Assembly (NCBI RefSeq): GCF_006717095.1
Contig: NZ_VFQE01000001.1
Span: 2,418,001 to 2,482,000, forward strand
Direction of reading: 5' to 3'
DNA: 64,000 nucleotides
From: Blastococcus colisei
Lineage (GTDB): Bacteria > Actinomycetota > Actinomycetes > Mycobacteriales > Geodermatophilaceae
Part shown: piece by piece, positions 1 through 64,000 of the stretch
Numbering within the stretch: the first letter of the stretch is position 1
Layout: every line of letters begins with the position of its first letter
Notes under the pieces: model-generated
What the model was told of the DNA's origin: nothing
The model's input: only the letters and a program-made list of their open reading frames with translations
Databases searched by the model: none
Made by a program: the position numbers and the translations under genes

Positions 1-3000
1 TGCCGTCCTGGCTGTAGGCGACGTCGAAGACATGGCCTGAGTGGCCGCCCAGCTGCCGCTGGAACACCCCGTCGCTGCTCCAGATCTCGAGCTCCCGGGT
101 GCTCGACGTCGCGAAGGACGTGCCGTCCGGGCTGAAGGCGAAGGCCTGGAAGATGGAGTGGGTCATTCCTCCGTAGATCAGCGTCTGCACCTCGTCGCCG
201 GCGCCCGCGACCCAGTTCCACGCGACGACGTCAGGATTGCCGGCGACCACGAGCCGTGACCCGTCACCGTCGAAGGTCACCTCCACGGCGATGTTCAGCA
301 GCTGCCGTTGCGCCAGGAGTTCGCCGCTCCGCCAGTCCCACACCGACGCGGTGCCGTCGTGAGTGGCCGCGGCGACGTATCGGCCGGAGGGATCGACGTC
401 GATCCCCTGGACCGAGGCACCTGGTCCGGTCAGGTCGGCGACCATCTGTCCGCTGGCTACGTCCCACACCCGGACATGGCCGTCCTCGCCACCCGCTACG
501 ACCTGCTCTTCCCCCGGAAGACTCGCGACGTCCAGGATCCAGTCTCCCTGGCCGGCGGGCAGCACCCGCTGCTCGGGAAGCCGGAAGAGACGCACGGACT
601 GTCCGCTGATCGTCGCCACCACGGCGCCCGTCGGGTCCAGTTCTGCCTGGATCCAGGAGCTGTCCTCGTGGCCGCGCAGGACGGCGATCTGCTGACCGCT
701 GGGCGCATCCCAGACCCGGACCGTGCCGTCCGAGGAAGCGCTCACGATCCGTTGGCCGTCCCGGCCGGGCCGGACGCCCAGCACCCAGGACTGATGCCCC
801 TCGAGCTCGTGCCGCAGGTCTCCGCTGCTGCTGTCGAAGACGCGTGGGGACTTGTCCCCGTACGCGACCACGTTCCCCGCCCCGTCGAAGGCGACGGAGG
901 CCGCGCCGTGCTCCTGACCGTCCAGCACGAGTGGCTGGCCCGGATCCGGCCACCGCCAGACACGCACCGATCCGTCGCCGTACCCGACGGCGACGGCCCC
1001 GGAATCCTCCCGGAACGCGGCCTGCCAGGCGGAGGCCCCCGTACCCTCGAGGACGGCGACCTGCTGCCCCGTGCTGCCGTCCCAGACCCGAGCGGTGCCG
1101 TCCTGACCGGCGGTGAGGACGAACGCGCCATCCGCGCTGGTGGCGATGCTCTTGATGGCGGCCGCGTGACCGACGAGTGGATCAAGCGCGGGCCGGCCGC
1201 TCGACGGGTCGAGGATCTTCACTGCGTTCGTCGCGCTGTCGGCGACCAGGATCCGCGTCCCGTCCGGGGTGAACGAGGCCGGCCACCGGACCTCGGAGGT
1301 GGTCATGATCGGCTCGTCCGAGTCACCGTCGACCCTCCACGTGCTCAGCTGCCCGGAACCGGTGAGCGTCAGCACGAACTCCCCGTCCGGGCTGTAGCGG
1401 GCATCGAGGACGTTCTCGTTGTGCGGGAACAGCCGCAGCTGCTCACCCGTCTCGGCATCCCTGATGCGCGCCGTCCGGTCCCAGCTGGCCGTCAGGACCT
1501 GGTCGCCGACCGGGTTGAACTGCACGCTGTTCACCGTGTCGCCATGGGTGAGGACGGCCGCCGGAATCGTCTGGGCAAGGGCCTGCCGCAGGGCGTCCTC
1601 GGCTTCGTGGGTCGTCGCGTGGGACAACGCCCGCTCGGCGAGGCGCAGGGCACGTGCGGGATCGATCGTGACCTGCGCTGCGGCCTCGGCGGCCAGGGCT
1701 CGCGACGTCGCCTCCTCGGAGCGCTCCGCTGCCTCGTCCCTCGCCGTCTCCGCCGACCGCAGGGCCAAACCCGTTCCGACGAGCGCGACGGCGAGCGCGG
1801 CAGCCAGCCAGCGGAGCAGCACGGTGGTCCGGCGGCGTCGCCGTCGGTCTGCCTCCGCTCCGCCGGACGCCCGGAGAAAGCTCTGCTCCAGGTCACTGAC
1901 CTCGGCCGGGTGTTCGGCTGCCCAGCTCTTCGCCTCGCTCAGGACCTTCCCCGTGACCAGCAGGTCATGGGGGCGGTCCAGGGCGGCCCACTGCTGCGCC
2001 CGTTGCTGGAGCGGGCTCAGGTGGAAGAGGTGCCAGCCGGCGTTGTTCTCGCGGATCGGCTCGACGAGCTGGTCGTGGGCCAGCTCCAGCCACCGGGTGC
2101 CGCGACGAGCCTCGGTGCGGATCAGGTGTGCGTCCTCGAGAAGCCGGACGACCCGCTCGGCGGCCGCCGGATCCGCCCCCGGACCATGTTGCTGCTGCCG
2201 CCGGACGCCCTGCTCCGTGACCAGCTGCCGGCCGAACCAGTCACGGATCACCCGCTCCGGTACGCCGCTCTCCGCCGCGATGCCCGTCACCTGCGTGGCG
2301 TAGTAGTCCGCGAGCGCATCCTGGATCCGGCCGAGGCGGTCGACGTCGGCCTCGGTCATCTCGGTGGCGTCCGGCGGCAGCGAGTCCCAGAGCCGGCGGC
2401 AGACCACCTGCAGCTGCAGCGGCTCCACCACCGGGCCGGGCACGTAGACGAGCTCGCCCTCCCGTTGCGCCTGCACGCGCCGGAGGTTCTCGACGAGCGA
2501 CAGGACGGCCGGCTCCTGGAACGTGCGTCCGCCCGAGGCGGCCAGGCTCTCGGCGGCTCGCCGGGCGCTGTCGGGGGACAGGAGATCCAGCCGCATCCGG
2601 GTGTGCAATCGCGTCGGCAGCTCCGCCAGATAGGGGTCCAGACCGGCGATGTAGTCCTCGCGCATGCTGAACAGCGCCCAGCGCCCGCGCTCCTCCAGCG
2701 CACTGCCGAGCTGGACGAAGAACTCCCGTTTGACCGGGTCGTCACCCGGGTCGAGGACCAGTACCTCCTCGAACTGGTCGAACACGAGCATCTCGTTGCC
2801 GGTGCCGAAGTTGTCCTGCGCGGCCCACTCCTGCAGGTAGCCCTCGAGCCCGAGGTCGAGGAGCTCGCGGGCGGAACGCTCGCTCCCCGGCCGCAGTCCT
2901 GCCTCGAGTGACTGCAGCGTGCTCACCAGGTACCGGTTGGCGTCGGTGACAGCGTCGGGTGGCCGGAGCGACACCCGGACCGGCGGGGAGACCTGGAAGC

Positions 3001-3220
3001 GGCGGTCGCGCAGCCGGGGCAGCAACCCCGCCTCGATCAGCGACGTCTTGCCGGCACCGGAGGGCGAGTACAGCAGCACGATCCGCTCGGCGACCAGCAG
3101 GTTGGTCAGCCGCCGGATCTCCCGGTCACGGCCGAAGATCGGCTCGCCCGGACGCAGGGGACGAGGGCCGACGAACGGGTTGGTGTCCAGCGTCGCGGGC
3201 GGCAGCACCAGCGTGCTCAT
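1..3220 (-). CDS. nSTAND-type NTPase with membrane helix and WD40 propeller (C-terminus beyond window)
   Basis: Open from an ATG at 3220 leftwards to base 1, so at least 1073 residues with the C-terminus missing. Residues about 18-40 are the 'NPFVGPRPL...IFGRDREI' lead-in of nSTAND1 proteins. Walker A is YSPSGAGKTS (51-60) and Walker B LVFDQFEE (about 145-152). A basic stretch (RRRRR), one hydrophobic helix and a charged linker near residue 450 precede a long run of WD-like blades containing motifs such as HGDTVNSVQF, HQSWVLGV and GHSGHVFDVAY. Such proteins use the propeller as sensor and the NTPase as switch for linked effectors. Its ATG shares one base with the stop of the CHAT-SIR2 gene (TGATG), implying translational coupling. 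The specific trigger is unknown. Confidence 0.88.
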   Translation of the reverse strand, partial: MSTLVLPPATLDTNPFVGPRPLRPGEPIFGRDREIRRLTNLLVAERIVLLYSPSGAGKTSLIEAGLLPRLRDRRFQVSPPVRVSLRPPDAVTDANRYLVSTLQSLEAGLRPGSERSARELLDLGLEGYLQEWAAQDNFGTGNEMLVFDQFEEVLVLDPGDDPVKREFFVQLGSALEERGRWALFSMREDYIAGLDPYLAELPTRLHTRMRLDLLSPDSARRAAESLAASGGRTFQEPAVLSLVENLRRVQAQREGELVYVPGPVVEPLQLQVVCRRLWDSLPPDATEMTEADVDRLGRIQDALADYYATQVTGIAAESGVPERVIRDWFGRQLVTEQGVRRQQQHGPGADPAAAERVVRLLEDAHLIRTEARRGTRWLELAHDQLVEPIRENNAGWHLFHLSPLQQRAQQWAALDRPHDLLVTGKVLSEAKSWAAEHPAEVSDLEQSFLRASGGAEADRRRRRRTTVLLRWLAAALAVALVGTGLALRSAETARDEAAERSEEATSRALAAEAAAQVTIDPARALRLAERALSHATTHEAEDALRQALAQTIPAAVLTHGDTVNSVQFNPVGDQVLTASWDRTARIRDAETGEQLRLFPHNENVLDARYSPDGEFVLTLTGSGQLSTWRVDGDSDEPIMTTSEVRWPASFTPDGTRILVADSATNAVKILDPSSGRPALDPLVGHAAAIKSIATSADGAFVLTAGQDGTARVWDGSTGQQVAVLEGTGASAWQAAFREDSGAVAVGYGDGSVRVWRWPDPGQPLVLDGQEHGAASVAFDGAGNVVAYGDKSPRVFDSSSGDLRHELEGHQSWVLGVRPGRDGQRIVSASSDGTVRVWDAPSGQQIAVLRGHEDSSWIQAELDPTGAVVATISGQSVRLFRLPEQRVLPAGQGDWILDVASLPGEEQVVAGGEDGHVRVWDVASGQMVADLTGPGASVQGIDVDPSGRYVAAATHDGTASVWDWRSGELLAQRQLLNIAVEVTFDGDGSRLVVAGNPDVVAWNWVAGAGDEVQTLIYGGMTHSIFQAFAFSPDGTSFATSSTRELEIWSSDGVFQRQLGGHSGHVFDVAYSQDG

Positions 3221-5388
3221 CAGACGTCCCCTTCGACGTGGCTCCGGAGCTCACCGAGGAAGGTCTCGACACTGCCCCAGTACACGTTCACCGAGTGCGG
3301 CGAGCGGAAGTAGCTCTCGAAGTAGCGGCGCGCCCCGTCAGGCTCCAGGGTGAGCCCTTCCTCGGGGTCGATCTGGGCTGCCACGTGGGAGTGCTGCTCG
3401 AGCCGGTCACCGCCCTCCTGGCTCATGATGCTGTGGAACAGCACCCGGAAATCCCAGTCCTCCATGCGGAAGCCGAGGAAGAGCAGCGCGCTGTCGGCGA
3501 ACGCCGACCGGACCAGCTCCGGGATCGCGTCGGGATCCCGGCCGGTCGTGCGGAGGAACTCGAAGTAGTTGTCCTCGCTCAGCACGATCGATCCAGGGTG
3601 CTGAAGGCTGCCGAAGATGTGGAAGACGAGCGGTTCCTCGGGCGTCGGCTCGTAGTCCGGCATCGTCTCGAAGATCGAGCGTGGGCACTTGCGGTTCCAC
3701 CGGGCCAGCTCGACCTGAGGTCTCTTGCCCTCGGCCTTGAGCGCGGTCGTGAGCAGGCTCAGCGGCTGTGCCGTGACGAACAGCGGGACATCGAGCCTGG
3801 CCAGCACGGCGAACGGGTCGTCGAGGGGGGCGTGCAGCCGGTCCCATACCGCGTTGGTCATGTCATCGATCAGCGCGTTGGCGAGCGCAGGGTTGGTCCG
3901 CTTCGAGCGCGGAATGTCGACGAACCGCGGGGGCATCGGCTCACCTGCGGTGTCGGAGAGTTCGCGCAACCGCTGCGACAGAGTGACGATCAGGTACTCG
4001 CGCAGTTTCGCGACAGGGAAGTCCCGGGCCTGGTCGACCGCGAGGAACTGGGCGACCTGCGGGAGGTCCTCCCGGTAGTACGGAGCCAGCGGGAAGCCGT
4101 ACCGATCGGCCAGGTCGCGGGCCAGCTGCTGCCGAGGACCGAGCAGCGTGTCGGTCATCCCGGGGCCCAGCAGCGGCAGACAGCTCCCGGACCAGATGTC
4201 ATTGACGAGCGCCGGCCACTTGGTGAAGCCCCCGCGTCCGAAGCCTGCGGCGTACCAGAGCCGGCCACTGTGCAGCCGCATGAACAGGGCGGGCGCCCAC
4301 CAGTCGCTGCGGTCCCGGATCCCTGCCCGCGCCTCGGTCATCGCCTGATCGATCCGGCCGTGCTCCTGCAACCTGGTGAAGAAGGCCGGGACGAAGCCCT
4401 CGACCGTGCCCACGCTGATATCGCCCTGCATCGCCAGGACGGCCGGGACGCCGAGCTCCACGAGCTGGGGCCCGATCGCGGACACGGCGCCGTCGTCGTG
4501 CGTGCCGGTCCCTCCGTCGGAGGCGCTGTGACAGGAGGCGAGCACGATGAGGCGAGGCAGGTGGTTGAGTTCCTTCAGGCGCTGGATCATCAGGCGGCCG
4601 GGGACGACGTGGACGGAGCCGTTCTCGTGCTCGAGGACCAGCTGCGGCTCGCCGTTGACGAGATATCCGTGGCACACGAGGTAGACCACGTCGTATCCGT
4701 CCCGGAGCCGGCCGACCAGGTTGGACAGCGTCGCTCTGCCCGTGCCGGCGAGGGAATCGGTCCGGATCGGGCCGAGCGACGCCTTCGCACGCTGCAACTC
4801 GCCGGCGACGTCCACCGGCGCCAGTTCCCGTTCCGGTGAGTCCGGATCAGCGCCCGGCGCGGCGTACCCCTGGAGGTTCACCGGGTCGGCGACGACGATC
4901 AGGGCCCGGAGTTCGGAGCGCAGCCGCATGCGGACCGGTCGCCAGTCGGTCGACGTCAGGTACCGCGAGAAGAGGACGTTGCTGTCGGTCAGCAGCGGGG
5001 TCCCGCTGTCGGGATCGAGCAGCGTCTCCCAGCGCAAGGCGTGGAGCTCGGGGGCGCTGGGCGCGATGAGGAGCCGGAGGCGCAGCGGGATGCCGCCGCG
5101 GGCCGCCGTGGTGCGCGCCTTCGCGAACTCCTGCCGCACGGTCGAGGAGGCGAACAAGCCGTCGCTGAGCAGCTGCCCGTACTGCCGCGTCACGAGTGGC
5201 CCGCCGTGGTGCAGGGTGGCGAGCCGGGTCAGGTCGACGTCCACGGGCCCCGACGTGAGGATGTCGGTGCCGATGGTTCCGCGCTCGGACGACGAGAACC
5301 GGAGCTCGGCCATCCACTCGTCCTCGCCGCGCCGGTGCAGGCCGATCTCCAGGTCAGCGACGAGGCCGGGGGCTTCGCTGAGGCTCAT
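3220..5388 (-). CDS. CHAT protease fused to SIR2-like domain
   Basis: 722 residues from ATG 5388, chosen because GGAG lies 8 nt upstream; an in-frame GTG at 5478 would add 30 unremarkable residues. The N-terminal region plus residues about 160-380 form a CHAT (caspase-like) domain with catalytic His240 in YLVCHG and Cys286 in LASCHS. Residues about 402-655 resemble the SIR2_2/SIR2-like NAD-binding fold: LPLLGPG, PLFVTA, a conserved His in FHIFGS (about 590), the SIVLSEDNY segment and LLFLGFRMEDWDF. The protein could therefore be both a protease and an NAD-consuming or NAD-sensing enzyme. It sits between a second caspase-fold protease (stop at 5485) and an nSTAND-WD40 gene that overlaps its stop. 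The fusion is read from the sequence; toxicity is inferred. Confidence 0.85.
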   Translation of the reverse strand: MSLSEAPGLVADLEIGLHRRGEDEWMAELRFSSSERGTIGTDILTSGPVDVDLTRLATLHHGGPLVTRQYGQLLSDGLFASSTVRQEFAKARTTAARGGIPLRLRLLIAPSAPELHALRWETLLDPDSGTPLLTDSNVLFSRYLTSTDWRPVRMRLRSELRALIVVADPVNLQGYAAPGADPDSPERELAPVDVAGELQRAKASLGPIRTDSLAGTGRATLSNLVGRLRDGYDVVYLVCHGYLVNGEPQLVLEHENGSVHVVPGRLMIQRLKELNHLPRLIVLASCHSASDGGTGTHDDGAVSAIGPQLVELGVPAVLAMQGDISVGTVEGFVPAFFTRLQEHGRIDQAMTEARAGIRDRSDWWAPALFMRLHSGRLWYAAGFGRGGFTKWPALVNDIWSGSCLPLLGPGMTDTLLGPRQQLARDLADRYGFPLAPYYREDLPQVAQFLAVDQARDFPVAKLREYLIVTLSQRLRELSDTAGEPMPPRFVDIPRSKRTNPALANALIDDMTNAVWDRLHAPLDDPFAVLARLDVPLFVTAQPLSLLTTALKAEGKRPQVELARWNRKCPRSIFETMPDYEPTPEEPLVFHIFGSLQHPGSIVLSEDNYFEFLRTTGRDPDAIPELVRSAFADSALLFLGFRMEDWDFRVLFHSIMSQEGGDRLEQHSHVAAQIDPEEGLTLEPDGARRYFESYFRSPHSVNVYWGSVETFLGELRSHVEGDV

Positions 5389-5484
5389 CGCCGTCGCTCC
5401 GCGGACACCCGTCCGGCTCGGCGCATCGCAGCACCCCGCCGATGCCGGCGCGTGGTCATGCGCGGTCACCTCCCGCACGAGTGG

Positions 5485-7434
5485 TCACACCGGGCGCTCG
5501 CTGTCCGTGGCGTCGTCCTCCGCACGGAGAAGAGCGGCGAGCGACATGGCGAGATACCGGAGGGACTGTCTGCGTTCCTCCTGCGCGAGCCGCAGAGCGT
5601 CCAACCCCAGTGCCGAGTAGCGGGTGTCGAACCCGCCCTCCCGCTGGGTGACGACGATCCGGACGTCGCCGCCCAGGCCGGCCCGGGCGAGAAAGCGCAG
5701 CTCGGCTCCCGGTGGTTCGTCCTCTGACCACTCCCGCCGCACGACGGAGGGCTCCTCGGCTCCGTAGACGGCGACCTCGGGGTCCCTCGCCCCGCGGACC
5801 ATCTCCGCCAGGACGTCGGCCAGCTCCTGCGCCGCCGCGACGAGGCGTCGCCGGGAGCCGGGCGGGAGTTCCGCCGCCTGCCAGGAACCGTCGGTCCCGA
5901 GCTCAGGGGTATCGATCGGTCCGTCGTCCAGCGGGCTGCCTGCTCCCGGCGGTTCGGCCCCCCGGGCCGATCGCGCGGCGCCACCGGGAACGGCGTCCTG
6001 ACCATCGGAGAACGCGGGCAACCGCACCGCCGGATCGCCCAGGACCACGAATCCCCGGGCGTCGTTGTTCGCCGTCCACATCGCCGACAGCGAGACGTGA
6101 TCGGGGCGGCGGCCGACCTGCACCTCGTGCAACTCCGCCGACAGGTCGGCGGCGAGCTCGGCGTACCGCTGGTTGACGTAGTCGAAGGCCGAACCGATGG
6201 GGTGGCCGCGCAGCAGCCGGGCCAGGCAGCTGCGGTAGACCTCCGTCTGCCGCCCGGCGCCGGGCCACTTGAAGGAGTAGCCCCACGCCCGGTCGACGTG
6301 GCCGGCGACCGCGAGCGCCGGTCCGTTCTCGTGGCCGAGCAGCCGCCGGGGCAGAGTGGACACGAACGGCTCGGGCGCGAGCCGCTCGGGCGTCGATCCC
6401 GCCTCCCGGTGGGCGAACTCGTCCCACTCGGGAGTGCCGGCTCCGAAGCAGGCGAAGTGCAGGGCGACCAGGCCGTGCACGTGCGCGTCGTCCGGGACGT
6501 CGTCGGCGCCGAGGTAGTGCTCCTCGGTGAACTCGTCGTCGGCGTCCGGTCCCGGCCACTCCTGGCACACCAGCGCACCCTGGCGCCGCGCCTGGTGGGG
6601 ATGGCCGGCCGGCCAGCCCACCCCGTGCCCCGCCGTGAACAGGAGAGCAGGGGACGAGTCGCCGGTCAGGAGTTCGAGCAGGCATGGCTTGGTCGCGTCC
6701 TCGCCCACGGAGGCCCGTACGTCCCAGTCGGCATGGTCGGTCGCCAGCCGCTGGGCCAGCGGTTCCACCAGCTCGCTCCGGCTGAGCTCGGTGGCCCGGT
6801 CGCCGGGGTTCTGGGGGGCGAAGAAGGCGACGCTCCGGCTGCGTGGGACCCCCGTCGTCTCTGCGGCCACCACGCCGTCCGCGTACCCGCGGTACTCGTC
6901 CGGCGTCTGGAAGTACAGCCGGCCCACCGCGTACTGCACGTCGAGCTGGTACTGCACGGAGAAAGGGATGTCGCTCGGACCTCCCACGAGAAGGAGGTAG
7001 TACGGCACGCGCCCGGGGTCCACCGGTCCCGGTCCCGCCCCGTACCGCGCCAGCAACCGGGTCTTCGACTCGCCCGGGCGGTAGGCGTCCTCTCCCCAGA
7101 ACTCGCGGTAGTAGCGGTCGTCACCTCCCGCGCAGACCTGCGCCCGACGGTGGTCGAGCAGTGGGCGCAGCGCGTCCCGGATCGACGGGGCGCAGCTCTG
7201 CGCGAAGAGGACACCCCAACCGACCTGCGACAGGTCGCAGGGATCGCGGCCCTCCCCGGGGCCCAGCACCTTCCTCGTCGCCAGCTCGCGCCGGTAGCGC
7301 AGCTCGTCCAGTTCATGCGGGTCGGGGGCGAAGCCGCGGGCACGTCGGAAGATGGTCGCCGGCGTCACCGGAGGGAGGAGGTAGGAGCCGGTGACGCCGT
7401 CCACGCCGTTGAAGCAGAACACCTGGTCAGCCAC
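5485..7434 (-). CDS. gingipain/caspase-like (C25-type) peptidase
   Basis: 649 residues from a GTG with GAGGGGG 7 nt upstream. Candidate catalytic dyad: His270 in LLFTAGHGVG and Cys329 in ALHFACFGAG, the spacing and flanks expected of caspase-fold C25-like peptidases. VAGHVDRAWGYSF (about 377-389) and VVLGDPAVRLP (about 463-473) also match the end of C25-type domains. There is no signal peptide, so it is probably cytoplasmic. The last 120 residues after a Pro/Gly-rich linker form a separate small domain rich in Ala and Arg that I do not recognise; it may tether the protease to partners. First gene of the minus-strand operon with CHAT-SIR2 and nSTAND-WD40. Family assignment is good; activation by the STAND partner is inference. 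Confidence 0.75.
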   Translation of the reverse strand: MADQVFCFNGVDGVTGSYLLPPVTPATIFRRARGFAPDPHELDELRYRRELATRKVLGPGEGRDPCDLSQVGWGVLFAQSCAPSIRDALRPLLDHRRAQVCAGGDDRYYREFWGEDAYRPGESKTRLLARYGAGPGPVDPGRVPYYLLLVGGPSDIPFSVQYQLDVQYAVGRLYFQTPDEYRGYADGVVAAETTGVPRSRSVAFFAPQNPGDRATELSRSELVEPLAQRLATDHADWDVRASVGEDATKPCLLELLTGDSSPALLFTAGHGVGWPAGHPHQARRQGALVCQEWPGPDADDEFTEEHYLGADDVPDDAHVHGLVALHFACFGAGTPEWDEFAHREAGSTPERLAPEPFVSTLPRRLLGHENGPALAVAGHVDRAWGYSFKWPGAGRQTEVYRSCLARLLRGHPIGSAFDYVNQRYAELAADLSAELHEVQVGRRPDHVSLSAMWTANNDARGFVVLGDPAVRLPAFSDGQDAVPGGAARSARGAEPPGAGSPLDDGPIDTPELGTDGSWQAAELPPGSRRRLVAAAQELADVLAEMVRGARDPEVAVYGAEEPSVVRREWSEDEPPGAELRFLARAGLGGDVRIVVTQREGGFDTRYSALGLDALRLAQEERRQSLRYLAMSLAALLRAEDDATDSERPV

Positions 7435-7830
7435 CGGCGTGCCCCCTCGGCTCCGCGGAGTTCACACCGGTTCGCCGCCGTGCCCGACAGGCACGCACGC
7501 GGCCGATCGGTGACCCGGAGCCGTCCGCAGGCTACTGCTTACGCGGGGCGACGGGTACGCCTTTCCTCGCGCCCGCGGAGCCTTCGTGTCGATTCCAGCG
7601 GCCCGTGACCCGCCGGGTCCGGAGTGCCGTCCGGGCGGTCACGGCCGGTGGGACGAAACGCCCTGTACGCCTGATGGGAGCTGCCGGGCGGATGCGGATG
7701 CGGATGGCTCGGGGACCGGCCGCCGTCATGACCTGGCAAGGCCACGCGGTCGTCGCGCCCCAGGGCGGCTGGACGGACGGGGACGACGGAAGCGATGTCG
7801 CCGGGGGGCGCGAGAGGCCACGATCGGCTC
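7435..7830. other. intergenic region between divergent operons
   Basis: About 400 bases separate the start of the protease operon (minus) from the RidA gene (plus), so it must hold promoters for both. I see no gene, strong hairpin or clear operator. Short open frames here have no usable ribosome-binding sites. Confidence 0.6.
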
Positions 7831-8304
7831 ATGGACGTCGATCGGAGACTGCGAGAACTCGGCATCGAGCTACCGGCCCCCATGGGGCCGGGTGGCAACT
7901 ACGTGCCCGCCATGATCGCCGGGGACCTGCTGTTCCTCTCCGGCATGGGGCCGGTCCGGCCCGACGGCGGCCTGGTGACCGGCAAGGTCGGTGACGGCGG
8001 CCTGGACGTGGCCACCGCCCGAGACGCCGCCCGGCTCACCGGTTTGCAGCTGCTGGCCGCCCTGCGCGCCGAGCTCGGTGACCTGGGCCGGGTGCGACAG
8101 GTGGTCAAGCTGTTCGGGATGGTCAACTGCCGGCCGGGCTTCAACCGGACCCCCGCCGTCATCGACGGCTGCTCGGAGCTGTTCGCCGAGGTGTTCGGCG
8201 ACGCCGGCCGCGGCGCCCGCTCCGCGGTCGGCATGGCCGAGCTCCCCTTCGACATCGCCGTCGAGATCGAGGCCGTCGTCCTGGTGATGCCGGACGTGCG
8301 GTGA
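7831..8304 (+). CDS. RidA/YjgF family protein
   Basis: 157 residues. ATG 7831 was chosen over 7795 because MDVDRRLRELGIELP is the usual family beginning. The core YVPAMIAGDLLFLSGMGP, the LFGMVNC segment and the C-terminal ARSAVGMAELPFDIAVEIEA are typical of RidA-like proteins. In these the conserved Arg in the ARSAVG region binds the carboxylate of enamine/imine substrates; many hydrolyse reactive 2-aminoacrylate-type intermediates. This is the longer RidA subclass with the N-terminal RLRELG helix, often found beside catabolic genes. The creatininase-family gene starts 38 bases after its stop, so the two are probably co-transcribed. Confidence 0.85.
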   Translation: MDVDRRLRELGIELPAPMGPGGNYVPAMIAGDLLFLSGMGPVRPDGGLVTGKVGDGGLDVATARDAARLTGLQLLAALRAELGDLGRVRQVVKLFGMVNCRPGFNRTPAVIDGCSELFAEVFGDAGRGARSAVGMAELPFDIAVEIEAVVLVMPDVR

Positions 8305-8342
8305 GATGCCCTCCGACGACCCCACGACGATCAGGAGGACAC

Positions 8343-9110
8343 GTGCTGCTCGAGGCGATGACGTTCGACGAGGTCCGGTCCGCGCTGGCAGAAGGGCGGC
8401 GCGACGTCGTCGTCCCGTGCGGAGCGGTGGAACAGCACGGCCGGCACCTGCCCCTGGACGTCGACGCGGTGCACGCCGACCGGATCGCCGTAGAAGTCGC
8501 CGAGCGGCTGGGGACGGCGCTGGTCGCCCCGACGATCCGGGTGGGTGTGTCGCCGCACCACATGGCCTTCCCCGGCACCATCAGCCTGCAGCCGGAGACG
8601 TTCGAGGCGGTGTACTCCGACTACTGCCGGAGCCTGGCCGCGCACGGCTTCAGCACCATCCTCTGCTTCTCCGCGCACGGCGGAAACTTCGCGCCGCTCG
8701 CGGAGATGGAGCAGCGGCTGGACGACCTGGTGGGCCCCGAAACCCGGGTGATCGTGTTCTCCGACCTCCACGGGCTCATCGACGTCTGGCGATCGGCCGT
8801 CGAGGACTCGGGAGGGGATCCCGAGCACGTCGGTGGGCACGCGGACGTCGCCGAGTCCTCGGTCTACTCCTATCTCCGGCCGGGCGCGGTGCGGACCGAC
8901 CAGCTCGTGCGCGGCTACACCGGGCCCGTGGACGACGTGGTGCTGCAGCGCCTGTTCACCGGCGGGATCACAGCTCTCTCGGACACGGGTGTCATGGGCG
9001 ACCCGCACGGGCTCTCGGACGCCATCGGGGAGCTGTGCGTGCAACGGGTGGCGGACATGATCGCCAGGCATTTCACCGAACGGATGAGGGCTGACGGACG
9101 GCGGTCGTGA
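8343..9110 (+). CDS. creatininase family amidohydrolase
   Basis: 255 residues from GTG 8343, with AGGAGG 4 nt upstream. The metal-binding signature is plain: VEQHGRHLPLDVD near residue 25 supplies Glu, His and Asp ligands, FSAHGGN near 105 a further His, and GGHADVAESSVYS near 165 the conserved downstream block. The family hydrolyses cyclic or linear amides such as creatinine or formamide-type intermediates in cofactor biosynthesis; the substrate here cannot be told. Pairing with a RidA-like protein suggests catabolism of a nitrogen compound. Confidence 0.87.
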   Translation: MLLEAMTFDEVRSALAEGRRDVVVPCGAVEQHGRHLPLDVDAVHADRIAVEVAERLGTALVAPTIRVGVSPHHMAFPGTISLQPETFEAVYSDYCRSLAAHGFSTILCFSAHGGNFAPLAEMEQRLDDLVGPETRVIVFSDLHGLIDVWRSAVEDSGGDPEHVGGHADVAESSVYSYLRPGAVRTDQLVRGYTGPVDDVVLQRLFTGGITALSDTGVMGDPHGLSDAIGELCVQRVADMIARHFTERMRADGRRS

Positions 9111-9211
9111 CAGGCGACCGCCGTACGCGGGCCGGGTTCCCGGGAACCGCGTTCTCATCCGATCGCGCTCGGCCGCCGCGGAGAGGACGACGGAGCAGCT
9201 CCGCGGTCGGC

Positions 9212-9481
9212 TCACCGGCGGCGTGCCGCCAGTGCGGCGCGCACGTCGGCTTCGTCGTAGACCTCGCCGTCGTTCATCTGCGCCTCGGCCTCCCGGATCT
9301 CGGCCGCGGCCTCCGGGTCGGAGAGGATCTCGAGCGTCTCGACCAGTGATTCGTGATCCTCGACGGCGAGAATCACGGCGACCGGGCTGCCGTTTCTGGT
9401 CACGGTCAGTCGTTCATGCGTCCCGGCGACCTCGTCGATGATGTGGCTGACGTGAGCCTTCACGGAGGCCAGGGACTGCAC
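9212..9481 (-). CDS. Phd/YefM family antitoxin, apparently orphan
   Basis: 89 residues beginning QSLASVKAHVSHIIDEV, followed by TRNGSPVAVILAVEDHESL, the standard Phd/YefM DNA-binding core, then an acidic tail (EILSDPEAAAEIREAEAQM) that would bind a RelE/ParE- or Doc-type toxin. The GTG start is the only in-frame choice and has no strong Shine-Dalgarno. No toxin lies on either side: the 100 bases downstream run into the creatininase gene. It may be a solitary antitoxin or the survivor of a lost pair. Confidence 0.8.
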   Translation of the reverse strand: MQSLASVKAHVSHIIDEVAGTHERLTVTRNGSPVAVILAVEDHESLVETLEILSDPEAAAEIREAEAQMNDGEVYDEADVRAALAARRR

Positions 9482-9698
9482 AGACCCGGCACGGGAGTCG
9501 GTGACCTCGGCACGCTCTCGGCTGGAGTCGCTCGCCCAGTCACGGGCCGGTACGGTCGAGCGCCTCGCAGGCTGGTGGAGGCGACATGATCTGTGACCCC
9601 GCGGTCGGTGCCCCGAGCGGCTCGCGACTGCCCGTGGTCTGCACTACGGCACCCTGCGGCGACGCCAAATCCTCCGAGGAAGCACCGGCGGGCCGCCG

Positions 9699-10325
9699 GT
9701 GAGTGGGGCCAGCAGCGGCAGCCTCGATCCGAAGGGTCCCTCCGCGGAGGCGATCGCGGATCTCTGGTGGCTCATGCTCGGCCTCGGTGTGGCCGTGTTC
9801 GTCCTCTTCGCAGTGCTGCTCGCGGTGGGCCTGTTCCGGCGACGGCGCGCCGACGAGGGGCAGCCGTCGGAGAAGCGCTGGATCGTTGCCGGCGGCGTGG
9901 TGATGCCGCTGGTCGTGCTCGTCGTGGTGTTCGGTGCGACGGTCGCCGCGATGCGGGCGCTGCCGGACGAGTCCCCGCCGGGAGCGCTGGAGATCGAGGT
10001 CATCGGCCATCAGTGGTACTTCGAGGTCCGCTACCCGGAGGCTGGGATCACCACCGTCGGCGAGCTGCACCTGCCGGTCGGGCAACGGGTCGAGTTCCAC
10101 CTGACGTCCGCGGACGTGATCCACAGCTTCTGGGTGCCGGAACTGGGCGGCAAGATGGACATGCTCCCCGACGGCGTGAACGTCCTCGTGCTGCAGGCCG
10201 ACGAGCCGGGGGAGTGGGAGACGAGCTGCGCGGAGTTCTGCGGGCTCGAGCACGCGACCATGCAGCTGGACGTCGTCGCCGAGAGCCCGGAGGACTTCGC
10301 GGCGTGGATCGAGCAGCAAGGGTGA
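9699..10325 (+). CDS. ctaC: cytochrome c oxidase subunit II
   Basis: 208 residues. Two membrane helices (about 22-45 and 61-84) precede a cupredoxin domain. CuA ligands are visible: His142 in VIHSFW, Cys177 and Cys181 in CAEFCGLEH, His185 and Met188. There is no C-terminal cytochrome c domain, so this is an aa3-like rather than caa3-like subunit, and it is short with no obvious signal peptide. GTG start with a weak ribosome-binding site. First gene of an oxidase operon; delivers electrons from cytochrome c to subunit I. Confidence 0.93.
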   Translation: MSGASSGSLDPKGPSAEAIADLWWLMLGLGVAVFVLFAVLLAVGLFRRRRADEGQPSEKRWIVAGGVVMPLVVLVVVFGATVAAMRALPDESPPGALEIEVIGHQWYFEVRYPEAGITTVGELHLPVGQRVEFHLTSADVIHSFWVPELGGKMDMLPDGVNVLVLQADEPGEWETSCAEFCGLEHATMQLDVVAESPEDFAAWIEQQG

Positions 10326-10343
10326 GCGAGCTCGCGAGCTCGC
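10326..10343. repeat. 18-bp perfect palindrome between ctaC and ctaDE
   Basis: GCGAGCTCGCGAGCTCGC reads the same on both strands and begins right after the ctaC stop. It could fold into a tight hairpin in the mRNA, adjusting the ratio of subunit II to the fused I/III protein, or be a protein-binding site. The sequence is certain; the role is not. Confidence 0.6.
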
Positions 10344-10398
10344 CCGTAGGCACAGCAGCCTCGCGAACGCGACCGACGAGCGTGAGCGAGGAGGCCTC

Positions 10399-12954
10399 GT
10401 GAGCACTGATCAGGGAACACCGGACCCGGGCAGGTACACGCCGGAGGTCACCGATCCCGGGACGGCCGAGGAGCTCAACCGGATCTGGGACGACCCGCCA
10501 GGGCTGCGCGGTCAGCTGACCGGCGTCCAGAACGACCTGGTCGGCAAGCGGCTGGTGCTCACCGGCTTCTTCTTCCTGCTCCTCGGCGGCAGCTTCGACT
10601 CGCTCGTCATGCGCCTGCAGCTGGCCTTCCCCGAGCAGGAGCTGGTCAGTCCGCAGTTCTACAACGAGCTGTTCACCAACCACGGCTCGGTGACGATGTT
10701 CCTCGTCATCCTGCCGATCTTCGAGGGCTTTGCCATCCTCATCCTGCCGTCCATGCTGGGCAGCCGGGAGATGCCATTTCCCCGCCTCGGTGCCTTCTCG
10801 TACTGGACATTCCTGTTCGGCGGGCTGCTCTACTACAGCAGCGCCCTGTTCCAGCTGGTGCCCGACGTCGGCTGGTTCGCCTACGTGCCGCTGAGCGGAC
10901 CGGAGTACTCGCCCGACCTGGCGGTGGACTTCTGGATCCTGGGGCTGGGTGTCGCGGAGGTCGGCGCCATCGCCGCGGGGGTCGAGATCATCATCGGCAT
11001 CCTGAAGATGCGCGCCCCCGGGATGACGCTCACCCGGATGCCGCTGTTCGCCTGGGCGTTCCTGGTGATGGCGTTCATGATCCTCTTCGCCTTCACGCCG
11101 CTGATCATCGGCAGTCTGCTGCTCGAACTGGACCGCGGTTTCGGCACCCAGTTCTTCGACCCCGAGCAGGGCGGCAGCTCGCTGCTCTGGCAACACCTGT
11201 TCTGGATCTTCGGGCACCCCGAGGTCTACATCCAGTTCATCCCAGCGGTCGGGATCGTGGCGATGATCCTGCCGGTCTTCGTCCGCCACCGTCCGGTCGG
11301 CTACATCTGGTTCGTCGCCTCGCTGGTCGCCATCGGGTTCCTGTCGTTCGCGCTGTGGGCGCACCACATGTTCGCCGTCGGGCTGCCACCCCTGGTGCTC
11401 AGCTTCTTCGCCGCCGCGAGCATGGCGATCTCCATCCCCGCCGGCGTCCAGATCTTCTCGTGGCTGGCGACGATCTGGGCCGGGCGGCCGGTGTGGAAGA
11501 CGCCGTTCCTGTTCGTCGTCGGATTCCTGATCATCTTCGTGATCGGGGGGATCACCGGCGTGATGGTGGCCTCCGTCCCCTTCGACCTGCAGGCGCACGA
11601 CACCTACTTCGTGGTCGGACATCTGCACTACGTACTCATCGGCGGCGTCGCCTTCCCCATCTTCGCCGGCGTCTACTACTGGTTCCCCAAGTTCTCCGGC
11701 AAGCTGCTGGACGAGCGGCTGGGGAAGTGGAATTTCTGGCTGCTGTTCATCGGCGTCAACGTCGCCTTCTTCCCGATGCACCAGGTCGGGCTGATGGGGA
11801 TGCCACGCCGGGTCTACACCTACGAGGCCGGCCAGGGCTGGGACATCTACAACCTGATCTCCACGATCGGTGTGCTGATCATCGTTCCCGGCATCGGCGT
11901 GTTCGTCTGGAACGTCTTCCGCACCATCCGGCGAGGGGAGCAGGCCGACGCCAACCCGTGGGGCGCCGACAGTCTCGAGTGGGCGCTGCCGTCGCCGCCG
12001 AAGCAGCACAGCTGGACCGAGCCGCCGATCGTGCGCAGCCGGCACCCGCTGTGGGACCAGACCGAGCTCGACCGGGGCGAACCGCAGCTGATGCACTTCG
12101 TCCGCGGGCTCGGTCAGTGGCCGCTGAAGTGGCGGGCGGCGGTGGTCGTCGGCACCGCGGACGGGCGGCCCGTGGAGGTCTTCCGCGTCTCGAACCCGTC
12201 CATCTGGCCGCTGATCGCCGCGGGTGGCGTGGTGCTGATCTTCCTCAGCGAGCTGGTCAAGCTGCGATGGGGCGCGGCGGTCGGCGCCGTGATCATCATC
12301 GCCGCCGTCATCGCCTGGAACTGGCCGCAGCCTGCGCCGATGACCGCGGACGAGGAGGACGAGTTCGAGCGGGAGTACGGCGTCCCGGTCAACGCCCACG
12401 GCAGCGTGATCGTGGCCCGGTCCGGCACCCTGCTCGCCATCCTGTTCGTGGCGGTCGCCTTCTCGGCCCTGCTGCTCAGCTACTTCTACCTGCGGCTGGA
12501 GAACCCGCAGTGGCCGGCGGCCGGGGTCAGCAACCCACCGCTGGGCCAGGCCGTCGTCGCTGCGGCGCTCGTCGCGGTCAGTGCGGTGGGCGTGCCGTTC
12601 GCGCACCGGCAGATCGCCCAGGGGGACATGCGTGGCTTCCGTGGCGGGCTGTACGCCGCCCTCCTCCTGGCCGCCGGTGGGGTGGCGGTGCAGGTCGTGG
12701 ACCTGGTGCAGCTCGACGTGGGATGGACGGCGCACGCCTACGGCTCGATCTTCTACACCCTGGCCGGCTTCGTCATCGTCGTCGCATCCGCCGCGCTGAT
12801 CATGCTGCTGATGGTCATCTACTGGGCGTCCCGCGGGACGTACACGTACCGCCGGCACGCCCCGCTGGCGAACGTGGCCCGCTTCTGGGTGGCGATGGCG
12901 GTCATCTGGTTGCTCGGCTTCGGCACCCTCTACCTCGGCCCGGTCCTGACATGA
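10399..12954 (+). CDS. ctaD: fused cytochrome c oxidase subunits I and III
   Basis: 851 residues from GTG 10399 with GAGGAGG 6 nt upstream. The N-terminal ~560 residues are subunit I: TNHGSVTMF with a heme-a ligand, the GHPEVY motif with the CuB His, D-pathway Glu and cross-linked Tyr, WAHHMFAVG with two CuB ligands, and FVVGHLHYVLIGG with the remaining heme ligands. After a linker (about 560-680) the last ~170 residues form a multi-helix domain resembling subunit III (LLLSYFYLRLENPQWP onwards). Such I-III fusions occur in several actinobacterial oxidases. It reduces O2 and pumps protons in the cell membrane. Overlaps the next gene by 4 bases. Confidence 0.93.
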   Translation: MSTDQGTPDPGRYTPEVTDPGTAEELNRIWDDPPGLRGQLTGVQNDLVGKRLVLTGFFFLLLGGSFDSLVMRLQLAFPEQELVSPQFYNELFTNHGSVTMFLVILPIFEGFAILILPSMLGSREMPFPRLGAFSYWTFLFGGLLYYSSALFQLVPDVGWFAYVPLSGPEYSPDLAVDFWILGLGVAEVGAIAAGVEIIIGILKMRAPGMTLTRMPLFAWAFLVMAFMILFAFTPLIIGSLLLELDRGFGTQFFDPEQGGSSLLWQHLFWIFGHPEVYIQFIPAVGIVAMILPVFVRHRPVGYIWFVASLVAIGFLSFALWAHHMFAVGLPPLVLSFFAAASMAISIPAGVQIFSWLATIWAGRPVWKTPFLFVVGFLIIFVIGGITGVMVASVPFDLQAHDTYFVVGHLHYVLIGGVAFPIFAGVYYWFPKFSGKLLDERLGKWNFWLLFIGVNVAFFPMHQVGLMGMPRRVYTYEAGQGWDIYNLISTIGVLIIVPGIGVFVWNVFRTIRRGEQADANPWGADSLEWALPSPPKQHSWTEPPIVRSRHPLWDQTELDRGEPQLMHFVRGLGQWPLKWRAAVVVGTADGRPVEVFRVSNPSIWPLIAAGGVVLIFLSELVKLRWGAAVGAVIIIAAVIAWNWPQPAPMTADEEDEFEREYGVPVNAHGSVIVARSGTLLAILFVAVAFSALLLSYFYLRLENPQWPAAGVSNPPLGQAVVAAALVAVSAVGVPFAHRQIAQGDMRGFRGGLYAALLLAAGGVAVQVVDLVQLDVGWTAHAYGSIFYTLAGFVIVVASAALIMLLMVIYWASRGTYTYRRHAPLANVARFWVAMAVIWLLGFGTLYLGPVLT

Positions 12955-13421
12955 GCCCTCCGGACCCCGCGCAGGACCGTTCCTCTCGACCGGACGAGAC
13001 GGCCACGGCGAGCGCTGGAACGCCCGCTCCGGTCGACGTGTCGGTCGACACCCGGGCGGTCACGGCGGTCGTCGTCTTCCTGGCCGGCCCGGTGATCAGC
13101 TCTGTCCACTTCATGCTGGTCTACCTCGTGGTGGAAGCCGGCTGCACCGGGGACGGTCCGGGATTGGACTCGTTCGACCCACCGGTTCCGACCGTCGTCA
13201 CGCTCGTCGCCACCGCGGTCGCCGCGCTCGCCTGCGCGGCCACCGCCTGGTGGGGTTTCGCCCGGTGGCGGGCGCTGCACCGGGTCCGCCCGGAGGCGGG
13301 CAGCGAGGAACTCGTCGACCGGCAACCGCTCGCCTTCGGTGGGTTCCTGCTCTCCCTGCTCGGTCTGGCCACCGTGCTGTTCGTCGGCCTGCCCGCGCTG
13401 TTCCTGGGGGCGTGCGCATGA
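12951..13421 (+). CDS. small membrane protein of the oxidase operon
   Basis: 156 residues, ATGA overlap with ctaDE and again with ctaG, so it is translationally coupled on both sides. A Pro/Ser/Thr-rich cytoplasmic N-terminus of about 35 residues is followed by three hydrophobic segments (about 36-60, 78-100 and 126-152). No cofactor motif is visible. Position suggests an accessory or assembly subunit of this oxidase; I do not recognise a named family. Confidence 0.8.
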   Translation: MSPPDPAQDRSSRPDETATASAGTPAPVDVSVDTRAVTAVVVFLAGPVISSVHFMLVYLVVEAGCTGDGPGLDSFDPPVPTVVTLVATAVAALACAATAWWGFARWRALHRVRPEAGSEELVDRQPLAFGGFLLSLLGLATVLFVGLPALFLGACA

Positions 13422-14311
13422 TGCTCGCCCATGTCGGCGAGCCGCTGGCACCGCACGACCTGTGGTCCGCCTGGCACGCCGACCCGCTGACCCTCGGCGG
13501 TCTCATCCTCGCGGCCGTGGTGTACCAGCGCGGCCGTTCCACGAACCGGGCCGCTGAGGGCTGGCGGCCGTGGTGCTTCGGCCTGGGGCTCGTCGCACTC
13601 GCCATCGCGCTGCTGTCCCCGGTGGACGCACTGGGGGGCGTGCTGGCGTCGGCGCACATGGTGCAGCACCTGCTGCTCACCCTGGTCGCTGCACCGCTGC
13701 TCGCCGTGAGCGCTCCGGGAGGCACGCTGCTGCGCGGCAGTCCGCCCGCCGTCCGTCGCGCGTTCCCGCGGTGGCGCAGGCGGTTACGGCTGGCCACCGG
13801 GGTGCGGGCGCTGCGGCATCCCGGCCCGGCGTGGTTGCTGCACGTCGGGGCCCTGTGGGCCTGGCACGCCGGCGCGCTCTACGACGCGGCGCTGGAGCAC
13901 CCGGCGATCCATGCGCTCGAGCACGCGACGTTCCTGGCCACGGGGGTGCTGTTCTGGCGAACCGTGGTCGGCGTGCGCGCGGCCCGGGTCCCGGCCGGCC
14001 TCGGCGTCCTGCTTCTTTTCGGGATGGCGATGTCGAGCGCCCTGCTCTCGCTCCTGCTCACGTTCGCCCAGAGCCCCTGGTACTCCGGCTACGCGACGAC
14101 GACCCAGGCGTGGGGACTCGATCCGCTGGCCGACCAGCACCTGGCCGGCGCGATCATGTGGATCCCCGCCGGCATGATCCACGTAGTCGTCGCCCTCGGC
14201 CTGCTCATGGCGTGGATCCGCGGAACAGAGGACGGCGAGGCCCCCGCCGCACCCGTGGTCACCGGGCTGGTCGATGCCGACGCCGGCCAGACACGAACCA
14301 GGGGGCGTTAG
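13418..14311 (+). CDS. ctaG: cytochrome c oxidase assembly protein (caa3_CtaG family)
   Basis: 297 residues, beginning at ATG 13418 (ATGA overlap) or the adjacent ATG 13421. Seven or so membrane helices, with family features AHMVQHLLLTLVAAPLL near residue 78, WAWHAGALYD near 148, ALEHATFLATGVLFW near 168 and DQHLAGAIMWIPAGMIH near 240. The conserved His residues in these helices fit the proposed copper-delivery role to the CuB centre during oxidase assembly. Last gene of the ctaC-ctaDE operon. Confidence 0.92.
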   Translation: MMLAHVGEPLAPHDLWSAWHADPLTLGGLILAAVVYQRGRSTNRAAEGWRPWCFGLGLVALAIALLSPVDALGGVLASAHMVQHLLLTLVAAPLLAVSAPGGTLLRGSPPAVRRAFPRWRRRLRLATGVRALRHPGPAWLLHVGALWAWHAGALYDAALEHPAIHALEHATFLATGVLFWRTVVGVRAARVPAGLGVLLLFGMAMSSALLSLLLTFAQSPWYSGYATTTQAWGLDPLADQHLAGAIMWIPAGMIHVVVALGLLMAWIRGTEDGEAPAAPVVTGLVDADAGQTRTRGR

Positions 14312-14388
14312 CGTCGTCATCCGCGTGCTCAGCACCAGCGGACGGCTCCGGCGCGATCTGACCCTGGACTACAGACCAGCGGCCCGAA

Positions 14389-14462
14389 CGTGAACGATGT
14401 CGGGGGACACCTGTGAACATGTCCGACACATCGCAGTTGTGTCCGAGGGGGCCGACGTCGGG
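14389..14462 (+). repeat. degenerate copy of an extended repeat (pairs with 16756-16830)
   Basis: Aligns at roughly three-quarters identity with bases 16756-16830. Shared blocks are GAACGATGTC, CCTGTGAA, a GTGTCC/ATGTCC block and GTGTCCGAGGGG. It contains the left half of the dispersed repeat but not the TACATACGCACACG half. It lies in the 283-base gap between ctaG and the SnoaL pseudogene, which otherwise shows nothing. Confidence 0.55.
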
Positions 14463-14594
14463 AACCTGCGTCACGACGTCCGGAGTGACGTGTTCGGCCA
14501 CCGAGAGAGGTCGTTGCTGTTGTTCTCGGCGTAGTGCCGGTCGACGAGCTGCTGGTGGGTCATCGGGAACTCCTGGTCGGTGGGGGAGTGGACG

Positions 14595-15024
14595 TCACTG
14601 GGCGGGAGCCGGCGCGGGCAGCATTCCGAGCTGGCCGAGCATCGTCAGCTGGTCGAGGTAGACGGTCACGGAGGATCCGTTCATCGCGCCGGGTCGCGAT
14701 CCCGCAGAACGGCAGCACGACCGACCGGCCGGTGGGCGGGACGACGCCGGCGGGTCCGGCCATGGGGTCAGTGTGCGTGCCGGTCCAGATCCCTTCGATG
14801 GCGAAGCGGACGCCGGCGTCGACGACGTCGGTGATGGTGTGGCTGCCGTCGGGGCAGGCAGCGGCGAACGAGCGGTTGACATCGAGCCAGGCCGCGATCG
14901 ACAGCCGGTCACCGAACGGCGAGCTCATCTCGGCGTCGAGGTGCAGCACGGTCGTGACGTCGGCCCAGCGGTGGCTGTCGATGACCTCGAACAGTCGCTC
15001 GGCCAGGGTGCGCGCGTCGGTCAT
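14595..15024 (-). pseudogene. SnoaL-like polyketide cyclase family protein, frameshifted
   Basis: Starts at ATG 15024 behind an excellent GGAGGAA site (MTDARTLAERLFEVIDSHRW). The frame runs as a SnoaL-like fold through GRSVVLPFCGIATRRDERI, then an apparent extra base near 14673 shifts it. Removing one G there restores SVTVYLDQLTMLGQLGMLP, the standard SnoaL C-terminus ending at 14595. The unshifted frame instead continues to 14560 with junk. Either a one-base insertion inactivated the last strand or the base is a sequencing error. Located downstream of the likewise broken HD-GYP gene. Confidence 0.8.
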
Positions 15025-15098
15025 GGGTTCCTCCTCGGTGCGGGTCCGACGCGGACGAGCCTGTGCCGACCAGGAGGACGGCACATGGGGGAGTTCCC

Positions 15099-16680
15099 CT
15101 ATGTTCGCGCGGTCTCCGCGGAGAGGAGTCCGTGCTGCATGGCCCGCAGTGTCGCGGCCGAGCGGGAGTGGACGCCGAGCTTGGCGTAGACAGCCTCGAC
15201 GTGGTGCTCCACCGTCTTGCGGGAGACGACGAGGGCTGCCGCGATCTCCGGGTTGGAAGCGCCTCGTGCCAGCAGCCGCAGCACCTCGGCTTCCCTGGCG
15301 GTGAGCCCGCCGACGAGCGCCTGCCGTCGTCGGGCCGGATGCCCGGCCGCAGCCAGCACCGCGTCGACGGCGTCCGCGTCCAGGCGGCCGGCCTTCGCCT
15401 CGGCCCGCAGGGCCGTCGCCGCTTCGGCCGCGGTGCACGCCGGACGGTGGGCGCGGTCGGCGACGAGTGCGGCGTACACGTCGGACGCTCCGAGGATCCG
15501 CGCGGGAACCGTCAGGTCCGCGCCGCGCTGCGCCCGGTGGTAGCCGCTGCCGTCGACCCGCTCGTGGTGCTGGCCGGCGAGCGTCGACAGCGGCCGGAGC
15601 AGCGCCGAGCGCGCGAAGACACGCTCGGTGAAGTAAGGGTGCAGCCGCACCTGCTCCGCCTCGTCGTGGTCGGGCGGGCCGGGCTTGTGCCAGACCGGGA
15701 TCGACACCGCGATGCGCCCGACGTCGTGGATCCATCCGGCCCGGCGTAGCGCGGCGGAGTCGGCACCGGGGAGCCCACAGTGCGCAACCGCGTCCCCTGC
15801 CAGGGCCGCGACCGCCCGCGAGTGCCCGGCCGTGACGGCGATTTCAGGTCGGTGAAGTCAGCGATCGCGGACAGGACGCCGTCGATCCCTTCCGGGCCCA
15901 GCACCGGGGAGCCACCGGGCTCCATGGCGAGGACCTCGCCCCACGGATCTTCTGGGTCGGTCATCAGCGGACCGGCGTCAGCAAGGAGGCGTCGGCGACG
16001 TCGGGCAGGAACGCTCGGCCCCGCCGGTCGCACACCATCGCGAGCGTGCCCTCGCGATCCACGAGACGGAGGTGCACGGTTGCGGCCTCGGCCAGCTGGA
16101 CGACCTGCGCGGGCAGCGAGAGCTCCTCGCCACCGAGTCCTCTCGGGAAACCCCTGCCGTCGGGGCGCTCGTAGACCATGGTCACGTCGTCGCGCAGCCG
16201 CTCGCGGAGGTCGGCGTCGAAGCCGAGTCGGTCGAGGAGCATCCGCGCCACCTCGCACACCGCCGCCCCGGCTTGTTTCATCACGCCCGCGCGGGCGAGC
16301 AGCTGGAAGAGCGCGGCGGGCCGCTGGGCCAGTGATCGCGAGCCGACGGTGAGCTGGACCAGATATGGCATCAGGGCCCGGCCGTCGGAGACATCACGGG
16401 TTCCGAGCCCCGCACGGAAGATCCGCCCGTCGCCCAGGTAGTCGGCCAGCGCGGAGTTCTCCGCGGTGCACCCGATGTGGCGCAGAAGCGCCAGGTAGTA
16501 GACGCGGCGCTGCTCGGCCACGTCGAGGTCCATGAGCTGTGCCAGTCGCACGGCGCGGGAGCAGACGCGCAGACCGAACTCCGTCGGCATGACCATGCCG
16601 ACGTCGATCGCTATGGACCACGTGGCCATCAGCTCGGACACCCGAATGCTGTCGCGCGTCGCGGGGCGGACGTCCCCCAT
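15099..16680 (-). pseudogene. HD-domain phosphohydrolase with LuxR-type HTH, two frameshifts
   Basis: Three consecutive frames together make one HD-type phosphohydrolase with a C-terminal LuxR helix-turn-helix. Segment 1 (16680-15964) holds an N-terminal HD half (YLALLRHIGC, YERPDGRGFPRGL) and stops at 15964. Segment 2, shifted by one base, continues LMTDPEDPWGEVLAMEPG and VLSAIADFTDLKSP. A further lost base near 15840 is followed by TAGHSRAVAALAGD, GWIHDVGRIAV and HHERVDGSGY (the HD-GYP motifs), then LTAREAEVLRLLARGASN. Restoring a base at each site (for example CCGTTCACG for CCGTCACG) gives a normal ~525-residue protein. As it stands it is broken. Confidence 0.8.
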
Positions 16681-16808
16681 GACGGCTCACGCTACTGCCG
16701 GCATGCGTGTGTGGCGGGCGACGCTCGCCGGCCGATCCACCAATCAGAGAGCCAGGGACGAACGATGTCCCGAGACGCCTGTGAAGGCGTGTCCCGCGAC
16801 ACGCACGA

Positions 16809-16842
16809 GTGTCCGAGGGGCGACTCGCTACATAGGCGCACG
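16809..16842 (+). repeat. dispersed hairpin repeat, copy A
   Basis: GTGTCCGAGGGGCGAC followed by CGCTACATAGGCGCACG. The inner arms are CGAGT/ACTCG. It joins directly to a LuxR gene fragment that lacks its N-terminus. Confidence 0.8.
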
Positions 16843-16845
16843 AGT

Positions 16846-17049
16846 GCTGGCGCCTCCCGGGAGACCGAAGTGGTCGGCCTCATCGCGCGCGGGCACACCG
16901 ATGCCGAGATCGCGCGGCTGCTGTGGCTGTCCCTGTGGACGGTCGGCGACCACCTCGAGAGCGTGTTCGAGAAGACGGGGGTGCGCAGTCGCGGTGAGCC
17001 CACCAGCCGGCTGTTCTTCGACCACTACCTGCCCCGGCTCGGCGGCTGA
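16846..17049 (+). pseudogene. LuxR-type HTH, N-terminally truncated at repeat A
   Basis: SRETEVVGLIARGHTDAEIA begins at about 16850 and continues WTVGDHLESVFEKTGVRSRG and RLFFDHYLPRLGG to the stop. This is the full C-terminal DNA-binding domain of a LuxR/NarL regulator, but all sensing domains are absent and the usual 'LTP' before RETEV is missing. The coding similarity begins just after repeat A. A start at ATG 16765 would read through the repeat and give a peptide with no similarity, so I treat it as a gene remnant. Confidence 0.7.
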
Positions 17050-17281
17050 CCCGACCAGACCTGACCAGAAGCGACACCGGCTGAGGGCGTGGAGCTCTGG
17101 CTCCGGTTCGGCGGCGGCGACGACGGTGGCTGAGGGCTCGCGGCTTTCCGAGCGGGCGGCCTGGAGGCGAAAGGGATCGCATCGCGTTCGCGCCCTTCCC
17201 TGGAACCTCGAATCACCGAGGAATCATGCCGACGTCGTGATCGACGGCCGGACCCTTACGGCCTGAGCTGACGGGCTCCTG

Positions 17282-17800
17282 TCATCCGCGGCCCGATCTG
17301 AACGCGCGGATCCGCTGCTGAGCCTTGACACCCAGCGCCATGAGGGAGGTCATCCCGCGTTCGGCGGAACTGCCCTGTGGCGGCAGCAGCCCGAGCTGTC
17401 TCATCAGCGAGGCGCTGTCGTAGTAGGCGTGCAGCGCAGTGATCCTGCCCTGCTGCACGTCGAAGAGCTCGGCGAGGCGGAGCTCGATCGTCCGCCCCGT
17501 GGGAGGGATGGTGCCCCCACCACTGACCAGAGGCCCGCGGTGGGTCCCACGGCCGACGTGCTCGGTCGCAACGCGAGGGCCCTCCGCCATGACGGTGACC
17601 AACTCGGCGGATGCGTCGGGGAGCGCTGTGCGGAACATGCCCAGCCATTGCCGGCAGCCGTCAGGGCCGTTCAGCGTCTGCCCCGCGGCGACGTCGGTGA
17701 GTTGGAAGTCGTCGGACACGAGGCCGGCAGCGCCGTCCAGATCACCTGCGTTGAAGGCGTCGTACAGAGCGCGAACGATCTCGATCTCGGGTCGCTCCAT
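17282..17800 (-). CDS. SnoaL-like ester cyclase / polyketide cyclase family protein
   Basis: 172 residues from ATG 17800 with GGGAAGGAC just upstream; ATG 17836 is an alternative without a comparable site. IVRALYDAFNAGDLDGAAGL, GPDGCRQWLGMFRTALPDA, ATEHVGRGTHRGPL, IPPTGRTIELRLAELFDVQQGRI and YYDSASLMRQLGLLP are the diagnostic blocks of the SnoaL-like fold, a small alpha+beta barrel used by cyclases and hydrolases. A 40-residue basic tail follows the fold. Substrate unknown. It resembles the broken gene at 14595-15024 in fold and ending. Confidence 0.85.
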   Translation of the reverse strand: MERPEIEIVRALYDAFNAGDLDGAAGLVSDDFQLTDVAAGQTLNGPDGCRQWLGMFRTALPDASAELVTVMAEGPRVATEHVGRGTHRGPLVSGGGTIPPTGRTIELRLAELFDVQQGRITALHAYYDSASLMRQLGLLPPQGSSAERGMTSLMALGVKAQQRIRAFRSGRG

Positions 17801-18478
17801 GTCCTTCCCCACCTTCTCGGTCAGCCAGGGCATCACCCCGGCCCGCGTTCGAGGCAGCGCGGTCAGCAGCGTCCTGGGCAGCGCGTCTGCGGCCCTCCCG
17901 GGGAGATGTGTCTGCGATGTCCAGTTCCACGATGCTGCGGCGCCGAGCGCCGATCCCGCCCGTACGCGAAAGGGTGCTCCCGCGCGCTAGAGGGAGGCAA
18001 CACCTCCCGGTCCCCGAGCCGCTGCGACGCTCATGTCCGCCCGGTCCTGCTGTTCCGCCGGAGGCCTCGGAGAGTGTTCGGAGTGGCCTCGGCGCGCCGA
18101 TCACCGCACCTCGCCGGCCGGTCGGACGACCCACTGACGAGGGCCGGCCGATCGACCCTCGCGTAGCCCGACGTCGGGACATCACCCGCACGGGCGACGA
18201 CGACCGCCACAGTCGATGCTGCTGTCGGACGCGGTGACGACGGCGAGCGAGGAGGGGCACGCCGCGATCGCGGCGCACGTACGTCATCCGCCGGTGAGAC
18301 GGTCGGAGCACGACCTCACGCGGGTGCCGAGAGGACCGACAGATGCTCGTGGGCGATCTTCCGGTCGCCGGCGTCACACACCATGACCACGGTGCAGTGC
18401 ACCCGTCCGCTCAACCGATCGTCGCCGATCGACGCCTCGTGAACACCGGCCGTCGAAGCCGCGGAGTGCCGCGCGCAT
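17801..18478. other. 678-base region with only a gene remnant
   Basis: No intact gene is convincing. The right part (18316-18450) keeps a SnoaL-like C-terminal fragment; the rest has frames of low-complexity Arg-rich translation typical of non-coding GC-rich DNA. Confidence 0.5.
18316..18450 (-). pseudogene. SnoaL-like C-terminal fragment
   Basis: The frame reads SIGDDRLSGRVHCTVVMVC then DAGDRKIAHEHLSVLSAPA before a stop at 18316. The 'DGKIAHEH' strand is typical of SnoaL-like proteins. No start or upstream fold is present, so this is the tail of a lost gene immediately downstream of SBP56. Confidence 0.4.
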
Positions 18479-19888
18479 TCAGCGGTAGCAGTAGGAGTCC
18501 GAGGAGGCGTCCCCTCCCTGCAGGCGCACCTGGTGTGCCCGCCGGCCGCGGAAGTCCGTGTCGTGCGGGAAGAACCGTTCGTCGATGCGGAGCCCGCCGG
18601 CCGACGGGTCGGTGTCGATCTTGGCCATCCACGCCCCGACGCCGTCGGGGAAGAACTGGTCGTCCCAGGCGCCGTACAGCGAGTTGGTGACGTAGATGCG
18701 CCGGCCGTCGCGGCTCACCTCCACCATCTGCGGGCCTCCGGCCAGATGCTCCGACGGCGCGGCCGGGTGCGCCGTCCGGCGGACGATCCCACCGAGCTGG
18801 ACCGATCCGACCTCACGCGGACCGGAGGGGTCGGACACGTCGAACTGCTTGAGCTCGCCGGTGCCCCAGCAGGAGACGTACAACATCTGGTCGTCGACGG
18901 ACAGGTCGATGTCGCTGATCAGCGGGGGAACCGCGCCGAACGGTTGGAGTGCGGGCGGCAGGTCGGCCGGATCCGCAGGCTCGGGGGGCACCGTGATGAC
19001 CTTGTCGACCTTCCATCCATCGCCGTCCCGGTGCCAGCGCCACACCGATGCGGACAGGTCGGCGGTCGAGACGACGACGCCGGCGAATCCCCAGGTGGCC
19101 TCGGGGTCGTGCGAGGGCCGGAGCTCCAGCACCATCTGGTGTTCGGAGCCGAGGTCGACCGTCTGCAGGTTCCGCCCCTCGGCCAGGTCCCAGAAGTGGA
19201 GCCGGTGCCCGTACTTCTGACCGAGCAACAGTTCGGGCACGAGGCCCTCCTCGATCATCGAGGGCGTGCCCCATTCGCTGGACACGAGGACGTTCTGCTG
19301 CAGGTGCCACCAGGCGTCGTAGGCCAGGTACTGCGGTCCGCGGTCGGTCTCCCACGCGCGGAGGACATCGAACGTCGCGTGGTCGAGCAGCGCGATGCCG
19401 CCCGGCCCGTCGTCCTGCCCGGCCCCGCCGAGGCAGGTGAGGAAGACGCCGTCGGGCCCGCAGTGCAGCGTGTGCGGCCTGGAGTACCCGGCGCGCTCCG
19501 CGAGTTCCGCCGCCTCGATGGTCTTGTGCAGGCGCGGTGAGCGCAGATCGGGGTGCGTGTCGTAGACGTGGATGCGAGAGCTGCGCAGTCCGGGCAGCAG
19601 CAGGAAGCGACGTTGCAGTCCGTCACTGCCCATGTGGTGGCCCTCGTGCATGAGCGCGCTGGAGCAGGCGTTCCAGCCGAAGTGATGCAGCTCGTCGCCG
19701 GTCGTGGGCAGGTCCTCCCAGCCGACGACGCGGCCGTAGTCGTCGGAGATCTCGTCGACGTCGACGACGGCCAGGGCGTCCGGGAGCGTCCCGGCACGGT
19801 CGAACGCGACCACGTAGGCCAGCTGCTCGATCGGGGCGGCGATGGCCTCGGCCGGGCTCCGGTAGAAGGTCGGGTCGGTGATCGTCAT
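18479..19888 (-). CDS. SBP56 selenium-binding protein / methanethiol oxidase family
   Basis: 469 residues from ATG 19888 with AGAGGGGGACAC upstream. Family blocks: SPAEAIAAPIEQLAYVV, HHFGWNACSSALMHEG near 70, RPHTLHCGPDGVFLTCLG near 150, SEWGTPSMIEEGL near 210, GHRLHFWDL near 235, SDIDLSVDDQMLYVSCWGTGEL near 350, and a C-terminal RRAHQVRLQGGDASSD. Members oxidise methanethiol to formaldehyde, hydrogen peroxide and hydrogen sulfide, using His-rich metal sites in a propeller fold. The CSSA motif keeps only the first of the two cysteines seen in CSSC-type members. Divergent from a rhodanese-type regulator and sulfane-sulfur genes, which suits H2S production. Activity is inferred from family. Confidence 0.88.
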   Translation of the reverse strand: MTITDPTFYRSPAEAIAAPIEQLAYVVAFDRAGTLPDALAVVDVDEISDDYGRVVGWEDLPTTGDELHHFGWNACSSALMHEGHHMGSDGLQRRFLLLPGLRSSRIHVYDTHPDLRSPRLHKTIEAAELAERAGYSRPHTLHCGPDGVFLTCLGGAGQDDGPGGIALLDHATFDVLRAWETDRGPQYLAYDAWWHLQQNVLVSSEWGTPSMIEEGLVPELLLGQKYGHRLHFWDLAEGRNLQTVDLGSEHQMVLELRPSHDPEATWGFAGVVVSTADLSASVWRWHRDGDGWKVDKVITVPPEPADPADLPPALQPFGAVPPLISDIDLSVDDQMLYVSCWGTGELKQFDVSDPSGPREVGSVQLGGIVRRTAHPAAPSEHLAGGPQMVEVSRDGRRIYVTNSLYGAWDDQFFPDGVGAWMAKIDTDPSAGGLRIDERFFPHDTDFRGRRAHQVRLQGGDASSDSYCYR

Positions 19889-20069
19889 GTGTCCCCCTCT
19901 GACGAGGCGGCTCACGGGCCACGCCGCGTGGTCGCCCGGGACGGTGGTGGGCGCTGAGCGGGTGTGTCTGGAGGTGTCACCCGGAGACCGACCCGGCGCA
20001 CACGCCCGGTGGATGCCGCCATGCTCCTCCTGCAGCCCCGTGGTGGGAAGAAGAGGGAAGGCGGCCTCG

Positions 20070-20095
20070 GTCAAGTGATCAAAAGACCACTTGAC
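20070..20095. promoter_or_regulatory. probable operator of the ArsR-rhodanese regulator
   Basis: Perfect inverted repeat GTCAAGTG-N10-CACTTGAC in the SBP56/ArsR divergent region. Arm length and spacing suit a dimeric winged-helix ArsR protein. TTGACA (20091-20096), overlapping the right arm, could be a -35 element. With AACGCT at 20114 as a weak -10, transcription would begin close to the ATG at 20126 (leaderless), so bound repressor would block it. Confidence 0.7.
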
Positions 20096-20125
20096 AAGCG
20101 GCGGCAGGAGGCCAACGCTCTCTCC

Positions 20126-20788
20126 ATGGGCAGCCGTGCCGCCAAGGACTCTCTCTTCGACGCCTTCGTCGAGACGGCGCGCGCGCTTGCCAGCGGTCGG
20201 CGAGCCGAGATCGTCGACGTCCTCAGCCAGGGAGAGCGGTCGGTCGATGAGCTCGCCGGGGAGGTCGGGCAGAGCCTGGCCAACACCTCACACCACCTGC
20301 GCACCCTCGCCCGCGCGGGGCTGGTGCACTCGCGGCGAGAGGGGACGCGGATCTACTACCGGCTCGCCAGCGACCGTGTGACCGAACTGTGGGCGGCCCT
20401 GCGGAGCGTCGCCGTCGAGCACGTCGCGGGCATCGACCGGCTGACCGAGGCATACCTGGGCGACCGGACCGATCTGCGGACCGTCGATCGGCGCGAATTG
20501 GCCGGCCTCGTCGCGGCCGGCGCGGTACTCGTCATCGACGTCCGGCCGCCCGCCGAATACGCCGCCGGGCACATCCCGGGGGCGCGCTCGGTCCCGCCCG
20601 ACGAGCTGCTGCGTCACCTCGGCGAGCTGCCGACGGACACCGAGATCGTCGCCTACTGCCGCGGACCGTACTGCGTCTACGCGGACGACGCCGTGCGCGC
20701 ACTGAGCCGGCACGGTCACCGGGCGCGGCGGTTGGAAGACGGATTCCCCGAATGGAGACGAGCCGGCCTGCCGGTGGCGGTCGGGTAG
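20126..20788 (+). CDS. ArsR-family regulator fused to rhodanese domain
   Basis: 220 residues. Residues 12-100 form the ArsR winged helix (ALASGRRAEIVDVLSQGERS, QSLANTSHHLRTLARAGLV, GTRIYYRLA). Residues 122-215 are a rhodanese domain (VLVIDVRPPAEYAAGHIPGA) with Cys178 and Cys183 in the active-site loop CRGPYC. ArsR relatives sense metals or persulfides through cysteines. The rhodanese domain could accept a persulfide on Cys178 and so sense sulfane sulfur directly. ATG 20126 was chosen for the family start; an AGGAGG lies 14 nt upstream, so the leaderless reading is also possible. Heads an operon with methyltransferase, MBL-rhodanese and MFS genes. Confidence 0.87.
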   Translation: MGSRAAKDSLFDAFVETARALASGRRAEIVDVLSQGERSVDELAGEVGQSLANTSHHLRTLARAGLVHSRREGTRIYYRLASDRVTELWAALRSVAVEHVAGIDRLTEAYLGDRTDLRTVDRRELAGLVAAGAVLVIDVRPPAEYAAGHIPGARSVPPDELLRHLGELPTDTEIVAYCRGPYCVYADDAVRALSRHGHRARRLEDGFPEWRRAGLPVAVG

Positions 20789-20799
20789 TGGAGGTTGCC

Positions 20800-21582
20800 A
20801 TGTCCACGACGTCCGACGTCCTCGTCGATGCCGGCGCACTCCGCGACCAGGTGCGGGAGAAGTACCGCGCGGTCGCGACCGATCCGGCCGGCCCGTTCCA
20901 CTTCCACACCGGCCGGGACCTGGCTCGGCGGCTCGGCTACGACGCCGGCGCCGTCGCTGCCCTGCCCGACCGCGCCGTCGAGTCGTTCGCCGGCGTGGCC
21001 AACCCCTTCCAGCTCCGCCGGCCGGCACCCGGTGAACGGGTCGTCGACGTCGGCTCCGGAGCCGGTTCCGACTCCTTCCTGGCCGCGCAGCAGGTCGGCC
21101 CCACGGGGCACGTCATCGGCGTCGACATGACTCCGGAGATGCTCGACAAGTCGACGGCGACCGCCGCGGAACTGCGGCTGGAACACGTCGAGTTCCGCGA
21201 GGGGCTGGCGGAGGCGTTGCCCGTGGAGGACGGCTGGGCCGACGTCGTCATCTCCAACGGCGTGATCAACCTCTGCGCCGACAAGCGCGCCGTGCTCTCC
21301 GAGATCCGTCGCGTGCTCGAGCCCGGCGGATGGCTGCAGTTCGCCGACATCGCCAACGGCCGCCCGGTGCCCGACGGAGCGCTGCGGGACATCGACCTGT
21401 GGACCGGCTAGATAGCCGGCGGGCTGCCCCGTGCGGGCTGGCAGAAGATCCTGACCGACATCGGATTCTCCGACATCGCCATCGGCGAGCCGGTGGACAC
21501 CTTCGGCGGAGCCGCGGGGGAGAAGAACGCGCGGGCCTACGAGGTCTACGGCTATCCCTTCCTCACCCGCAAACCGCGCTGA
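20800..21582 (+). pseudogene. class I SAM methyltransferase (ArsM-like) interrupted by in-frame TAG
   Basis: ATG 20800 has TGGAGG 6 nt upstream. Motif I is VVDVGSGAGSDSFLAAQQVG, followed by GVDMTPEML, then ISNGVINLCADKRAVLSEIR and RVLEPGGWLQFADI, as in arsenite-methyltransferase-like enzymes. At 21409-21411 the codon is TAG, yet the frame continues with normal sequence (IAGGLPRAGWQKILTDIGF) to a natural end at 21582. Relatives usually read DLWTGCIAGGLP here, so the stop replaces a conserved Cys. Truncation would leave 203 of 260 residues. Whether it is a mutation, an error or a recoded site is open. Substrate (arsenite or a thiol) is uncertain. Confidence 0.8.
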
Positions 21583-21629
21583 CGAGGCACGTCATGAGCA
21601 GCCCGGATCAAGGCCTCGAGGAGGCGACC

Positions 21630-23009
21630 ATGGGGATCGACGTGACGCCTGTGGTGGACGACGGGCTGGGCAACAGCGCCTACCTCGTCGACCTCGGCGA
21701 CGGCAGGGGGCTGGTGGTGGACGCCAGCCGGGATCTCCGCCCGGTGCGCGCCGCCGCGGAGCGGCGGGGACTGCACGTGGCCTACGCGGTGGACACCCAC
21801 GTGCACGCGGACTTCCTCACCGGCGCGGTCCAGTTGGCCGCCGACGACGGCGCCCAGGTGATCGCCTCCGCCCGTGGCCATCGGGAGTTCCCGCACGTCG
21901 GGCTGGACGACGGAGACGAGGTCGACCTGGGCGGGCTCCGGCTGCGGGCCCTCTTCACGCCGGGGCACACCGACGAGCACCTGGCCTACCTGCTGCTGGA
22001 CGGGCAGACCGCGGTGGGGGTGTTCAGCGGTGGCTCGCTGATCGTCGGATCGGCCGCCCGCACGGATCTGCTCGGCGCCGACCGGACCGACGAGCTGACG
22101 CGGGCGCAGTACCGGTCGCTGCAGCGGCTGACCGCCCTGGCCGACGACGTCGTCGTGTGGCCGACCCATGGCGCCGGCTCGTTCTGCTCTGCGCCCGCCG
22201 GGGACCGGCGCACCACCACGATCGGGGCGGAGAAGGCGGGCAACCCACTGCTCGCCGCACCCGATGAGGACGCGTTCCTGGCCGCGCTGCTGGGCTCGCT
22301 TGGCAGCTACCCCGCCTACTTCTCCTGGCTCGGCGAACTCAACCGTCGGGGGCCCGACGTCCTGGACGCCCCGTCCGCAGGCCGGCTGACGCCGCTGTCG
22401 GTCCCGACCGTGGACCGTCTCCGGGAGAGCGGCGCGGTGGTCGTCGACGTCCGGCCGGTGTCCGACTTCTCGGACGGGCACGTCCCCGGTGCTCTGTCGA
22501 TCCCGTTGCGTCCGCAGTTCGCCACGTGGCTGGGCTGGCTGGTCTCACCCGGCACTCCGCTGGTCGTCGTGCGCGATCCCGATCAGGACCCCGAGGAGGT
22601 CGCCTGGCAGGCGCGCAAGGTGGGCTACGACCAGCTCGCCGGAGAACTCGCCGGAGGCATGAACGCCTGGCGCGAGGCCGGCGCGGCGATCCGAAGCATT
22701 CCGCTGGTCACCACCGAGCAGTTGCCGGACATCGATTCCGGCGACCTGGAGATCCTCGACGTCCGGCAGGACAGCGAGTTCCGGTCCGGCCACGTACCCG
22801 GGGCCCGGCACGTCGAGCTCGGCACCCTCGCGAACCGGGCGGCCCAGTTGCCCGCGCGCCCGACGGTCGTGATGTGCGGCCACGGAGAACGGGCGATGGG
22901 CGCGGCCAGTCTGCTGGCACGGGCGGGGAGGTCTCAGGTGACCGTGCTGGCCGGCGGACCGCGGGACTGGTCGACCGCCACGGCGCGGCCGCTGGTCGCC
23001 GGCGGGTGA
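21630..23009 (+). CDS. metallo-beta-lactamase-fold hydrolase with two rhodanese domains
   Basis: 459 residues from ATG 21630, behind GAGGAGG with 6 nt spacing; ATG 21594 is possible. The MBL domain (1-245) shows THVHADFLTG and TPGHTDEH, but FSGGSL where persulfide dioxygenases have TGD, so the usual third iron ligand Asp is missing. Rhodanese 1 (about 265-360) lacks an active Cys; rhodanese 2 (about 370-455) has it in VVMCGHGERAM. Related fusions oxidise or transfer sulfane sulfur, as in CstB and PDO-rhodanese proteins. In an operon with a rhodanese-type regulator, opposite SBP56, it fits detoxification of H2S-derived persulfides. Confidence 0.85.
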   Translation: MGIDVTPVVDDGLGNSAYLVDLGDGRGLVVDASRDLRPVRAAAERRGLHVAYAVDTHVHADFLTGAVQLAADDGAQVIASARGHREFPHVGLDDGDEVDLGGLRLRALFTPGHTDEHLAYLLLDGQTAVGVFSGGSLIVGSAARTDLLGADRTDELTRAQYRSLQRLTALADDVVVWPTHGAGSFCSAPAGDRRTTTIGAEKAGNPLLAAPDEDAFLAALLGSLGSYPAYFSWLGELNRRGPDVLDAPSAGRLTPLSVPTVDRLRESGAVVVDVRPVSDFSDGHVPGALSIPLRPQFATWLGWLVSPGTPLVVVRDPDQDPEEVAWQARKVGYDQLAGELAGGMNAWREAGAAIRSIPLVTTEQLPDIDSGDLEILDVRQDSEFRSGHVPGARHVELGTLANRAAQLPARPTVVMCGHGERAMGAASLLARAGRSQVTVLAGGPRDWSTATARPLVAGG

Positions 23010-24346
23010 GCAGCGGCAGGAACGCCGCGGAGGAGGGGGCCGCCCCGCGCACGGTCGCGACAGCCGGGCCACCCCGCCTCGGCCTGCGGGAGAACGCCGC
23101 CCAGTTCGCCCTCCTGGTCGCGGTCAACGCCCTGGTCGGAGGCATGCTCGGCCAGGAGCGCACGGTCCTGCCGCTGCTGGCCGAGCGCGAGTTCGGCTTG
23201 ACCGCCTACACCGCCGTTCTGACCTACATCCTGGCGTTCGGACTGGCCAAGGCCGTCACCAACTACCTCGCCGGCGCCTGGTCGGACCGGTACGGGCGCA
23301 AGCCCGTGCTGGTGGCGGGGTGGATCGTCGCCGTGCCGGTGCCGCTGCTGCTGATCTGGGCGCCGTCCTGGGGCTGGGTCGTGGCCGCCAACGTGCTGCT
23401 CGGCATCAGCCAGGGGCTGACCTGGTCGACCACTGTGATCATGAAGATCGACCTCGTCGGCCCCGCACGTCGGGGCCTGGCCATGGGGTTCAACGAGGCC
23501 GCCGGTTATCTCGCCGTCGCCGTCACGGCGCTGGTCACCGGCTACCTGGCCGCGGCCCATGGACTGCGACCGGAGCCGTTCTTCCTCGGCATCGCCTACG
23601 CAGCGCTCGGCCTGGGCCTGTCGACCCTCGTCGTCCGGGAGACGATCCAGCACGCCCGCTCGGAGGCGGGTGCGCACGTTCCCCGCGCCGACGGTCTGCA
23701 CGACCACCTGCACGAGGAACTCACCCAGCGGCAGGTGTTCGTCCAGACCAGCTTCCGGGAGCCCGCGTTGTCCTCGGCCAGCCAGGCCGGGTTGGTCAAC
23801 AATCTCAACGACGGGCTGGCCTGGGGGCTGTTCCCGGTGCTGTACGCCTCCTCCGGTCTCGGCGTCGGCCGTATCGGCGTCCTCGCCGCCCTCTACCCGG
23901 CGGTATGGGGCTTGGGCCAACTGGTCACCGGCGCCCTGTCGGACCACTGGGGGCGTAAGCCGTTCATCGTCGGCGGCATGCTGCTGCAGGCTGCTGCACT
24001 GGCGCTGGTCGCCGTCGGCGACGACTTTCCTGTCTGGGTAGTGGCCGCCGTCCTGCTCGGCGCGGGTACCGCGATGGTCTACCCCACGCTGCTCGCCACG
24101 ATCGGGGACGTCGCTCACCCGCGGTGGCGGGCCCGCTCGGTGGGCATCTACCGGCTGTGGCGGGACGGCGGCTTCGCCGTCGGCGCCCTGCTGGCCGGCG
24201 TGCTGGCCGACCTGTACGGCATCCGCGCTGCGGTCTGGGTCGTCGCCGCGCTCACCGCCGTCTCCGGCGCTGTGGTTGCGATGCGGATGTACGAGACCCA
24301 CCACCGCCGCACGGGCGTGCCTCGCCCGGCCGATCCAGTCGGCTGA
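23006..24346 (+). CDS. MFS transporter
   Basis: 446 residues from GTG 23006, whose GTGA overlaps the stop of the MBL-rhodanese gene. Twelve hydrophobic helices in two halves; the motif-A loops are GAWSDRYGRKPVL (about 92) and GALSDHWGRKPFI (about 312). A ~50-residue charged loop containing HDHLHEE lies between helices 6 and 7. The SNARE/ERTVLP-type N-terminus (GQERTVLPLLAEREF) recalls drug or metal exporters of the MFS. Operon position suggests export of the compound handled by the methyltransferase or rhodanese enzymes. Substrate unknown. Confidence 0.87.
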   Translation: MSSGRNAAEEGAAPRTVATAGPPRLGLRENAAQFALLVAVNALVGGMLGQERTVLPLLAEREFGLTAYTAVLTYILAFGLAKAVTNYLAGAWSDRYGRKPVLVAGWIVAVPVPLLLIWAPSWGWVVAANVLLGISQGLTWSTTVIMKIDLVGPARRGLAMGFNEAAGYLAVAVTALVTGYLAAAHGLRPEPFFLGIAYAALGLGLSTLVVRETIQHARSEAGAHVPRADGLHDHLHEELTQRQVFVQTSFREPALSSASQAGLVNNLNDGLAWGLFPVLYASSGLGVGRIGVLAALYPAVWGLGQLVTGALSDHWGRKPFIVGGMLLQAAALALVAVGDDFPVWVVAAVLLGAGTAMVYPTLLATIGDVAHPRWRARSVGIYRLWRDGGFAVGALLAGVLADLYGIRAAVWVVAALTAVSGAVVAMRMYETHHRRTGVPRPADPVG

Positions 24347-24395
24347 GTGCCCCGGTGACTCGAGAGCCGCCGACGCCCGCGGAGGAATTGGAACC

Positions 24396-24488
24396 CTAGG
24401 CGTGGTCGGCGACCCCGCCCACGCCCTCCTCCGTGGCGCAGTGGGCACAGCAGAAGAACCGGCCGTCGCCCTCCACGCCGTGTCCCAT
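24396..24488 (-). pseudogene. C-terminal fragment of a small Cys/His-rich protein
   Basis: The frame ending at TAG 24396 reads MGHGVEGDGRFFCCAHCATE then EGVGGVADHA. FCCAHCA resembles the metal-binding end of small metallothionein-like or TRASH-type proteins. No ribosome-binding site precedes the ATG at 24488, and repeat B begins at the next base, so the fragment was probably cut at the repeat. Confidence 0.5.
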
Positions 24489-24522
24489 GTGTTCGAGGGG
24501 CGACTTGTTACATGTGCACACG
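24489..24522 (+). repeat. dispersed hairpin repeat, copy B
   Basis: GTGTTCGAGGGGCGACTTG then TTACATGTGCACACGG. Arms CATGT/ACATG and outer CCGTGT/ACACGG (24478-24523) can pair. It lies between the converging MFS and NACHT-like genes. Confidence 0.75.
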
Positions 24523-24577
24523 GTTCGCGCCAGGTCGGAGTCTGTCGCACACAGGCGGAGAAATATGTCGCTGACGG

Positions 24578-27500
24578 TCAGCGGCGGGCCCGGTGCGCCA
24601 TGTCCGCCCAGAACCTACGAAGGTCCTCGGGCAAGGTGCCCTGCCAAGGGGCCGCACGTCGTCGAAAATGGCTGCGGCCGAGCAACGTCTGCTGTCTCCG
24701 GCAGAATGCCTCACTCATCTCGGCCCGGTAAGACTGGATGCCCTTCGGTGGATAGGGACACAACTCGAAGGGGCATCCGCCGGCGCAGTTGGAGCCGGGT
24801 TGTACTGCACTCGCGTCGCCGGCCGAACGGTTGGGGTCGAGCGGTGAGCGCTCGCGCTCCAGACAAGGCGGAAGGTCCGGCCGGTTGGCACGCTCAAGGC
24901 GTGGCTCGCGGTCGATGGAGCGCTGTCCGCGGTCAGCGAGGCTGAGCAGCAGGAGTACGTCGGCGACGAGCTGCTGGGCACGCGGGGCCAGGGAACTCCA
25001 CCCCGTGGACGGCGGGATCCAGAGGTTGTGCTTGCGGGGGGCTCCTGGCTGCTTGTTGCGGGAGCCGATCTTCGACGTGACGCCGAAGACGTCGATCCAG
25101 ATGAAGCGCTCCGGCTCACGTGACTCCAGGGCGAGGATGGCAAGCTCCGCGGCCTCCTTGACGAACGGATGCTGGCGGTCCACAGTGCTCCGGCGGTCAG
25201 CGTCGGCAGTCCGGTCTCTCTTGGTCCCAGCCGACTGGAGCCAGTGCCGGATCCGAGTGTCGGGATCGGGACTCCATGCCACCTTTCGCTTGTCCCGGCG
25301 AGCGTTTCGGGGGCGGTCGACGTCGACCACACCGTCGTCCGGCAGAGACCAAAGGGTGAGGGCGTGGAGCAATGTTAGCTGGCCGGCCCAGAATTTGGTG
25401 CGCTTGAGGAGCTCTGCGGCCTGCTCCACCAAGAACGACCGCGCCTCGACCTCCGCGTACGGGTGTCTGCGCCTGCGGTTCGCCGCGTACGTGAAGCCTT
25501 GGGCCAGCGCCACCTCGACCGAGATGGGCAGCCGTAGCTCACGGTCGCCGACCGGGGTCGCGCCCACCCGCCTGACCCACTCCATCAAATTCTTCTGCGC
25601 GTCCCCCAGCGTCTTCTGGGCCTCCTCCGCTGTGGTGGTCGCCCCTCTGCTGCCTGGGCTCACGGAACCGAACAGCAGCGGAGCCAGCCAGGCAGACATG
25701 ATCCGCAGACGCCACCACTGCTCGGAATCAGGATTCTCGTCGTCGTGCAGTGACGCGATCTCGTCGTGCAGCGCCGCCTCAAAATCTTTGTCGAGCTGAC
25801 GGAATGCCCCGTGTCCACTGACCCCCAGTTCCTGGGCGACAGTGTGTCGGACGGCGTAGGACGCCGACTCCCGCCAGCCGATCTGGAAGAGAGCGTGGTA
25901 CGCAGGGGACACCAACTCGGAGAATTCCCTGCGCGCCGCTCGTCGGTCGATCTGCCGGGCGGCATCCCCAAATCTGCGGACGAGGCCGATCTTGGCCTCC
26001 TCCAGCGTGCGCTGGTCCGACGCTGTGAACGTGCCCCAGGCTTCGCTCACGCTCCGCGCGATGTCGTGGTGCTGCGGAGCGTCGAGCACGCTGTCAATTT
26101 CCAACGCCGCGGCGAACATGTCGAGCGCCTTGTTGTCCTTGCGCCGGGACGCCCTCTTCACGAGAGCCGAGACCAGGTCGCGCAGACGGGCAAGCTCCAC
26201 GGCGTCGTCTCCGGTTATCGGGTTGTCCGCGCTGAGCCCGCCCGCACCTATGTCCGGCCCCGCGCGACGCCGCGACATCAGGACCAGGGCGATCAGCAGC
26301 TCCCGGCCCGGGCGTTTCGGGGCCCGGAGGGCGGCATCCCTGAAGTCCTTGCTCACGATCACTTCGTCGAGCAACAGCGAACCGAGGTAGGCCTGGAGGA
26401 TGCTGTGGTCGAACCGCACTTCTTCACCGCGAGCTTCGAGCAGTCCGAGCCGGCTGGCCCAGGAGGCCGCGAGGCGGATCTGCACGGGGCGGATGTCGCG
26501 ACTCTTGAGGAGGGCGGTCACCCGCGAACGGAGCGCCTCGTCCTCGAGGATCTCCTCTTCGTCGTCGCTGTCCTGGGAATGACGCTGGGACTCCTCGGAG
26601 TCGTCGTCGCGCTCGTCGCTCCGACCGTCCCCGCTCCCGTCCTTCATGTGCACGACGTCGGAGTACTTCACCTCCAAAGAGTCGCGTTTCAGTCCCTCGA
26701 TGGCCAGGGCCGCCGTAAGGGTGACGGTGACCAGACGCTCGTCCCGGGTCAGCGGGATTTCCGGCAGGAGGTGGCCGTGGATGAGTGCCCACAGCCACGT
26801 GTCCAGCAGGTTCAGCCGGAGCGCCGAACGGTCCAGGTTCCGCGTGTTCACGCCGCGCGCCTTGACGCCGTCGGTCAAGTGCTGAAGCAGCCCCCTGTCG
26901 TGCAGCTCGCGCGTGATCCTCAGGTAAATGGGTGATTCGGCAATGTCCGCAGTCTCGACGATCCAGTCCAGTCGCTGGCGATCGCCCGCGGCGTCGCGCC
27001 GCTCCAGGTACCCGAGGGATTCGGACTTGCTCAGGGGTTCCAGCTCGAAGATCGCGGCATCCGACCCGCGGAGGGTGTCGTGCGGTCGAGACGCAATGAC
27101 CAGCGGCAGCTTGTCCCGGCGTGCGCGGCGGATGCCGACGCGGACCATCGCCTCACGGTCGTCGTCCGCGCCCTGGTCGCTCAGTGCTTCTTCCATGCCG
27201 TCGGCCAGGACCACGATGCGGTCGTGCTTCCGGAGGTAGCGCCACGCCCGCTCCGCCTCGCCTTGCGAGAGGACCGACTCCTCGATTTCGGACAGGAACT
27301 GCCTCCGTGCCAAGCCCTGGAAGTCGAGCACGCCCTTGTCGGCGTCGCGGAGTCGCACGGGCACCGGAACGGCTTTCCGCGACGCCAGGATGCGGGTCAG
27401 CTCCACGATCACAGCCGTCTTCCCGGCGCCGACGCCGCCTAGAAGGATGTGCGGGCGGCGATCGTCACTGTTGCGGAGGTCGTCAATGATCACTTCGCAG

Positions 27501-28039
27501 ATCTCGTCCCGGCCGACGATGTCGCCCACGATGCTTCCAGCGGTCGGCACGAGTTCGGACGGCCGCTTGACTGCCCTCGCTTTGTACGGCCGTGTCACCG
27601 CCAACAGCCTGAGCAGGAGGAAGAGCGCCGTCGCCGCCCCGACCGTCAGCCAGGTGAGCACGAAGCCGGAAAGGATGCCGCAGGAGGTGCCTACGTCCGA
27701 GCACGTCTCGTCCGGGTTGAAGCGGAACGGGAAGTTCCACGGCTCCCGCAACCAGAGAGCCACGTAGGCGGCCCGGAGAAGCCATAGGAACAGCAGGATC
27801 GCTGCAGTGATCGCAACGATCCACGTTGCCATGGCGCGCTTGCCGCTGCGCCACTTCGCCGGCTTCCGATCAGGGCCGCGTCTCGACGGCCTGATGCTGC
27901 GGTTCGTGCGTCGACGACGAAACGGGCCGACCATCCGGCTCCACCGTCGCTTGAGGCGCAGCGTGATCGGCCCGGGAGCGGCGCGATCCCGAGGTGCCGC
28001 CGGTGTGCGTCGTGGGCCCGCAGATTGTCGTGTACTCAT
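24578..28039 (-). CDS. membrane-anchored NACHT/STAND-like NTPase
   Basis: 1153 residues from ATG 28039. A basic N-terminus (1-70) is followed by two membrane helices (about 73-97 and 124-146) enclosing a short loop with two cysteines (CSDVGTSC). The P-loop is LLGGVGAGKTAV (199-210) and Walker B VVLADGMEEAL (277-287), with a sensor-like VIASRPHDTL near 325. A very acidic segment (EDDDSEESQ, DSDDEEEILED) lies near 480-510, then a long helical region. The C-terminus has a Cys cluster NCAGGCPFELCPYPPKG and SEAFCRRQQ. STAND ATPases of this shape act as switches in defence or signalling. No enzymatic effector domain is visible, and the gene stands alone between repeat copies B and C. Confidence 0.8.
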   Translation of the reverse strand: MSTRQSAGPRRTPAAPRDRAAPGPITLRLKRRWSRMVGPFRRRRTNRSIRPSRRGPDRKPAKWRSGKRAMATWIVAITAAILLFLWLLRAAYVALWLREPWNFPFRFNPDETCSDVGTSCGILSGFVLTWLTVGAATALFLLLRLLAVTRPYKARAVKRPSELVPTAGSIVGDIVGRDEICEVIIDDLRNSDDRRPHILLGGVGAGKTAVIVELTRILASRKAVPVPVRLRDADKGVLDFQGLARRQFLSEIEESVLSQGEAERAWRYLRKHDRIVVLADGMEEALSDQGADDDREAMVRVGIRRARRDKLPLVIASRPHDTLRGSDAAIFELEPLSKSESLGYLERRDAAGDRQRLDWIVETADIAESPIYLRITRELHDRGLLQHLTDGVKARGVNTRNLDRSALRLNLLDTWLWALIHGHLLPEIPLTRDERLVTVTLTAALAIEGLKRDSLEVKYSDVVHMKDGSGDGRSDERDDDSEESQRHSQDSDDEEEILEDEALRSRVTALLKSRDIRPVQIRLAASWASRLGLLEARGEEVRFDHSILQAYLGSLLLDEVIVSKDFRDAALRAPKRPGRELLIALVLMSRRRAGPDIGAGGLSADNPITGDDAVELARLRDLVSALVKRASRRKDNKALDMFAAALEIDSVLDAPQHHDIARSVSEAWGTFTASDQRTLEEAKIGLVRRFGDAARQIDRRAARREFSELVSPAYHALFQIGWRESASYAVRHTVAQELGVSGHGAFRQLDKDFEAALHDEIASLHDDENPDSEQWWRLRIMSAWLAPLLFGSVSPGSRGATTTAEEAQKTLGDAQKNLMEWVRRVGATPVGDRELRLPISVEVALAQGFTYAANRRRRHPYAEVEARSFLVEQAAELLKRTKFWAGQLTLLHALTLWSLPDDGVVDVDRPRNARRDKRKVAWSPDPDTRIRHWLQSAGTKRDRTADADRRSTVDRQHPFVKEAAELAILALESREPERFIWIDVFGVTSKIGSRNKQPGAPRKHNLWIPPSTGWSSLAPRAQQLVADVLLLLSLADRGQRSIDREPRLERANRPDLPPCLERERSPLDPNRSAGDASAVQPGSNCAGGCPFELCPYPPKGIQSYRAEMSEAFCRRQQTLLGRSHFRRRAAPWQGTLPEDLRRFWADMAHRARR

Positions 28040-28836
28040 GGCCGGAGTCAGACAACCCGTCGACCGTCACCGCGCCGTCACCGCTGCCGTACTCGGACGG
28101 CTCGGCACGGACCCGCAGGGAAGAGCCGCCGGAGGTCAGCAGCGACATGTCGCTATTCGTTGGGGGCTTGCATGCGAGAAACCCGACGACGAGAGTTGCG
28201 TTGCACCGGAACCCTGCCTACGCCACGACTGACGACCATGACAGTGAAGTTCGAGGCGGCGCTCTGCAGCGCTGACGCGGTTCGAACGGTGGTGTCCGAG
28301 GGGGGACATTGGTACATACGCACACGCCTCTGCTCCTGACTCGAAGTGCCACTCCTGCGCTGTCGACGGCGACCGCCCCAGGGGGCCGGCTGTTGGGCGG
28401 TGTTGAAGGTCGGCGCGCACCATCCGCATGCGCCGGCTCGTTCCATCGACCGGCTGCCCAGCCGGCCTACTCGTGGCCGACGAAGGGTTGCCCGAAGCCC
28501 CTCGAGGATTCGCCGACGGCGCCGCGACTATTCGCCCGGAGTGCACTGGTCGTCCTCCGGTGTCACACCACGGCAGGCGGCGGCAGACCCGAGTCCGCGC
28601 GAGGATCTGATCCGGCTGCTGGCCGGCTTCCCGGCCGGCGGTCCCGGGCAGACGAACCCCGACCGGCTACGTGCCGCTCTCGGCTTGTAAGGCGTCGCGC
28701 TTTCGAGCGGCGCCGAGCTCCCGCTCGCAGCAGCCCCCTCCCGTGGTTCGGGACGGGGGGCTGCACCGAGGCCACCGGGGGGCGACGGCGGGAAGTGGTC
28801 CGGTGCTGGGCGACCTGAATGGCGCGGAAGCGCGAG
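28040..28836. other. 797-base region without a convincing gene
   Basis: Holds the promoter of the NACHT-like gene and repeat C. On the plus strand a frame ending at 28690 reads SPREDLIRLLAGFPAGGPGQ and TNPDRLRAALGL, which looks like a natural protein C-terminus, but nothing upstream in that frame resembles a fold. It may be a gene remnant. Confidence 0.45.
28292..28326 (+). repeat. dispersed hairpin repeat, copy C
   Basis: GTGTCCGAGGGGGGAC, then ATTGG and TACATACGCACACG. Inner arms TGTCC/GGACA. The GGGGGGAC block is identical to the 3' end region of the tRNA-Leu gene at 49450-49537. Confidence 0.8.
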
Positions 28837-29556
28837 TCAGCGGGGCCCCGGTCCCAGCGGGTCGACGCCGGCGATCGTGCCGGAGGACGACCGGACGGCG
28901 AAGCGGGCGAACAGCTCCTCCGCGTACCAGCCCTCCTGGCGGGTTCGCTCGATGACGGCTGTGTGCGGTGATCGTCCGTAGGCGAAGGCGTTCAGCGACG
29001 ACGACGAGTCCCAGATGCTGAAGGTCCCCTGCAGGCCTAGCGGCGCCTCACCGATGCCCAGCGCCATCCGCAGTCCGGGGGCCTCGTGCAGGTCCGCGGA
29101 GACCGGGGGGACGGCGGTCCAGAAGCGTGCCGCCCGCCGCAGCACCAGGCGAGCGCGGGTGACGGCGGCGACGGGGCCCTCGAAGACCCGGGGACGGGGT
29201 TTGCCGAACGGCTCCTGTCCAGACCACAGCCCGCGCGCGGAGAGGGGCTCGAAGTGGGCCACCCACTCCTCGTCCGCGAAGCGGCGCCAGCGCGCAGGCA
29301 GCCCGGAGTCCTGGAACGCCATGGGCGCAATCGGGTCGTCCCAGACCGCGAGCAGTCCCCACTGGCGTGGATCCGCGTCTCGGACGGTGAAGGTCCGCCC
29401 ACTGCCGGTGCCGAGCAGCTTGGCGAACCGCAGGCCAGGCGTCCGCCGCAGCGGTCGGCGGTCGGCGACCATGTGGACGAGCGCGCGCGGAATCGCGTGC
29501 GTCGAAACCTGCCACAGATGCAGGGTCACGACAGCCGGGAGGGTCACCAGGAGCAT
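28837..29556 (-). CDS. spheroidene monooxygenase (CrtA)-like protein
   Basis: 239 residues from ATG 29556; ATG 29583 is an alternative, and neither has a strong ribosome-binding site. After a hydrophobic start (LLVTLPAVVTLHLWQVSTH), the sequence GLRFAKLLGTGSGRTF, QWGLLAVWDD, EEWVAHFEPLSARGLWSG, PVAAVTRARL, RMALGIGEAPLGLQGTFSIW and RTRQEGWYAEELFARFAV matches what I know of the CrtA-like monooxygenase family. Some members add oxygen to carotenoids; many actinobacterial relatives have no tested function. No carotenoid genes are nearby. Confidence 0.6.
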   Translation of the reverse strand: MLLVTLPAVVTLHLWQVSTHAIPRALVHMVADRRPLRRTPGLRFAKLLGTGSGRTFTVRDADPRQWGLLAVWDDPIAPMAFQDSGLPARWRRFADEEWVAHFEPLSARGLWSGQEPFGKPRPRVFEGPVAAVTRARLVLRRAARFWTAVPPVSADLHEAPGLRMALGIGEAPLGLQGTFSIWDSSSSLNAFAYGRSPHTAVIERTRQEGWYAEELFARFAVRSSSGTIAGVDPLGPGPR

Positions 29557-29838
29557 GCTGCCGCACGTTGTGCGACCAGGCATGGTGCATGGCCAGTATC
29601 CGCATCTTGCGCAAACCCCCGAGCCGATTCCCGGTCCGGTCGACATCCTCGAACTCGGCACCTGGCCAGTGAGCCTCTGACCGACGGCCTCGAGCCGCGC
29701 TGCACCACGGGGCCGAAGCTCCAGCGGGACCGCCGCTGGCCGCGCTCCTGCCAGTGGTCGGCCCGTCCGCCACGGCTTGCGCCATAGTTGTGACTTCGTC
29801 GATCAGCAGCAGAGCGCTGCTTGAGGGGGTTGCCGGCT

Positions 29839-31044
29839 ATGCCCAGAGCTCTGCTGCTCGAGAACATCGACCCGGTAGCGGTGGAGCTGCTCGCCTCGGC
29901 CGGCTACGAGGTCGAGTCGCTGCGGGGTGCGCTGGACGAGTCCGACCTGACCGCTGCACTGCACGGCGTCGACGTGCTGGGCATCCGCTCGAAGACGCAG
30001 GTGACTGCGGAAGTCCTGGCCGCCCGGCCGGAACTCAGGGCGGTGGGCGCCTTCTGCATCGGCACCAACCAGATCGACCTCACGGCGGCCACATCTGCCG
30101 GCGTAGCGGTGTTCAACGCTCCGTACTCCAACACCCGCAGCGTCGTGGAACTGGCGATCGCGGAGATCATCAGCCTGGCCCGGCGACTGAATGACCGGGA
30201 CCGTGCGCTGCACGCCGGGATCTGGGACAAGTCGGCGACCGGCAGCCACGAGATCCGGGGGCGGACACTGGGGATCGTCGGCTACGGCAACATCGGCAGC
30301 CAGCTGTCGGTGCTGGCCGAGGCCTTGGGCATGCGGGTGCTCTTCCACGACCTGGAGGACAAGCTCGCCCTGGGCAACGCCGAGGCCTGCGGCAGCCTGG
30401 AGGAGCTGCTCGAGCGCGCCGAGACCGTGACGCTGCACGTCGACGGACGAGGTGGCAACGCCGGGCTGTTCGGCGCCGAACAGTTCGCGCGCATGCGCCC
30501 GCGCAGCCTGTTCCTCAACCTGTCCCGCGGCTTCGTCGTCGACCACGAGGCATTGCGCGACCACATCCTCAGCGGCCACATCGCCGGCGCCGCCATCGAC
30601 GTGTTCCCGGACGAGCCGAAGGAGCAGGGCGACGAATTCAGCTCCGTGCTCCGAGGCCTGCCCAACGTCATCCTCACCCCGCACGTCGGCGGGTCGACGC
30701 AGGAGGCCCAGTACGACATCGGGCGCTTCGTCGCCGGCAAGCTGGTCGACTACACGCGCAGCGGGACGACGACGCTCAGCGTGAATCTGCCCGCGGTCGC
30801 CCTGCACGGCTCCTCGGCGGCCCGGTTCGCACTACTGCACCGCAACGTTCCAGGCGTCTTGGCCCGTGCCGACGCGCTGGTCGGCGAGCACAGCCTGAAC
30901 GTGGACGGACAGGTCCTTGCCACCCGAGGCGAGCTCGGCTATGTCGTGACCGACGTCAACGATGCACTACCTCCTGCCCTGCTGGCCGCCCTCCGTGCCA
31001 TGCCCGAGACCCTCCGGCTGACGGCGCTTCCCGAGCGCCCCTGA
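29839..31044 (+). CDS. serA: D-3-phosphoglycerate dehydrogenase
   Basis: 401 residues from ATG 29839, with GAGGGG 10 nt upstream. Substrate domain, then the NAD domain LGIVGYGNIGSQLSVLAEAL with Rossmann GxGxxG, catalytic Arg in NLSRGFVVD, Glu in DVFPDEP and His in LTPHVGGSTQEAQ. A C-terminal ACT-like domain (SLNVDGQVLATRGELGYVV) gives the length and shape of the E. coli-type enzyme, which is inhibited by serine. Catalyses the first step of serine synthesis from glycolytic 3-phosphoglycerate. Single gene, no serB/serC nearby; the Gly-rich DGRGGNAGLFG loop differs from the usual PET motif. Confidence 0.88.
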   Translation: MPRALLLENIDPVAVELLASAGYEVESLRGALDESDLTAALHGVDVLGIRSKTQVTAEVLAARPELRAVGAFCIGTNQIDLTAATSAGVAVFNAPYSNTRSVVELAIAEIISLARRLNDRDRALHAGIWDKSATGSHEIRGRTLGIVGYGNIGSQLSVLAEALGMRVLFHDLEDKLALGNAEACGSLEELLERAETVTLHVDGRGGNAGLFGAEQFARMRPRSLFLNLSRGFVVDHEALRDHILSGHIAGAAIDVFPDEPKEQGDEFSSVLRGLPNVILTPHVGGSTQEAQYDIGRFVAGKLVDYTRSGTTTLSVNLPAVALHGSSAARFALLHRNVPGVLARADALVGEHSLNVDGQVLATRGELGYVVTDVNDALPPALLAALRAMPETLRLTALPERP

Positions 31045-31355
31045 AAGACCTCCTCGCGCAGGCTGGAGCTCGCCGGCCCGACCGAGGGTGTGACCCGCGA
31101 CCGGCCACCCCGCGCCCACGCGACAGCTTGGTCGCAGACGTAAGCCTTCGCGTTCAGCTCGGCGTGTTCGGCCCGCCGCGCGGGGATGAGCACGGCGGGG
31201 GTCATGGTGGAGGTGCCGGCTCTCGCGCTGCGGGCCCGCGAGGTGCTCGCCGAGGTCGACTTCGTCTCCATCGAGCCAATGACCTGGCCCAGCACACCAT
31301 GGCCACGGACCGCCTCGCGGGGAGCTGACCGACCTACTCGATCCAGCAGCCAGCG
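31045..31355. other. 311-base region, remnant of a toxin-antitoxin locus
   Basis: Between serA and a VapC tail. A plus frame reads VEVPALALRAREVLAEVDFV, possibly a degraded protein, but no start, fold or antitoxin motif can be defined. Confidence 0.35.
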
Positions 31356-31604
31356 GTGCTGGACCTCGTGGCAGTGACTGCGGAGGCCGGCGGGAACTGG
31401 ACAAACCGGTGGGCGTGTGCGAGCAGCGAGCGGACCGCCGTCGTGCTTGCGACGCTGGCCGATCACCGCATCGCCGGCGGATCGGTCTACGACGCGCTGG
31501 TCGGGGCCGCGGCCGCCGAGCACGGGCTCAGGCTGATCAGCCGCGACCGTCGTGCGTTCGATACCTACCGCGCACTGGACGCGGCGGTCGACATGATCGA
31601 TTGA
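31356..31604 (+). pseudogene. VapC-type PIN toxin, C-terminal fragment
   Basis: From TAVVLATLADHRIAGGSVYD (about 31434) the frame continues ALVGAAAAEHGLRLISRDRR and AFDTYRALDAAVDMID, the second half of a PIN domain with its late Asp residues (SVYDAL, SRDRRA). The first catalytic Asp and the early helices are missing; the 26 residues before it have no PIN similarity. No VapB antitoxin precedes it. Treat as a remnant. Confidence 0.7.
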
Positions 31605-31738
31605 GCCGGACCGACATCGGCGCAGTTGGCGCCTTGCCCATGAGGCGACGACCGACCGGCGTCGGAGAAGCAAGGCCACCCGGCCGGTCGATGTGGCCCT
31701 TCAGGCATCGAGCGAACGTGCCGACAGCAGAAGCAGGA

Positions 31739-31772
31739 GAACCCCCACTGGCTTGGGAGCGCGTGGGGGTTC
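31739..31772. repeat. stem-loop made of tRNA T-arm-like arms
   Basis: GAACCCCCAC-N14-GTGGGGGTTC, a perfect 10-bp inverted repeat. Each arm equals the T-arm sequence of the tRNA-Leu gene at 49450-49537, in opposite orientations. No T-tract follows, so it is not a standard terminator. It lies 6 bases before repeat D. Confidence 0.65.
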
Positions 31773-31778
31773 AACTCG

Positions 31779-31812
31779 GTGTCCGAGGAGCGAGTCGCTA
31801 CATATGCACACG
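31779..31812 (+). repeat. dispersed hairpin repeat, copy D
   Basis: GTGTCCGAGGAGCGAG then TCGC and TACATATGCACACG. Inner arms ACTCG/CGAGT (31774-31795) and outer GCGTG/CACGC can pair. Confidence 0.78.
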
Positions 31813-32175
31813 CCTCGTTGCACGACGCCAGGAGTTTCCTTGAAGACCTTCATCGCCGCCACGAACCTGCGCAACCGGAGTTTGCCGACAGCGCGCTAGG
31901 ACGGGACTGCCGTCGGGTCAAGGCGCCGTCGGCAGCCAGAGCAGTTCGCGCAACCGATGCGGCCGCAGGCCGACGGCGCCGCTGGCCGGCTCGATGTGCG
32001 GGAAACTCCACTCGCTGGCCTCCTGCTGATCCTCTGGACCGTCGCCCGCAACTGCCGGTACCGCCGTTCTCCGTGTTGGCGCCGTGACCCGGCTGTCCCG
32101 TCCGACCGGTCGTCGGACGCGGGTGCCGGCCTGGGCGTAGGGCCCACCAGGGTTGTCGACGGCCCGTCGGGTCCT

Positions 32176-33102
32176 TCAGCCGGAGGCCGTGAAGGCCGCC
32201 CGCAGCGGGTCGTGGTCGGAGACGCTCGAGCTCGTGGCGTCGCCGGCGTAGTCGGTGGCCACCCGATGGCCGGGAGCGAAGACCAGGTCGATCTTCGCAG
32301 AGCCCAGGGTGTCCTCGTCGTAGACCCCGTCCCCGCCGGATCGGTAGCGGTCGGCCTCGTGCATGCCCCCGGAGCCGGAGTAGCAGCGGGTCTTACCGGC
32401 ACCGAACCGGCCCGTGTACCAGTCCTTCAGGCCCGCGGCGACGTTGCTGTTGCGGCACCGGCGCACGTCGAGGTTGAAGTCACCACCGACGACCACCAGC
32501 ATCCCGGCGGCGGTCCACTCGTCGACCAGGCGGTCGGCCGTGACGGCCTGCGATGCGGCCTCGCTCTGCGACGACGACGTCAGGTGCGTCGTGCATAGCC
32601 GCATCCCGATGCCCACCGTGACGTCGGCGCACAGCAGTGTCCGTTCCTCCCCGCTCGTCTCCACCCCGAGCGTGTGGTGCACCGGACCGGTGAGGACATC
32701 GCTGCGGGCGAAGACGGCGATGCCCCAGGCGGGATCGGTGGACTGGCAGCGGGTGTCGGTGGTCGTGTAGGTGGAGTGGAACGCGCCGACCCACCCGGGC
32801 GGGAGGTCTGCGAGGACCATGTCGAAGGTCGAGCGGCACATCTCCTGCAGAGTCGCGGCGTTCGGTGTCCAGGACGTCGAACCGAGGCTCGCCGCGATGG
32901 CGTCGGCGCGCTGTTCGGGGGTCACCTGGCAGTCGGGGAAGTTGCGCCCGTACTGGTCGCAGGCGTTGAAGTCCCACACCTGCAGGCGCACCGTCGCGGC
33001 CGTGGCCGGCACGGGAATTAGCAGGGTGAGCCCCAGGGCCAGGGCGAGCGCCAGGGCGAGCGCCGGGGCGCGTCCGGATGACCTGCCTGCCCCGGTGGAC
33101 AT
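32176..33102 (-). CDS. secreted endonuclease/exonuclease/phosphatase family protein
   Basis: 308 residues from ATG 33102, GGAGGAGG about 9 nt upstream. An N-terminal signal peptide with a repetitive Ala-Leu core (ALALALALALG) ends near ATAATVRLQVW. The EEP fold shows LQVWDFNAC, NAATLQEMCRSTF (catalytic Glu), LLCADVTVGIGMRLCTTHLT, VVVGGDFNLDVRR (Asp-Asn pair), KIDLVFAP and SVSDHDPLRAAF (catalytic Asp-His). Likely a secreted Mg-dependent phosphodiesterase or DNase. Six cysteines suggest disulfides. It starts 35 bases after the stop of the lipoprotein gene, so both are probably one operon. Confidence 0.87.
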   Translation of the reverse strand: MSTGAGRSSGRAPALALALALALGLTLLIPVPATAATVRLQVWDFNACDQYGRNFPDCQVTPEQRADAIAASLGSTSWTPNAATLQEMCRSTFDMVLADLPPGWVGAFHSTYTTTDTRCQSTDPAWGIAVFARSDVLTGPVHHTLGVETSGEERTLLCADVTVGIGMRLCTTHLTSSSQSEAASQAVTADRLVDEWTAAGMLVVVGGDFNLDVRRCRNSNVAAGLKDWYTGRFGAGKTRCYSGSGGMHEADRYRSGGDGVYDEDTLGSAKIDLVFAPGHRVATDYAGDATSSSVSDHDPLRAAFTASG

Positions 33103-33137
33103 GGGGCCCGTCCTCCTCCGCTCCGATCCGGAGCTCC

Positions 33138-34226
33138 TCATCGGTAGCTGCACGTCGCGACGGAGACGCCCTGGGCCCCTCGGCCGATGGCCAGCGGACG
33201 GCTCGGGCCACCGCTCCGGTCCCACGCGACCAGCGCGCGGGACGGATCGCCCTGCCCGGCGGCGGGGACCACGCCGAGCAGCCGGCCGGCGTCTGGGGCC
33301 ACCGGCGTGACGTCCTGCGCGTAGCCCTCCCGGACCGTCGTCGCACCGCTGGCCACGTCGTGGCGCACCGTCCGGAACCGGGGCGGTGACTCCACGGTGT
33401 CGCCCACGGCCTGGTGCCGCACGGCCGCGACGACAGTGCTCCCGTCGGCCGACCACTCCACGTCGGCGTGGAAGTCGGTCCCGTCCGCCGTGTGGACGAC
33501 GACGTCCGCGTTCGTCGCCACGTCGCGGATGCGCAGCGTGTGCGCGACCGAGCCGCGCGCGATCTCGATCACCTGCGCATAGGCCATGCGGGCGCCGTCG
33601 GGACTCGGCGCGACGGCGGTGACCGCGCTGAACAGGCCGGTGTCGGCGTCGGGTGCGCGGGGCAGCGTCCGGGTGGCTCCGGGCGAGGCGAGGTCGACGA
33701 CGGTGATGCTGTGGACGTCGTCCCCGGTGCCCGGGCGCTCCTCCACGGTGTGCGCCGCGGCCAGCCACCGCCCGTCGGCGGAGACGCCCAGGTCGACGAT
33801 CCCGCCGAGCTCGACGAGCCGGGTGACCCGCCCGGTGGTGAGGTCGTGAGTCTCCACCAGGCTGGCGGACTCGAGTGACTCGCCGAGGACGCGGCCGCTG
33901 CTGCGCATCTGGTAGACCGTGCGGGCGTCGGGAGCGATCACCGCGCCCGTGTGGAGGCCGTCGTCCGTGAGGCGCCGTACGTCCCCACTCACCGACAGCG
34001 CCCACGCGTCGACGCCCTGCACGGTCGGGCCGTCGCCCGCATCGGCGGTGGGCTCGGTGCCGACGAATACCCCGATGACCGACCCGGCCCCTGGGCAGGC
34101 GCGCAGGCTGTCCAGCGGAGCGCCCGGATCGTCGACGGGGCGCGCGCAGCCGGCGGTGACCGTCAGCAGCAGGCCGCACCCGGCCAGCGCCCGGCGCGGT
34201 CGTCCCCGTCCGTCGCAGCGGAGCAC
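33138..34226 (-). CDS. lipoprotein with TolB/WD40-like beta-propeller
   Basis: 362 residues from GTG 34226, with GGAGGGGG at good spacing. Signal peptide and lipobox LLLTVTAGC (Cys near 27). The mature part has repeated propeller strands: GDVRRLTDDG, GAVIAPDARTVYQM, LGVSADGRWLAAAHT, VAPSPDGARMAYAQV, VEWSADGSTVVAAV. Such proteins sit on the outer face of the membrane and bind proteins or peptidoglycan partners; no enzyme motif is seen. Upstream of and co-directional with the secreted EEP nuclease. Confidence 0.8.
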   Translation of the reverse strand: MLRCDGRGRPRRALAGCGLLLTVTAGCARPVDDPGAPLDSLRACPGAGSVIGVFVGTEPTADAGDGPTVQGVDAWALSVSGDVRRLTDDGLHTGAVIAPDARTVYQMRSSGRVLGESLESASLVETHDLTTGRVTRLVELGGIVDLGVSADGRWLAAAHTVEERPGTGDDVHSITVVDLASPGATRTLPRAPDADTGLFSAVTAVAPSPDGARMAYAQVIEIARGSVAHTLRIRDVATNADVVVHTADGTDFHADVEWSADGSTVVAAVRHQAVGDTVESPPRFRTVRHDVASGATTVREGYAQDVTPVAPDAGRLLGVVPAAGQGDPSRALVAWDRSGGPSRPLAIGRGAQGVSVATCSYR

Positions 34227-34529
34227 GGGTGCCCCCTCCACCGTGGTGCAGTACCGGGACGGCGGCCCCGCGGGGAGCTTTCCGCGTCCGCTCCGCGCCC
34301 GGTCGGCGTCCCGGCGAGGGACAACTGTGTCCCTCGCGCCGTCGGCGGGCCAGGGTCGATGGTCCTTCCGGCGGACCGGGTGGTCCGCCACCGGTCCAGT
34401 TGGCCGAGCGCCTCCATCGGGTGTGCCTGCGGCGACGCCGACGTGCGGCCGTCCACTGTCACGAGGTCGTACCGGGCCGGCGGCCCGCGTCCTCGCCCCG
34501 ACGGGTAGTGCCTGCGCCGGTCGGGGCCG

Positions 34530-34905
34530 GCGGAGAAGGCGGCCGGACGGCGGGAGAGCTGCTCGCGTGGGCCCGGGGGCGCCGTGAGGATCGGCAGCGG
34601 GCGGCCCGGGACGAGGCCGCGCGGCGGGCGGAGGCGCGCCGTCTGGCCGCCAGGCGCGCTCGGGAGATGCACCTGAGCGAGCTCGCGTCGCGGCAGGAGC
34701 GGGCATGGCGCGAGGTCCTCGAGCTGGTCGAGCGCCGCACTGCGGCCGACTACGACACGGCGGTGGCGCTGCTTGCCGATCTGGCCGAGGTCTGCAGCCG
34801 GGAGGGAACGAGCGAGACGTTCGCGGCCCGGATCGCGCAGCTTCCCGGGAGCAGCGCCGCAAGATCTCCTTCATACAGAGACTCGACCGCGCCGGCGTGG
34901 TCTGA
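34530..34905 (+). pseudogene. truncated, frameshifted paralogue of the 45113-46267 gene
   Basis: Reads RTAGELLAWARGRREDRQRA, then LSELASRQERAWREVLELVE and RRTAADYDTAVALLADLAEV, closely matching the C-terminal 120 residues of the protein at 45113-46267. One base is missing near 34843 (CTTCCCGG for CTTCGCCGG); after it, the other frame supplies REQRRKISFIQRLDRAGVV to a stop at 34905. The N-terminal two thirds are absent. A remnant of a second copy of that gene. Confidence 0.75.
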
Positions 34906-35033
34906 CCCGACGCTGCGCCTTGTGAACAGCGCTCTCGGTGTTCCACCGTCGGGCTCCTCGCTGACGTCGCAGTGGTGGCGAGGTCCGAAAAGCCAGAGAC
35001 GTCGTCCGCCGGGGGCTCTACCGTTCATGGACC

Positions 35034-35789
35034 GTGGGGGGTCTCTACCTGGTCGAGTTCGGTGACGAAGAAGAGCGTGCTCGCATCCGGACCGAGCGTG
35101 AGGCAGAGCGCGGTCGCGTCCGGCAGCGGTACGTCGAGCGGCTGGTCACCCACGCCGGCCTCGATGGGATGACCGCGGACCGTGTGATGGCCGTGTTGTT
35201 CGACCACGTCGCGGACGACGGGTCGCGGTGCCTGTGCGGCTGCCATCCGCAGCTCTCGTCGCAGCACGGCGACGGGTCGGACTGCCCGTGCACCTGGGAC
35301 CGGGAACGGCGCGTGGCCTCGCGGCGGGCATGGCTGAACGACCTCCGCAACAGCGAGTGGGCGCAGGCCATGCGGGAGCAGCACGAGGCCGAGAGACGGG
35401 AGATCGGCACGTGGCTCTCCGGTCAGGTGGACGTGACGGCGGAGCGGACCAGCTCGTACGCGCCGGAGCAGTGGGAAGGGGTCGTGGACGGCCACAGCTT
35501 CTCCTTCCGCGAGCGGCACGGCGAGTGGCGGATCGAGCTGGACCTGCAGCCGTCCGGGCGGTTTGCCGATCGCGTCGTCGATGCGGAGCAGGGCGGGCGG
35601 CCGGTCACCGAGCCGGTGGAGCTGACCGAGGGCGAGGTCATCGCCGAGGGCGTCGACACTGCCTTGGGCTCCGGTCCTGTCGAGCACCTCGACCTCATCG
35701 TGCGCACCATCCGCGAGCACCTGTGGCAGCAGTCCTGCCCGCACGACGGCGCGCTGCTCTACTGCCCGCAGTGCGGCGCCCGGATGTGA
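35034..35789 (+). CDS. hypothetical protein with two Cys/His zinc-binding clusters
   Basis: 251 residues from GTG 35034 (weak ribosome-binding site). A charged helical N-terminus (EEERARIRTEREAERGRVRQ) is followed by CLCGCHPQLSSQHGDGSDCPC near 68-88, likely a zinc or iron site, a beta-rich middle (SFSFRERHGEWRIELDLQPSG), and a C-terminal zinc ribbon CPHDGALLYCPQCGARM. I do not recognise the family. Clean codon usage and an intact frame indicate a real gene. Neighbours are a decayed paralogue fragment and a VapBC pair. Confidence 0.7.
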   Translation: MGGLYLVEFGDEEERARIRTEREAERGRVRQRYVERLVTHAGLDGMTADRVMAVLFDHVADDGSRCLCGCHPQLSSQHGDGSDCPCTWDRERRVASRRAWLNDLRNSEWAQAMREQHEAERREIGTWLSGQVDVTAERTSSYAPEQWEGVVDGHSFSFRERHGEWRIELDLQPSGRFADRVVDAEQGGRPVTEPVELTEGEVIAEGVDTALGSGPVEHLDLIVRTIREHLWQQSCPHDGALLYCPQCGARM

Positions 35790-35849
35790 CCGAGCCGCTC
35801 GGGTGCATCGGCCGGGCTTGTCCAGAATTCGTCCAGGTCGGAGGCGGTT

Positions 35850-35967
35850 CACCCCACCGCCACAGCAGGGCCATGCCGAGCAGGTGGATCAGTCCGTGCG
35901 CGGTGAGCAGGACTGCGCCGGCGATGCGGTGGGGCTGGTGCGTCCGATGAGCGCCGATCGTCGCCAT
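35850..35967 (-). pseudogene. N-terminal fragment of a small membrane protein
   Basis: From ATG 35967 the frame reads HQPHRIAGAVLLTAHGLIHL then LGMALLWRWGEPPP, a convincing N-terminal membrane helix with conserved His residues. Within a few codons it runs into the antisense of the zinc-protein gene and loses character. Probably a truncated gene. Confidence 0.4.
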
Positions 35968-36052
35968 GCGCCGTCTGCACGCAACCCATGCGAGGCCAGG
36001 GATATCGAGCCGTGATATCCCTATGCCCCCACTGGATGAGGGGAGTGGCAGT

Positions 36053-36265
36053 ATGGCCAAGACCCTGGTCGACATCCCTGCGGACAAGCTCGCCCGAGCT
36101 CAGGCGCGGCTCGGCACAGCTACCAAGCGGGAAACCGTCGAGCGGGCGCTGGATCTGGTGCTGGAGCAGGCTGAACAGCGAGAGCTCATCATGGCCGTGG
36201 CAGCGGGACAGGTCTCGTCGCACTTCACTCCGGAGGTCCTGGGCAAGGTCAGGCCGGGTGCCTGA
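36053..36265 (+). CDS. vapB: VapB-type antitoxin
   Basis: 70 residues from ATG 36053 (GGGGAG upstream). AKTLVDIPADKLARAQARLG then TATKRETVERALDLVLEQAE is the ribbon-helix-helix of VapB/DUF2191-like antitoxins, with a C-terminal toxin-binding tail. Its stop overlaps the start of the PIN gene by 8 bases. It should bind its own promoter, perhaps the GATATC/GATATC repeats at 36000-36020 (GATATCGAGCCGTGATATC). Confidence 0.85.
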   Translation: MAKTLVDIPADKLARAQARLGTATKRETVERALDLVLEQAEQRELIMAVAAGQVSSHFTPEVLGKVRPGA

Positions 36266-36686
36266 AGCGATCCTCGACAACTTCGCGTACGCCCGCATTG
36301 CTCGGCACGCTTCGGTCCGCGAGGCCGTCCTCGACTACCTGGACGGCCCACTCGACACCCTCCGGTCAGTGCTGGTGCAGCGGTTGGAGATCTGCACCTC
36401 AGTGCGGAACATGGCGGAGTTCGACGCCGAGATGCAGGCGCTTGCTGCGATGCCGCTGCTGGAGGACACGCTTCCCGCGGTGGGCGTTACGGCGCAGTCG
36501 CTGCAGCGAGCGCTCGTGCAGCGCGGCACCCATAGTGGCCCGAAGGTGGTGAACTTGCTCATCGCCGCAACCGCACTGGTGCACGATGCGGAGATCCTCC
36601 ACTACGACAGCGACTACGACTTGCTTGCTGCTGCCGAGCCGAGGCTGCGGACCCGGTGGATTGTGCCGCGGGGGAGCGTGGCGTAG
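36258..36686 (+). CDS. vapC: VapC-type PIN ribonuclease with altered catalytic residue
   Basis: 142 residues from GTG 36258, overlapping vapB. PIN signatures: AILDNFAYARI (first Asp), NMAEFDAEM (Glu), and LLIAATALVHDAEILHYDSD YDLL (late Asp residues). The family normally has Asp before LLIAATA; here the codon is AAC (Asn) in KVVNLLIAA. That Asp is one of the metal ligands, so nuclease activity may be reduced or lost. Otherwise full length and in an intact operon with its antitoxin. Confidence 0.82.
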   Translation: MPEAILDNFAYARIARHASVREAVLDYLDGPLDTLRSVLVQRLEICTSVRNMAEFDAEMQALAAMPLLEDTLPAVGVTAQSLQRALVQRGTHSGPKVVNLLIAATALVHDAEILHYDSDYDLLAAAEPRLRTRWIVPRGSVA

Positions 36687-37020
36687 CTGCCGTGAGCAGC
36701 CGGCGAACCCCAGCCGACGGCGCCGCCTCGATCGACCAGATGCACACCCACGTCGGTGTGCATCGGCTGGTGTCGGAGAGGTGACTCGGTACATACGCAC
36801 ACGTCTCTCGTGCGGGGGCTGACCTTGAGCGCGACCATCGACCCGGTTGCACGGCTCGGGCGGCTCCTGTGCGGATCTGTTCAGCACCGGTGGCGGTCGA
36901 GTTCCGCGGTCCTCTCCGCCGGCGCGTCCCCATGGCGAAGTAGCTGGATCGGCGAACCAGTGCAGGGAGAGCGTGGAGGCTCCGGGCGCTCTGCCCGCCG
37001 GGCGGCTGGAGGCTCGGCGC
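36687..37020. other. 334-base region containing repeat E
   Basis: Lies between the converging vapC and Wadjet remnant. Apart from repeat E and its extended left flank I see no gene or terminator. Confidence 0.5.
36756..36803 (+). repeat. dispersed hairpin repeat, copy E (extended)
   Basis: Core at 36770-36803: GTGTCGGAGAGGTGAC, TCGG, TACATACGCACACG. The left flank GGTGTGCATCGGCTG (36755-36769) matches the flank of copy F and the sequence just beyond the 3' end of tRNA-Leu. Outer arms GTGTGC/GCACAC (36756-36761 with 36797-36802) pair. Confidence 0.8.
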
Positions 37021-37465
37021 TCAACGGTCGGCCGCGTGGGCGGCGAGGACATCGTCCATGACCCGCTCCTCATGAACGATGCCACGGTGCTCGTTGAACG
37101 CGATGGCCAAAGCCGGGTCCCACGGCGTGGGGGGCGCGGCTACCGGGTCACGAGGTAGCTCGACCCCCGCGGCCGAGGCCTCGTCGAGAGCTCCGACGTA
37201 GGCCGACGCCGTCATCAGGAACGGCTCGCACCCGGCGTCCCGAGCACGGTTCACCATTCCCAGGCCGGCCGCATCGAAATCGCCGTGGTACCGCAGCCGC
37301 GCCCCGCATGCGCGGAGTTGGGCGATGGCCAAGCTCGGGGCCGTCGTCGGGTTGCCGTTGGTGCAGAGGAACGCAGCCACGAGGTGGCGTTCGGTCGCTG
37401 CCTCCACCAGCCGCGGGTTCTCCACCACCAGCACCGGGGTCCCGGGCGCGACGGTCAGCGGCGGC
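37021..37465 (-). pseudogene. JetD (Wadjet type II, DUF2399) C-terminal fragment
   Basis: Frame PLTVAPGTPVLVVENPRLVE continues AATERHLVAAFLCTNGNPTT, LRACGARLRYHGDFDAAGLG and MTASAYVGALDE to a stop at 37021. The VVENP, CTNGNP and YHGDFDAAG motifs are those of the TOPRIM-like nuclease domain of JetD (TIGR02679). The N-terminal half is missing, and the sequence joins directly, in another frame, to JetB-like coding at about 37465. Non-functional as it stands. Confidence 0.8.
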
Positions 37466-38227
37466 ACCCTCGGCCCGGGCCTCGATGATGAACCCGAACA
37501 TCTCCTCGCAGTAGCGCGACTCCTCGCCGAAGCGGCGGCGCAGTTCTGCCCAGTCTTCCGGCGCCACGTCGTCGGCATGCAGCACCGGGTCCTCGACCAG
37601 CCGCCTACGCAGCGAGGCCCGGCCGGTGCCGTCGCCCGCGGCGCGGGCGAGCAGTTCCTCTGCCGAGCGGGCACCGACGAGCGCAGACGCCGGCAGCAGG
37701 GCCATCCGGTCGTTGCGGACCTCGAGCAGGGCGTCGGCTTCCGCGTCGGTTCGTAGCCGTGACCGACCGGTCGAGCTCGCGCACCACGTCGTGCTCCACC
37801 AGCCAGCGCAGGGCGGTGACCGGGGCCCGGCGTTCGCTCGTGGCGCCGTCGAGGGAAATGCCGGCGTCGGCGGCTGCGGAGCGAACCTGCAGCACCAGGT
37901 CGCGCAGGTGATCCGGTCCGGCCCGGCCGCGGTGGCGGCGAGTACGAGCGCGAGCAGGGTGTACTCGCGCGCGGTGAACGGACGCTGCGTCGGGGTGCGC
38001 AGCGGCCGGTCCGCCGGGATGTGCCCCGACTTGACCAGTCGCGCGGTGTCGGTGCCGACCACGAGACGGTAACCCAGGCGCTGGGTGAACCAGCGGTCCA
38101 GCTGCTCGCCGTGGCGACGGATGAGCAGGAACAGCGGGCGATCAGCCTCGGCGGTGCGCGACGGGCGGGTCAGCAGCGCCCGGGCCGCGCCGGTCAGCTC
38201 GCCGGCGCGCTGCGGATCGTCGTGCAT
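37466..38227 (-). pseudogene. JetB (Wadjet type II, DUF2398) with frameshifts and lost C-terminus
   Basis: ATG 38227 forms a TGATG overlap with the JetA tail. ELTGAARALLTRPSRTAEAD, RHGEQLDRWFTQRLGYRLVV and RPFTAREYTLLALVLAATAA match the N-terminus of TIGR02678 proteins. A frameshift near 37910 moves the match to HLRDLVLQVRSAAADAGISL, then LRWLVEHDVVRELDRSV; a second near 37755 returns to RLRTDAEADALLEVRNDRMA and WAELRRRFGEESRYCEEMFG. Similarity stops at about 37470, where JetD begins. Supports the SMC-like Wadjet complex in intact loci; dead here. Confidence 0.8.
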
Positions 38228-38310
38228 CAGTCCTCCGGGGCCGCGCTGATCGTCACGGTCAGGTCGATCAACCGCAGCGCACCGGCGGGAGTGCGCACGG
38301 TGGTGGACCC
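38227..38310 (-). pseudogene. JetA (Wadjet type II, DUF2397) C-terminal fragment
   Basis: GSTTVRTPAGALRLIDLTVT then ISAAPED and TGA, resembling the end of TIGR02677 proteins. The TGA overlaps the jetB ATG as in intact operons. Nothing of the preceding ~450 residues remains upstream. Confidence 0.65.
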
Positions 38311-38466
38311 CGCGCGCCGAGGCAATGGAACGCAAATGAGGGACGATGACGATGAGTGACCGAAGGTAGTTGCCTAATCGCGTTTGCGCGGGGCAGAGTC
38401 GACGGAGGCAACGTCAAGCGCCTACGCGCAAGCCCGATCGGCGCCGTTTCGCATGAGCGCTAAAAG

Positions 38467-38482
38467 CCGCTCAGAGGAGCGG
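38467..38482. terminator. short hairpin, possible terminator
   Basis: CCGCTC-AGAG-GAGCGG, a 6-bp stem with a 4-base loop, preceded by AAAA. On the minus strand this gives a GC stem followed by CTTTTA, so it may stop transcription from the antitoxin gene side before the Wadjet remnant. Confidence 0.45.
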
Positions 38483-38680
38483 AGGGTTATTGGTTCGAGA
38501 ACAACCGGGGGAGCCAACTGAGCCGCCCCTCACCTGCGTAGATGCAGCGTGAGGAGCCGTTCGCCTTTGTGAGCACTTTGAGGGCTCTTCACATTCCAGA
38601 GTGTAGTCGCGGTCTGAAGCCGCCGGTCTCGAGCCGCGATCTGGCGATGTAGTTGGTGAGGTTGCGGGACCCGAGCGTGG

Positions 38681-38732
38681 CCTGATTCGCGGACCCGGAC
38701 CGAATCGGCACGATTCCATACTTTCGCAAGAA
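38681..38732. repeat. two-copy repeat with palindromic core (other copy 48667-48710)
   Basis: About 43 of 48 bases agree with the copy at the start of the TOTE gene. The core GAATCG-GCA-CGATTC (38702-38716) is a perfect inverted repeat here and has one mismatch in the other copy. It lies downstream of the antitoxin at 38778 on the same strand. Confidence 0.7.
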
Positions 38733-38777
38733 CCGCACCCGGCGGCAGGCCGCGCGGCGCTGCATGCCGCGCAAGTG

Positions 38778-39062
38778 TTAGTGACCGGTGGTGACCGGCT
38801 TCTCCCTGCCGAGCAGCGCGCGGTACTTCTGCCGCGCGGCTTCGCCGCTGGTCCCCACTGCCTCGCCGATGCGATCCCAGGGGACGCCTGCCTGCCTGGC
38901 AGCGGCAACAGCCTCGCCGAGTTCGCTCTCGGCGAGGGCTCGGCGGAGGGCAGCAGCTCGGACCCCTGCCTCTTCCTTGGAGACGGCCGGAGCGAAGTCC
39001 TCCTCGAAGACGCGAGACAGTTCCTCGGCCTGATTGACGATCTCCTCGTAACTGCGCGGCAT
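38778..39062 (-). CDS. HTH-type antitoxin paired with a broken toxin
   Basis: 94 residues from ATG 39062 (GGAGG, 9 nt spacer). A helical N-terminus (RSYEEIVNQAEELSRVFEED) is followed by ALAESELGEAVAAARQAGVP then WDRIGEAVGTSGEAARQKYR, a helix-turn-helix of the type in which 'W..IG..LGTSGEAARQRY' recognises DNA. It follows the toxin gene by 5 bases, the reversed toxin-first order. It is intact although the toxin frame is broken. Confidence 0.75.
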   Translation of the reverse strand: MPRSYEEIVNQAEELSRVFEEDFAPAVSKEEAGVRAAALRRALAESELGEAVAAARQAGVPWDRIGEAVGTSGEAARQKYRALLGREKPVTTGH

Positions 39063-39067
39063 CGTGA

Positions 39068-39308
39068 TCACCCTCCCTCTAGATACTTGCGCCGGGCCCT
39101 CATGGCATGGACGACCACCAGAAGACCGTCCTCACTCATGAGGTAGCTGACTTCCACCATGGTCGCCGTTGCGAGCCGGGCCGACGGCCATGCTGAGCTC
39201 GTGGTCGCCCTGGTCCGGATAGTCGAAGACGGCGTTGCGAAGCGCGTGGGCGATGTCGTCGTCCGCGACGCCGTGCTTGCGTGCGGCGGAGAAGATCTCG
39301 ATCCGCAC
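39068..39308 (-). pseudogene. small toxin (DUF4258/BrnT-like), frameshifted
   Basis: From GTG 39308: RIEIFSAARKHGVADDDIAH then ALRNAVFDYPDQGDHELSMA and VGPARNG. Near 39163 the frame shifts; the other frame carries on TMVEVSYLMSEDGLLVVVHA and MRARRKYLEGG to a stop at 39068. Together they form the usual ~80-residue toxin that precedes this HTH antitoxin in actinobacteria ('ARKHGV', 'GPAR', 'HAM R' motifs). One net base is displaced, so the toxin is probably dead. Confidence 0.7.
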
Positions 39309-39313
39309 CCACG

Positions 39314-39325
39314 CAAGTTAACTTG
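39314..39325. promoter_or_regulatory. palindromic operator of the toxin-antitoxin operon
   Basis: CAAGTTAACTTG, a perfect 12-bp palindrome 5 bases upstream of the toxin GTG. TTAACT within it can serve as a -10 element, making the transcript leaderless. This is the expected place for antitoxin autorepression. Confidence 0.6.
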
Positions 39326-39450
39326 TCGTCATCCGTCTCCAGCTACCTTGGATGCACACTGGCGGTGAACACCACGGCTCATGACGCAGCAGAGGCGGCG
39401 GCGGAAGATCGGCGGCTCGCCATAAGCAGAAGGCCAGTGCTGTCAAGCCG

Positions 39451-39498
39451 GTGTGCATCAGCCGGTGTCCGAGGGGCGACACGCCACATACGCACACG
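39451..39498 (+). repeat. dispersed hairpin repeat, copy F (extended)
   Basis: Core at 39465-39498: GTGTCCGAGGGGCGAC, ACGC, CACATACGCACACG. Inner arms GTGTC/GACAC (39465-39469 with 39478-39482); outer arms GTGTGC/GCACAC (39451-39456 with 39492-39497). The left flank GCCGGTGTGCATCAGC is the same as that beyond the tRNA-Leu 3' end. It separates the toxin operon from the divergent acyl-CoA dehydrogenase gene. Confidence 0.85.
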
Positions 39499-39587
39499 TC
39501 TTCGCTGACTCGTCGCATGGAGCGGCGCCCGTCTGCGACGACGGCGAGACCCGTTGTCTCACGGAGAATCGGGGGTGATTGTGGTGT

Positions 39588-41534
39588 ATGTCGTCGCATC
39601 CATCGTACGAGCAGTCGAAACAGGTCGCCGAGGCCAGCCGCGAGACCGAATGGATCAAGCCGTCGTTCGGCAAGGAACTCTTCCTCGGCAACTTCCGCCT
39701 CGACCTGATCCACCCCCAGCCGGAGCTCGACGCGGCCGCGGTGAGGAAGGGCGAGACGTTCCTCGAGCGCCTGCGCGCCTTCCTCACCGAGCATGTCGAC
39801 CGGCAGCAGATCGAGCGCGAGGCGAGGATTCCCGACAGCGTCATCCAGGGCCTCAAGGAGCTGGGCGCCCTCGGCATGAAGATCCCCGAGGAGTACGGGG
39901 GTCTCGGGCTGAGCCAGGTCTACTACAACAGGGCCCTCGCGATGGCCGGCACCTGGCACTCGTCGATCTCGACGCTGCTCTCTGCGCATCAGTCGATCGG
40001 CCTGCCCGAGCCGCTGCGGCTGTTCGGCTCCGAGGAGCAGAAGCGCGCTTGGTTGCCCAGGCTGGCCAGGGACCACATCTCGGCGTTCCTGCTCACCGAG
40101 CCGGACGTCGGCTCGGACCCGGCGCGCATGAGCACGACCGCCGTCCCGACCGATGACGGCACCGGCTACCGGATCAACGGCACGAAGCTGTGGGCGACCA
40201 ACGGCGCGATCGCCGACGTGGTCGTGATCATGGCCGTCGTCCCGAAGTCCGACGGCCACAGGGGCGGTATCACCGCATTCCTCTGCTCGTGCGACCGCGA
40301 GGGCATCACGGTCGAGCACCGCAACGAGTTCATGGGGCTCAAGGGGATCGAGAACTCGGTGACGCGCTTCGACGACGTCTTCGTCCCCCGTGAGGACGTC
40401 ATCGGTGGCGAGGGCAAGGGTCTGCGGATCGCGCTCACCACGCTGAACACCGGGCGACTGTCGCTGCCGGCGTTCTGCCTGTCGGCGACGAAGCACTCGC
40501 TCAAGATCGCGCGGGAGTGGTCGACGGAACGGAAGCAGTGGGGGCAGCCCATCGGCAAGCACGACCCGATCGCGCAGAAGCTCGCCTGGCTGGCAGGGAC
40601 GGCGTTCGGCCTCGAGGCGGTGCTCGACGTGTCGAGCCGCCTGGCCGACGACAAGCGCAACGACATCCGCATCGAGGCCGCCCTCGCCAAGCTCTACGGG
40701 TCGGAACTCGGCTGGACCGCCGTCGACGAGATGGTCCAGATCCGCGGCGGTCGCGCCTACGAGACCGCCGAGTCGCTCGAGCGGCGCGGTGAGAAGCCGG
40801 TACCGGCCGAGCAGATGTTGCGCGACATGCGCATCAACCGCATCTTCGAGGGATCCACGGAGATCATGCACCTGCTGATCGCCCGTGAGGCCGTCGACGA
40901 GCACCTGAAGGTGGCGGGGGACCTGGTGCTCGGCGACTCGAGCCCGGCCGACAAGGCCAGGGCCGCCGCGAAGGCGGGCGCCTTCTACGCCAGGTGGTTC
41001 CCGACGCTGACCGTGGGCGCCGGCCAGCGTCCCGGCTCCTTCTCCGAGTTCGGCGACCTGGCCAGGCACGTGCGCTACGTCGAGCGCCACTCCCGCAAGC
41101 TCGCGCGTTCGACCTTCTACGCGATGGGTCGCTACCAGGCGCGCCTCGAGCAGAAGGGCCACCTGCTCGGCCGGCTCGTCGACATCGGTGCCGAGCTCTA
41201 CGCCATCGCGTGCGCGTGCGTCTACGCGGACACCATCGGGCGAGAGCAGCCCGACCGCCGACACGAGGCCATGGAACTGGCCGACCTGTTCTGCGGTCAG
41301 GCCCGGCGTCGGGCCGACCGGCTGTTCACCGAGCTGTGGGCCAACGACGACCACGCTCAGTACAAGGCCGCGCAGAAGGTGCTCTCCGGCCGATACGCAT
41401 GGTTCGAGGAGGACGTGCTCGACCCGGCGGGTGATGGTCCGATGATGCCGACGCACGCACCGCCGGCCGCGGAACAGTTCGAGGTGTCGCCAGCGGTGGC
41501 GGCGCCCACGGTGAGGGCCACGGCCACCCAGTAG
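39588..41534 (+). CDS. acyl-CoA dehydrogenase, long VLCAD/ACAD9-like form
   Basis: 648 residues from ATG 39588 (GGGGGTGA upstream). The extended architecture has a catalytic ~430-residue domain and a ~190-residue C-terminal helical domain, as in very-long-chain dehydrogenases. FAD and substrate motifs: AFLLTEPDVGSDPARM near 170, INGTKLWATNGAIADVVV near 195, RKQWGQPIGKHDPIAQKLA near 310, and EMLRDMRINRIFEGSTEIMH near 415, where the Glu of FEGSTEI is the likely catalytic base. Introduces the C2=C3 double bond in beta-oxidation. Next to a wax ester synthase and a lipase, consistent with storage-lipid turnover. Confidence 0.92.
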   Translation: MSSHPSYEQSKQVAEASRETEWIKPSFGKELFLGNFRLDLIHPQPELDAAAVRKGETFLERLRAFLTEHVDRQQIEREARIPDSVIQGLKELGALGMKIPEEYGGLGLSQVYYNRALAMAGTWHSSISTLLSAHQSIGLPEPLRLFGSEEQKRAWLPRLARDHISAFLLTEPDVGSDPARMSTTAVPTDDGTGYRINGTKLWATNGAIADVVVIMAVVPKSDGHRGGITAFLCSCDREGITVEHRNEFMGLKGIENSVTRFDDVFVPREDVIGGEGKGLRIALTTLNTGRLSLPAFCLSATKHSLKIAREWSTERKQWGQPIGKHDPIAQKLAWLAGTAFGLEAVLDVSSRLADDKRNDIRIEAALAKLYGSELGWTAVDEMVQIRGGRAYETAESLERRGEKPVPAEQMLRDMRINRIFEGSTEIMHLLIAREAVDEHLKVAGDLVLGDSSPADKARAAAKAGAFYARWFPTLTVGAGQRPGSFSEFGDLARHVRYVERHSRKLARSTFYAMGRYQARLEQKGHLLGRLVDIGAELYAIACACVYADTIGREQPDRRHEAMELADLFCGQARRRADRLFTELWANDDHAQYKAAQKVLSGRYAWFEEDVLDPAGDGPMMPTHAPPAAEQFEVSPAVAAPTVRATATQ

Positions 41535-41682
41535 GAGACCGGCTCACGTGCGGGCGGCTCGACGTTCCGGACCCGCGGCGAGGAGGACGACGGTGGCGCC
41601 GGCCCACACAGCGACAGCCTGGGGGTCGAGTGCCGTGGTGATGTCGCGGAGCACGGTTCGCAGGCGCGGAGGGTTCCTGCGG

Positions 41683-43242
41683 TCAGTGGCTTGCGCCTGC
41701 GGAAGCGCCTGGCGGCCGGGCAGGAGCCGGAGCGGTCGGCTTCGTCGCCGGCGTCGAGGTCGCGACCCCCGCCGCGGCCGCCAGTGTGTCGATCTCGTCG
41801 AGGATGTCGCCGAGGAGCACGTCGACGTCCGGAAGGAGTTCCGCGCACGAGACCAGGCCCCAGTCGAGGCGGTCGAGGTAGCTCTGCACGGTGATGTTGA
41901 GGCCCTGGCCTTCGACGATGGTCGAGACCGGGTAGTAGTGCTCGAGCCGCGCGCCGGCGGCGTAGAGCGGCGTGCGCGGACCGGGCACGTTGGAGATGAC
42001 CAGGTTGCCCGGCGTCAGCCGAGACCCGAGGCGGAGCCGGGCGCTCAGCCGCATCGCCCTGGCGAACACTGCCGGCGGCGGGAACTCGGCGAAGTCAGTG
42101 AGCCGCTCAGCGGGGAGCGCCGAGAAGATCTTCTTGCTGCTGGACATCGAGTCGTGCACGCGCCGGACCCGCCGGACGGGGTCGGGCTCGTCGGTCGGCA
42201 GGACGGCCGAGAGCATCGATACCCGGTTGGTCCAGCGGTCGGTCTCTTCACCGGTTCGCACCGAGACAGGGACGAGGGCCACGAGCGGGTCGGCCGGCAG
42301 CGCCTCACGGCGGTCGAGAAAGGTGCGCAACCCGCCCGCACATGCGGCCATGACCACGTCGTTGAGGGTGACGCCCAACGCCGACTTGACCTGCTTGAGC
42401 ACGTCGAGCGACGTCGACCGGATGGCCAGTTTCCGGTGCGGGGTGATGGGCCCGTTGAACGGCGTGCGCGGTGGCCGGACGCTGGGCACGGTGGGCGGTT
42501 CGTCGGGTTCCTCGGGCCGGCGGCGTCCCAGGTTGAGGACGGTGCCGAGTGGTCCACGCAGGCTTCGGCGCACGTCGTTCGCGGTCCGGACGAGCACGGG
42601 GTTGCGTGTGGCCCGGCCGATCTCCCGGGCGCTCCAGGCGGCGAGCAGGAGCCCGCGCGCCGGCTTGCGGGCGAGACCGAGCGCGCCGCGGGCCAGCATC
42701 TCCAGGTCGCCAGGAGGACGCTCCGGCGTCCATCGGTCGTCCTCGGGCGCTCCGGCGACGCCCTCGGGTCTTTCGTCGAGCATCAGGGTCATCAGCTCGA
42801 CGCCGGACGCCCCGTCGATCGTGGCGTGGTGGACGATCGTCAGGACGGCGAAGCGACGCTCGGGCAACCCCTCGATGACGTACGACAACCACAGCGGCTT
42901 GCGCCGGTCGAGGGGGCGCGAGACCAGACGCCCGACGAGCACCGCGAGCTGGTCGTCGGTGCCCGGCGGCGGGACGGCGGTGTGGCGCACGTGGAAGTCG
43001 AGGTCGAAGGCCGGGTCTTCGATCCAGTAGGGGTGATCGAGGCCGAGGGGGACCTCGGCCAGGCGCCGGCGCAGCGGCTCGAGGAGGTGCAGCCGTTGCT
43101 GGAGCTGGGTCCGCCACGCGTCGTAGGGCCGGTAGTCGGGGACGTCCGGGCGGGTGTAGATCGACAGGCTGGACACGTGGCCGAACTGCGCGGACGTCTC
43201 CAGATGCAGGAACGTCGCGTCCAGACCCGACAGCTGCTTCAT
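41683..43242 (-). CDS. wax ester synthase/diacylglycerol acyltransferase (WS/DGAT)
   Basis: 519 residues from ATG 43242 (GGGAAGG upstream). MKQLSGLDATFLHLE is the canonical N-terminus. The active-site motif HHATIDGASG (HHxxxDG) is at about 138. NDVVMAACAGGLRTFL near 298, RTGEETDRWTNRVSMLSAVL near 325 and ISNVPGPRTPLYAAGARLEH near 415 are the conserved C-terminal blocks. Esterifies acyl-CoA to long-chain alcohols or diacylglycerol, making storage wax esters or triacylglycerol at the membrane or lipid-body surface. Diverges from the lipase gene at 43418. Confidence 0.93.
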   Translation of the reverse strand: MKQLSGLDATFLHLETSAQFGHVSSLSIYTRPDVPDYRPYDAWRTQLQQRLHLLEPLRRRLAEVPLGLDHPYWIEDPAFDLDFHVRHTAVPPPGTDDQLAVLVGRLVSRPLDRRKPLWLSYVIEGLPERRFAVLTIVHHATIDGASGVELMTLMLDERPEGVAGAPEDDRWTPERPPGDLEMLARGALGLARKPARGLLLAAWSAREIGRATRNPVLVRTANDVRRSLRGPLGTVLNLGRRRPEEPDEPPTVPSVRPPRTPFNGPITPHRKLAIRSTSLDVLKQVKSALGVTLNDVVMAACAGGLRTFLDRREALPADPLVALVPVSVRTGEETDRWTNRVSMLSAVLPTDEPDPVRRVRRVHDSMSSSKKIFSALPAERLTDFAEFPPPAVFARAMRLSARLRLGSRLTPGNLVISNVPGPRTPLYAAGARLEHYYPVSTIVEGQGLNITVQSYLDRLDWGLVSCAELLPDVDVLLGDILDEIDTLAAAAGVATSTPATKPTAPAPARPPGASAGASH

Positions 43243-43417
43243 GGCCCCGGCCTTCCCGCGGGGACCACGAGCCGGCCCGGTGTCCGTCCCGGGACATGGC
43301 CCGCACCTCCCGCTGTGGCGAGCTGTGTCAGGCGTCACACTCTCACGTGGAGGAGCTTCGACGGCAGGGAACGGGTATCGCCTGCCCGCTCGGGTCATGA
43401 CGGAGACGAGGAACGAC

Positions 43418-44290
43418 ATGCGTACAGCCGCGCCCGCACAGCGGACACCCGGTGAGGGGACACCCCCGTGGATCGGGGCCTCCCCGGTGGCGGCCCTGCT
43501 CGCCCTGCAGCGGCCATGGCTCGAGGCGTCAGAGCTGTTGGGGTCCTCCGTGTGGCGCGGGCACGGCGTCCCGGATGGCGGCGGAATGCCGGTCCTGCTG
43601 GTGCCAGGCTTCCTCGCCGGGGACCCGTCGCTGTCGATGATGAAGCGGTGGCTGCGCGCCCGTGGCTACCGACCGTGCACCTCGCAGATCCGCTTCAACG
43701 TCGACTGCACGCGCCAGGCGGTCGAGCGCCTGGAACGCCGACTGGTCGAGTTCACCGACCGGACGGGACGACCCGCGGCGATCGTCGGGCAGAGCCGCGG
43801 CGGGCTGTTCGCCAAGATCATGGCCATGCGGCAGCCCGACCGCGTCGCGGGGATCGTCACCCTGGGCAGCCCGAATGTCGACCACATGGCGATCAACCCA
43901 ATGGTCGCCCGGCAGGTGCGCTTCGTCGCCGCACTCGGCACGGCCGGTGTGCCCGGGATGTTCCGCGACGACTGCCTGCGGGGGCAGTGCGCCGAGGAAC
44001 TGGCCGAGTGGCTGGACCGGCCGTTCCCCACGCAGGTGCCCTACGTCTCGGTCTACTCGCGCAGCGACTGGGTGGTCGACTGGCACGCGTGCGTCGACCC
44101 GGCTGCCGACAACGTCGAGATCGACTCCAGCCACGTCGGGATGGGCGTCCACCCGCAGGTCTACCGGCTGCTCGGCGACCGCCTGGCCGATCTGGCCGAT
44201 CTGGCCGGACGGGACTGCGTCGCGACCGGGGAACCCGGCTCTGGACGGGCCGGCTGGCCGGAGCCACCACCGAGCGGCCTGCGCAGCTAG
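43418..44290 (+). CDS. alpha/beta-hydrolase, lipase-like
   Basis: 290 residues from ATG 43418, with GAGGAA close upstream (ATG 43397 is possible). PVLLVPGFLAGDPSL supplies the oxyanion region, VGQSRGGLFAK the nucleophile Ser (GxSxG) near 123, SRSDWVVDW an acid near 218 and SSHVGMGVHPQVY the catalytic His near 243. The NVDCTRQAVERLERRL segment is typical of actinobacterial esterases of this type. No secretion signal. Paired divergently with WS/DGAT, so hydrolysis of storage lipids is plausible. Confidence 0.87.
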   Translation: MRTAAPAQRTPGEGTPPWIGASPVAALLALQRPWLEASELLGSSVWRGHGVPDGGGMPVLLVPGFLAGDPSLSMMKRWLRARGYRPCTSQIRFNVDCTRQAVERLERRLVEFTDRTGRPAAIVGQSRGGLFAKIMAMRQPDRVAGIVTLGSPNVDHMAINPMVARQVRFVAALGTAGVPGMFRDDCLRGQCAEELAEWLDRPFPTQVPYVSVYSRSDWVVDWHACVDPAADNVEIDSSHVGMGVHPQVYRLLGDRLADLADLAGRDCVATGEPGSGRAGWPEPPPSGLRS

Positions 44291-44299
44291 CGTCGGATC

Positions 44300-44833
44300 A
44301 TGACGACCGACGAGGACGTCGGAGTACTGCGCCGCGGACTGGATCAGCTGGCGGGTCTGCTGGACGACGTTCCCAGCGGAGCACGCGGAAACCCGACACC
44401 GTGCCCGCAGTGGAGCCTCCAGGACCTGGGCGACCACATCGTCGCTGCCCCGTCGCGGTTCGCTGCCATGGCCCGTGGCGAAGCGGTCGACTGGTCGGCG
44501 ACTCCCTCGGCCGGGCCTGACCCGGTCGCCCGGTTCCGCTCGCATGCGGGGGACCTTCTTCGCGCTGTGGCCGACGACGGGGCTTCCGGTGGCGGACCCG
44601 TCTCCGTCGACTGGCAGTGTGCCGAGCTCGCCGTGCACACCTGGGACCTCGCCACCGCCATCGGACGGCCGACCGATGACCTCGACGCCGAGGTGGCCGT
44701 GCGCGGGCTGGCCTTCATGCGGGCCGGCCTCACCGACGACAACCGGGCCCCGGCGTTCAGACCCGAGCAGCCGGCGCCCGAGGGAGCCGACGCCTATCAG
44801 CGCATAGCCGCGTTCGCCGGTCGGTCGGTCTGA
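44300..44833 (+). CDS. maleylpyruvate isomerase-N/DinB-like metal-binding protein (TIGR03086 type)
   Basis: 177 residues from ATG 44300, 10 bases after the lipase stop. Four-helix DinB-like fold with PTPCPQWSLQDLGDHIVA near 34 (first metal His in DH), and CAELAVHTWDLATAIGRP near 111 (second His), as in mycothiol-dependent enzymes. QPAPEGADAYQRIAAFAGR closes the family pattern. Probably a mycothiol-linked transferase or detoxification protein; a terminator follows. Confidence 0.85.
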   Translation: MTTDEDVGVLRRGLDQLAGLLDDVPSGARGNPTPCPQWSLQDLGDHIVAAPSRFAAMARGEAVDWSATPSAGPDPVARFRSHAGDLLRAVADDGASGGGPVSVDWQCAELAVHTWDLATAIGRPTDDLDAEVAVRGLAFMRAGLTDDNRAPAFRPEQPAPEGADAYQRIAAFAGRSV

Positions 44834-44896
44834 CTCCTCCCGCGTCGCTGCGTGTTCGGTGGAAGACCTGATGAGCTACTGACCACCTCGACGACG

Positions 44897-44928
44897 AAGG
44901 CCCCGCGGTCAGCGACCGCGGGCCTTTC
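44897..44928 (+). terminator. Rho-independent terminator
   Basis: GGCCCCGCGGT, loop CAGCG, ACCGCGGGCC with one bulge, followed by TTTCT. Ends the lipase-DinB transcript. Confidence 0.8.
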
Positions 44929-44932
44929 TGCT

Positions 44933-44966
44933 GTGTCCGAGGGGCGACACGCTACATACGCACACG
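44933..44966 (+). repeat. dispersed hairpin repeat, copy G
   Basis: GTGTCCGAGGGGCGAC, ACGC, TACATACGCACACG; the copy closest to consensus. Inner arms GTGTC/GACAC. It starts 5 bases after the terminator. Confidence 0.85.
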
Positions 44967-45112
44967 GTTGCGGCGGTGATCGATTGAGTGCTTCATGCCC
45001 GGGCCTGCCGGATACCCCGGCCTTCCGGTCAGTGACACACGGATTGTCGGCGGTGCCCTTGGAACTGATGGTCGATCTCTTCAAAGCCCGGTAGCCCGGA
45101 GGATGGGTCGCG

Positions 45113-46267
45113 ATGAGCGAGTACCAGTATTACGAGTTCGCAGCCATCGACCGACCGCTGTCCGTCGACGAGCAGGCCGACCTGCGCGCCATCTCGACAC
45201 GGGCCCAGATCACGCCGACCAGTTTCGTGAACGACTACGAGTGGGGCGACCTGAAGGCTGATCCGCGCCGGCTGGTCGAGCGCTCTTTCGACGCCTTCCT
45301 GTACCTGGCCAACTGGGGGACGCACCGGCTGATGTTCCGGCTGCCCATCGAGCTGTTCGGCACCCCGGCCACGGCCGGGGTGGGGCAGTACCTGGTCGGC
45401 GACTGTTCGACCGCGTGGACGACCGACGGGTTCGTCGTCATCGACCTGGTCGCCGAGGACGAGGACGGTGAGTACGAGGAGTGGCTGGACGGCTCCGGCC
45501 TGCTGGCCCCGATCGTCCCCGTCCGGGCTGAACTCATGGCTGGGGATCTCCGGCTGCTCTACCTGGCCTGGCTGCTCGCCGTCCAGAATCACGAGGTCGA
45601 CGAGGACTCGCTCGAACCGCCCGTTCCGCCGGGCCTCGGGCAGTTGAGCGCCGCCCTCCGTGCGGTGGCCGAGTTCCTGCGCATCGACCCCGACCTGGTC
45701 GCCGTCGCAGCGGAGAGCAGCGCGCCGCTGAGCGGTGACGACACGCTTGCCGAGCTGCCCGGCTGGCTGGCGCAGCTACCGGCGGAGAGCAAGGACCTTC
45801 TTCTTCTGCGGGTGGCCCAGGGGGACGGGGTGAGGGTGCGTGCCGAGCTGTTGGCCGGCTGCCGGCGAGCGGCTGCGCCGGTCGAGACCGGGGACGGCTC
45901 CGGCCGGTCCGCGGCGGACTTGCTCACGGAGTCCCGACGGCGCCGTGAGTACCGGCAGCGTGCGGCCGGTGAGCGCGCCCAGCGACAGGCAGAGGAGCGC
46001 CGCCGCGCCGCTGAACTCGCCCGCGAGAACCATCTGAGCGCACTCGCGGGGCGGCAGGATCAGGCGTGGCGTGAGGTCGTGGAGCTCGTAGAGCGACGCA
46101 CGGCGGCCGACTACGACGCGGCGGCGGGTCTGCTCTACGAACTGGCTGAAGTCTGCCGCCGCGAGGGGACGAGCAAGGCGTTCGCGGATCGGGTCCAGCA
46201 GCTTCGCCGGGAGCAGCGCCGCAAGATCGCGTTCATCCAGCGGCTCGACCGGCTCGGCATGGTCTGA
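45113..46267 (+). CDS. conserved actinobacterial protein of unknown function, next to TOTE helicase
   Basis: 384 residues from ATG 45113 (CCGGAGG upstream). The N-terminal half is a globular domain beginning SEYQYYEFAAIDRPLSVDEQ, with DLRAISTRAQITPTSFVNDY and DAFLYLANWGTHRLMFRLP. Residues 260-330 form a highly charged coiled coil (RRRREYRQRAAGERAQRQAE). The end reads AWREVVELVERRTAADYDAA and RREQRRKIAFIQRLDRLGMV. I recall similar proteins in actinobacteria but no assigned function. Its stop lies 16 bases from the converging TOTE-type gene. A decayed copy of its C-terminus lies at 34530-34905. Confidence 0.75.
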   Translation: MSEYQYYEFAAIDRPLSVDEQADLRAISTRAQITPTSFVNDYEWGDLKADPRRLVERSFDAFLYLANWGTHRLMFRLPIELFGTPATAGVGQYLVGDCSTAWTTDGFVVIDLVAEDEDGEYEEWLDGSGLLAPIVPVRAELMAGDLRLLYLAWLLAVQNHEVDEDSLEPPVPPGLGQLSAALRAVAEFLRIDPDLVAVAAESSAPLSGDDTLAELPGWLAQLPAESKDLLLLRVAQGDGVRVRAELLAGCRRAAAPVETGDGSGRSAADLLTESRRRREYRQRAAGERAQRQAEERRRAAELARENHLSALAGRQDQAWREVVELVERRTAADYDAAAGLLYELAEVCRREGTSKAFADRVQQLRREQRRKIAFIQRLDRLGMV

Positions 46268-46283
46268 CCCGACGTGGGACTGA

Positions 46284-48698
46284 CTACCGGACGAGGCGGC
46301 GCGGGTCCGGAAAGCCGAGGCTGGTGTAGCCGGGGGCGCGCTTGCTCAGCGATGAGGCGAGGACGCCGGTCGCGACGTCGTGGTAGTCGTGCACCTCGGC
46401 GGTGGACTTGCCGGGGAACGGGCGGAGGATGCGGCCGGCGTACTGCACGAGTCGGCCCTTGAAGGCGATCGGTGCGGCGAGGAAGAGCGTGTCGAGCGCC
46501 GGGCAGTCGAAGCCCTCGCCCACGTACGGGCCGGTGGCGACGACCAACAGTGGCGGTCCGTCGGTCTGCGGCACGAGCCGGGCGAGCGCTGCGGCCCGGG
46601 ACTTCGCGCCCATGCCGCCACGCAGGACGACGGGCTCGTGGCCCCGCTGGCTGAGTTCGGCGACGAGCCGGTCCAGGTGTGCGGTCCACTGGGTGAGCAC
46701 GAGGCAGTGCCTGCCGCGGGCGAGCGCGGCGACGACGTCGTCGGTGATCTGGCCGGTGCGGGCGTCGTCCGCGACCAGGTCGCGGTAGATCGCCGCGATG
46801 CCGCCGGGGGAGGAAGGCTCGGCGTCCCCGGCGTAGCGGTAGCCCGTGGAGTGGACGTGCAGGACCGGTTCGGGTGTCTGCGAGTCCGGGGACCGGTTGC
46901 CCAGGGTGCCGGTGGGCGGTGGAACGAGGGTGTGGCGGATTGGCCCCAACTGCAGGGCGATGAGGTCGTCGAGCTGGTCGCGCCGGTAGGGGGTGGCGGT
47001 GAGCCCGAGCCAGCGGCGGGCCGGGATCTGCCGCACGGCGTGCTCGAAGGCGGCGGCGGGCACGTGGTGGCACTCGTCGACCACCACCAGGCCGTAGTGG
47101 CTGGTCCAGCCGGCGATGTCATCGCTACGGGCGAGGGTCTGCAGGGTGGCGACGTCGATGATGCCGGTGGTCTTGCCGCGGCCGCCGCCGCGCTGCCCGG
47201 CCTTCACGCCGAGCAGTTCGCCGATGCGGGCGCGCCACTGGTCGGCCAGGGCTTTGCGGTCGACGAGCACGAGGGTGGGGACGGCGTGGTGAGCGATCAG
47301 CGCGCAGGCCATGACCGTCTTGCCGGCCCCGGGCGGGGCGACCAGCACGCCGGCTTCTTGGTCGGCGAGGGCCTTGAAGGCTTGCTGTTGCTCGGGATCG
47401 AGTTCTGCGGCGAACTCGAAGGTCTGCGTTTCGCCGGCGGTCCGTTCGTCGGTGAGCTGGAGGCGGCTACCGGCCTGTTCCACAAGGGCTGCGAGCCGGT
47501 CCTGCAATCCGCGCGGCAGGAGCAGGTCGCCGGTGAGTGTCTCGTCGTAGTTGCGCAGGAAGCGTGGGGTGTCCCAGGTGGAGGCACGGCGCCGTTGCCG
47601 CTCGTAGAAGACCGGGTTGGGCATCGACGCCGCGTGCTTGAGTGTGGCGAGCAGCGCTGGGGGCAGCGCTGCTGTTTCGACCGTGATCCTGGCACCGAGT
47701 CGGGCGTGGACAACAGCTGGCGGCTGCACCGCGATTTTCGTGGAGGTGGGGGAGCGGAGCCGGTTCACCTCGGCGCCGACGGCGACCTGGCCGAGTCGCT
47801 GCGCCAGCCGGTCGACCTCCTTGGGTGTGAGTCGGCCGAGGCTGGACAGGTAGGACCACTGGTCCTCGTGCGGCTCCATGGTGGCCAACTCGAGGAACAC
47901 GGTGGCTCCGCGGCGGCGGGCGCGGCCCTGCAGGGGCGCCGCGATGAGATTGCCGAGACCGCCGACTGCGAGGACGTCCTGGGAGGGGAAGAGCCGGTCG
48001 TAGCTGGCCAGGTCCATCCGCCCGCGCACGGCGATCGCCTCGCGCAGGAGTCCGGTGCCCACCTGGCGGGCAGTGGCCGCGGGGACGGACGCGGTGAAGA
48101 ACAGCCAGACATGTGCGCCGAGACCTGAGCGGGACACCTCCAGCGCCGCCGATGCGCCGACCGTGCGGGCGGCCTTGAGGTAGGCGAGCGCATCCAGCAT
48201 GGCGGCGGGGCCGTCGAAGTCGGCGGCCAGCCAGTGGCAGCGGTCGCCGTCCAGCAGCGGATACAGGCCCAGCTCCAGCTCGCCAGACAGATGGGCAGTG
48301 ATGACCTCGTCTGTCAATGGCAGGTACTCCCTGTCCGCGGCCGGCACGCCCTTGCGCCAGCCGCCGCGCACCGCGGGCAACCAGCCTCCGCGGCCGGTTC
48401 GGGCGTTCTCCCACCGCAGCGCGTACACGTCGGTCCGGGCGGCGAACAGGCTGGCGAAGAACGCGACCTTCGCCGCCGGCGTGGAACCGGCGTGCGCCGG
48501 TCCCGGCTGGCCGTCGAAGACGCCGGTCTGCACGGGGCCGGGTGGGCGCGCCTGCCGCGGCGTCAGTTCCAGCAGTCGGAGGAGTCGGGCGTTCTCCGCT
48601 CGCAGCCGGGCGACGTCCTCGCGCAGCGCCGACAGCTCGTCGTCCAGGCCGATCAACGGCAGCGTGCCCTGATCAGCGGACCCGGACGGAATCGGCAC
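46284..48698 (-). CDS. TOTE-type primase-helicase protein
   Basis: 804 residues if GTG 48698 is used; GTG 48809 and TTG 48657 are alternatives and no ribosome-binding site decides. A leucine-rich coiled coil ([20 protein letters not shown]) precedes an archaeo-eukaryotic primase-like domain: HWLAADFDG near 160 (acidic metal site) and [15 protein letters not shown] near 190 (sxH), with [16 protein letters not shown]. Residues about 430-800 are a superfamily 2 helicase: Walker A APPGAGKT (454-461), VVVDECHH (about 540), [11 protein letters not shown], and ILRPFPGKS late. This matches the primase-helicase of TOTE conflict systems, linked to nucleic-acid defence. No nuclease gene adjoins. Confidence 0.87.
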
Positions 48699-48710
48699 GA
48701 CTCCATACTG
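48667..48710. repeat. two-copy repeat with palindromic core (other copy 38681-38732)
   Basis: Core GAATCG-GCA-CGACTC at 48689-48703. It overlaps the region where translation of the TOTE gene begins, so it is either coding or a promoter/operator, depending on the true start. Confidence 0.65.
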
Positions 48711-48838
48711 TCCCGGGAGCGCGACCTCGCGGCAGGGCCCGCAGCTGCCACATGCCGCGGAGGGGTCGGTGCGCGGCCTTGAGCAGGTTCTCCCTGTCGA
48801 TAGAGGCACGCCGTAAATCGTTGTCTTACACTGTCGCC

Positions 48839-49156
48839 GTGGGGCTGCACTGGGCGGACGAAGACGCCGCCTACATCCAGTCCCGCTCGAGTCGGTACGC
48901 GGGTGCGTTCGACATCGAGCCGGCCTGGACGGTGGAGGTGATGGCCGATGCGCGGCTCGTCGAACTCTCGCCGTACCCGACGTCTCGGGTTGGCGCCACC
49001 GGCTTCATCGGATACTCGCCGTCCGCCGGCAAGGTCCTCGTTGTCATCGCCTACCGCGATCTCGACGGCGATCTCCACGGCATGAACGCCTGGCCGGCCA
49101 GCGGCCGCGATCTCGCGATGTACCTACAGGAGGTTGGCGATGGCGAAGAAGCTTGA
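48839..49156 (+). CDS. probable toxin of a toxin-antitoxin pair
   Basis: 105 residues from GTG 48839; TACACT 7 bases upstream suits a -10 element and a leaderless m[43 protein letters not shown] and [16 protein letters not shown] suggest a small RelE/BrnT-like alpha+beta fold. It overlaps the ribbon-helix-helix gene downstream by 17 bases, a common toxin-antitoxin layout. Assignment as toxin rests on size, fold impression and context. Confidence 0.6.
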
Positions 49157-49406
49157 TCCTCGCGAGGCTAGCGCCGCACGCGAGGACGCCCGGCGACTGG
49201 AAGCGGGGGCCGACACCGGCGAGCCGTACCCGGACGGCACGGTCATTAGCCGCCCGAACCAGGCGAGTCGGATGTTCAATGTTCGCCTCTCGGAGGAACA
49301 GTTCGCAGCAATCCAAGAGATCGCCGAGAGCCAGCACCTACCGATGTCCACGATGGCCCGAGCGTGGCTCCTGGACCGACTCGACAAGGAACGCCACGCG
49401 TCCTGA
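49140..49406 (+). CDS. ribbon-helix-helix (CopG-like) antitoxin
   Basis: 88 residues from ATG 49140, with AGGAGG 6 nt upstream inside the preceding gene. A charged N-terminus is followed by SRMFNVRLSEEQFAAIQEIA then ESQHLPMSTMARAWLLDRLD, a typical ribbon-helix-helix DNA-binding motif. Overlap with the preceding gene marks it as the antitoxin partner and likely autoregulator. Its stop is 44 bases before the tRNA-Leu 3' end. Confidence 0.75.
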   Translation: MAKKLDPREASAAREDARRLEAGADTGEPYPDGTVISRPNQASRMFNVRLSEEQFAAIQEIAESQHLPMSTMARAWLLDRLDKERHAS

Positions 49407-49449
49407 CGAGCGCCGCTCGCCAGTTGGGGAGACGCCGGTGTGCATCAGC

Positions 49450-49537
49450 TGGTGTCCGAGGGGGGACTTGAACCCCCACGCCCGATAAAGGGCACTAGCA
49501 CCTCAAGCTAGCGCGTCTGCCATTCCGCCACCCGGAC
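49450..49537 (-). tRNA. tRNA-Leu (anticodon GAG)
   Basis: 88 bases including an encoded CCA. The acceptor pairs GTCCGGG with CTCGGAC, with discriminator A. The anticodon stem-loop is CTAGC-TTGAGGT-GCTAG, so the anticodon is GAG. The long variable arm (TGCCC...GGGCG) marks a type II tRNA, and the T-arm is GGGGG-TTCAAGT-CCCCC. The sequence beyond its 3' end shares GCTGATGCACACCGGC with the flanks of repeats E and F. Confidence 0.95.
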
Positions 49538-50027
49538 GAGTGCCTGACCAGACTACCGGACCGGATGCGTCCTTCCGACACCCCCCGGCCGGTCACCCGG
49601 GGGCGACGGAGACCCGGCCGCGGCCTGGCACCGACGGGTTGGTCAGGACGTTCAGCCCGCAGGTGAGGAGCACCGCGCGGGCGGCGATCAACGTCCAGGC
49701 GTCCCTGCGGTCCAGGACCTGCGGGGCCGGCACGGCGACCCCGCAGGTGGCCACGAAAGCACAGCGGCCGCCGACTCGGCGGCGACGTGGCCCCTGGCGC
49801 TGGAGGGCAGCCGGCGGCGACCACAGGGATCAGGGTGCGGCTGCGGGCAAGCCGTCTCCGGCTCGCGCCCGCATGGTCATCCCCGTCATCTTGAAGGCGT
49901 CGGTGCCGCCGGAGCCCTGAGCGGCGGCCCTCTCGCGCGCTGACGCGTACGACCCCGTAGGGCCGAAACCTCCGGCCGGAGGACGTCCGCGAGAGACGAC
50001 CGCATCCCGGCGTCCTACGCTCGACCG
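49538..50027. other. 490-base region between tRNA-Leu and the peptidase gene
   Basis: No intact gene is certain. On the minus strand a frame ending at about 49592 reads APQVLDRRDAWTLIAARAVL then LTCGLNVLTNPSVPGRGRVS, which looks like a protein C-terminus. It could be a short gene beginning at a GTG near 49755 or a remnant. Confidence 0.4.
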
Positions 50028-51347
50028 ATGGACAGCAACGCTCCGGTCAGGGCAGAGGACGAGGTCGCCGAGCTGCTGTCCGACCTCATTCGGATCGACA
50101 CCACCAACACCGGCGACACGAGCACGAGCGCGGGGGAGCGGGCTGCCGCGGAGTGGGTGGCGTGCAAGCTGGCCGACGTCGGCATCGAGTCCGAGATCCA
50201 CGAGTCCGAGCGCGGCCGGGCCAGCCTGGTCGCCCGCATCCCGGGCGCCGACCGCAGCCGACCAGCGCTCCTGGTGCACGGTCACCTCGACGTCGTCCCC
50301 GCGGACCCGTCGGAGTGGAGCGTCCACCCCTTCTCCGGCGAGGAGCGCGACGGCTACATCTGGGGCCGGGGCGCGGTCGACATGAAGGACATGGACGCCA
50401 TGGTCCTGGCGCTGGTCCGCGACTGGGCCCGCACGGGCGTCCAGCCCCCGCGCGACATCGTCCTGGCCTTCCTCGCCGACGAGGAGGCCGGCGGGAAGCT
50501 CGGCGCGCGGTGGATGGTCGACGAGCACGCCGACCTGTTCGAGGGCTGCACCGAGGCGATCAGCGAGGTCGGCGGCTTCAGCATCACCGTGCGCGACGAC
50601 CTGCGTCTCTACCTCGTGCAGACCGCCGAGAAGGGGCTGGCCTGGATGCGGCTGACCGCCTCCGGCAAGCCGGGCCACGGGTCTTTCGTGCACGACGACA
50701 ACGCCGTCACGCGGCTCTGCCAGGCCGTCGCCCGTCTCGGCTCCGCCCGCCTGCCCACCGTCCTGACCCCGCCGATGCGCCAGTTCCTCGCCGCGGTCGA
50801 GGACGCCTACGGCGTCGAGATCGACCCCGACCAGCCCGAGGAGGCGCTGGCCCGCCTGGGGAGCATCAGCCGGATGATCGGCGCGGCCCTGCGCAACACC
50901 GCGAATCCGACCATGGTCGATGCCGGGTACAAGGCCAACGTCATCCCCGGGACGGCGTCGGCGACCGTCGACGGCCGCTTCCTCTACGGCCAGCACGAGG
51001 AGTTCGAGCGCCAGCTCGCCGGTCTCATCGGCGAGGGGATCCGGCGCGAGTGGATCGTCCACGACCAGGCGGTGGAGACGACGTTCGACGGCCCGCTGGT
51101 CGACCAGATGGTCGCCGCGCTGAAGGCCGAGGACGACGGCGCGCGACCGGTCCCCTTCACGATGAGCGGCGGCACCGACGCCAAGAGCTTCCAGACCCTG
51201 GGCATGCGCTGCTTCGGCTTTTCCCCGTTGCGGCTGCCGGCGGACCTGGACTTCGCCTCGCTGTTCCACGGCATCGACGAGCGGGTGCCGGTCGAGTCGC
51301 TGCAGTTCGGCGTCCGCGTCCTGGACCGGTTCCTCCGCAACGTATGA
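50028..51347 (+). CDS. M20 family metallopeptidase
   Basis: 439 residues from ATG 50028. Di-zinc motifs: LLVHGHLDVVPAD near 80 (His, Asp), WGRGAVDMKDMDAM near 112 (bridging Asp), FLADEEAGGKLGARW near 147 (Glu-Glu base and ligand) and ASLFHGIDERVP near 418 (last His). The dimerisation domain begins at GLAWMRLTASGKPGHGS. Family members cleave dipeptides, acetylated amino acids or related amides in the cytoplasm. Starts an apparent plus-strand run with SDR and MDR genes. Confidence 0.92.
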   Translation: MDSNAPVRAEDEVAELLSDLIRIDTTNTGDTSTSAGERAAAEWVACKLADVGIESEIHESERGRASLVARIPGADRSRPALLVHGHLDVVPADPSEWSVHPFSGEERDGYIWGRGAVDMKDMDAMVLALVRDWARTGVQPPRDIVLAFLADEEAGGKLGARWMVDEHADLFEGCTEAISEVGGFSITVRDDLRLYLVQTAEKGLAWMRLTASGKPGHGSFVHDDNAVTRLCQAVARLGSARLPTVLTPPMRQFLAAVEDAYGVEIDPDQPEEALARLGSISRMIGAALRNTANPTMVDAGYKANVIPGTASATVDGRFLYGQHEEFERQLAGLIGEGIRREWIVHDQAVETTFDGPLVDQMVAALKAEDDGARPVPFTMSGGTDAKSFQTLGMRCFGFSPLRLPADLDFASLFHGIDERVPVESLQFGVRVLDRFLRNV

Positions 51348-51366
51348 GCCGTGGTGTGATGCCGGG

Positions 51367-52167
51367 GTGACGACTCCCACACCCGCCCCCGGCTCCGTCG
51401 CTCTCATCACCGGAGGGACCGGTGGCTTCGGCCGCGCCCTCGCCACCAAGCTGCGGGCACTCGACGTCACCGTCGTGCTCGCCGACCTCGACAGCGAGCG
51501 CAACCGGCAGGTGGCCGCCGACCTCGACGCGCACTTCGTCGTCCTCGACGTCACCGACCGGGCGGCCAACGCCGCCGTCGTGGCGCAGGTCGAGGCCGAC
51601 CACGGCCGGCTGGACGCCGCATTCCTCAACGCCGGCATCGCCGGCAAGTCCCGCGAGGCGCTCGACGTCGACGAGTTCCTCCGCGTCGTCGACATCGACC
51701 TCTTCGGCGTCGTCTACGGCACCGAGGCGGCGCTCCCGGCGCTGCGTCGCGCGGGTGGCGGCTCGATCGTCGTGACGGCGTCACTGGCGGGCCTCTCGCC
51801 CATGGCCACCGATCCCGGCTACAGCGTCGCGAAGGGTGGCGCGGTGGCGTTCGTCCGCTCGATGGCGCCTCGGCTGGTCGGCGAGGACATCGTGGTCACC
51901 GCGATCTGCCCGGGCTTCGCCGACACCGCGATCATCGACCCGATCCGCGAGGAGTTCGAGAGGGCCGGCTTCCCGGTGCTCACCGCCGAGGAGGTCGCCG
52001 ACGCGATGATCGCCGCCTGGACCCAGGGGGAGCCGGGAGCGGCCTACATCATCCAGCCGGGCATCGGCGCCGTCCCGTACAAGTTCAAGGGCGTGCCGTC
52101 GGCGAAGACCGAGAGCGGCGAGACCGCCGTCGTCCCCGAGGCGCTGCGCCCGCCCGGCATGCGCTGA
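51367..52167 (+). CDS. short-chain dehydrogenase/reductase
   Basis: 266 residues from GTG 51367. NAD(P) motif ALITGGTGGFGRAL near 16, an acidic VLADLDSE that favours NAD, LNAGIAG near 89, catalytic Ser in VVTASLAGLS near 140, and Tyr-Lys in YSVAKGGAVAF near 154, then CPGFADTAI. The substrate cannot be inferred. A 25-residue Pro/Thr tail extends past the fold. 19 bases after the M20 gene. Confidence 0.9.
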   Translation: MTTPTPAPGSVALITGGTGGFGRALATKLRALDVTVVLADLDSERNRQVAADLDAHFVVLDVTDRAANAAVVAQVEADHGRLDAAFLNAGIAGKSREALDVDEFLRVVDIDLFGVVYGTEAALPALRRAGGGSIVVTASLAGLSPMATDPGYSVAKGGAVAFVRSMAPRLVGEDIVVTAICPGFADTAIIDPIREEFERAGFPVLTAEEVADAMIAAWTQGEPGAAYIIQPGIGAVPYKFKGVPSAKTESGETAVVPEALRPPGMR

Positions 52168-52297
52168 CCCGTCCTCCCTCACCGCTCGGGGTCCTCCCGC
52201 ACCGTCGACCGCGAGGTAGGACCCTCGGTGATCAGGTCTCCTGATCACCAGAGGGCCCGGTGACGGCGGTCACGAGGCGTCTGGCAATGTCGGACCC

Positions 52298-53254
52298 ATG
52301 CGTGCATGGCGGGTACACGAACTGGGTGATCCCTCGAAGGTCATGAGCCTCGACGAGGTCGAGCGGCCCACCCCGGGCGAGGGCCAGGTGCTGGTCAAGG
52401 TGCGGGCCGCCGCCCTGAACTTCCCCGACGTCCTCATGGCGATGGGCATGTACCAGGAGAAGCCACCGCTGCCCTACACCCCGGGTGTCGAGCTGTGCGG
52501 CGAGATCGTCGAGACCGGCCAGCGGGTCATCGGCTCGCCCTCGGGCGGTCCGGGTGCCTTCGCCGAGTACGCGCTGATGGACGCGAACAACGCCTGGCCC
52601 GTCCCCGACTCGATGACCGACGAGAAGGCCGCGTCGCTGTACCTGACCTACCAGACCGGCTACGTCGGTCTGCACCGCCGCGCGAACATCCAGGCCGGCG
52701 ACTGGCTGCTCGTGCACGCCGGCGCCGGGGGAGTGGGGACGGCGGCCATCCAGCTCGGCAAGGCCGCCGGTGCGAAGGTCATCGCCACCGCCGGCGGGGC
52801 TCGCAAGACCGAGGTCTGCACCCAGCTCGGCGCCGACCACGTCATCGACTACACGACCGAGGACTTCGTCCCGATCGTCAAGGAGATCACCGGCGGGCAC
52901 GGGGCCGACATCGTCTACGACCCGGTCGGCGGCGACGTCTTCGACAAGAGCACGAAGTGCATCGCGTTCGAGGGGCGGCTCGTCGTCGTCGGGTTCACCA
53001 GCGGCCGGATGCCCGAGGCGAGGGCGAACCACCTGCTGGTCAAGAACTACAGCGTGGTGGGCCTGCACTGGGGGCTGTACCGCAAGCACGAGCCCTCGAT
53101 CTTCGGGACGGTGCACGACGAGCTCGTGAAGCTGGTCGGGTCCGGCGCCGTCGACCCGCTGGTCGGCGCGGTTCATCCGCTCGAGGAGGCGCCCCAGGCG
53201 CTGATGAAGCTGGCCTCCCGCGACACGGTGGGCAAGGTCGTCCTCGTCCCGTAG
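52298..53254 (+). CDS. NADPH:quinone oxidoreductase-like zinc-free MDR enzyme
   Basis: 318 residues from ATG 52298. RAAALNFPDVLMAMGMYQEK and PYTPGVELCGEIVETG are the N-terminal MDR blocks without structural-zinc cysteines. The Rossmann motif is VHAGAGGVGTAAIQLGKAAG near 141; the C-terminus AVHPLEEAPQALMKLASRDT is typical. Family members reduce quinones, enals or acyl-enoyl compounds with NADPH. Independent of the SDR gene (130-base gap). Confidence 0.9.
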   Translation: MRAWRVHELGDPSKVMSLDEVERPTPGEGQVLVKVRAAALNFPDVLMAMGMYQEKPPLPYTPGVELCGEIVETGQRVIGSPSGGPGAFAEYALMDANNAWPVPDSMTDEKAASLYLTYQTGYVGLHRRANIQAGDWLLVHAGAGGVGTAAIQLGKAAGAKVIATAGGARKTEVCTQLGADHVIDYTTEDFVPIVKEITGGHGADIVYDPVGGDVFDKSTKCIAFEGRLVVVGFTSGRMPEARANHLLVKNYSVVGLHWGLYRKHEPSIFGTVHDELVKLVGSGAVDPLVGAVHPLEEAPQALMKLASRDTVGKVVLVP

Positions 53255-53487
53255 GAGGCGGCTGCTGCGCGTCCCCGCGGCCGAAGGTGCGCGAGCCGGC
53301 GGCGGCCGTCGACCGCCCGGGACCGTGGGGGTCTCCCGACAGCGGACTGCCGGCGGAATGGCGGACGGAGGTAGCCGCAGCGACGTCGGGCGGGGGCAAC
53401 CGAGCGGAAGCGCGAGCCTGCGCCGTCATCAGGCGTCGCTGCGGCCGCCGCCGCCCCTCCGTCACGGACACTCTCCACGGGTACGGC

Positions 53488-55251
53488 ATGTGGGAGCCTT
53501 GGTCCGGAGCGGTCGGCGACGCCGCCCTGGCCTCGTGGGAACCGACCAGCGGCAGATGCGGAGGCGATGTGCCGCACGCAACCCGCCTGCTCCTGCGGGC
53601 CAGCACCTGGCTCATGCTGATCCTGGGATCGCTCTACGCGGTCACACTCCTGCCCGGTGTCCGTCAGGCTCCGGGTTACCAGGCGGCCATCGACTGGTGG
53701 CTCAACACGATCGTCGACGGCCTGGTCATCGTCGTGCTCGGGCTGCGCACCGTGATCGACCGCCGGGACCGGGCCGCCTGGCTGTTCATGACCGCCGGCC
53801 TCGTGGCGGCCATGGCCGCGAGCACCTCATACTTCGCGTACTACCAGCATCTCGAGCCCATCCCCAGCCCGTCCCTGGCCGACGCGGGTTGGCTCCTCTT
53901 CTACGCCCTGCTCGCCGTCGGCCTGGTCCTGCGACTACGCGCGCGAGCGCACCGCATGCCCGTCAGCCTCTCCCTCGACGGCCTGATCGCCGGCCTGACC
54001 GCGGCGGCGCTGGCGGAGACGTACGTGGACGGGGCGAGCGTGCCGTTCGGTGACGACGGTGCGACGCCCCTGACCGCCGCGTACCCGATCGCCGACCTGC
54101 TGCTCCTGTCCCTGGCGGTCGCCGCGCTCGCCATGCTCGGACGCAGCGCCGGCGCGTCCTGGTGGTTGCTGTGTGCGTCGTTCGTGACCTTCTTCGTCAC
54201 CGACGCGATCTACGCGGAGCTCGTCGAGCGGGGGGCCTACATCGGCGGTGAGCCGATCGACCTGGGCTGGCTCGTGGCCCGCCTCCTGCTCGCCGGGGCG
54301 GCGCTGGCCTCGTTGCGCCGGGTGGAGTCGCGGCGCGTGGACCTCGAGGGGGTGAGCGTCCTGGCCCTGCCCGGCGTCTGCGGCCTCGCTGTGCTCGGTC
54401 TCCTGACCCACGGCAGCCGCGGAGCAGAGGTCAGCTGGTTGGCCACGCTCGTGGCGGTCGCCGCTGGGGTGCTCATGATCGGGCGGACGACACTGACGTT
54501 CCGGGAGCTCCGGGCCCTCACCACGGCCCGCCAGCGGGCACTGAGCGAACGCCTCGTCGAGGCCCAGGACGACGAGCGCGCCCGTATCGCCGCCGACGTC
54601 CACGACGACTCCATCCAGGCGCTGGCGGCCGTGGACCTGCGCCTGGGTGCCCTCCGGAACCGTCTGCGCCACCGCGCCCCGGACGAGGCCGACGGCGTCG
54701 AGACGGCGATGGACGCCGTGCACGGCGCGGGGATACGGCTACGGCACCTGCTGTTCGAACTGGAGACACCGGTCCTCGACGCGCCGCTGCACGACGGCCT
54801 GCACGAGGCGGCCGCGCAGATCTTCGAGGACTCCGACATCGCGTGGTCCGTGGAGGAACGGGGTCAGGCCACGCTTCCCCAGCAGGTCCGGGTCTCGGCG
54901 TACCGGATCGCCCGCGAGGCGTTGGTGAACGCCCGGAAGCACGCGGAGGCACGCCACGTCACCGTCACGGTCGACGCCACCCACGCCGGCGCGGAGGTGT
55001 GGGTCATCGACGATGGCATCGGGGCGGACCGGACCGCCGCGACGCGCTCGGGGCGCCGCCACTCGGGGGTGGTGGGGATGCGCGACCGCGCGATGGCGTC
55101 GGGCGGCTGGTGGCGGTCCGGGCCGGGCCCCCGTGGGATGGGTACCGCCGTGTCGTTCTTCCTGCCGGCGCCCGGTGCGGACGTGTCCCTCGCGCACCCC
55201 GTCGGGAACGGGCGTGCGCCGGTGGGGACGCGCGACGTCGACGGCGCGTGA
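53488..55251 (+). CDS. membrane sensor histidine kinase (NarL/HisKA_3 type)
   Basis: 587 residues from ATG 53488. About ten hydrophobic helices (residues 30-330) form a membrane sensor domain with no extracellular loop of note. The dimerisation/phosphoacceptor helix is ERARIAADVHDDSIQAL with His372; the ATPase domain carries YRIAREALVNARKHAEA (N box) and VWVIDDGIGAD (G1). Autophosphorylates and should transfer to the NarL-type regulator at 55902 or the receiver-only protein at 55288. The stimulus is unknown; the membrane-embedded sensor suggests a lipophilic or redox signal. Confidence 0.9.
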   Translation: MWEPWSGAVGDAALASWEPTSGRCGGDVPHATRLLLRASTWLMLILGSLYAVTLLPGVRQAPGYQAAIDWWLNTIVDGLVIVVLGLRTVIDRRDRAAWLFMTAGLVAAMAASTSYFAYYQHLEPIPSPSLADAGWLLFYALLAVGLVLRLRARAHRMPVSLSLDGLIAGLTAAALAETYVDGASVPFGDDGATPLTAAYPIADLLLLSLAVAALAMLGRSAGASWWLLCASFVTFFVTDAIYAELVERGAYIGGEPIDLGWLVARLLLAGAALASLRRVESRRVDLEGVSVLALPGVCGLAVLGLLTHGSRGAEVSWLATLVAVAAGVLMIGRTTLTFRELRALTTARQRALSERLVEAQDDERARIAADVHDDSIQALAAVDLRLGALRNRLRHRAPDEADGVETAMDAVHGAGIRLRHLLFELETPVLDAPLHDGLHEAAAQIFEDSDIAWSVEERGQATLPQQVRVSAYRIAREALVNARKHAEARHVTVTVDATHAGAEVWVIDDGIGADRTAATRSGRRHSGVVGMRDRAMASGGWWRSGPGPRGMGTAVSFFLPAPGADVSLAHPVGNGRAPVGTRDVDGA

Positions 55252-55287
55252 GGTGAGCGCGCGCGGCAGCTCCGCCCGGCACGGTCC

Positions 55288-55734
55288 CTAGGGGTGGCGG
55301 TAGAGCATGCGGCGGACCACGTCGGGCGCGCCGGGCACGCCGACCACGAGATGGCCCTGCATGCACCTGCGCAGTACCGCCGGCAGGTCGCCGGCGCCCG
55401 TCCCCTTGAGCAGGTACGCCGATCCGCCCGCTGCCAGGACGCGGATCCAGCTGGCCGAGTCCGCCTGAGCGGAGAACACCGCCACGATCGGCCGGTGGGG
55501 AAGGGCGACCAGCCGTCGCACGAGGTCCGGGCCCCCTCCGGGCATCCGCATGTCGGTCAGGGCGAGTGCCGCCGAGTGCTCGCGAGCGACCCGGACTGCG
55601 TCGTCACCGCTGAGGACGTGAGCGATGACCCGGAAATCCGGCTCTTGCTCCAGCAGGCCGGCCACGGCAGCCCCCACCCGCGCGTCGTCATCGGCGACGA
55701 CGACGGAGATCTCGCCGCTGACCTGCGTGGGCAC
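55288..55734 (-). CDS. receiver-only response regulator
   Basis: About 148 residues if GTG 55734 is the start; GTG-initiated longer forms to 55836 have an unlikely Arg/Pro leader. EISVVVADDDARV holds the acidic pair, LALTDMRMPGG the phosphoacceptor Asp, VAVFSAQADSAS the Ser/Thr and YLLKGTGAGDL the Lys of a REC domain. The sequence ends soon after with no HTH or enzyme domain, so it may be a phosphate sink or an anti-regulator. Convergent with the kinase gene and divergent from the NarL-type regulator. Confidence 0.82.
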   Translation of the reverse strand: MPTQVSGEISVVVADDDARVGAAVAGLLEQEPDFRVIAHVLSGDDAVRVAREHSAALALTDMRMPGGGPDLVRRLVALPHRPIVAVFSAQADSASWIRVLAAGGSAYLLKGTGAGDLPAVLRRCMQGHLVVGVPGAPDVVRRMLYRHP

Positions 55735-55901
55735 AGGAGAACGCTGGCGGACGACCCGCCGGTTGTCGTGATGCGTGCGCACTGCCGGTCTAGTGCGCGG
55801 GTACCAGGCGGCACGACCGTCCGGTCCTTCCGGCACTCAGTGGTACCGCCACCGGTCGGACCGGTCTCCGGGAGGCGGGCTCGTGTCAGACTCGCGGCGT
55901 G

Positions 55902-56573
55902 ATGCGGCCCGAGGCGCCCGACGGGCCCGCCCCCGCCGCGGTCCGGGTCCTGATCGTCGACGACCACCAGATGTTCGCCACCAGCCTCGCGCATGCCCTG
56001 CAGTCGCAACCCGATGTGCTCGTCGTGGGGCAGGCGACCTCCATCAGCGAAGCGCAGAGGTTGGTGGCTTCCGCCGCCCCGGACGTCGTCCTCCTCGACC
56101 ACCGGCTGCCCGACGGTGACGGGGTGAGCGCGATCGCAGGCCTGCACCACATCCGGCCGTCCGCGCAGATCGTGGTGCTGACCGCCGCCACTTCCGAACG
56201 GGTCCTGGTCTCCGCGATGGAGGCCGGTGCCGCCGGATTCATCGCCAAGACCCAGCGGCTGGACGACGTGATCGACGGCGTGCGCGCGGCCGCGCAGGGC
56301 GAATCGGTGGTGAGCGCGAAGCTGCTCACCCGCCTCCTGCCGCGGCTGCACCGGCAGACCGGCGGTGGCCGCACCGAGCTGACCGAGCGGGAACGCGAGA
56401 TCCTCGACCTGCTGGCACGGGGGCTGTCCAACGCCGACATCGCCCAGGAACTCACGATCAGCGTGCACACCGTCCGGAACCACGTCGCCAACCTCTCGGC
56501 CAAGCTCGGGGCGCACTCGAAGCTCGAGGTCCTGGCGATCGCCGTCCGCGAGGGGCTCGTCGAGGGCGGCTGA
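55902..56573 (+). CDS. NarL/FixJ-family response regulator
   Basis: 223 residues from ATG 55902 (GTG 55899 adjoins it). REC domain with RVLIVDDHQMF, VVLLDHRLPDGDG (phospho-Asp in LLDHR), VLTAAT and FIAKTQ; LuxR-type helix-turn-helix with LTEREREILDLLARGLSNAD and HTVRNHVANLSAKLGAHSKL. Expected partner of the sensor kinase at 53488-55251, separated from it by the opposite-strand receiver-only gene. Confidence 0.92.
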   Translation: MRPEAPDGPAPAAVRVLIVDDHQMFATSLAHALQSQPDVLVVGQATSISEAQRLVASAAPDVVLLDHRLPDGDGVSAIAGLHHIRPSAQIVVLTAATSERVLVSAMEAGAAGFIAKTQRLDDVIDGVRAAAQGESVVSAKLLTRLLPRLHRQTGGGRTELTEREREILDLLARGLSNADIAQELTISVHTVRNHVANLSAKLGAHSKLEVLAIAVREGLVEGG

Positions 56574-56761
56574 TCGCCGGGACGACGGACTCCAGCCACC
56601 TGGGGCCGGCACTCGCAGCGGGGGCCGGGCCGGTGCTGGTGCATGCGCACTAGGCGGTTGGCACAGGCGCATCTGGTGGCAGCTCCACCGCCAGAAGAGG
56701 CTGGAGCCATCCGGTGCGCAGCAGCGCACCGGATCGCCACGAGAAGCACAGGAGCGGACAG

Positions 56762-59338
56762 GTGGCCACGGCACACCACGACGGCTCACCGGGTGACGAC
56801 GAGGCGTCGGTCAGGACCCGCGACGAGGTCGACCACGCGCCGCCCGCTCCGGCGACGGGGGACTGGGCGCCGGTGCCCGGCGTCCGGTGGGACGGGCCAG
56901 CGACCGTGCTGCTGTCGTGCTCGCTGTCGGGCACGGTGCTGGCCGCCGGCGCCGCGTTCGCCGCGCTGTCCGGCCACCCCTGCTCCGAGGTCCTCGGTGC
57001 ACCGATGCGCACGCTCCTCCAGCCCTGGTCCCACGCGCAGCTCCAGCACGTCCTGCGTGCCGCCCGGAACGGCAGCGCGTCCGGGACCACCCCGCTCCGG
57101 ATCCGGCACGCCGACGGCTCCGGCCTCGAGGTGGACACGTCCTGGTCGGTGCTGACGGGCGCCGACGCGAACGCGACCCAGGTGGTCTTCGTCTGCTCCG
57201 TCGTCCCGGAGGGCGCGGTGCGCGAGGACGTGTCCGCGTGGGAGAGGGACCGCGCCGTGCGTGCGTCGGAGGCACGGTTCCGCGCCATCGCCGAGGCGTC
57301 CGCCGAGGGGATCTGGGTCGTGAGCACCGCGGCGGAGACGCTGTACGCGAACACCCGCGTGGCGGCCATCCTCGGGGTGCCGGCGGAGCAGACCGGCGAC
57401 CTGCTGGCAGTCCTCGACCCGTGGGCTGCAGCGGTCGTGTCGGACCGGCCCGGGAACGGCTCCGAGCGCGGGGCCGAGCGGTCCGAGATCGCCTATCCCC
57501 ACCCCGACGGCTGCGAGCGGCGGCTGCTGGTCTCCGCGACCCCGCTGCACGCGGGCGACGGGACGCCCGAGGGCTCGCTGGTGATGATCTCCGACATCAC
57601 CGACGTCCGTCGGGCCGAGCAGGAGCTGCGGACGGTCGCGCTGGAGGACACCCTGACGCAGCTGCCCAACCGCACACTGCTCTTCGACCGGCTGACGCAC
57701 GCCTTGACGACGGCCGGGCACTCGACCGCGGTGCTGCTCGTCGACCTCGATCACTTCCGGATGCTCAACGACTCCCGGGGTCACGACGTCGGCGACCAGT
57801 TGCTGGTCGGTGTCGGTGCTCGCCTCCGAGCAGCCGCGCTGGGCAACGCGACCGTCGCCCGATTCGGCGGGGACGAGTTCGTGATCGTCTGCGAGGACGC
57901 CGACGAGGACCAAGGGCAGGCGGTGGCCCGCGGTCTCGTCGAGGCCCTCGCCGAGCCCTTCCTCATCGGCGGAGCCGCCGTGCACGTGGCGGCATCCATC
58001 GGCGTCACCGCCGCGCAGGCCGGGTCGTCCTGCTCGGCAGCGGACCTCGTGCGTCAGGCCGACACCGCCGTACACGCCGCGAAGGGCGCCGGCCGCGCGC
58101 GGGTGCACGTCTTCGAGCAGACGCTGGGTGAGGACGTGGAGCACCGGTACGCACTGTCGGCCGACCTGCGCGCGGCGCTGGCCGCCGAGGTCCTCCACCT
58201 GGAGTACCAGCCGATCGTGGACCTGCGCACGGGAGCCGTCGTGGGCATGGAGGCCCTGGCCCGCTGGACCCATCCCGAGCGCGGCCCGGTGCCCCCCGGC
58301 AGCTTCGTCACCGTCGCGGAGATCACCGGTCTGGCACCCGAGCTCGATCGGTGGGTGCTCCGCCGGGCGGTGTTCGAGATGGCCGCTCTCCGCGAGGCCG
58401 GCGCGGTGCCCCCCGACGCCTACGTCGCGGTGAATCTGTCCGCCGCCAGCCTGACCGACGCCTTCGACTTCGGCGACCTGCTGAGCTGGACGAGATCGTC
58501 GGGCCTGCCGCCTACGCAGGTGGTCCTCGAGATCACCGAGACGGCGATCATGCAGAACGCCGACGCCGCCGTGGCCCTGCTGCGGCGCCTCCGCGAACAG
58601 GGCTTCCGGGTGGCCATGGACGACTTCGGCACGGGCTACAGCTCGTTGGCATACCTGCGGGATCTGCCGATCTCGGCGCTGAAGATCGACCGCAGCTTCG
58701 TCGCCGGCATCACGGAGCGGCGGGACGCCCTGGCCATCGTCGCGTCGATCGTCGAGCTGGCCCGGGCGGTGGGAGTCGCCGTGGTCGCGGAGGGCGTCGA
58801 GACCCCGCAGCAGAACGCCCTCCTCCGCCGGCTCGGCGTCGTCACCGCGCAGGGTTGGCTCTGGAGCACGGCCGTGCCGGCGTCCGCCCTGTCGAGCGGC
58901 CGGGAGTGGCTGAACCCGATCGCGACGGTGACCGCGCCCACCTCACACGCCTGGACGCCGAGCCGCCCCAGCAGGGACGCCGGTGTGGGCGGTGCCCTTC
59001 GGCGACTGCTCGAGCTGCATCAGTACGGTGCCCCGCTCGCCCGGATCGCGGCCGCTCTGAACGCGGAGGGCTACCCCACACCAGCGGGCCAGCGGTGGGA
59101 GCCGAGCAGCGTCGCGCGGGTCATCGCGCACCAGATCCGCCGCTACGCCGGCCCGCCCGACACCGGGTCGACCGTCAGGCGATCGTCCGGACGAGTCGAA
59201 GGCTCCCATTCCGCGGGACGAGCGGCGACCGCGCTGGACATGTCCGTCGTCCGGCCGTCCCACGACACCGCCGTCGACGGTGCGCTACGCCTGCGATCGC
59301 TCGGACAGGGCGTCGAGGAGCCCGGGAGGCCCGGCTGA
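56762..59338 (+). CDS. PAS-PAS-GGDEF-EAL protein with recombinase-like C-terminal segment
   Basis: 858 residues from GTG 56762 (AGGAGCGG, 8-nt spacer). Two PAS-like regions (about 40-150 and 175-285), a GGDEF domain with intact RFGGDEF near 366, and an EAL domain with VGMEALARW (about 495), EITETAIMQ, MDDFGTGYSSLAYL, LKIDRSFV and AEGVETPQQ, so both c-di-GMP synthesis and breakdown are possible. After the EAL ends, LHQYGAPLARIAAALNAEGY and PTPAGQRWEPSSVARVIAHQ resembles the helical 'Recombinase' segment of serine recombinases, an odd addition. No membrane segments. A strong bidirectional hairpin follows. Confidence 0.88.
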   Translation: MATAHHDGSPGDDEASVRTRDEVDHAPPAPATGDWAPVPGVRWDGPATVLLSCSLSGTVLAAGAAFAALSGHPCSEVLGAPMRTLLQPWSHAQLQHVLRAARNGSASGTTPLRIRHADGSGLEVDTSWSVLTGADANATQVVFVCSVVPEGAVREDVSAWERDRAVRASEARFRAIAEASAEGIWVVSTAAETLYANTRVAAILGVPAEQTGDLLAVLDPWAAAVVSDRPGNGSERGAERSEIAYPHPDGCERRLLVSATPLHAGDGTPEGSLVMISDITDVRRAEQELRTVALEDTLTQLPNRTLLFDRLTHALTTAGHSTAVLLVDLDHFRMLNDSRGHDVGDQLLVGVGARLRAAALGNATVARFGGDEFVIVCEDADEDQGQAVARGLVEALAEPFLIGGAAVHVAASIGVTAAQAGSSCSAADLVRQADTAVHAAKGAGRARVHVFEQTLGEDVEHRYALSADLRAALAAEVLHLEYQPIVDLRTGAVVGMEALARWTHPERGPVPPGSFVTVAEITGLAPELDRWVLRRAVFEMAALREAGAVPPDAYVAVNLSAASLTDAFDFGDLLSWTRSSGLPPTQVVLEITETAIMQNADAAVALLRRLREQGFRVAMDDFGTGYSSLAYLRDLPISALKIDRSFVAGITERRDALAIVASIVELARAVGVAVVAEGVETPQQNALLRRLGVVTAQGWLWSTAVPASALSSGREWLNPIATVTAPTSHAWTPSRPSRDAGVGGALRRLLELHQYGAPLARIAAALNAEGYPTPAGQRWEPSSVARVIAHQIRRYAGPPDTGSTVRRSSGRVEGSHSAGRAATALDMSVVRPSHDTAVDGALRLRSLGQGVEEPGRPG

Positions 59339-59403
59339 GCCGGCCGGTCGGAGTTGTCCGCGGACCGAGCCGAACACCTGTCGTTCGGTCCGCGAGACGC
59401 CGG

Positions 59404-59434
59404 AGTCGGTGCCGCCCGTCGGGCGGCACCGACT
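59404..59434. terminator. strong bidirectional hairpin terminator
   Basis: AGTCGGTGCCGCCC-GTC-GGGCGGCACCGACT, a perfect 14-bp stem with a 3-base loop between converging genes (stops at 59338 and 59613). The remaining 274-base gap has no gene. Confidence 0.85.
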
Positions 59435-59612
59435 TCGATGTGCGCCACCGGAGTGGTGGACCGGCTCGGCGCGCGGTCTCCGCGCTCCCGCGGCGCCCCG
59501 TGTCTCCCAGAGGATGGGGAGGCGGTGAACGCGGTGGAAGGCGTCGGCCGACGACCGCTCGCCGCATGCGCCCTCATCACGCCGGCGGGGCGTCCGAGAT
59601 GGGACCCGGCGT

Positions 59613-59816
59613 CTAGATGACCGGCAGCGGCAGGTAGGAGAGCCGGACGCGACGTCGCAGGATCGCCTTGCGGGTGCCGTCGGGGTGCAACTGCAGCCTC
59701 GCCAGCTCCCAACCGCCGGTGTCCGCCTGCAGGCTCAGCATGGTCGCCGCTGCGGACCGGGATGTGCCCGGCGGGATCCGCAGCGGCGCGTACTGATAGT
59801 CCGCGGCCGCCTCCAT
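59613..59816 (-). CDS. DUF5703 family small protein
   Basis: 67 residues from ATG 59816 (GTG 59819 adjoins). YQYAPLRIPPGTSRSAAATM then LSLQADTGGWELARLQLHPD and GTRKAILRRRV agree with the conserved actinobacterial DUF5703 pattern (aromatic start, GWEL, DG.R...LRR). Function unknown. Stands alone. Confidence 0.82.
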   Translation of the reverse strand: MEAAADYQYAPLRIPPGTSRSAAATMLSLQADTGGWELARLQLHPDGTRKAILRRRVRLSYLPLPVI

Positions 59817-59938
59817 CACCCGCGATTGTGCACGTCCGCCGCCGATCGGTCACCCGATCGGCCTCCGGTCTGCCGCAGGTCACCGCCTTGGGCAGGATGG
59901 GGACCGCGACCCGCCACGGCTCGACGAAGGAGGACGAC

Positions 59939-60208
59939 GTGACCGGACCCGGTACCCCGAGCGAGGTGCCCGACGCCGACCGCGCGGAGCAGGAGGGGCT
60001 GCTCGATCCGCCGGCCGTGACCTCGGCCGGCGACGCGAATGCCCCGCGCGAGGGCGTACCCGAGGCCGATGCCCTCGAGCAGCAGCTGTCGGCCCGTCCC
60101 GGCGAGGCGGGCAGTCCGTTCCGGCCGGTGGGCGACCGGGAGGCGAACGAGGCCGATGTCCTGGAGCAGAACGCCGACCTGCCGGTGGACGACGACGACG
60201 TGAGCTGA
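59939..60208 (+). CDS. small acidic actinobacterial protein with EADxxEQ repeats
   Basis: 89 residues from GTG 59939, AAGGAGG upstream. Three degenerate repeats are visible: VPDADRAEQEGL, VPEADALEQQLS and NEADVLEQNADL, in an acidic, low-complexity and probably disordered chain ending PVDDDDVS. Similar small proteins are common in actinobacteria with no known role. Confidence 0.75.
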   Translation: MTGPGTPSEVPDADRAEQEGLLDPPAVTSAGDANAPREGVPEADALEQQLSARPGEAGSPFRPVGDREANEADVLEQNADLPVDDDDVS

Positions 60209-60287
60209 CGTCCGCGGGTCACGCGACCGGGTGACGGCCCGCGGCTGACCGCGGCGCGGCTCCGTCCGACCCGGCACCGTACGGTCC

Positions 60288-60761
60288 GTGACCGCTGCCT
60301 GGCTGACCATCGCGCTGCTCCTCGTGGGCGCACCGCTCCTGGCCTGGTGGCTGGGCGGCCGGACGTTCTGGGCGCGGCTGCGTCCCGGGCGGGATCCCGA
60401 TCCGTGGGGGGACGTCGTGCGGCGGCATCGGCTCTCCGCCGGCGAGGCGGCGCGGCTGGGCCGCGAGGTCGCGCGGGGCGTCCGATTCGACGACGAACGT
60501 CAGCGGGCGGCGGCGGTCGACCTCGCCGGGCTGCTGCTCGGGCAGGGGCTGTTCCCGGACGGCGCGTCGAGGACCCAGCGGGTGCTGGTCGTCGTGCTGG
60601 TCCTGTGGCTCACGGCGGTCCTCGCCCGCGTCGTCTTCCTGCTGGTGTCCGGCAGGCCGCAGGACGTGAACTGGGTCACGGTCCTCATCTGGGCGGGCGC
60701 CATTCTCTGGCACCGGACCCGCCGTCGAGGACTGCGGCGCACCATCGCGCTGAACAGCTGA
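60288..60761 (+). CDS. small membrane protein of unknown function
   Basis: 157 residues from GTG 60288. Helix 1 is AAWLTIALLLVGAPLLAWWL, followed by a cytoplasmic helical domain (RRHRLSAGEAARLGREVARG) and two helices near 100-125 and 130-145 (VLVVVLVLWLTAVLARVVF). No motif recognised. Arg/Trp-rich ends suggest in-to-out topology rules are met. Confidence 0.7.
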   Translation: MTAAWLTIALLLVGAPLLAWWLGGRTFWARLRPGRDPDPWGDVVRRHRLSAGEAARLGREVARGVRFDDERQRAAAVDLAGLLLGQGLFPDGASRTQRVLVVVLVLWLTAVLARVVFLLVSGRPQDVNWVTVLIWAGAILWHRTRRRGLRRTIALNS

Positions 60762-60799
60762 GCCCACCGCAGGCGAAGCTGGCCCGAGCGACCTCACTA

Positions 60800-60819
60800 T
60801 GGTTAGGCTGCCCTAACCA
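60800..60819. promoter_or_regulatory. DtxR/IdeR-like iron-responsive operator
   Basis: TGGTTAGG-CTGC-CCTAACCA has perfect 8-bp arms and the TTAGG...CCTAA core of DtxR/IdeR boxes. TAGGCT inside it can serve as the -10. It lies 14 bases upstream of the DUF2470 ATG, a position for iron-dependent repression. Confidence 0.72.
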
Positions 60820-60833
60820 CTGAGGAGGGCGCC

Positions 60834-61640
60834 ATGTCGACCTGTCCGAGCCGCCCCGCGCCGGAGCCGCATCGTCCCGACCTCGCGGGCCTCTGCCCGG
60901 GGCCGGCCGAGCGGGCGCGGACGGTGGCGGCTGGACGCGGTGCGACCGTCTGCGCCGCCGGGGTGGAGAGCAGCCGGGTGCTGGCGCACGCGGTCACCGA
61001 GGCGGAGCAGTTCCTCATCGCCGTGCCGGCCGGCGGCGACGTCGTGCGCGCCGTCGGAGCGGCTCCTCGGTCGGACCTCTCGGCCCTGGTCATGGTCAGC
61101 GACCACGCGCCCGTACCCCTCCGCCGTCCGGTGCGCGCCCAGCTGTGGCTGTCGGGCTGGCTCACTCCGGTCCGTCCGCGCGACGAGCGGGCCGCCGTCC
61201 TCGCGTTCGCCGACACCCGCCCCGACGGTGTGCTGCTGGACGTCGGCCGGTCGGTGGCGCTGCTCCGGCTCGACCTCGCCGAGGTGGTGCTCTCTGCCGG
61301 CGGGCGGGCGCTGGACGTGAGCCCGCTGGATTTCCTCGCCGCCCGGCCCGATCCGCTCGCCGCGATCGAGGCCGAGCACCTGGCGCACCTCGACCGCGAT
61401 CACCCCGAGTTCCTGCGCCTGCTCGCGGAACTGCTGCCGGCCGGGTCGCTGGCCCCCGGCGACGTCGTGCGCCCGCTGGGCATGGACCGGTTCGGCTTCC
61501 GCCTGCGCATCGAACGGCCCGGCGGGCACCAGGACATCCGTGTGCCGTTCGCCGGCCCGCTGACCTGCACCGGGGACCTCGGTGCAGCGGTCGGCCGGCT
61601 GGCCCGTGCGGCGCGCAACCGGGTGGCCGACCGCGGCTGA
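60834..61640 (+). CDS. DUF2470 domain protein
   Basis: 268 residues from ATG 60834 (AGGAGG, 6-nt spacer). The N-terminal half (APEPHRPDLAGLCPGPAERA, then VSDHAPVPLRRPVRAQLWLS) resembles a split-barrel-like domain. The last ~85 residues (DPLAAIEAEHLAHLDRDHPE, LLPAGSLAPGDVVRPLGMDR, RIERPGGHQDIRVPFAGPL) are the DUF2470 domain found in heme-degrading or heme-binding HugZ-like and PNPOx-related proteins. With a DtxR/IdeR-like box at its promoter, a role in heme or iron use is likely. Confidence 0.8.
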   Translation: MSTCPSRPAPEPHRPDLAGLCPGPAERARTVAAGRGATVCAAGVESSRVLAHAVTEAEQFLIAVPAGGDVVRAVGAAPRSDLSALVMVSDHAPVPLRRPVRAQLWLSGWLTPVRPRDERAAVLAFADTRPDGVLLDVGRSVALLRLDLAEVVLSAGGRALDVSPLDFLAARPDPLAAIEAEHLAHLDRDHPEFLRLLAELLPAGSLAPGDVVRPLGMDRFGFRLRIERPGGHQDIRVPFAGPLTCTGDLGAAVGRLARAARNRVADRG

Positions 61641-61947
61641 TCCGCAGATGCGGCGGAGATCACGCCGCACATGTCGATCTCTTTGCGGGTCGATGTCCAT
61701 CGCTGGTGTTCGGGCTTCGGGGCCGCCGCGCGCTGTTAGCTTCGCCAATCGACGCGGGGTCGGTGCGATCCAGGCAGGAGGCCGGATCGCGCGCCGACGG
61801 AGGCGGTTCCTCTCACCCCGCCGTACACCACGCTGCTGCGCTCCCAGGGCGTACGCGGTGGACCGTGCCCAACGGACCAGCAAGGCCGGAACGCGTCAGG
61901 GACGCGCCCGCGCCGTCCGGGTGGGGGGTCCGACGAGAGAGGTGAAG
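61641..61947. other. 307-base leader region of the ABC transporter operon
   Basis: No gene. Contains GAGATC-N14-GATCTC (61656-61681), a weak inverted repeat, and should hold the proV promoter. I see no known riboswitch. Confidence 0.5.
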
Positions 61948-63039
61948 GTGCCAGCAGTACAGGTTGATGAAGTGTTCAAGGTCTTCGGTCGACAACCCGA
62001 GCAGGCGGTCGCCCGGCTGCGGCAGGGGGCGTCCGCGGCGGAACTGCGCGCGGCGGGGTCCACGGCCGCGGTCATCGACGTCTCCTTCAGCGCCGATCCC
62101 GGCGAGATCTTCGTCGTCATGGGCCTGTCCGGTTCCGGCAAGTCGACGCTGATCCGGATGCTCAACGGCCTCCTGGCCCCGACCGCGGGACGGGTGCACA
62201 TCGGGGACACCGAGCTCACCGCGCTCGACCCGGCCGGCCTGCGCCGGCTCCGGCAGGAGCACATCAGCATGGTCTTCCAGCACTTCGCGCTGCTGCCGCA
62301 CCGCAGCGTCGCCGAGAACGCGGCGTACGCCCTCGAGGTGCGCGGCGTCGACCGGCGCACCCGCCTGGCTGCCGCTCGGGAGGCCCTCGAGCTGGTCGGT
62401 CTGCAGGGCTGGGCGGACCACCGGCCCGACCAGCTCTCCGGCGGCATGCAGCAGCGGGTCGGCCTGGCCCGAGCCCTGGCCGCCGAGACCGACGTGCTGC
62501 TCATGGACGAGGCGTTCAGCGCGCTGGATCCGCTGATCCGCCGCGAGATGCAGGACCAGTTGCTCGAGCTCCAGCGGCGCTTCGGCAAGACGATCATCTT
62601 CATCACCCACGACCTCAACGAGGCCATGCGGATCGGCGACCGCATCGCGGTCATGCGTGACGGCCGGATCGTGCGCACCGGAACGCCGGGGGAGATCCTG
62701 GCCGAGCCGGGCGACGAGTACGTCGCGAGCTTCCTCGCCGACGTCGACCGCGCCCGCGTCTTCACCGCCTCCGACGTCATGACCCCGCTACCGGCCGACG
62801 TGGATGCCACGGCGTCGACCGTCTCGGCCCGGGCACCGCTGGCCGACCTGCTGACCACGGCGGCGGGCACCGACCGGCCGCTCGTCGTCGAGGACTCCGG
62901 TGGCCGGCGCCTCGGCGTCGTCACCCGCACCGCCCTGCTCGCCGCCCTCGGCGGCGAGACGCCCGACGGCGACCACCGGCCTGCCGCCGCGGCCGGGCCC
63001 CGCCAGGGGCCGCAGATCCTGGAGGGCCTTCGTGCGTGA
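61948..63039 (+). CDS. proV: glycine betaine/proline-type ABC transporter ATP-binding protein
   Basis: 363 residues from GTG 61948 (GAGAGAGG, 5-nt spacer); GTG 61942 is possible. Walker [10 protein letters not shown] (59-67), Q-loop [11 protein letters not shown], signature LSGGMQQR, Walker [10 protein letters not shown], and His-loop FITHDL. The N-terminal [19 protein letters not shown] is characteristic of ProV/OpuAA. A C-terminal CBS-like region ([10 protein letters not shown] through [16 protein letters not shown]) may sense ionic strength or nucleotide. Powers uptake of compatible solutes under osmotic stress. Overlaps the permease gene by 8 bases. Confidence 0.92.
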
Positions 63040-64000
63040 GTTCCTGCTTCTCGCCGCCACCGACGAGGAGGGCGACGGCGGCCTGCCCCGGGTGCCCGTG
63101 GGCGACTGGGTCGACGCCGGCTTCGACTGGCTGAAGGAGAACCTGGATCCGGTCTTCGACGCGATCAGCACCGTGACCGAGGGTGCGGTCGAAGGGCTCG
63201 TCGACGGGCTGCTGTTCCTGCCCCCGGTGCTCTTCGCCGTCCTGCTCGCGGCCCTGGGGCTGGCGGCGCGCTCGGTCGTCTTCGGGGTCGGCTCGCTGGC
63301 CGGACTCCTGCTCGTCCAGAGCATGCAGCTCTGGGAGCCGGCGATGGAGACACTGGCGCTGCTGCTGTTCGCCACGATCATCTCGGTGGTGATCGGCATC
63401 CCGCTCGGGATCGCCGCGGCCAAGAACGACCGCGTCAGCGCCGCGGTGCGACCGGTGCTGGACTTCATGCAGACCATGCCGGCCTTCGTCTACCTCGTCC
63501 CGGCGGTGATCTTCTTCAGCATCGGAGTGGTCCCCGGCGTCGTCACCACGATCATCTTCTCGCTGCCACCCGGGGTCCGGCTCACCGAGCTCGGCATCCG
63601 GCAGGTGGACCGGGAGACCGTCGAGGCCGGCCACGCATTCGGCAGCTCGCGCGGCCAGATCCTGCGGGGCATCGAGCTGCCCCTGGCCCGTCCCACGATC
63701 ATGGCCGGGATCAACCAGGTGATCATGCTGGGGCTGTCCATGGCGGTCATCGCCGGGCTGATCGGCGCCGGCGGGCTCGGCAGCGTGGTGGTCACCGGCA
63801 TCTCCCGGCTCGACGTCGGCCTCGGCTTCGAGGGCGGTCTCGCCGTCGTCATCCTGGCCATCTACCTCGACCGGCTCACCGCCTCGTTCGGCGAGCGCGG
63901 GCGCTCACGCGGGCTGCGGGCCCTGCTGACCCGTCGACGGGCACCCGTCGAGGCGGTCGCCGACCCCGCCGCCACTCCGGACGCGACTCCCGTCGCGGCC
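63032..64000 (+). CDS. proW: glycine betaine/proline-type ABC transporter permease (C-terminus beyond window)
   Basis: Open from GTG 63032 to the right edge (323 codons). A ~60-residue N-terminus with [20 protein letters not shown] matches ProW, followed by membrane helices. The permease EAA loop is in [20 protein letters not shown] near 208, and [20 protein letters not shown] near 243 completes the fold. Forms the membrane channel with the ATPase upstream; a substrate-binding protein gene is expected beyond the window. The last ~30 residues in view are a disordered Ala/Pro-rich tail. Confidence 0.92.

Follow-up and report, generated by a model that had tools for sequence, protein, structure and literature searches.

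A decayed Wadjet type II operon was found at positions 37021-38308, on the minus strand, of the 64,000-nucleotide stretch of DNA analysed here (the window). Read 5' to 3', the remnant consists of the end of jetA, the start of jetB and the end of jetD. We propose, with a probability of about 0.86, that the locus is a decayed element lacking an integrase, which once had jetC, jetA, jetB and jetD as its cargo and which lies in a tandem-accretion island at tRNA-Leu(GAG). The locus is located between two repeats, E and F, as the first-pass annotation had stated. What that annotation missed was the nature of the repeats: judged from their sequence, both look like attachment-type sites of tRNA-Leu(GAG) islands, and this would account for the place and the flanks of the Wadjet locus.

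The assignment of the jet genes was supported by profile searches. The C-terminal Toprim part of jetD (37021-37461, minus strand), the last third to half of the gene, matched positions 238-379 of the 382 positions of TIGR02679 in the NCBIfam search (E = 8e-25), DUF2399 in Pfam (5.9e-28) and JetD2 in PADLOC (3e-39). The N-terminal two thirds or so of jetB (37462-38227, minus strand) matched DUF2398 (Pfam, 1.2e-38), TIGR02678 (NCBIfam, 3.9e-18) and JetB2 (PADLOC, 1.6e-48), and its out-of-frame middle matched DUF2398 (0.0037) and JetB2 (1e-7) on its own. The TIGR02679 and TIGR02678 matches did not reach the cut-offs of these families, which fits their being fragments, while the main Pfam matches to DUF2398 and DUF2399 exceeded theirs. 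The jetA tail (38227-38308, minus strand) comprises approximately 27 codons including the stop, close to the 28 previously estimated. It had no match in NCBIfam or Pfam and a weak one to JetA2 in PADLOC (0.0038). Its identity was secured by a DNA alignment to the intact operon L061, in which it corresponds to positions 7040-7121, because this alignment (855 columns, 87% identity) crosses the jetA-jetB boundary and has its first gap well inside jetB.

The type II PADLOC models scored best for the remnant, and the homology to DUF2398 and DUF2399 likewise indicates type II descent. Searching the whole genome gave one match to TIGR02679 and one to TIGR02678, both at 37021-38308, and none to TIGR02680, the jetC profile; therefore, no second Wadjet of that type was found in the genome. 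Of the four genes expected of a functional Wadjet II, jetC is thus absent from the genome by this profile and jetA is reduced to approximately 27 codons at the locus. The frames are not intact either, since jetB has three one-base deletions and the jetD joint is out of frame. Wadjet activity has presumably been lost at this locus. Profiles from all three collections and the DNA alignment to L061 hence bear out the earlier description of a collapsed Wadjet type II locus in which the SMC gene is gone and the C-terminal nuclease half of jetD is left. The profile check proposed with that description succeeded for TIGR02678 and TIGR02679 and failed for the jetA tail in NCBIfam. A short form conserved as an intact gene, which would have spoken against a collapse, was not seen among 15 other species of the genus.

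The nearest relative of the remnant is L061, on contig NZ_NVPT01000060 of Geodermatophilus chilensis, which is 79% identical over the jetD part, the best of 35 loci. At the protein level the identities are 72.7% for jetB and 78.5% for jetD. The four genes of L061 matched the JetC2, DUF2397, DUF2398 and DUF2399/DUF3323 models across nearly the full profiles and are arranged in the order jetC-jetA-jetB-jetD. The same order was observed in all nine loci mapped (L061-L069), which are the nine closest of the 35 relatives found and come from records of Geodermatophilus, Pseudonocardia and Frankia; in L062 jetC is split into two pieces, one at each end of the contig, and for L064 the alignment covered just the later part of the gene. 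Four loci of the window's family (L054, L055, L057 and L058), which are 30-38% identical to L061, have the order A-B-C-D. In these 13 mapped loci the two type II gene orders track sequence similarity. Since the clade order is C-A-B-D, the SMC gene was not formerly between jetB and jetD, and the order A-B-C-D with jetC lost from that position, which the first-pass annotation implied, is not supported. As a side observation, L062 (QHBZ01000062.1) is a metagenome contig of 8014 bp with little besides a Wadjet II operon. Its ends join in frame within jetC without overlap, indicating either a circle or an assembly artefact, and the start of jetC was not recognisable in its 4940-5270 region.

Compared with L061, jetB and jetD are joined by a single deletion of 1120 bp, and a 5-bp sequence (37457-37461, minus strand) is present at both ends of the deletion. 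The fusion of jetD to jetB reported earlier is therefore real at the DNA level, but the joint is out of frame. A second break, at 38308, removed jetC and the greater part of jetA, and no similarity to L061 was found beyond it up to repeat F. Because jetC lies upstream of jetA, at least two events are needed, the 1.12-kb deletion between jetB and jetD and a separate loss at the 5' side. The jetB piece is frameshifted, as had been noted; its precise form is three one-base deletions (near 37909, 37760 and 37750), which jointly restore the frame, and so a frame of 395 amino acids stays open.

Substitutions private to the window were scored against L061 and L062 and compared with an expectation of two thirds at codon positions 1 and 2, a null which ignores base-composition bias. 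Only 11 of the 44 private substitutions in jetB were at positions 1 and 2 (p = 2e-8), and 24 of 49 in jetD (p = 0.008). The intact jetB copies gave 9 of 30 for substitutions private to L061 and 18 of 47 for those private to L062, and the window jetB resembles them in this respect. The test is hardly informative for jetD, whose intact copies gave 14 of 22 in L062 and 11 of 29 in L061. The jetB pattern looks like divergence gathered mostly under constraint, followed by comparatively recent decay.

Repeats E (36770-36803) and F (39465-39498) belong to an array of 34-bp elements with sharp ends, of which there are six copies in the window, all on the plus strand. The others are at 16809-16842, 24489-24522 (a diverged copy), 31779-31812 and 44933-44966. 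The first 12 bp of the site equal the reverse complement of the tRNA-Leu(GAG) 3' end, and unbroken identity between site and tRNA is limited to these 12 bp. The tRNA that anchors the array is located at 49450-49537 on the minus strand, with the 12-bp core at 49452-49463, at its 3' end. A search of 61 genomes (the window's own and 60 relatives) gave the 34-bp site in 13, namely 13 of the 37 belonging to the window's family and none of the 24 outside it, whereas the backward pattern used as a control had no match in any of the 61. A weight matrix, built partly from the very copies it scores, detected 34 sites at a score of at least 16 in the fetched regions and none in the same regions reversed. 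On contigs listed with two or more copies, all copies were co-oriented. The tRNA-Leu(GAG) was downstream in the expected orientation in all ten genomes with site and tRNA on one contig (G000, which is the window's, G002, G005, G009, G010, G015, G022, G026, G031 and G034), at distances reaching 120 kb; this count excludes G003, G004, G029 and G. chilensis, for which the tRNA was located on a different contig or not found. E and F were at first viewed as a dispersed intergenic repeat, and this view gave way to that of an integron-like array, itself later displaced as described below. A folded hairpin at site F was also considered and rejected, as the single copy folded as DNA was no better than shuffles (z = 0.06). 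Half of a 34-bp site was observed at 28314-28328 (plus strand), possibly a worn attachment site outside the six. By eye, the left flanks of sites in several genomes fall into a few types shared between genera, two of them hairpin- or terminator-like and one with a VapC end, and some right flanks likewise fall into shared types.

Integrase genes were found beside this tRNA and beside some of the sites in relatives. In G010, G031 and G002, fragments of one tyrosine integrase family are located approximately 100 bp upstream of sites. A longer copy, with a PF00589 match, adjoins the tRNA in G022 and G010. With the G022 integrase as a query, matches at E of 1e-30 or better were obtained in 44 of 112 family genomes. 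These include six of the 13 array genomes (G002, G004, G005, G009, G010 and G022), and the window's genome gave no match at this threshold. Among 30 loci retrieved for these integrase matches and inspected, 23 contained tRNA-Leu(GAG), and two of the other seven carry an array site, a weak one in L188 and one in L196. By coordinates, integrase matches end 73-116 bp from a co-oriented array site in five of ten cases in G083 and three of five in G085. In G006, G013 and G061 the integrase is beside the tRNA, yet no array site was present within three mismatches; these genomes, like the missing match in the window's genome, speak against a tight link of integrase and array.

The intervals between neighbouring sites, or between site and tRNA, were then counted in eight genomes for sites with a score of at least 40; one site in G002, three in G031 and one in G026, with matrix scores of 10-40, were left out. 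A PF00589 match was found in four of the 28 intervals, all four of them next to the tRNA, which fits accretion with the newest element beside the tRNA keeping its integrase. Several qualifications apply to this count. G010 contributes just a single interval, and of the four with a match, two measure 59 and 120 kb; intervals of 62, 59 and 120 kb are too long to count as single elements. The match in the tRNA-proximal interval of G002 belongs to a different integrase family, and the integrase at C2:301478 of G002 gave no match when it was compared with the array integrase. A fragment of the array integrase missed by PF00589 is located in a non-proximal interval of G002, so that integrase traces are present in five of 28 intervals and not all of these are proximal. 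In the window's array, no PF00589 match was found. An integron-like array had been considered as the main reading, and it was displaced by the tRNA-Leu(GAG) match and the integrase neighbours.

In G. chilensis, an intact jetCABD operon is flanked by two array sites at a distance of 10.06 kb from each other (L061 positions 506 and 10570, both minus strand). One end of this cassette has a VapC-like frame (570-992, identified by eye) and the other a transposase remnant; the array integrase was not found in L061 by tblastn. The tRNA and the Wadjet cassette of G. chilensis are on separate contigs. Using the L061 JetB as a query, nine of the 112 family genomes gave a match. The identity was 75% for the window's genome, 100% for G085, which was taken as the same assembly as that of L061 because the site coordinates are identical, and 38-43% for the others. 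This assignment of G085 would place the window's family as Geodermatophilaceae. The JetB clade is thus present in two of the 112 genomes, in both within such site arrays. The sequences from E to jetD and from jetA to F have no counterpart in the G. chilensis cassette, and we therefore stop short of deriving the window cassette from it by loss of pieces. Within the genus, with one genome compared per species, a TIGR02679 match was obtained in three of the 15 other species. G009 and G010 have all four jet genes in the order A-B-C-D at approximately 30-36% identity, while G002 yielded no more than jetC and jetD, at approximately 28-31%. The distant jetD of G002 (C2:324928-325785), together with its jetC, has the last array site (295324) on one side and tRNA-Leu(GAG) (354628) on the other, and is perhaps in the same island.

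The stretch from the jetA break to repeat F (38309-39464) has no jet sequence and includes a toxin-antitoxin-like pair at its F end (38674 to approximately 39330, minus strand), in which the toxin frame is broken. The same pair, with the toxin frame open, is beside an array site in G009 (L110; 86% DNA identity over 659 bp). It is plausible that the deletion which took jetC fused the Wadjet element with a neighbouring toxin-antitoxin element. Toxin-antitoxin genes recur at cassette ends in the window: a VapB/VapC-like pair (36053-36686, plus strand; VapB 4e-5, PIN 0.025) is directly before site E, and a short PIN fragment (31356-31604, plus strand; 0.00035) is directly before the site at 31779. 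Other cargo was observed as well. The tRNA-proximal interval has a conflict-system-like protein of 804 amino acids with AEP-TOTE primase and helicase parts (46284-48698, minus strand; AEP-TOTE 9.5e-74 in Pfam, PrimPol 1e-74 in PADLOC). A protein of 1084 amino acids right after the site at 24489 (24578-27832, minus strand), possibly a STAND-type ATPase, matched NACHT only below threshold (0.0025) and gave nothing in PADLOC at 0.001. Right after site F is an acyl-CoA dehydrogenase gene (39588-41534, plus strand), the closest relatives of which, in G002 and G004 (86-87% identity), have other neighbours, more than 200 kb off the array in G002 and approximately 12 kb before an array site in G004. 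When the flanks of the remnant were sought in these two genomes by way of this gene, only the gene itself matched (86-89% DNA identity), besides the array-site stretches of G004.

Taken together, we suggest that the operon jetC-jetA-jetB-jetD would have arrived as cargo of an integrative element, which a phage-type tyrosine integrase would have inserted at the 3' end of tRNA-Leu(GAG). Further elements inserting there, one after another, may then have moved the older ones outward, giving the co-oriented row of sites by tandem accretion, and the enzymes that moved these elements were probably of the array-integrase family. The integrase-free element between E and F would later have decayed: a deletion at the microhomology joined jetB to jetD, a separate break took jetC along with the bulk of jetA, and jetB was scrambled by one-base deletions. 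This order of the decay events is the one that we infer.

Several other explanations were weighed against decay of an accreted element. The direct junction of jetB with the jetD tail could be read as an A-B-C-D operon from which a single deletion removed the SMC gene, and this order does exist in the distant clade of L054, L055, L057 and L058. It is nevertheless highly improbable, given that the remnant has 72.7% and 78.5% protein identity in jetB and jetD to the C-A-B-D operon L061, to which the A-B-C-D loci are only 30-38% identical, that jetC is upstream of jetA in every one of the nine clade loci mapped, and that the joint is short of only 1120 bp. The Toprim half of jetD might alternatively be retained as a standalone nuclease gene, as its frame of 217 amino acids (37021-37674) is open and positions 1 and 2 hold 24 of its 49 private substitutions (p = 0.008 against two thirds). 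We regard this as very unlikely: the first 70 or so residues of the frame are out-of-frame jetB sequence, such a form is kept by none of the three species, among 15 others in the genus, in which TIGR02679 matched, the intact L062 jetD with 14 of 22 makes the substitution test a weak one, and the constraint may be older than the break. Some long-read errors typically take the form of one-base deletions, and those in jetB could be read errors at a locus that is truly intact. An error of sequencing or assembly is the least probable of the explanations, because it leaves unexplained the 1.12-kb deletion and the loss of up to approximately 5.7 kb of jetC and jetA, in place of which other sequence with the toxin-antitoxin pair is present. 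The genome is moreover listed as 100% complete in four contigs and has no TIGR02680 match.

The remaining explanation concerns how the cassettes moved. In an integron-like capture, cassettes without integrases would be acquired in trans and would not be relics of autonomous elements. This would agree with the 24 of 28 intervals that have no PF00589 match (23 if the G002 fragment is counted), with the G. chilensis Wadjet cassette, in which the array integrase was not matched, and with the absence of the array integrase family from the window's genome at E of 1e-30. The site, however, begins with a copy of the tRNA 3' end, the one copy folded gave a hairpin no better than shuffles (z = 0.06), and integrase genes or fragments beside some sites indicate that some elements carried their own integrase; capture of this kind is accordingly considered unlikely. 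A bolder picture, likewise unlikely, is that tRNA-Leu(GAG) in Geodermatophilaceae serves as an integron-like bank of integrase-free defence and toxin-antitoxin cassettes, whole Wadjet operons included, which a trans-acting integrase exchanges between genera, with the window cassette dying in place.

On the accretion reading, a lone wreck becomes an example of the carriage and loss of an anti-plasmid system, intact between sites in one species and broken in another. The 34-bp site also provides a marker for the tRNA-Leu islands of Geodermatophilaceae, which makes an automated inventory of their cargo possible, and a second gene order, C-A-B-D, was shown in one clade of type II Wadjet. No published description of a tRNA-Leu(GAG) array in Geodermatophilaceae was found in a partial literature search.

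Wadjet types and their Toprim effector are summarised in PMC10586767. The locus shares with Wadjet type II (jetABCD; TIGR02677-02680, DUF2397/2398/2399) its protein families, gene neighbours and reading direction, and differs from an intact system in lacking jetC and most of jetA, in its frameshifted jetB and in its halved jetD. With integrons the array has in common a row of co-oriented sites and exchanged cargo, whereas it is anchored by a tRNA, has intervals of several kb and holds genes on both strands; the single-strand folding of integron attC sites was not observed for the region of site F (z = 0.06, one copy). The ssrA islands of Dehalococcoides, as portrayed in PMC3146451, have many direct repeats of the ssrA 3' end downstream of the gene, with a conserved motif adjoining, and many of these islands have no integration module. 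The likeness lies in the row of direct repeats of a stable-RNA 3' end and in integration modules on some islands only. The difference is that Dehalococcoides uses ssrA, a serine recombinase and rdhA cargo, whereas in the window's family the target is tRNA-Leu(GAG), the enzyme is a tyrosine integrase and the cargo is mixed, with defence and toxin-antitoxin genes included. In PMC5704250, CIMEs are elements without integration or transfer genes that keep their att sites, and they undergo accretion with incoming elements. The E-F element has putative attachment sites at both ends, with the 12-bp identity to tRNA-Leu(GAG), as would be expected of a CIME or an accreted island, and, as CIMEs are described there to do, it neighbours other elements at the same target.
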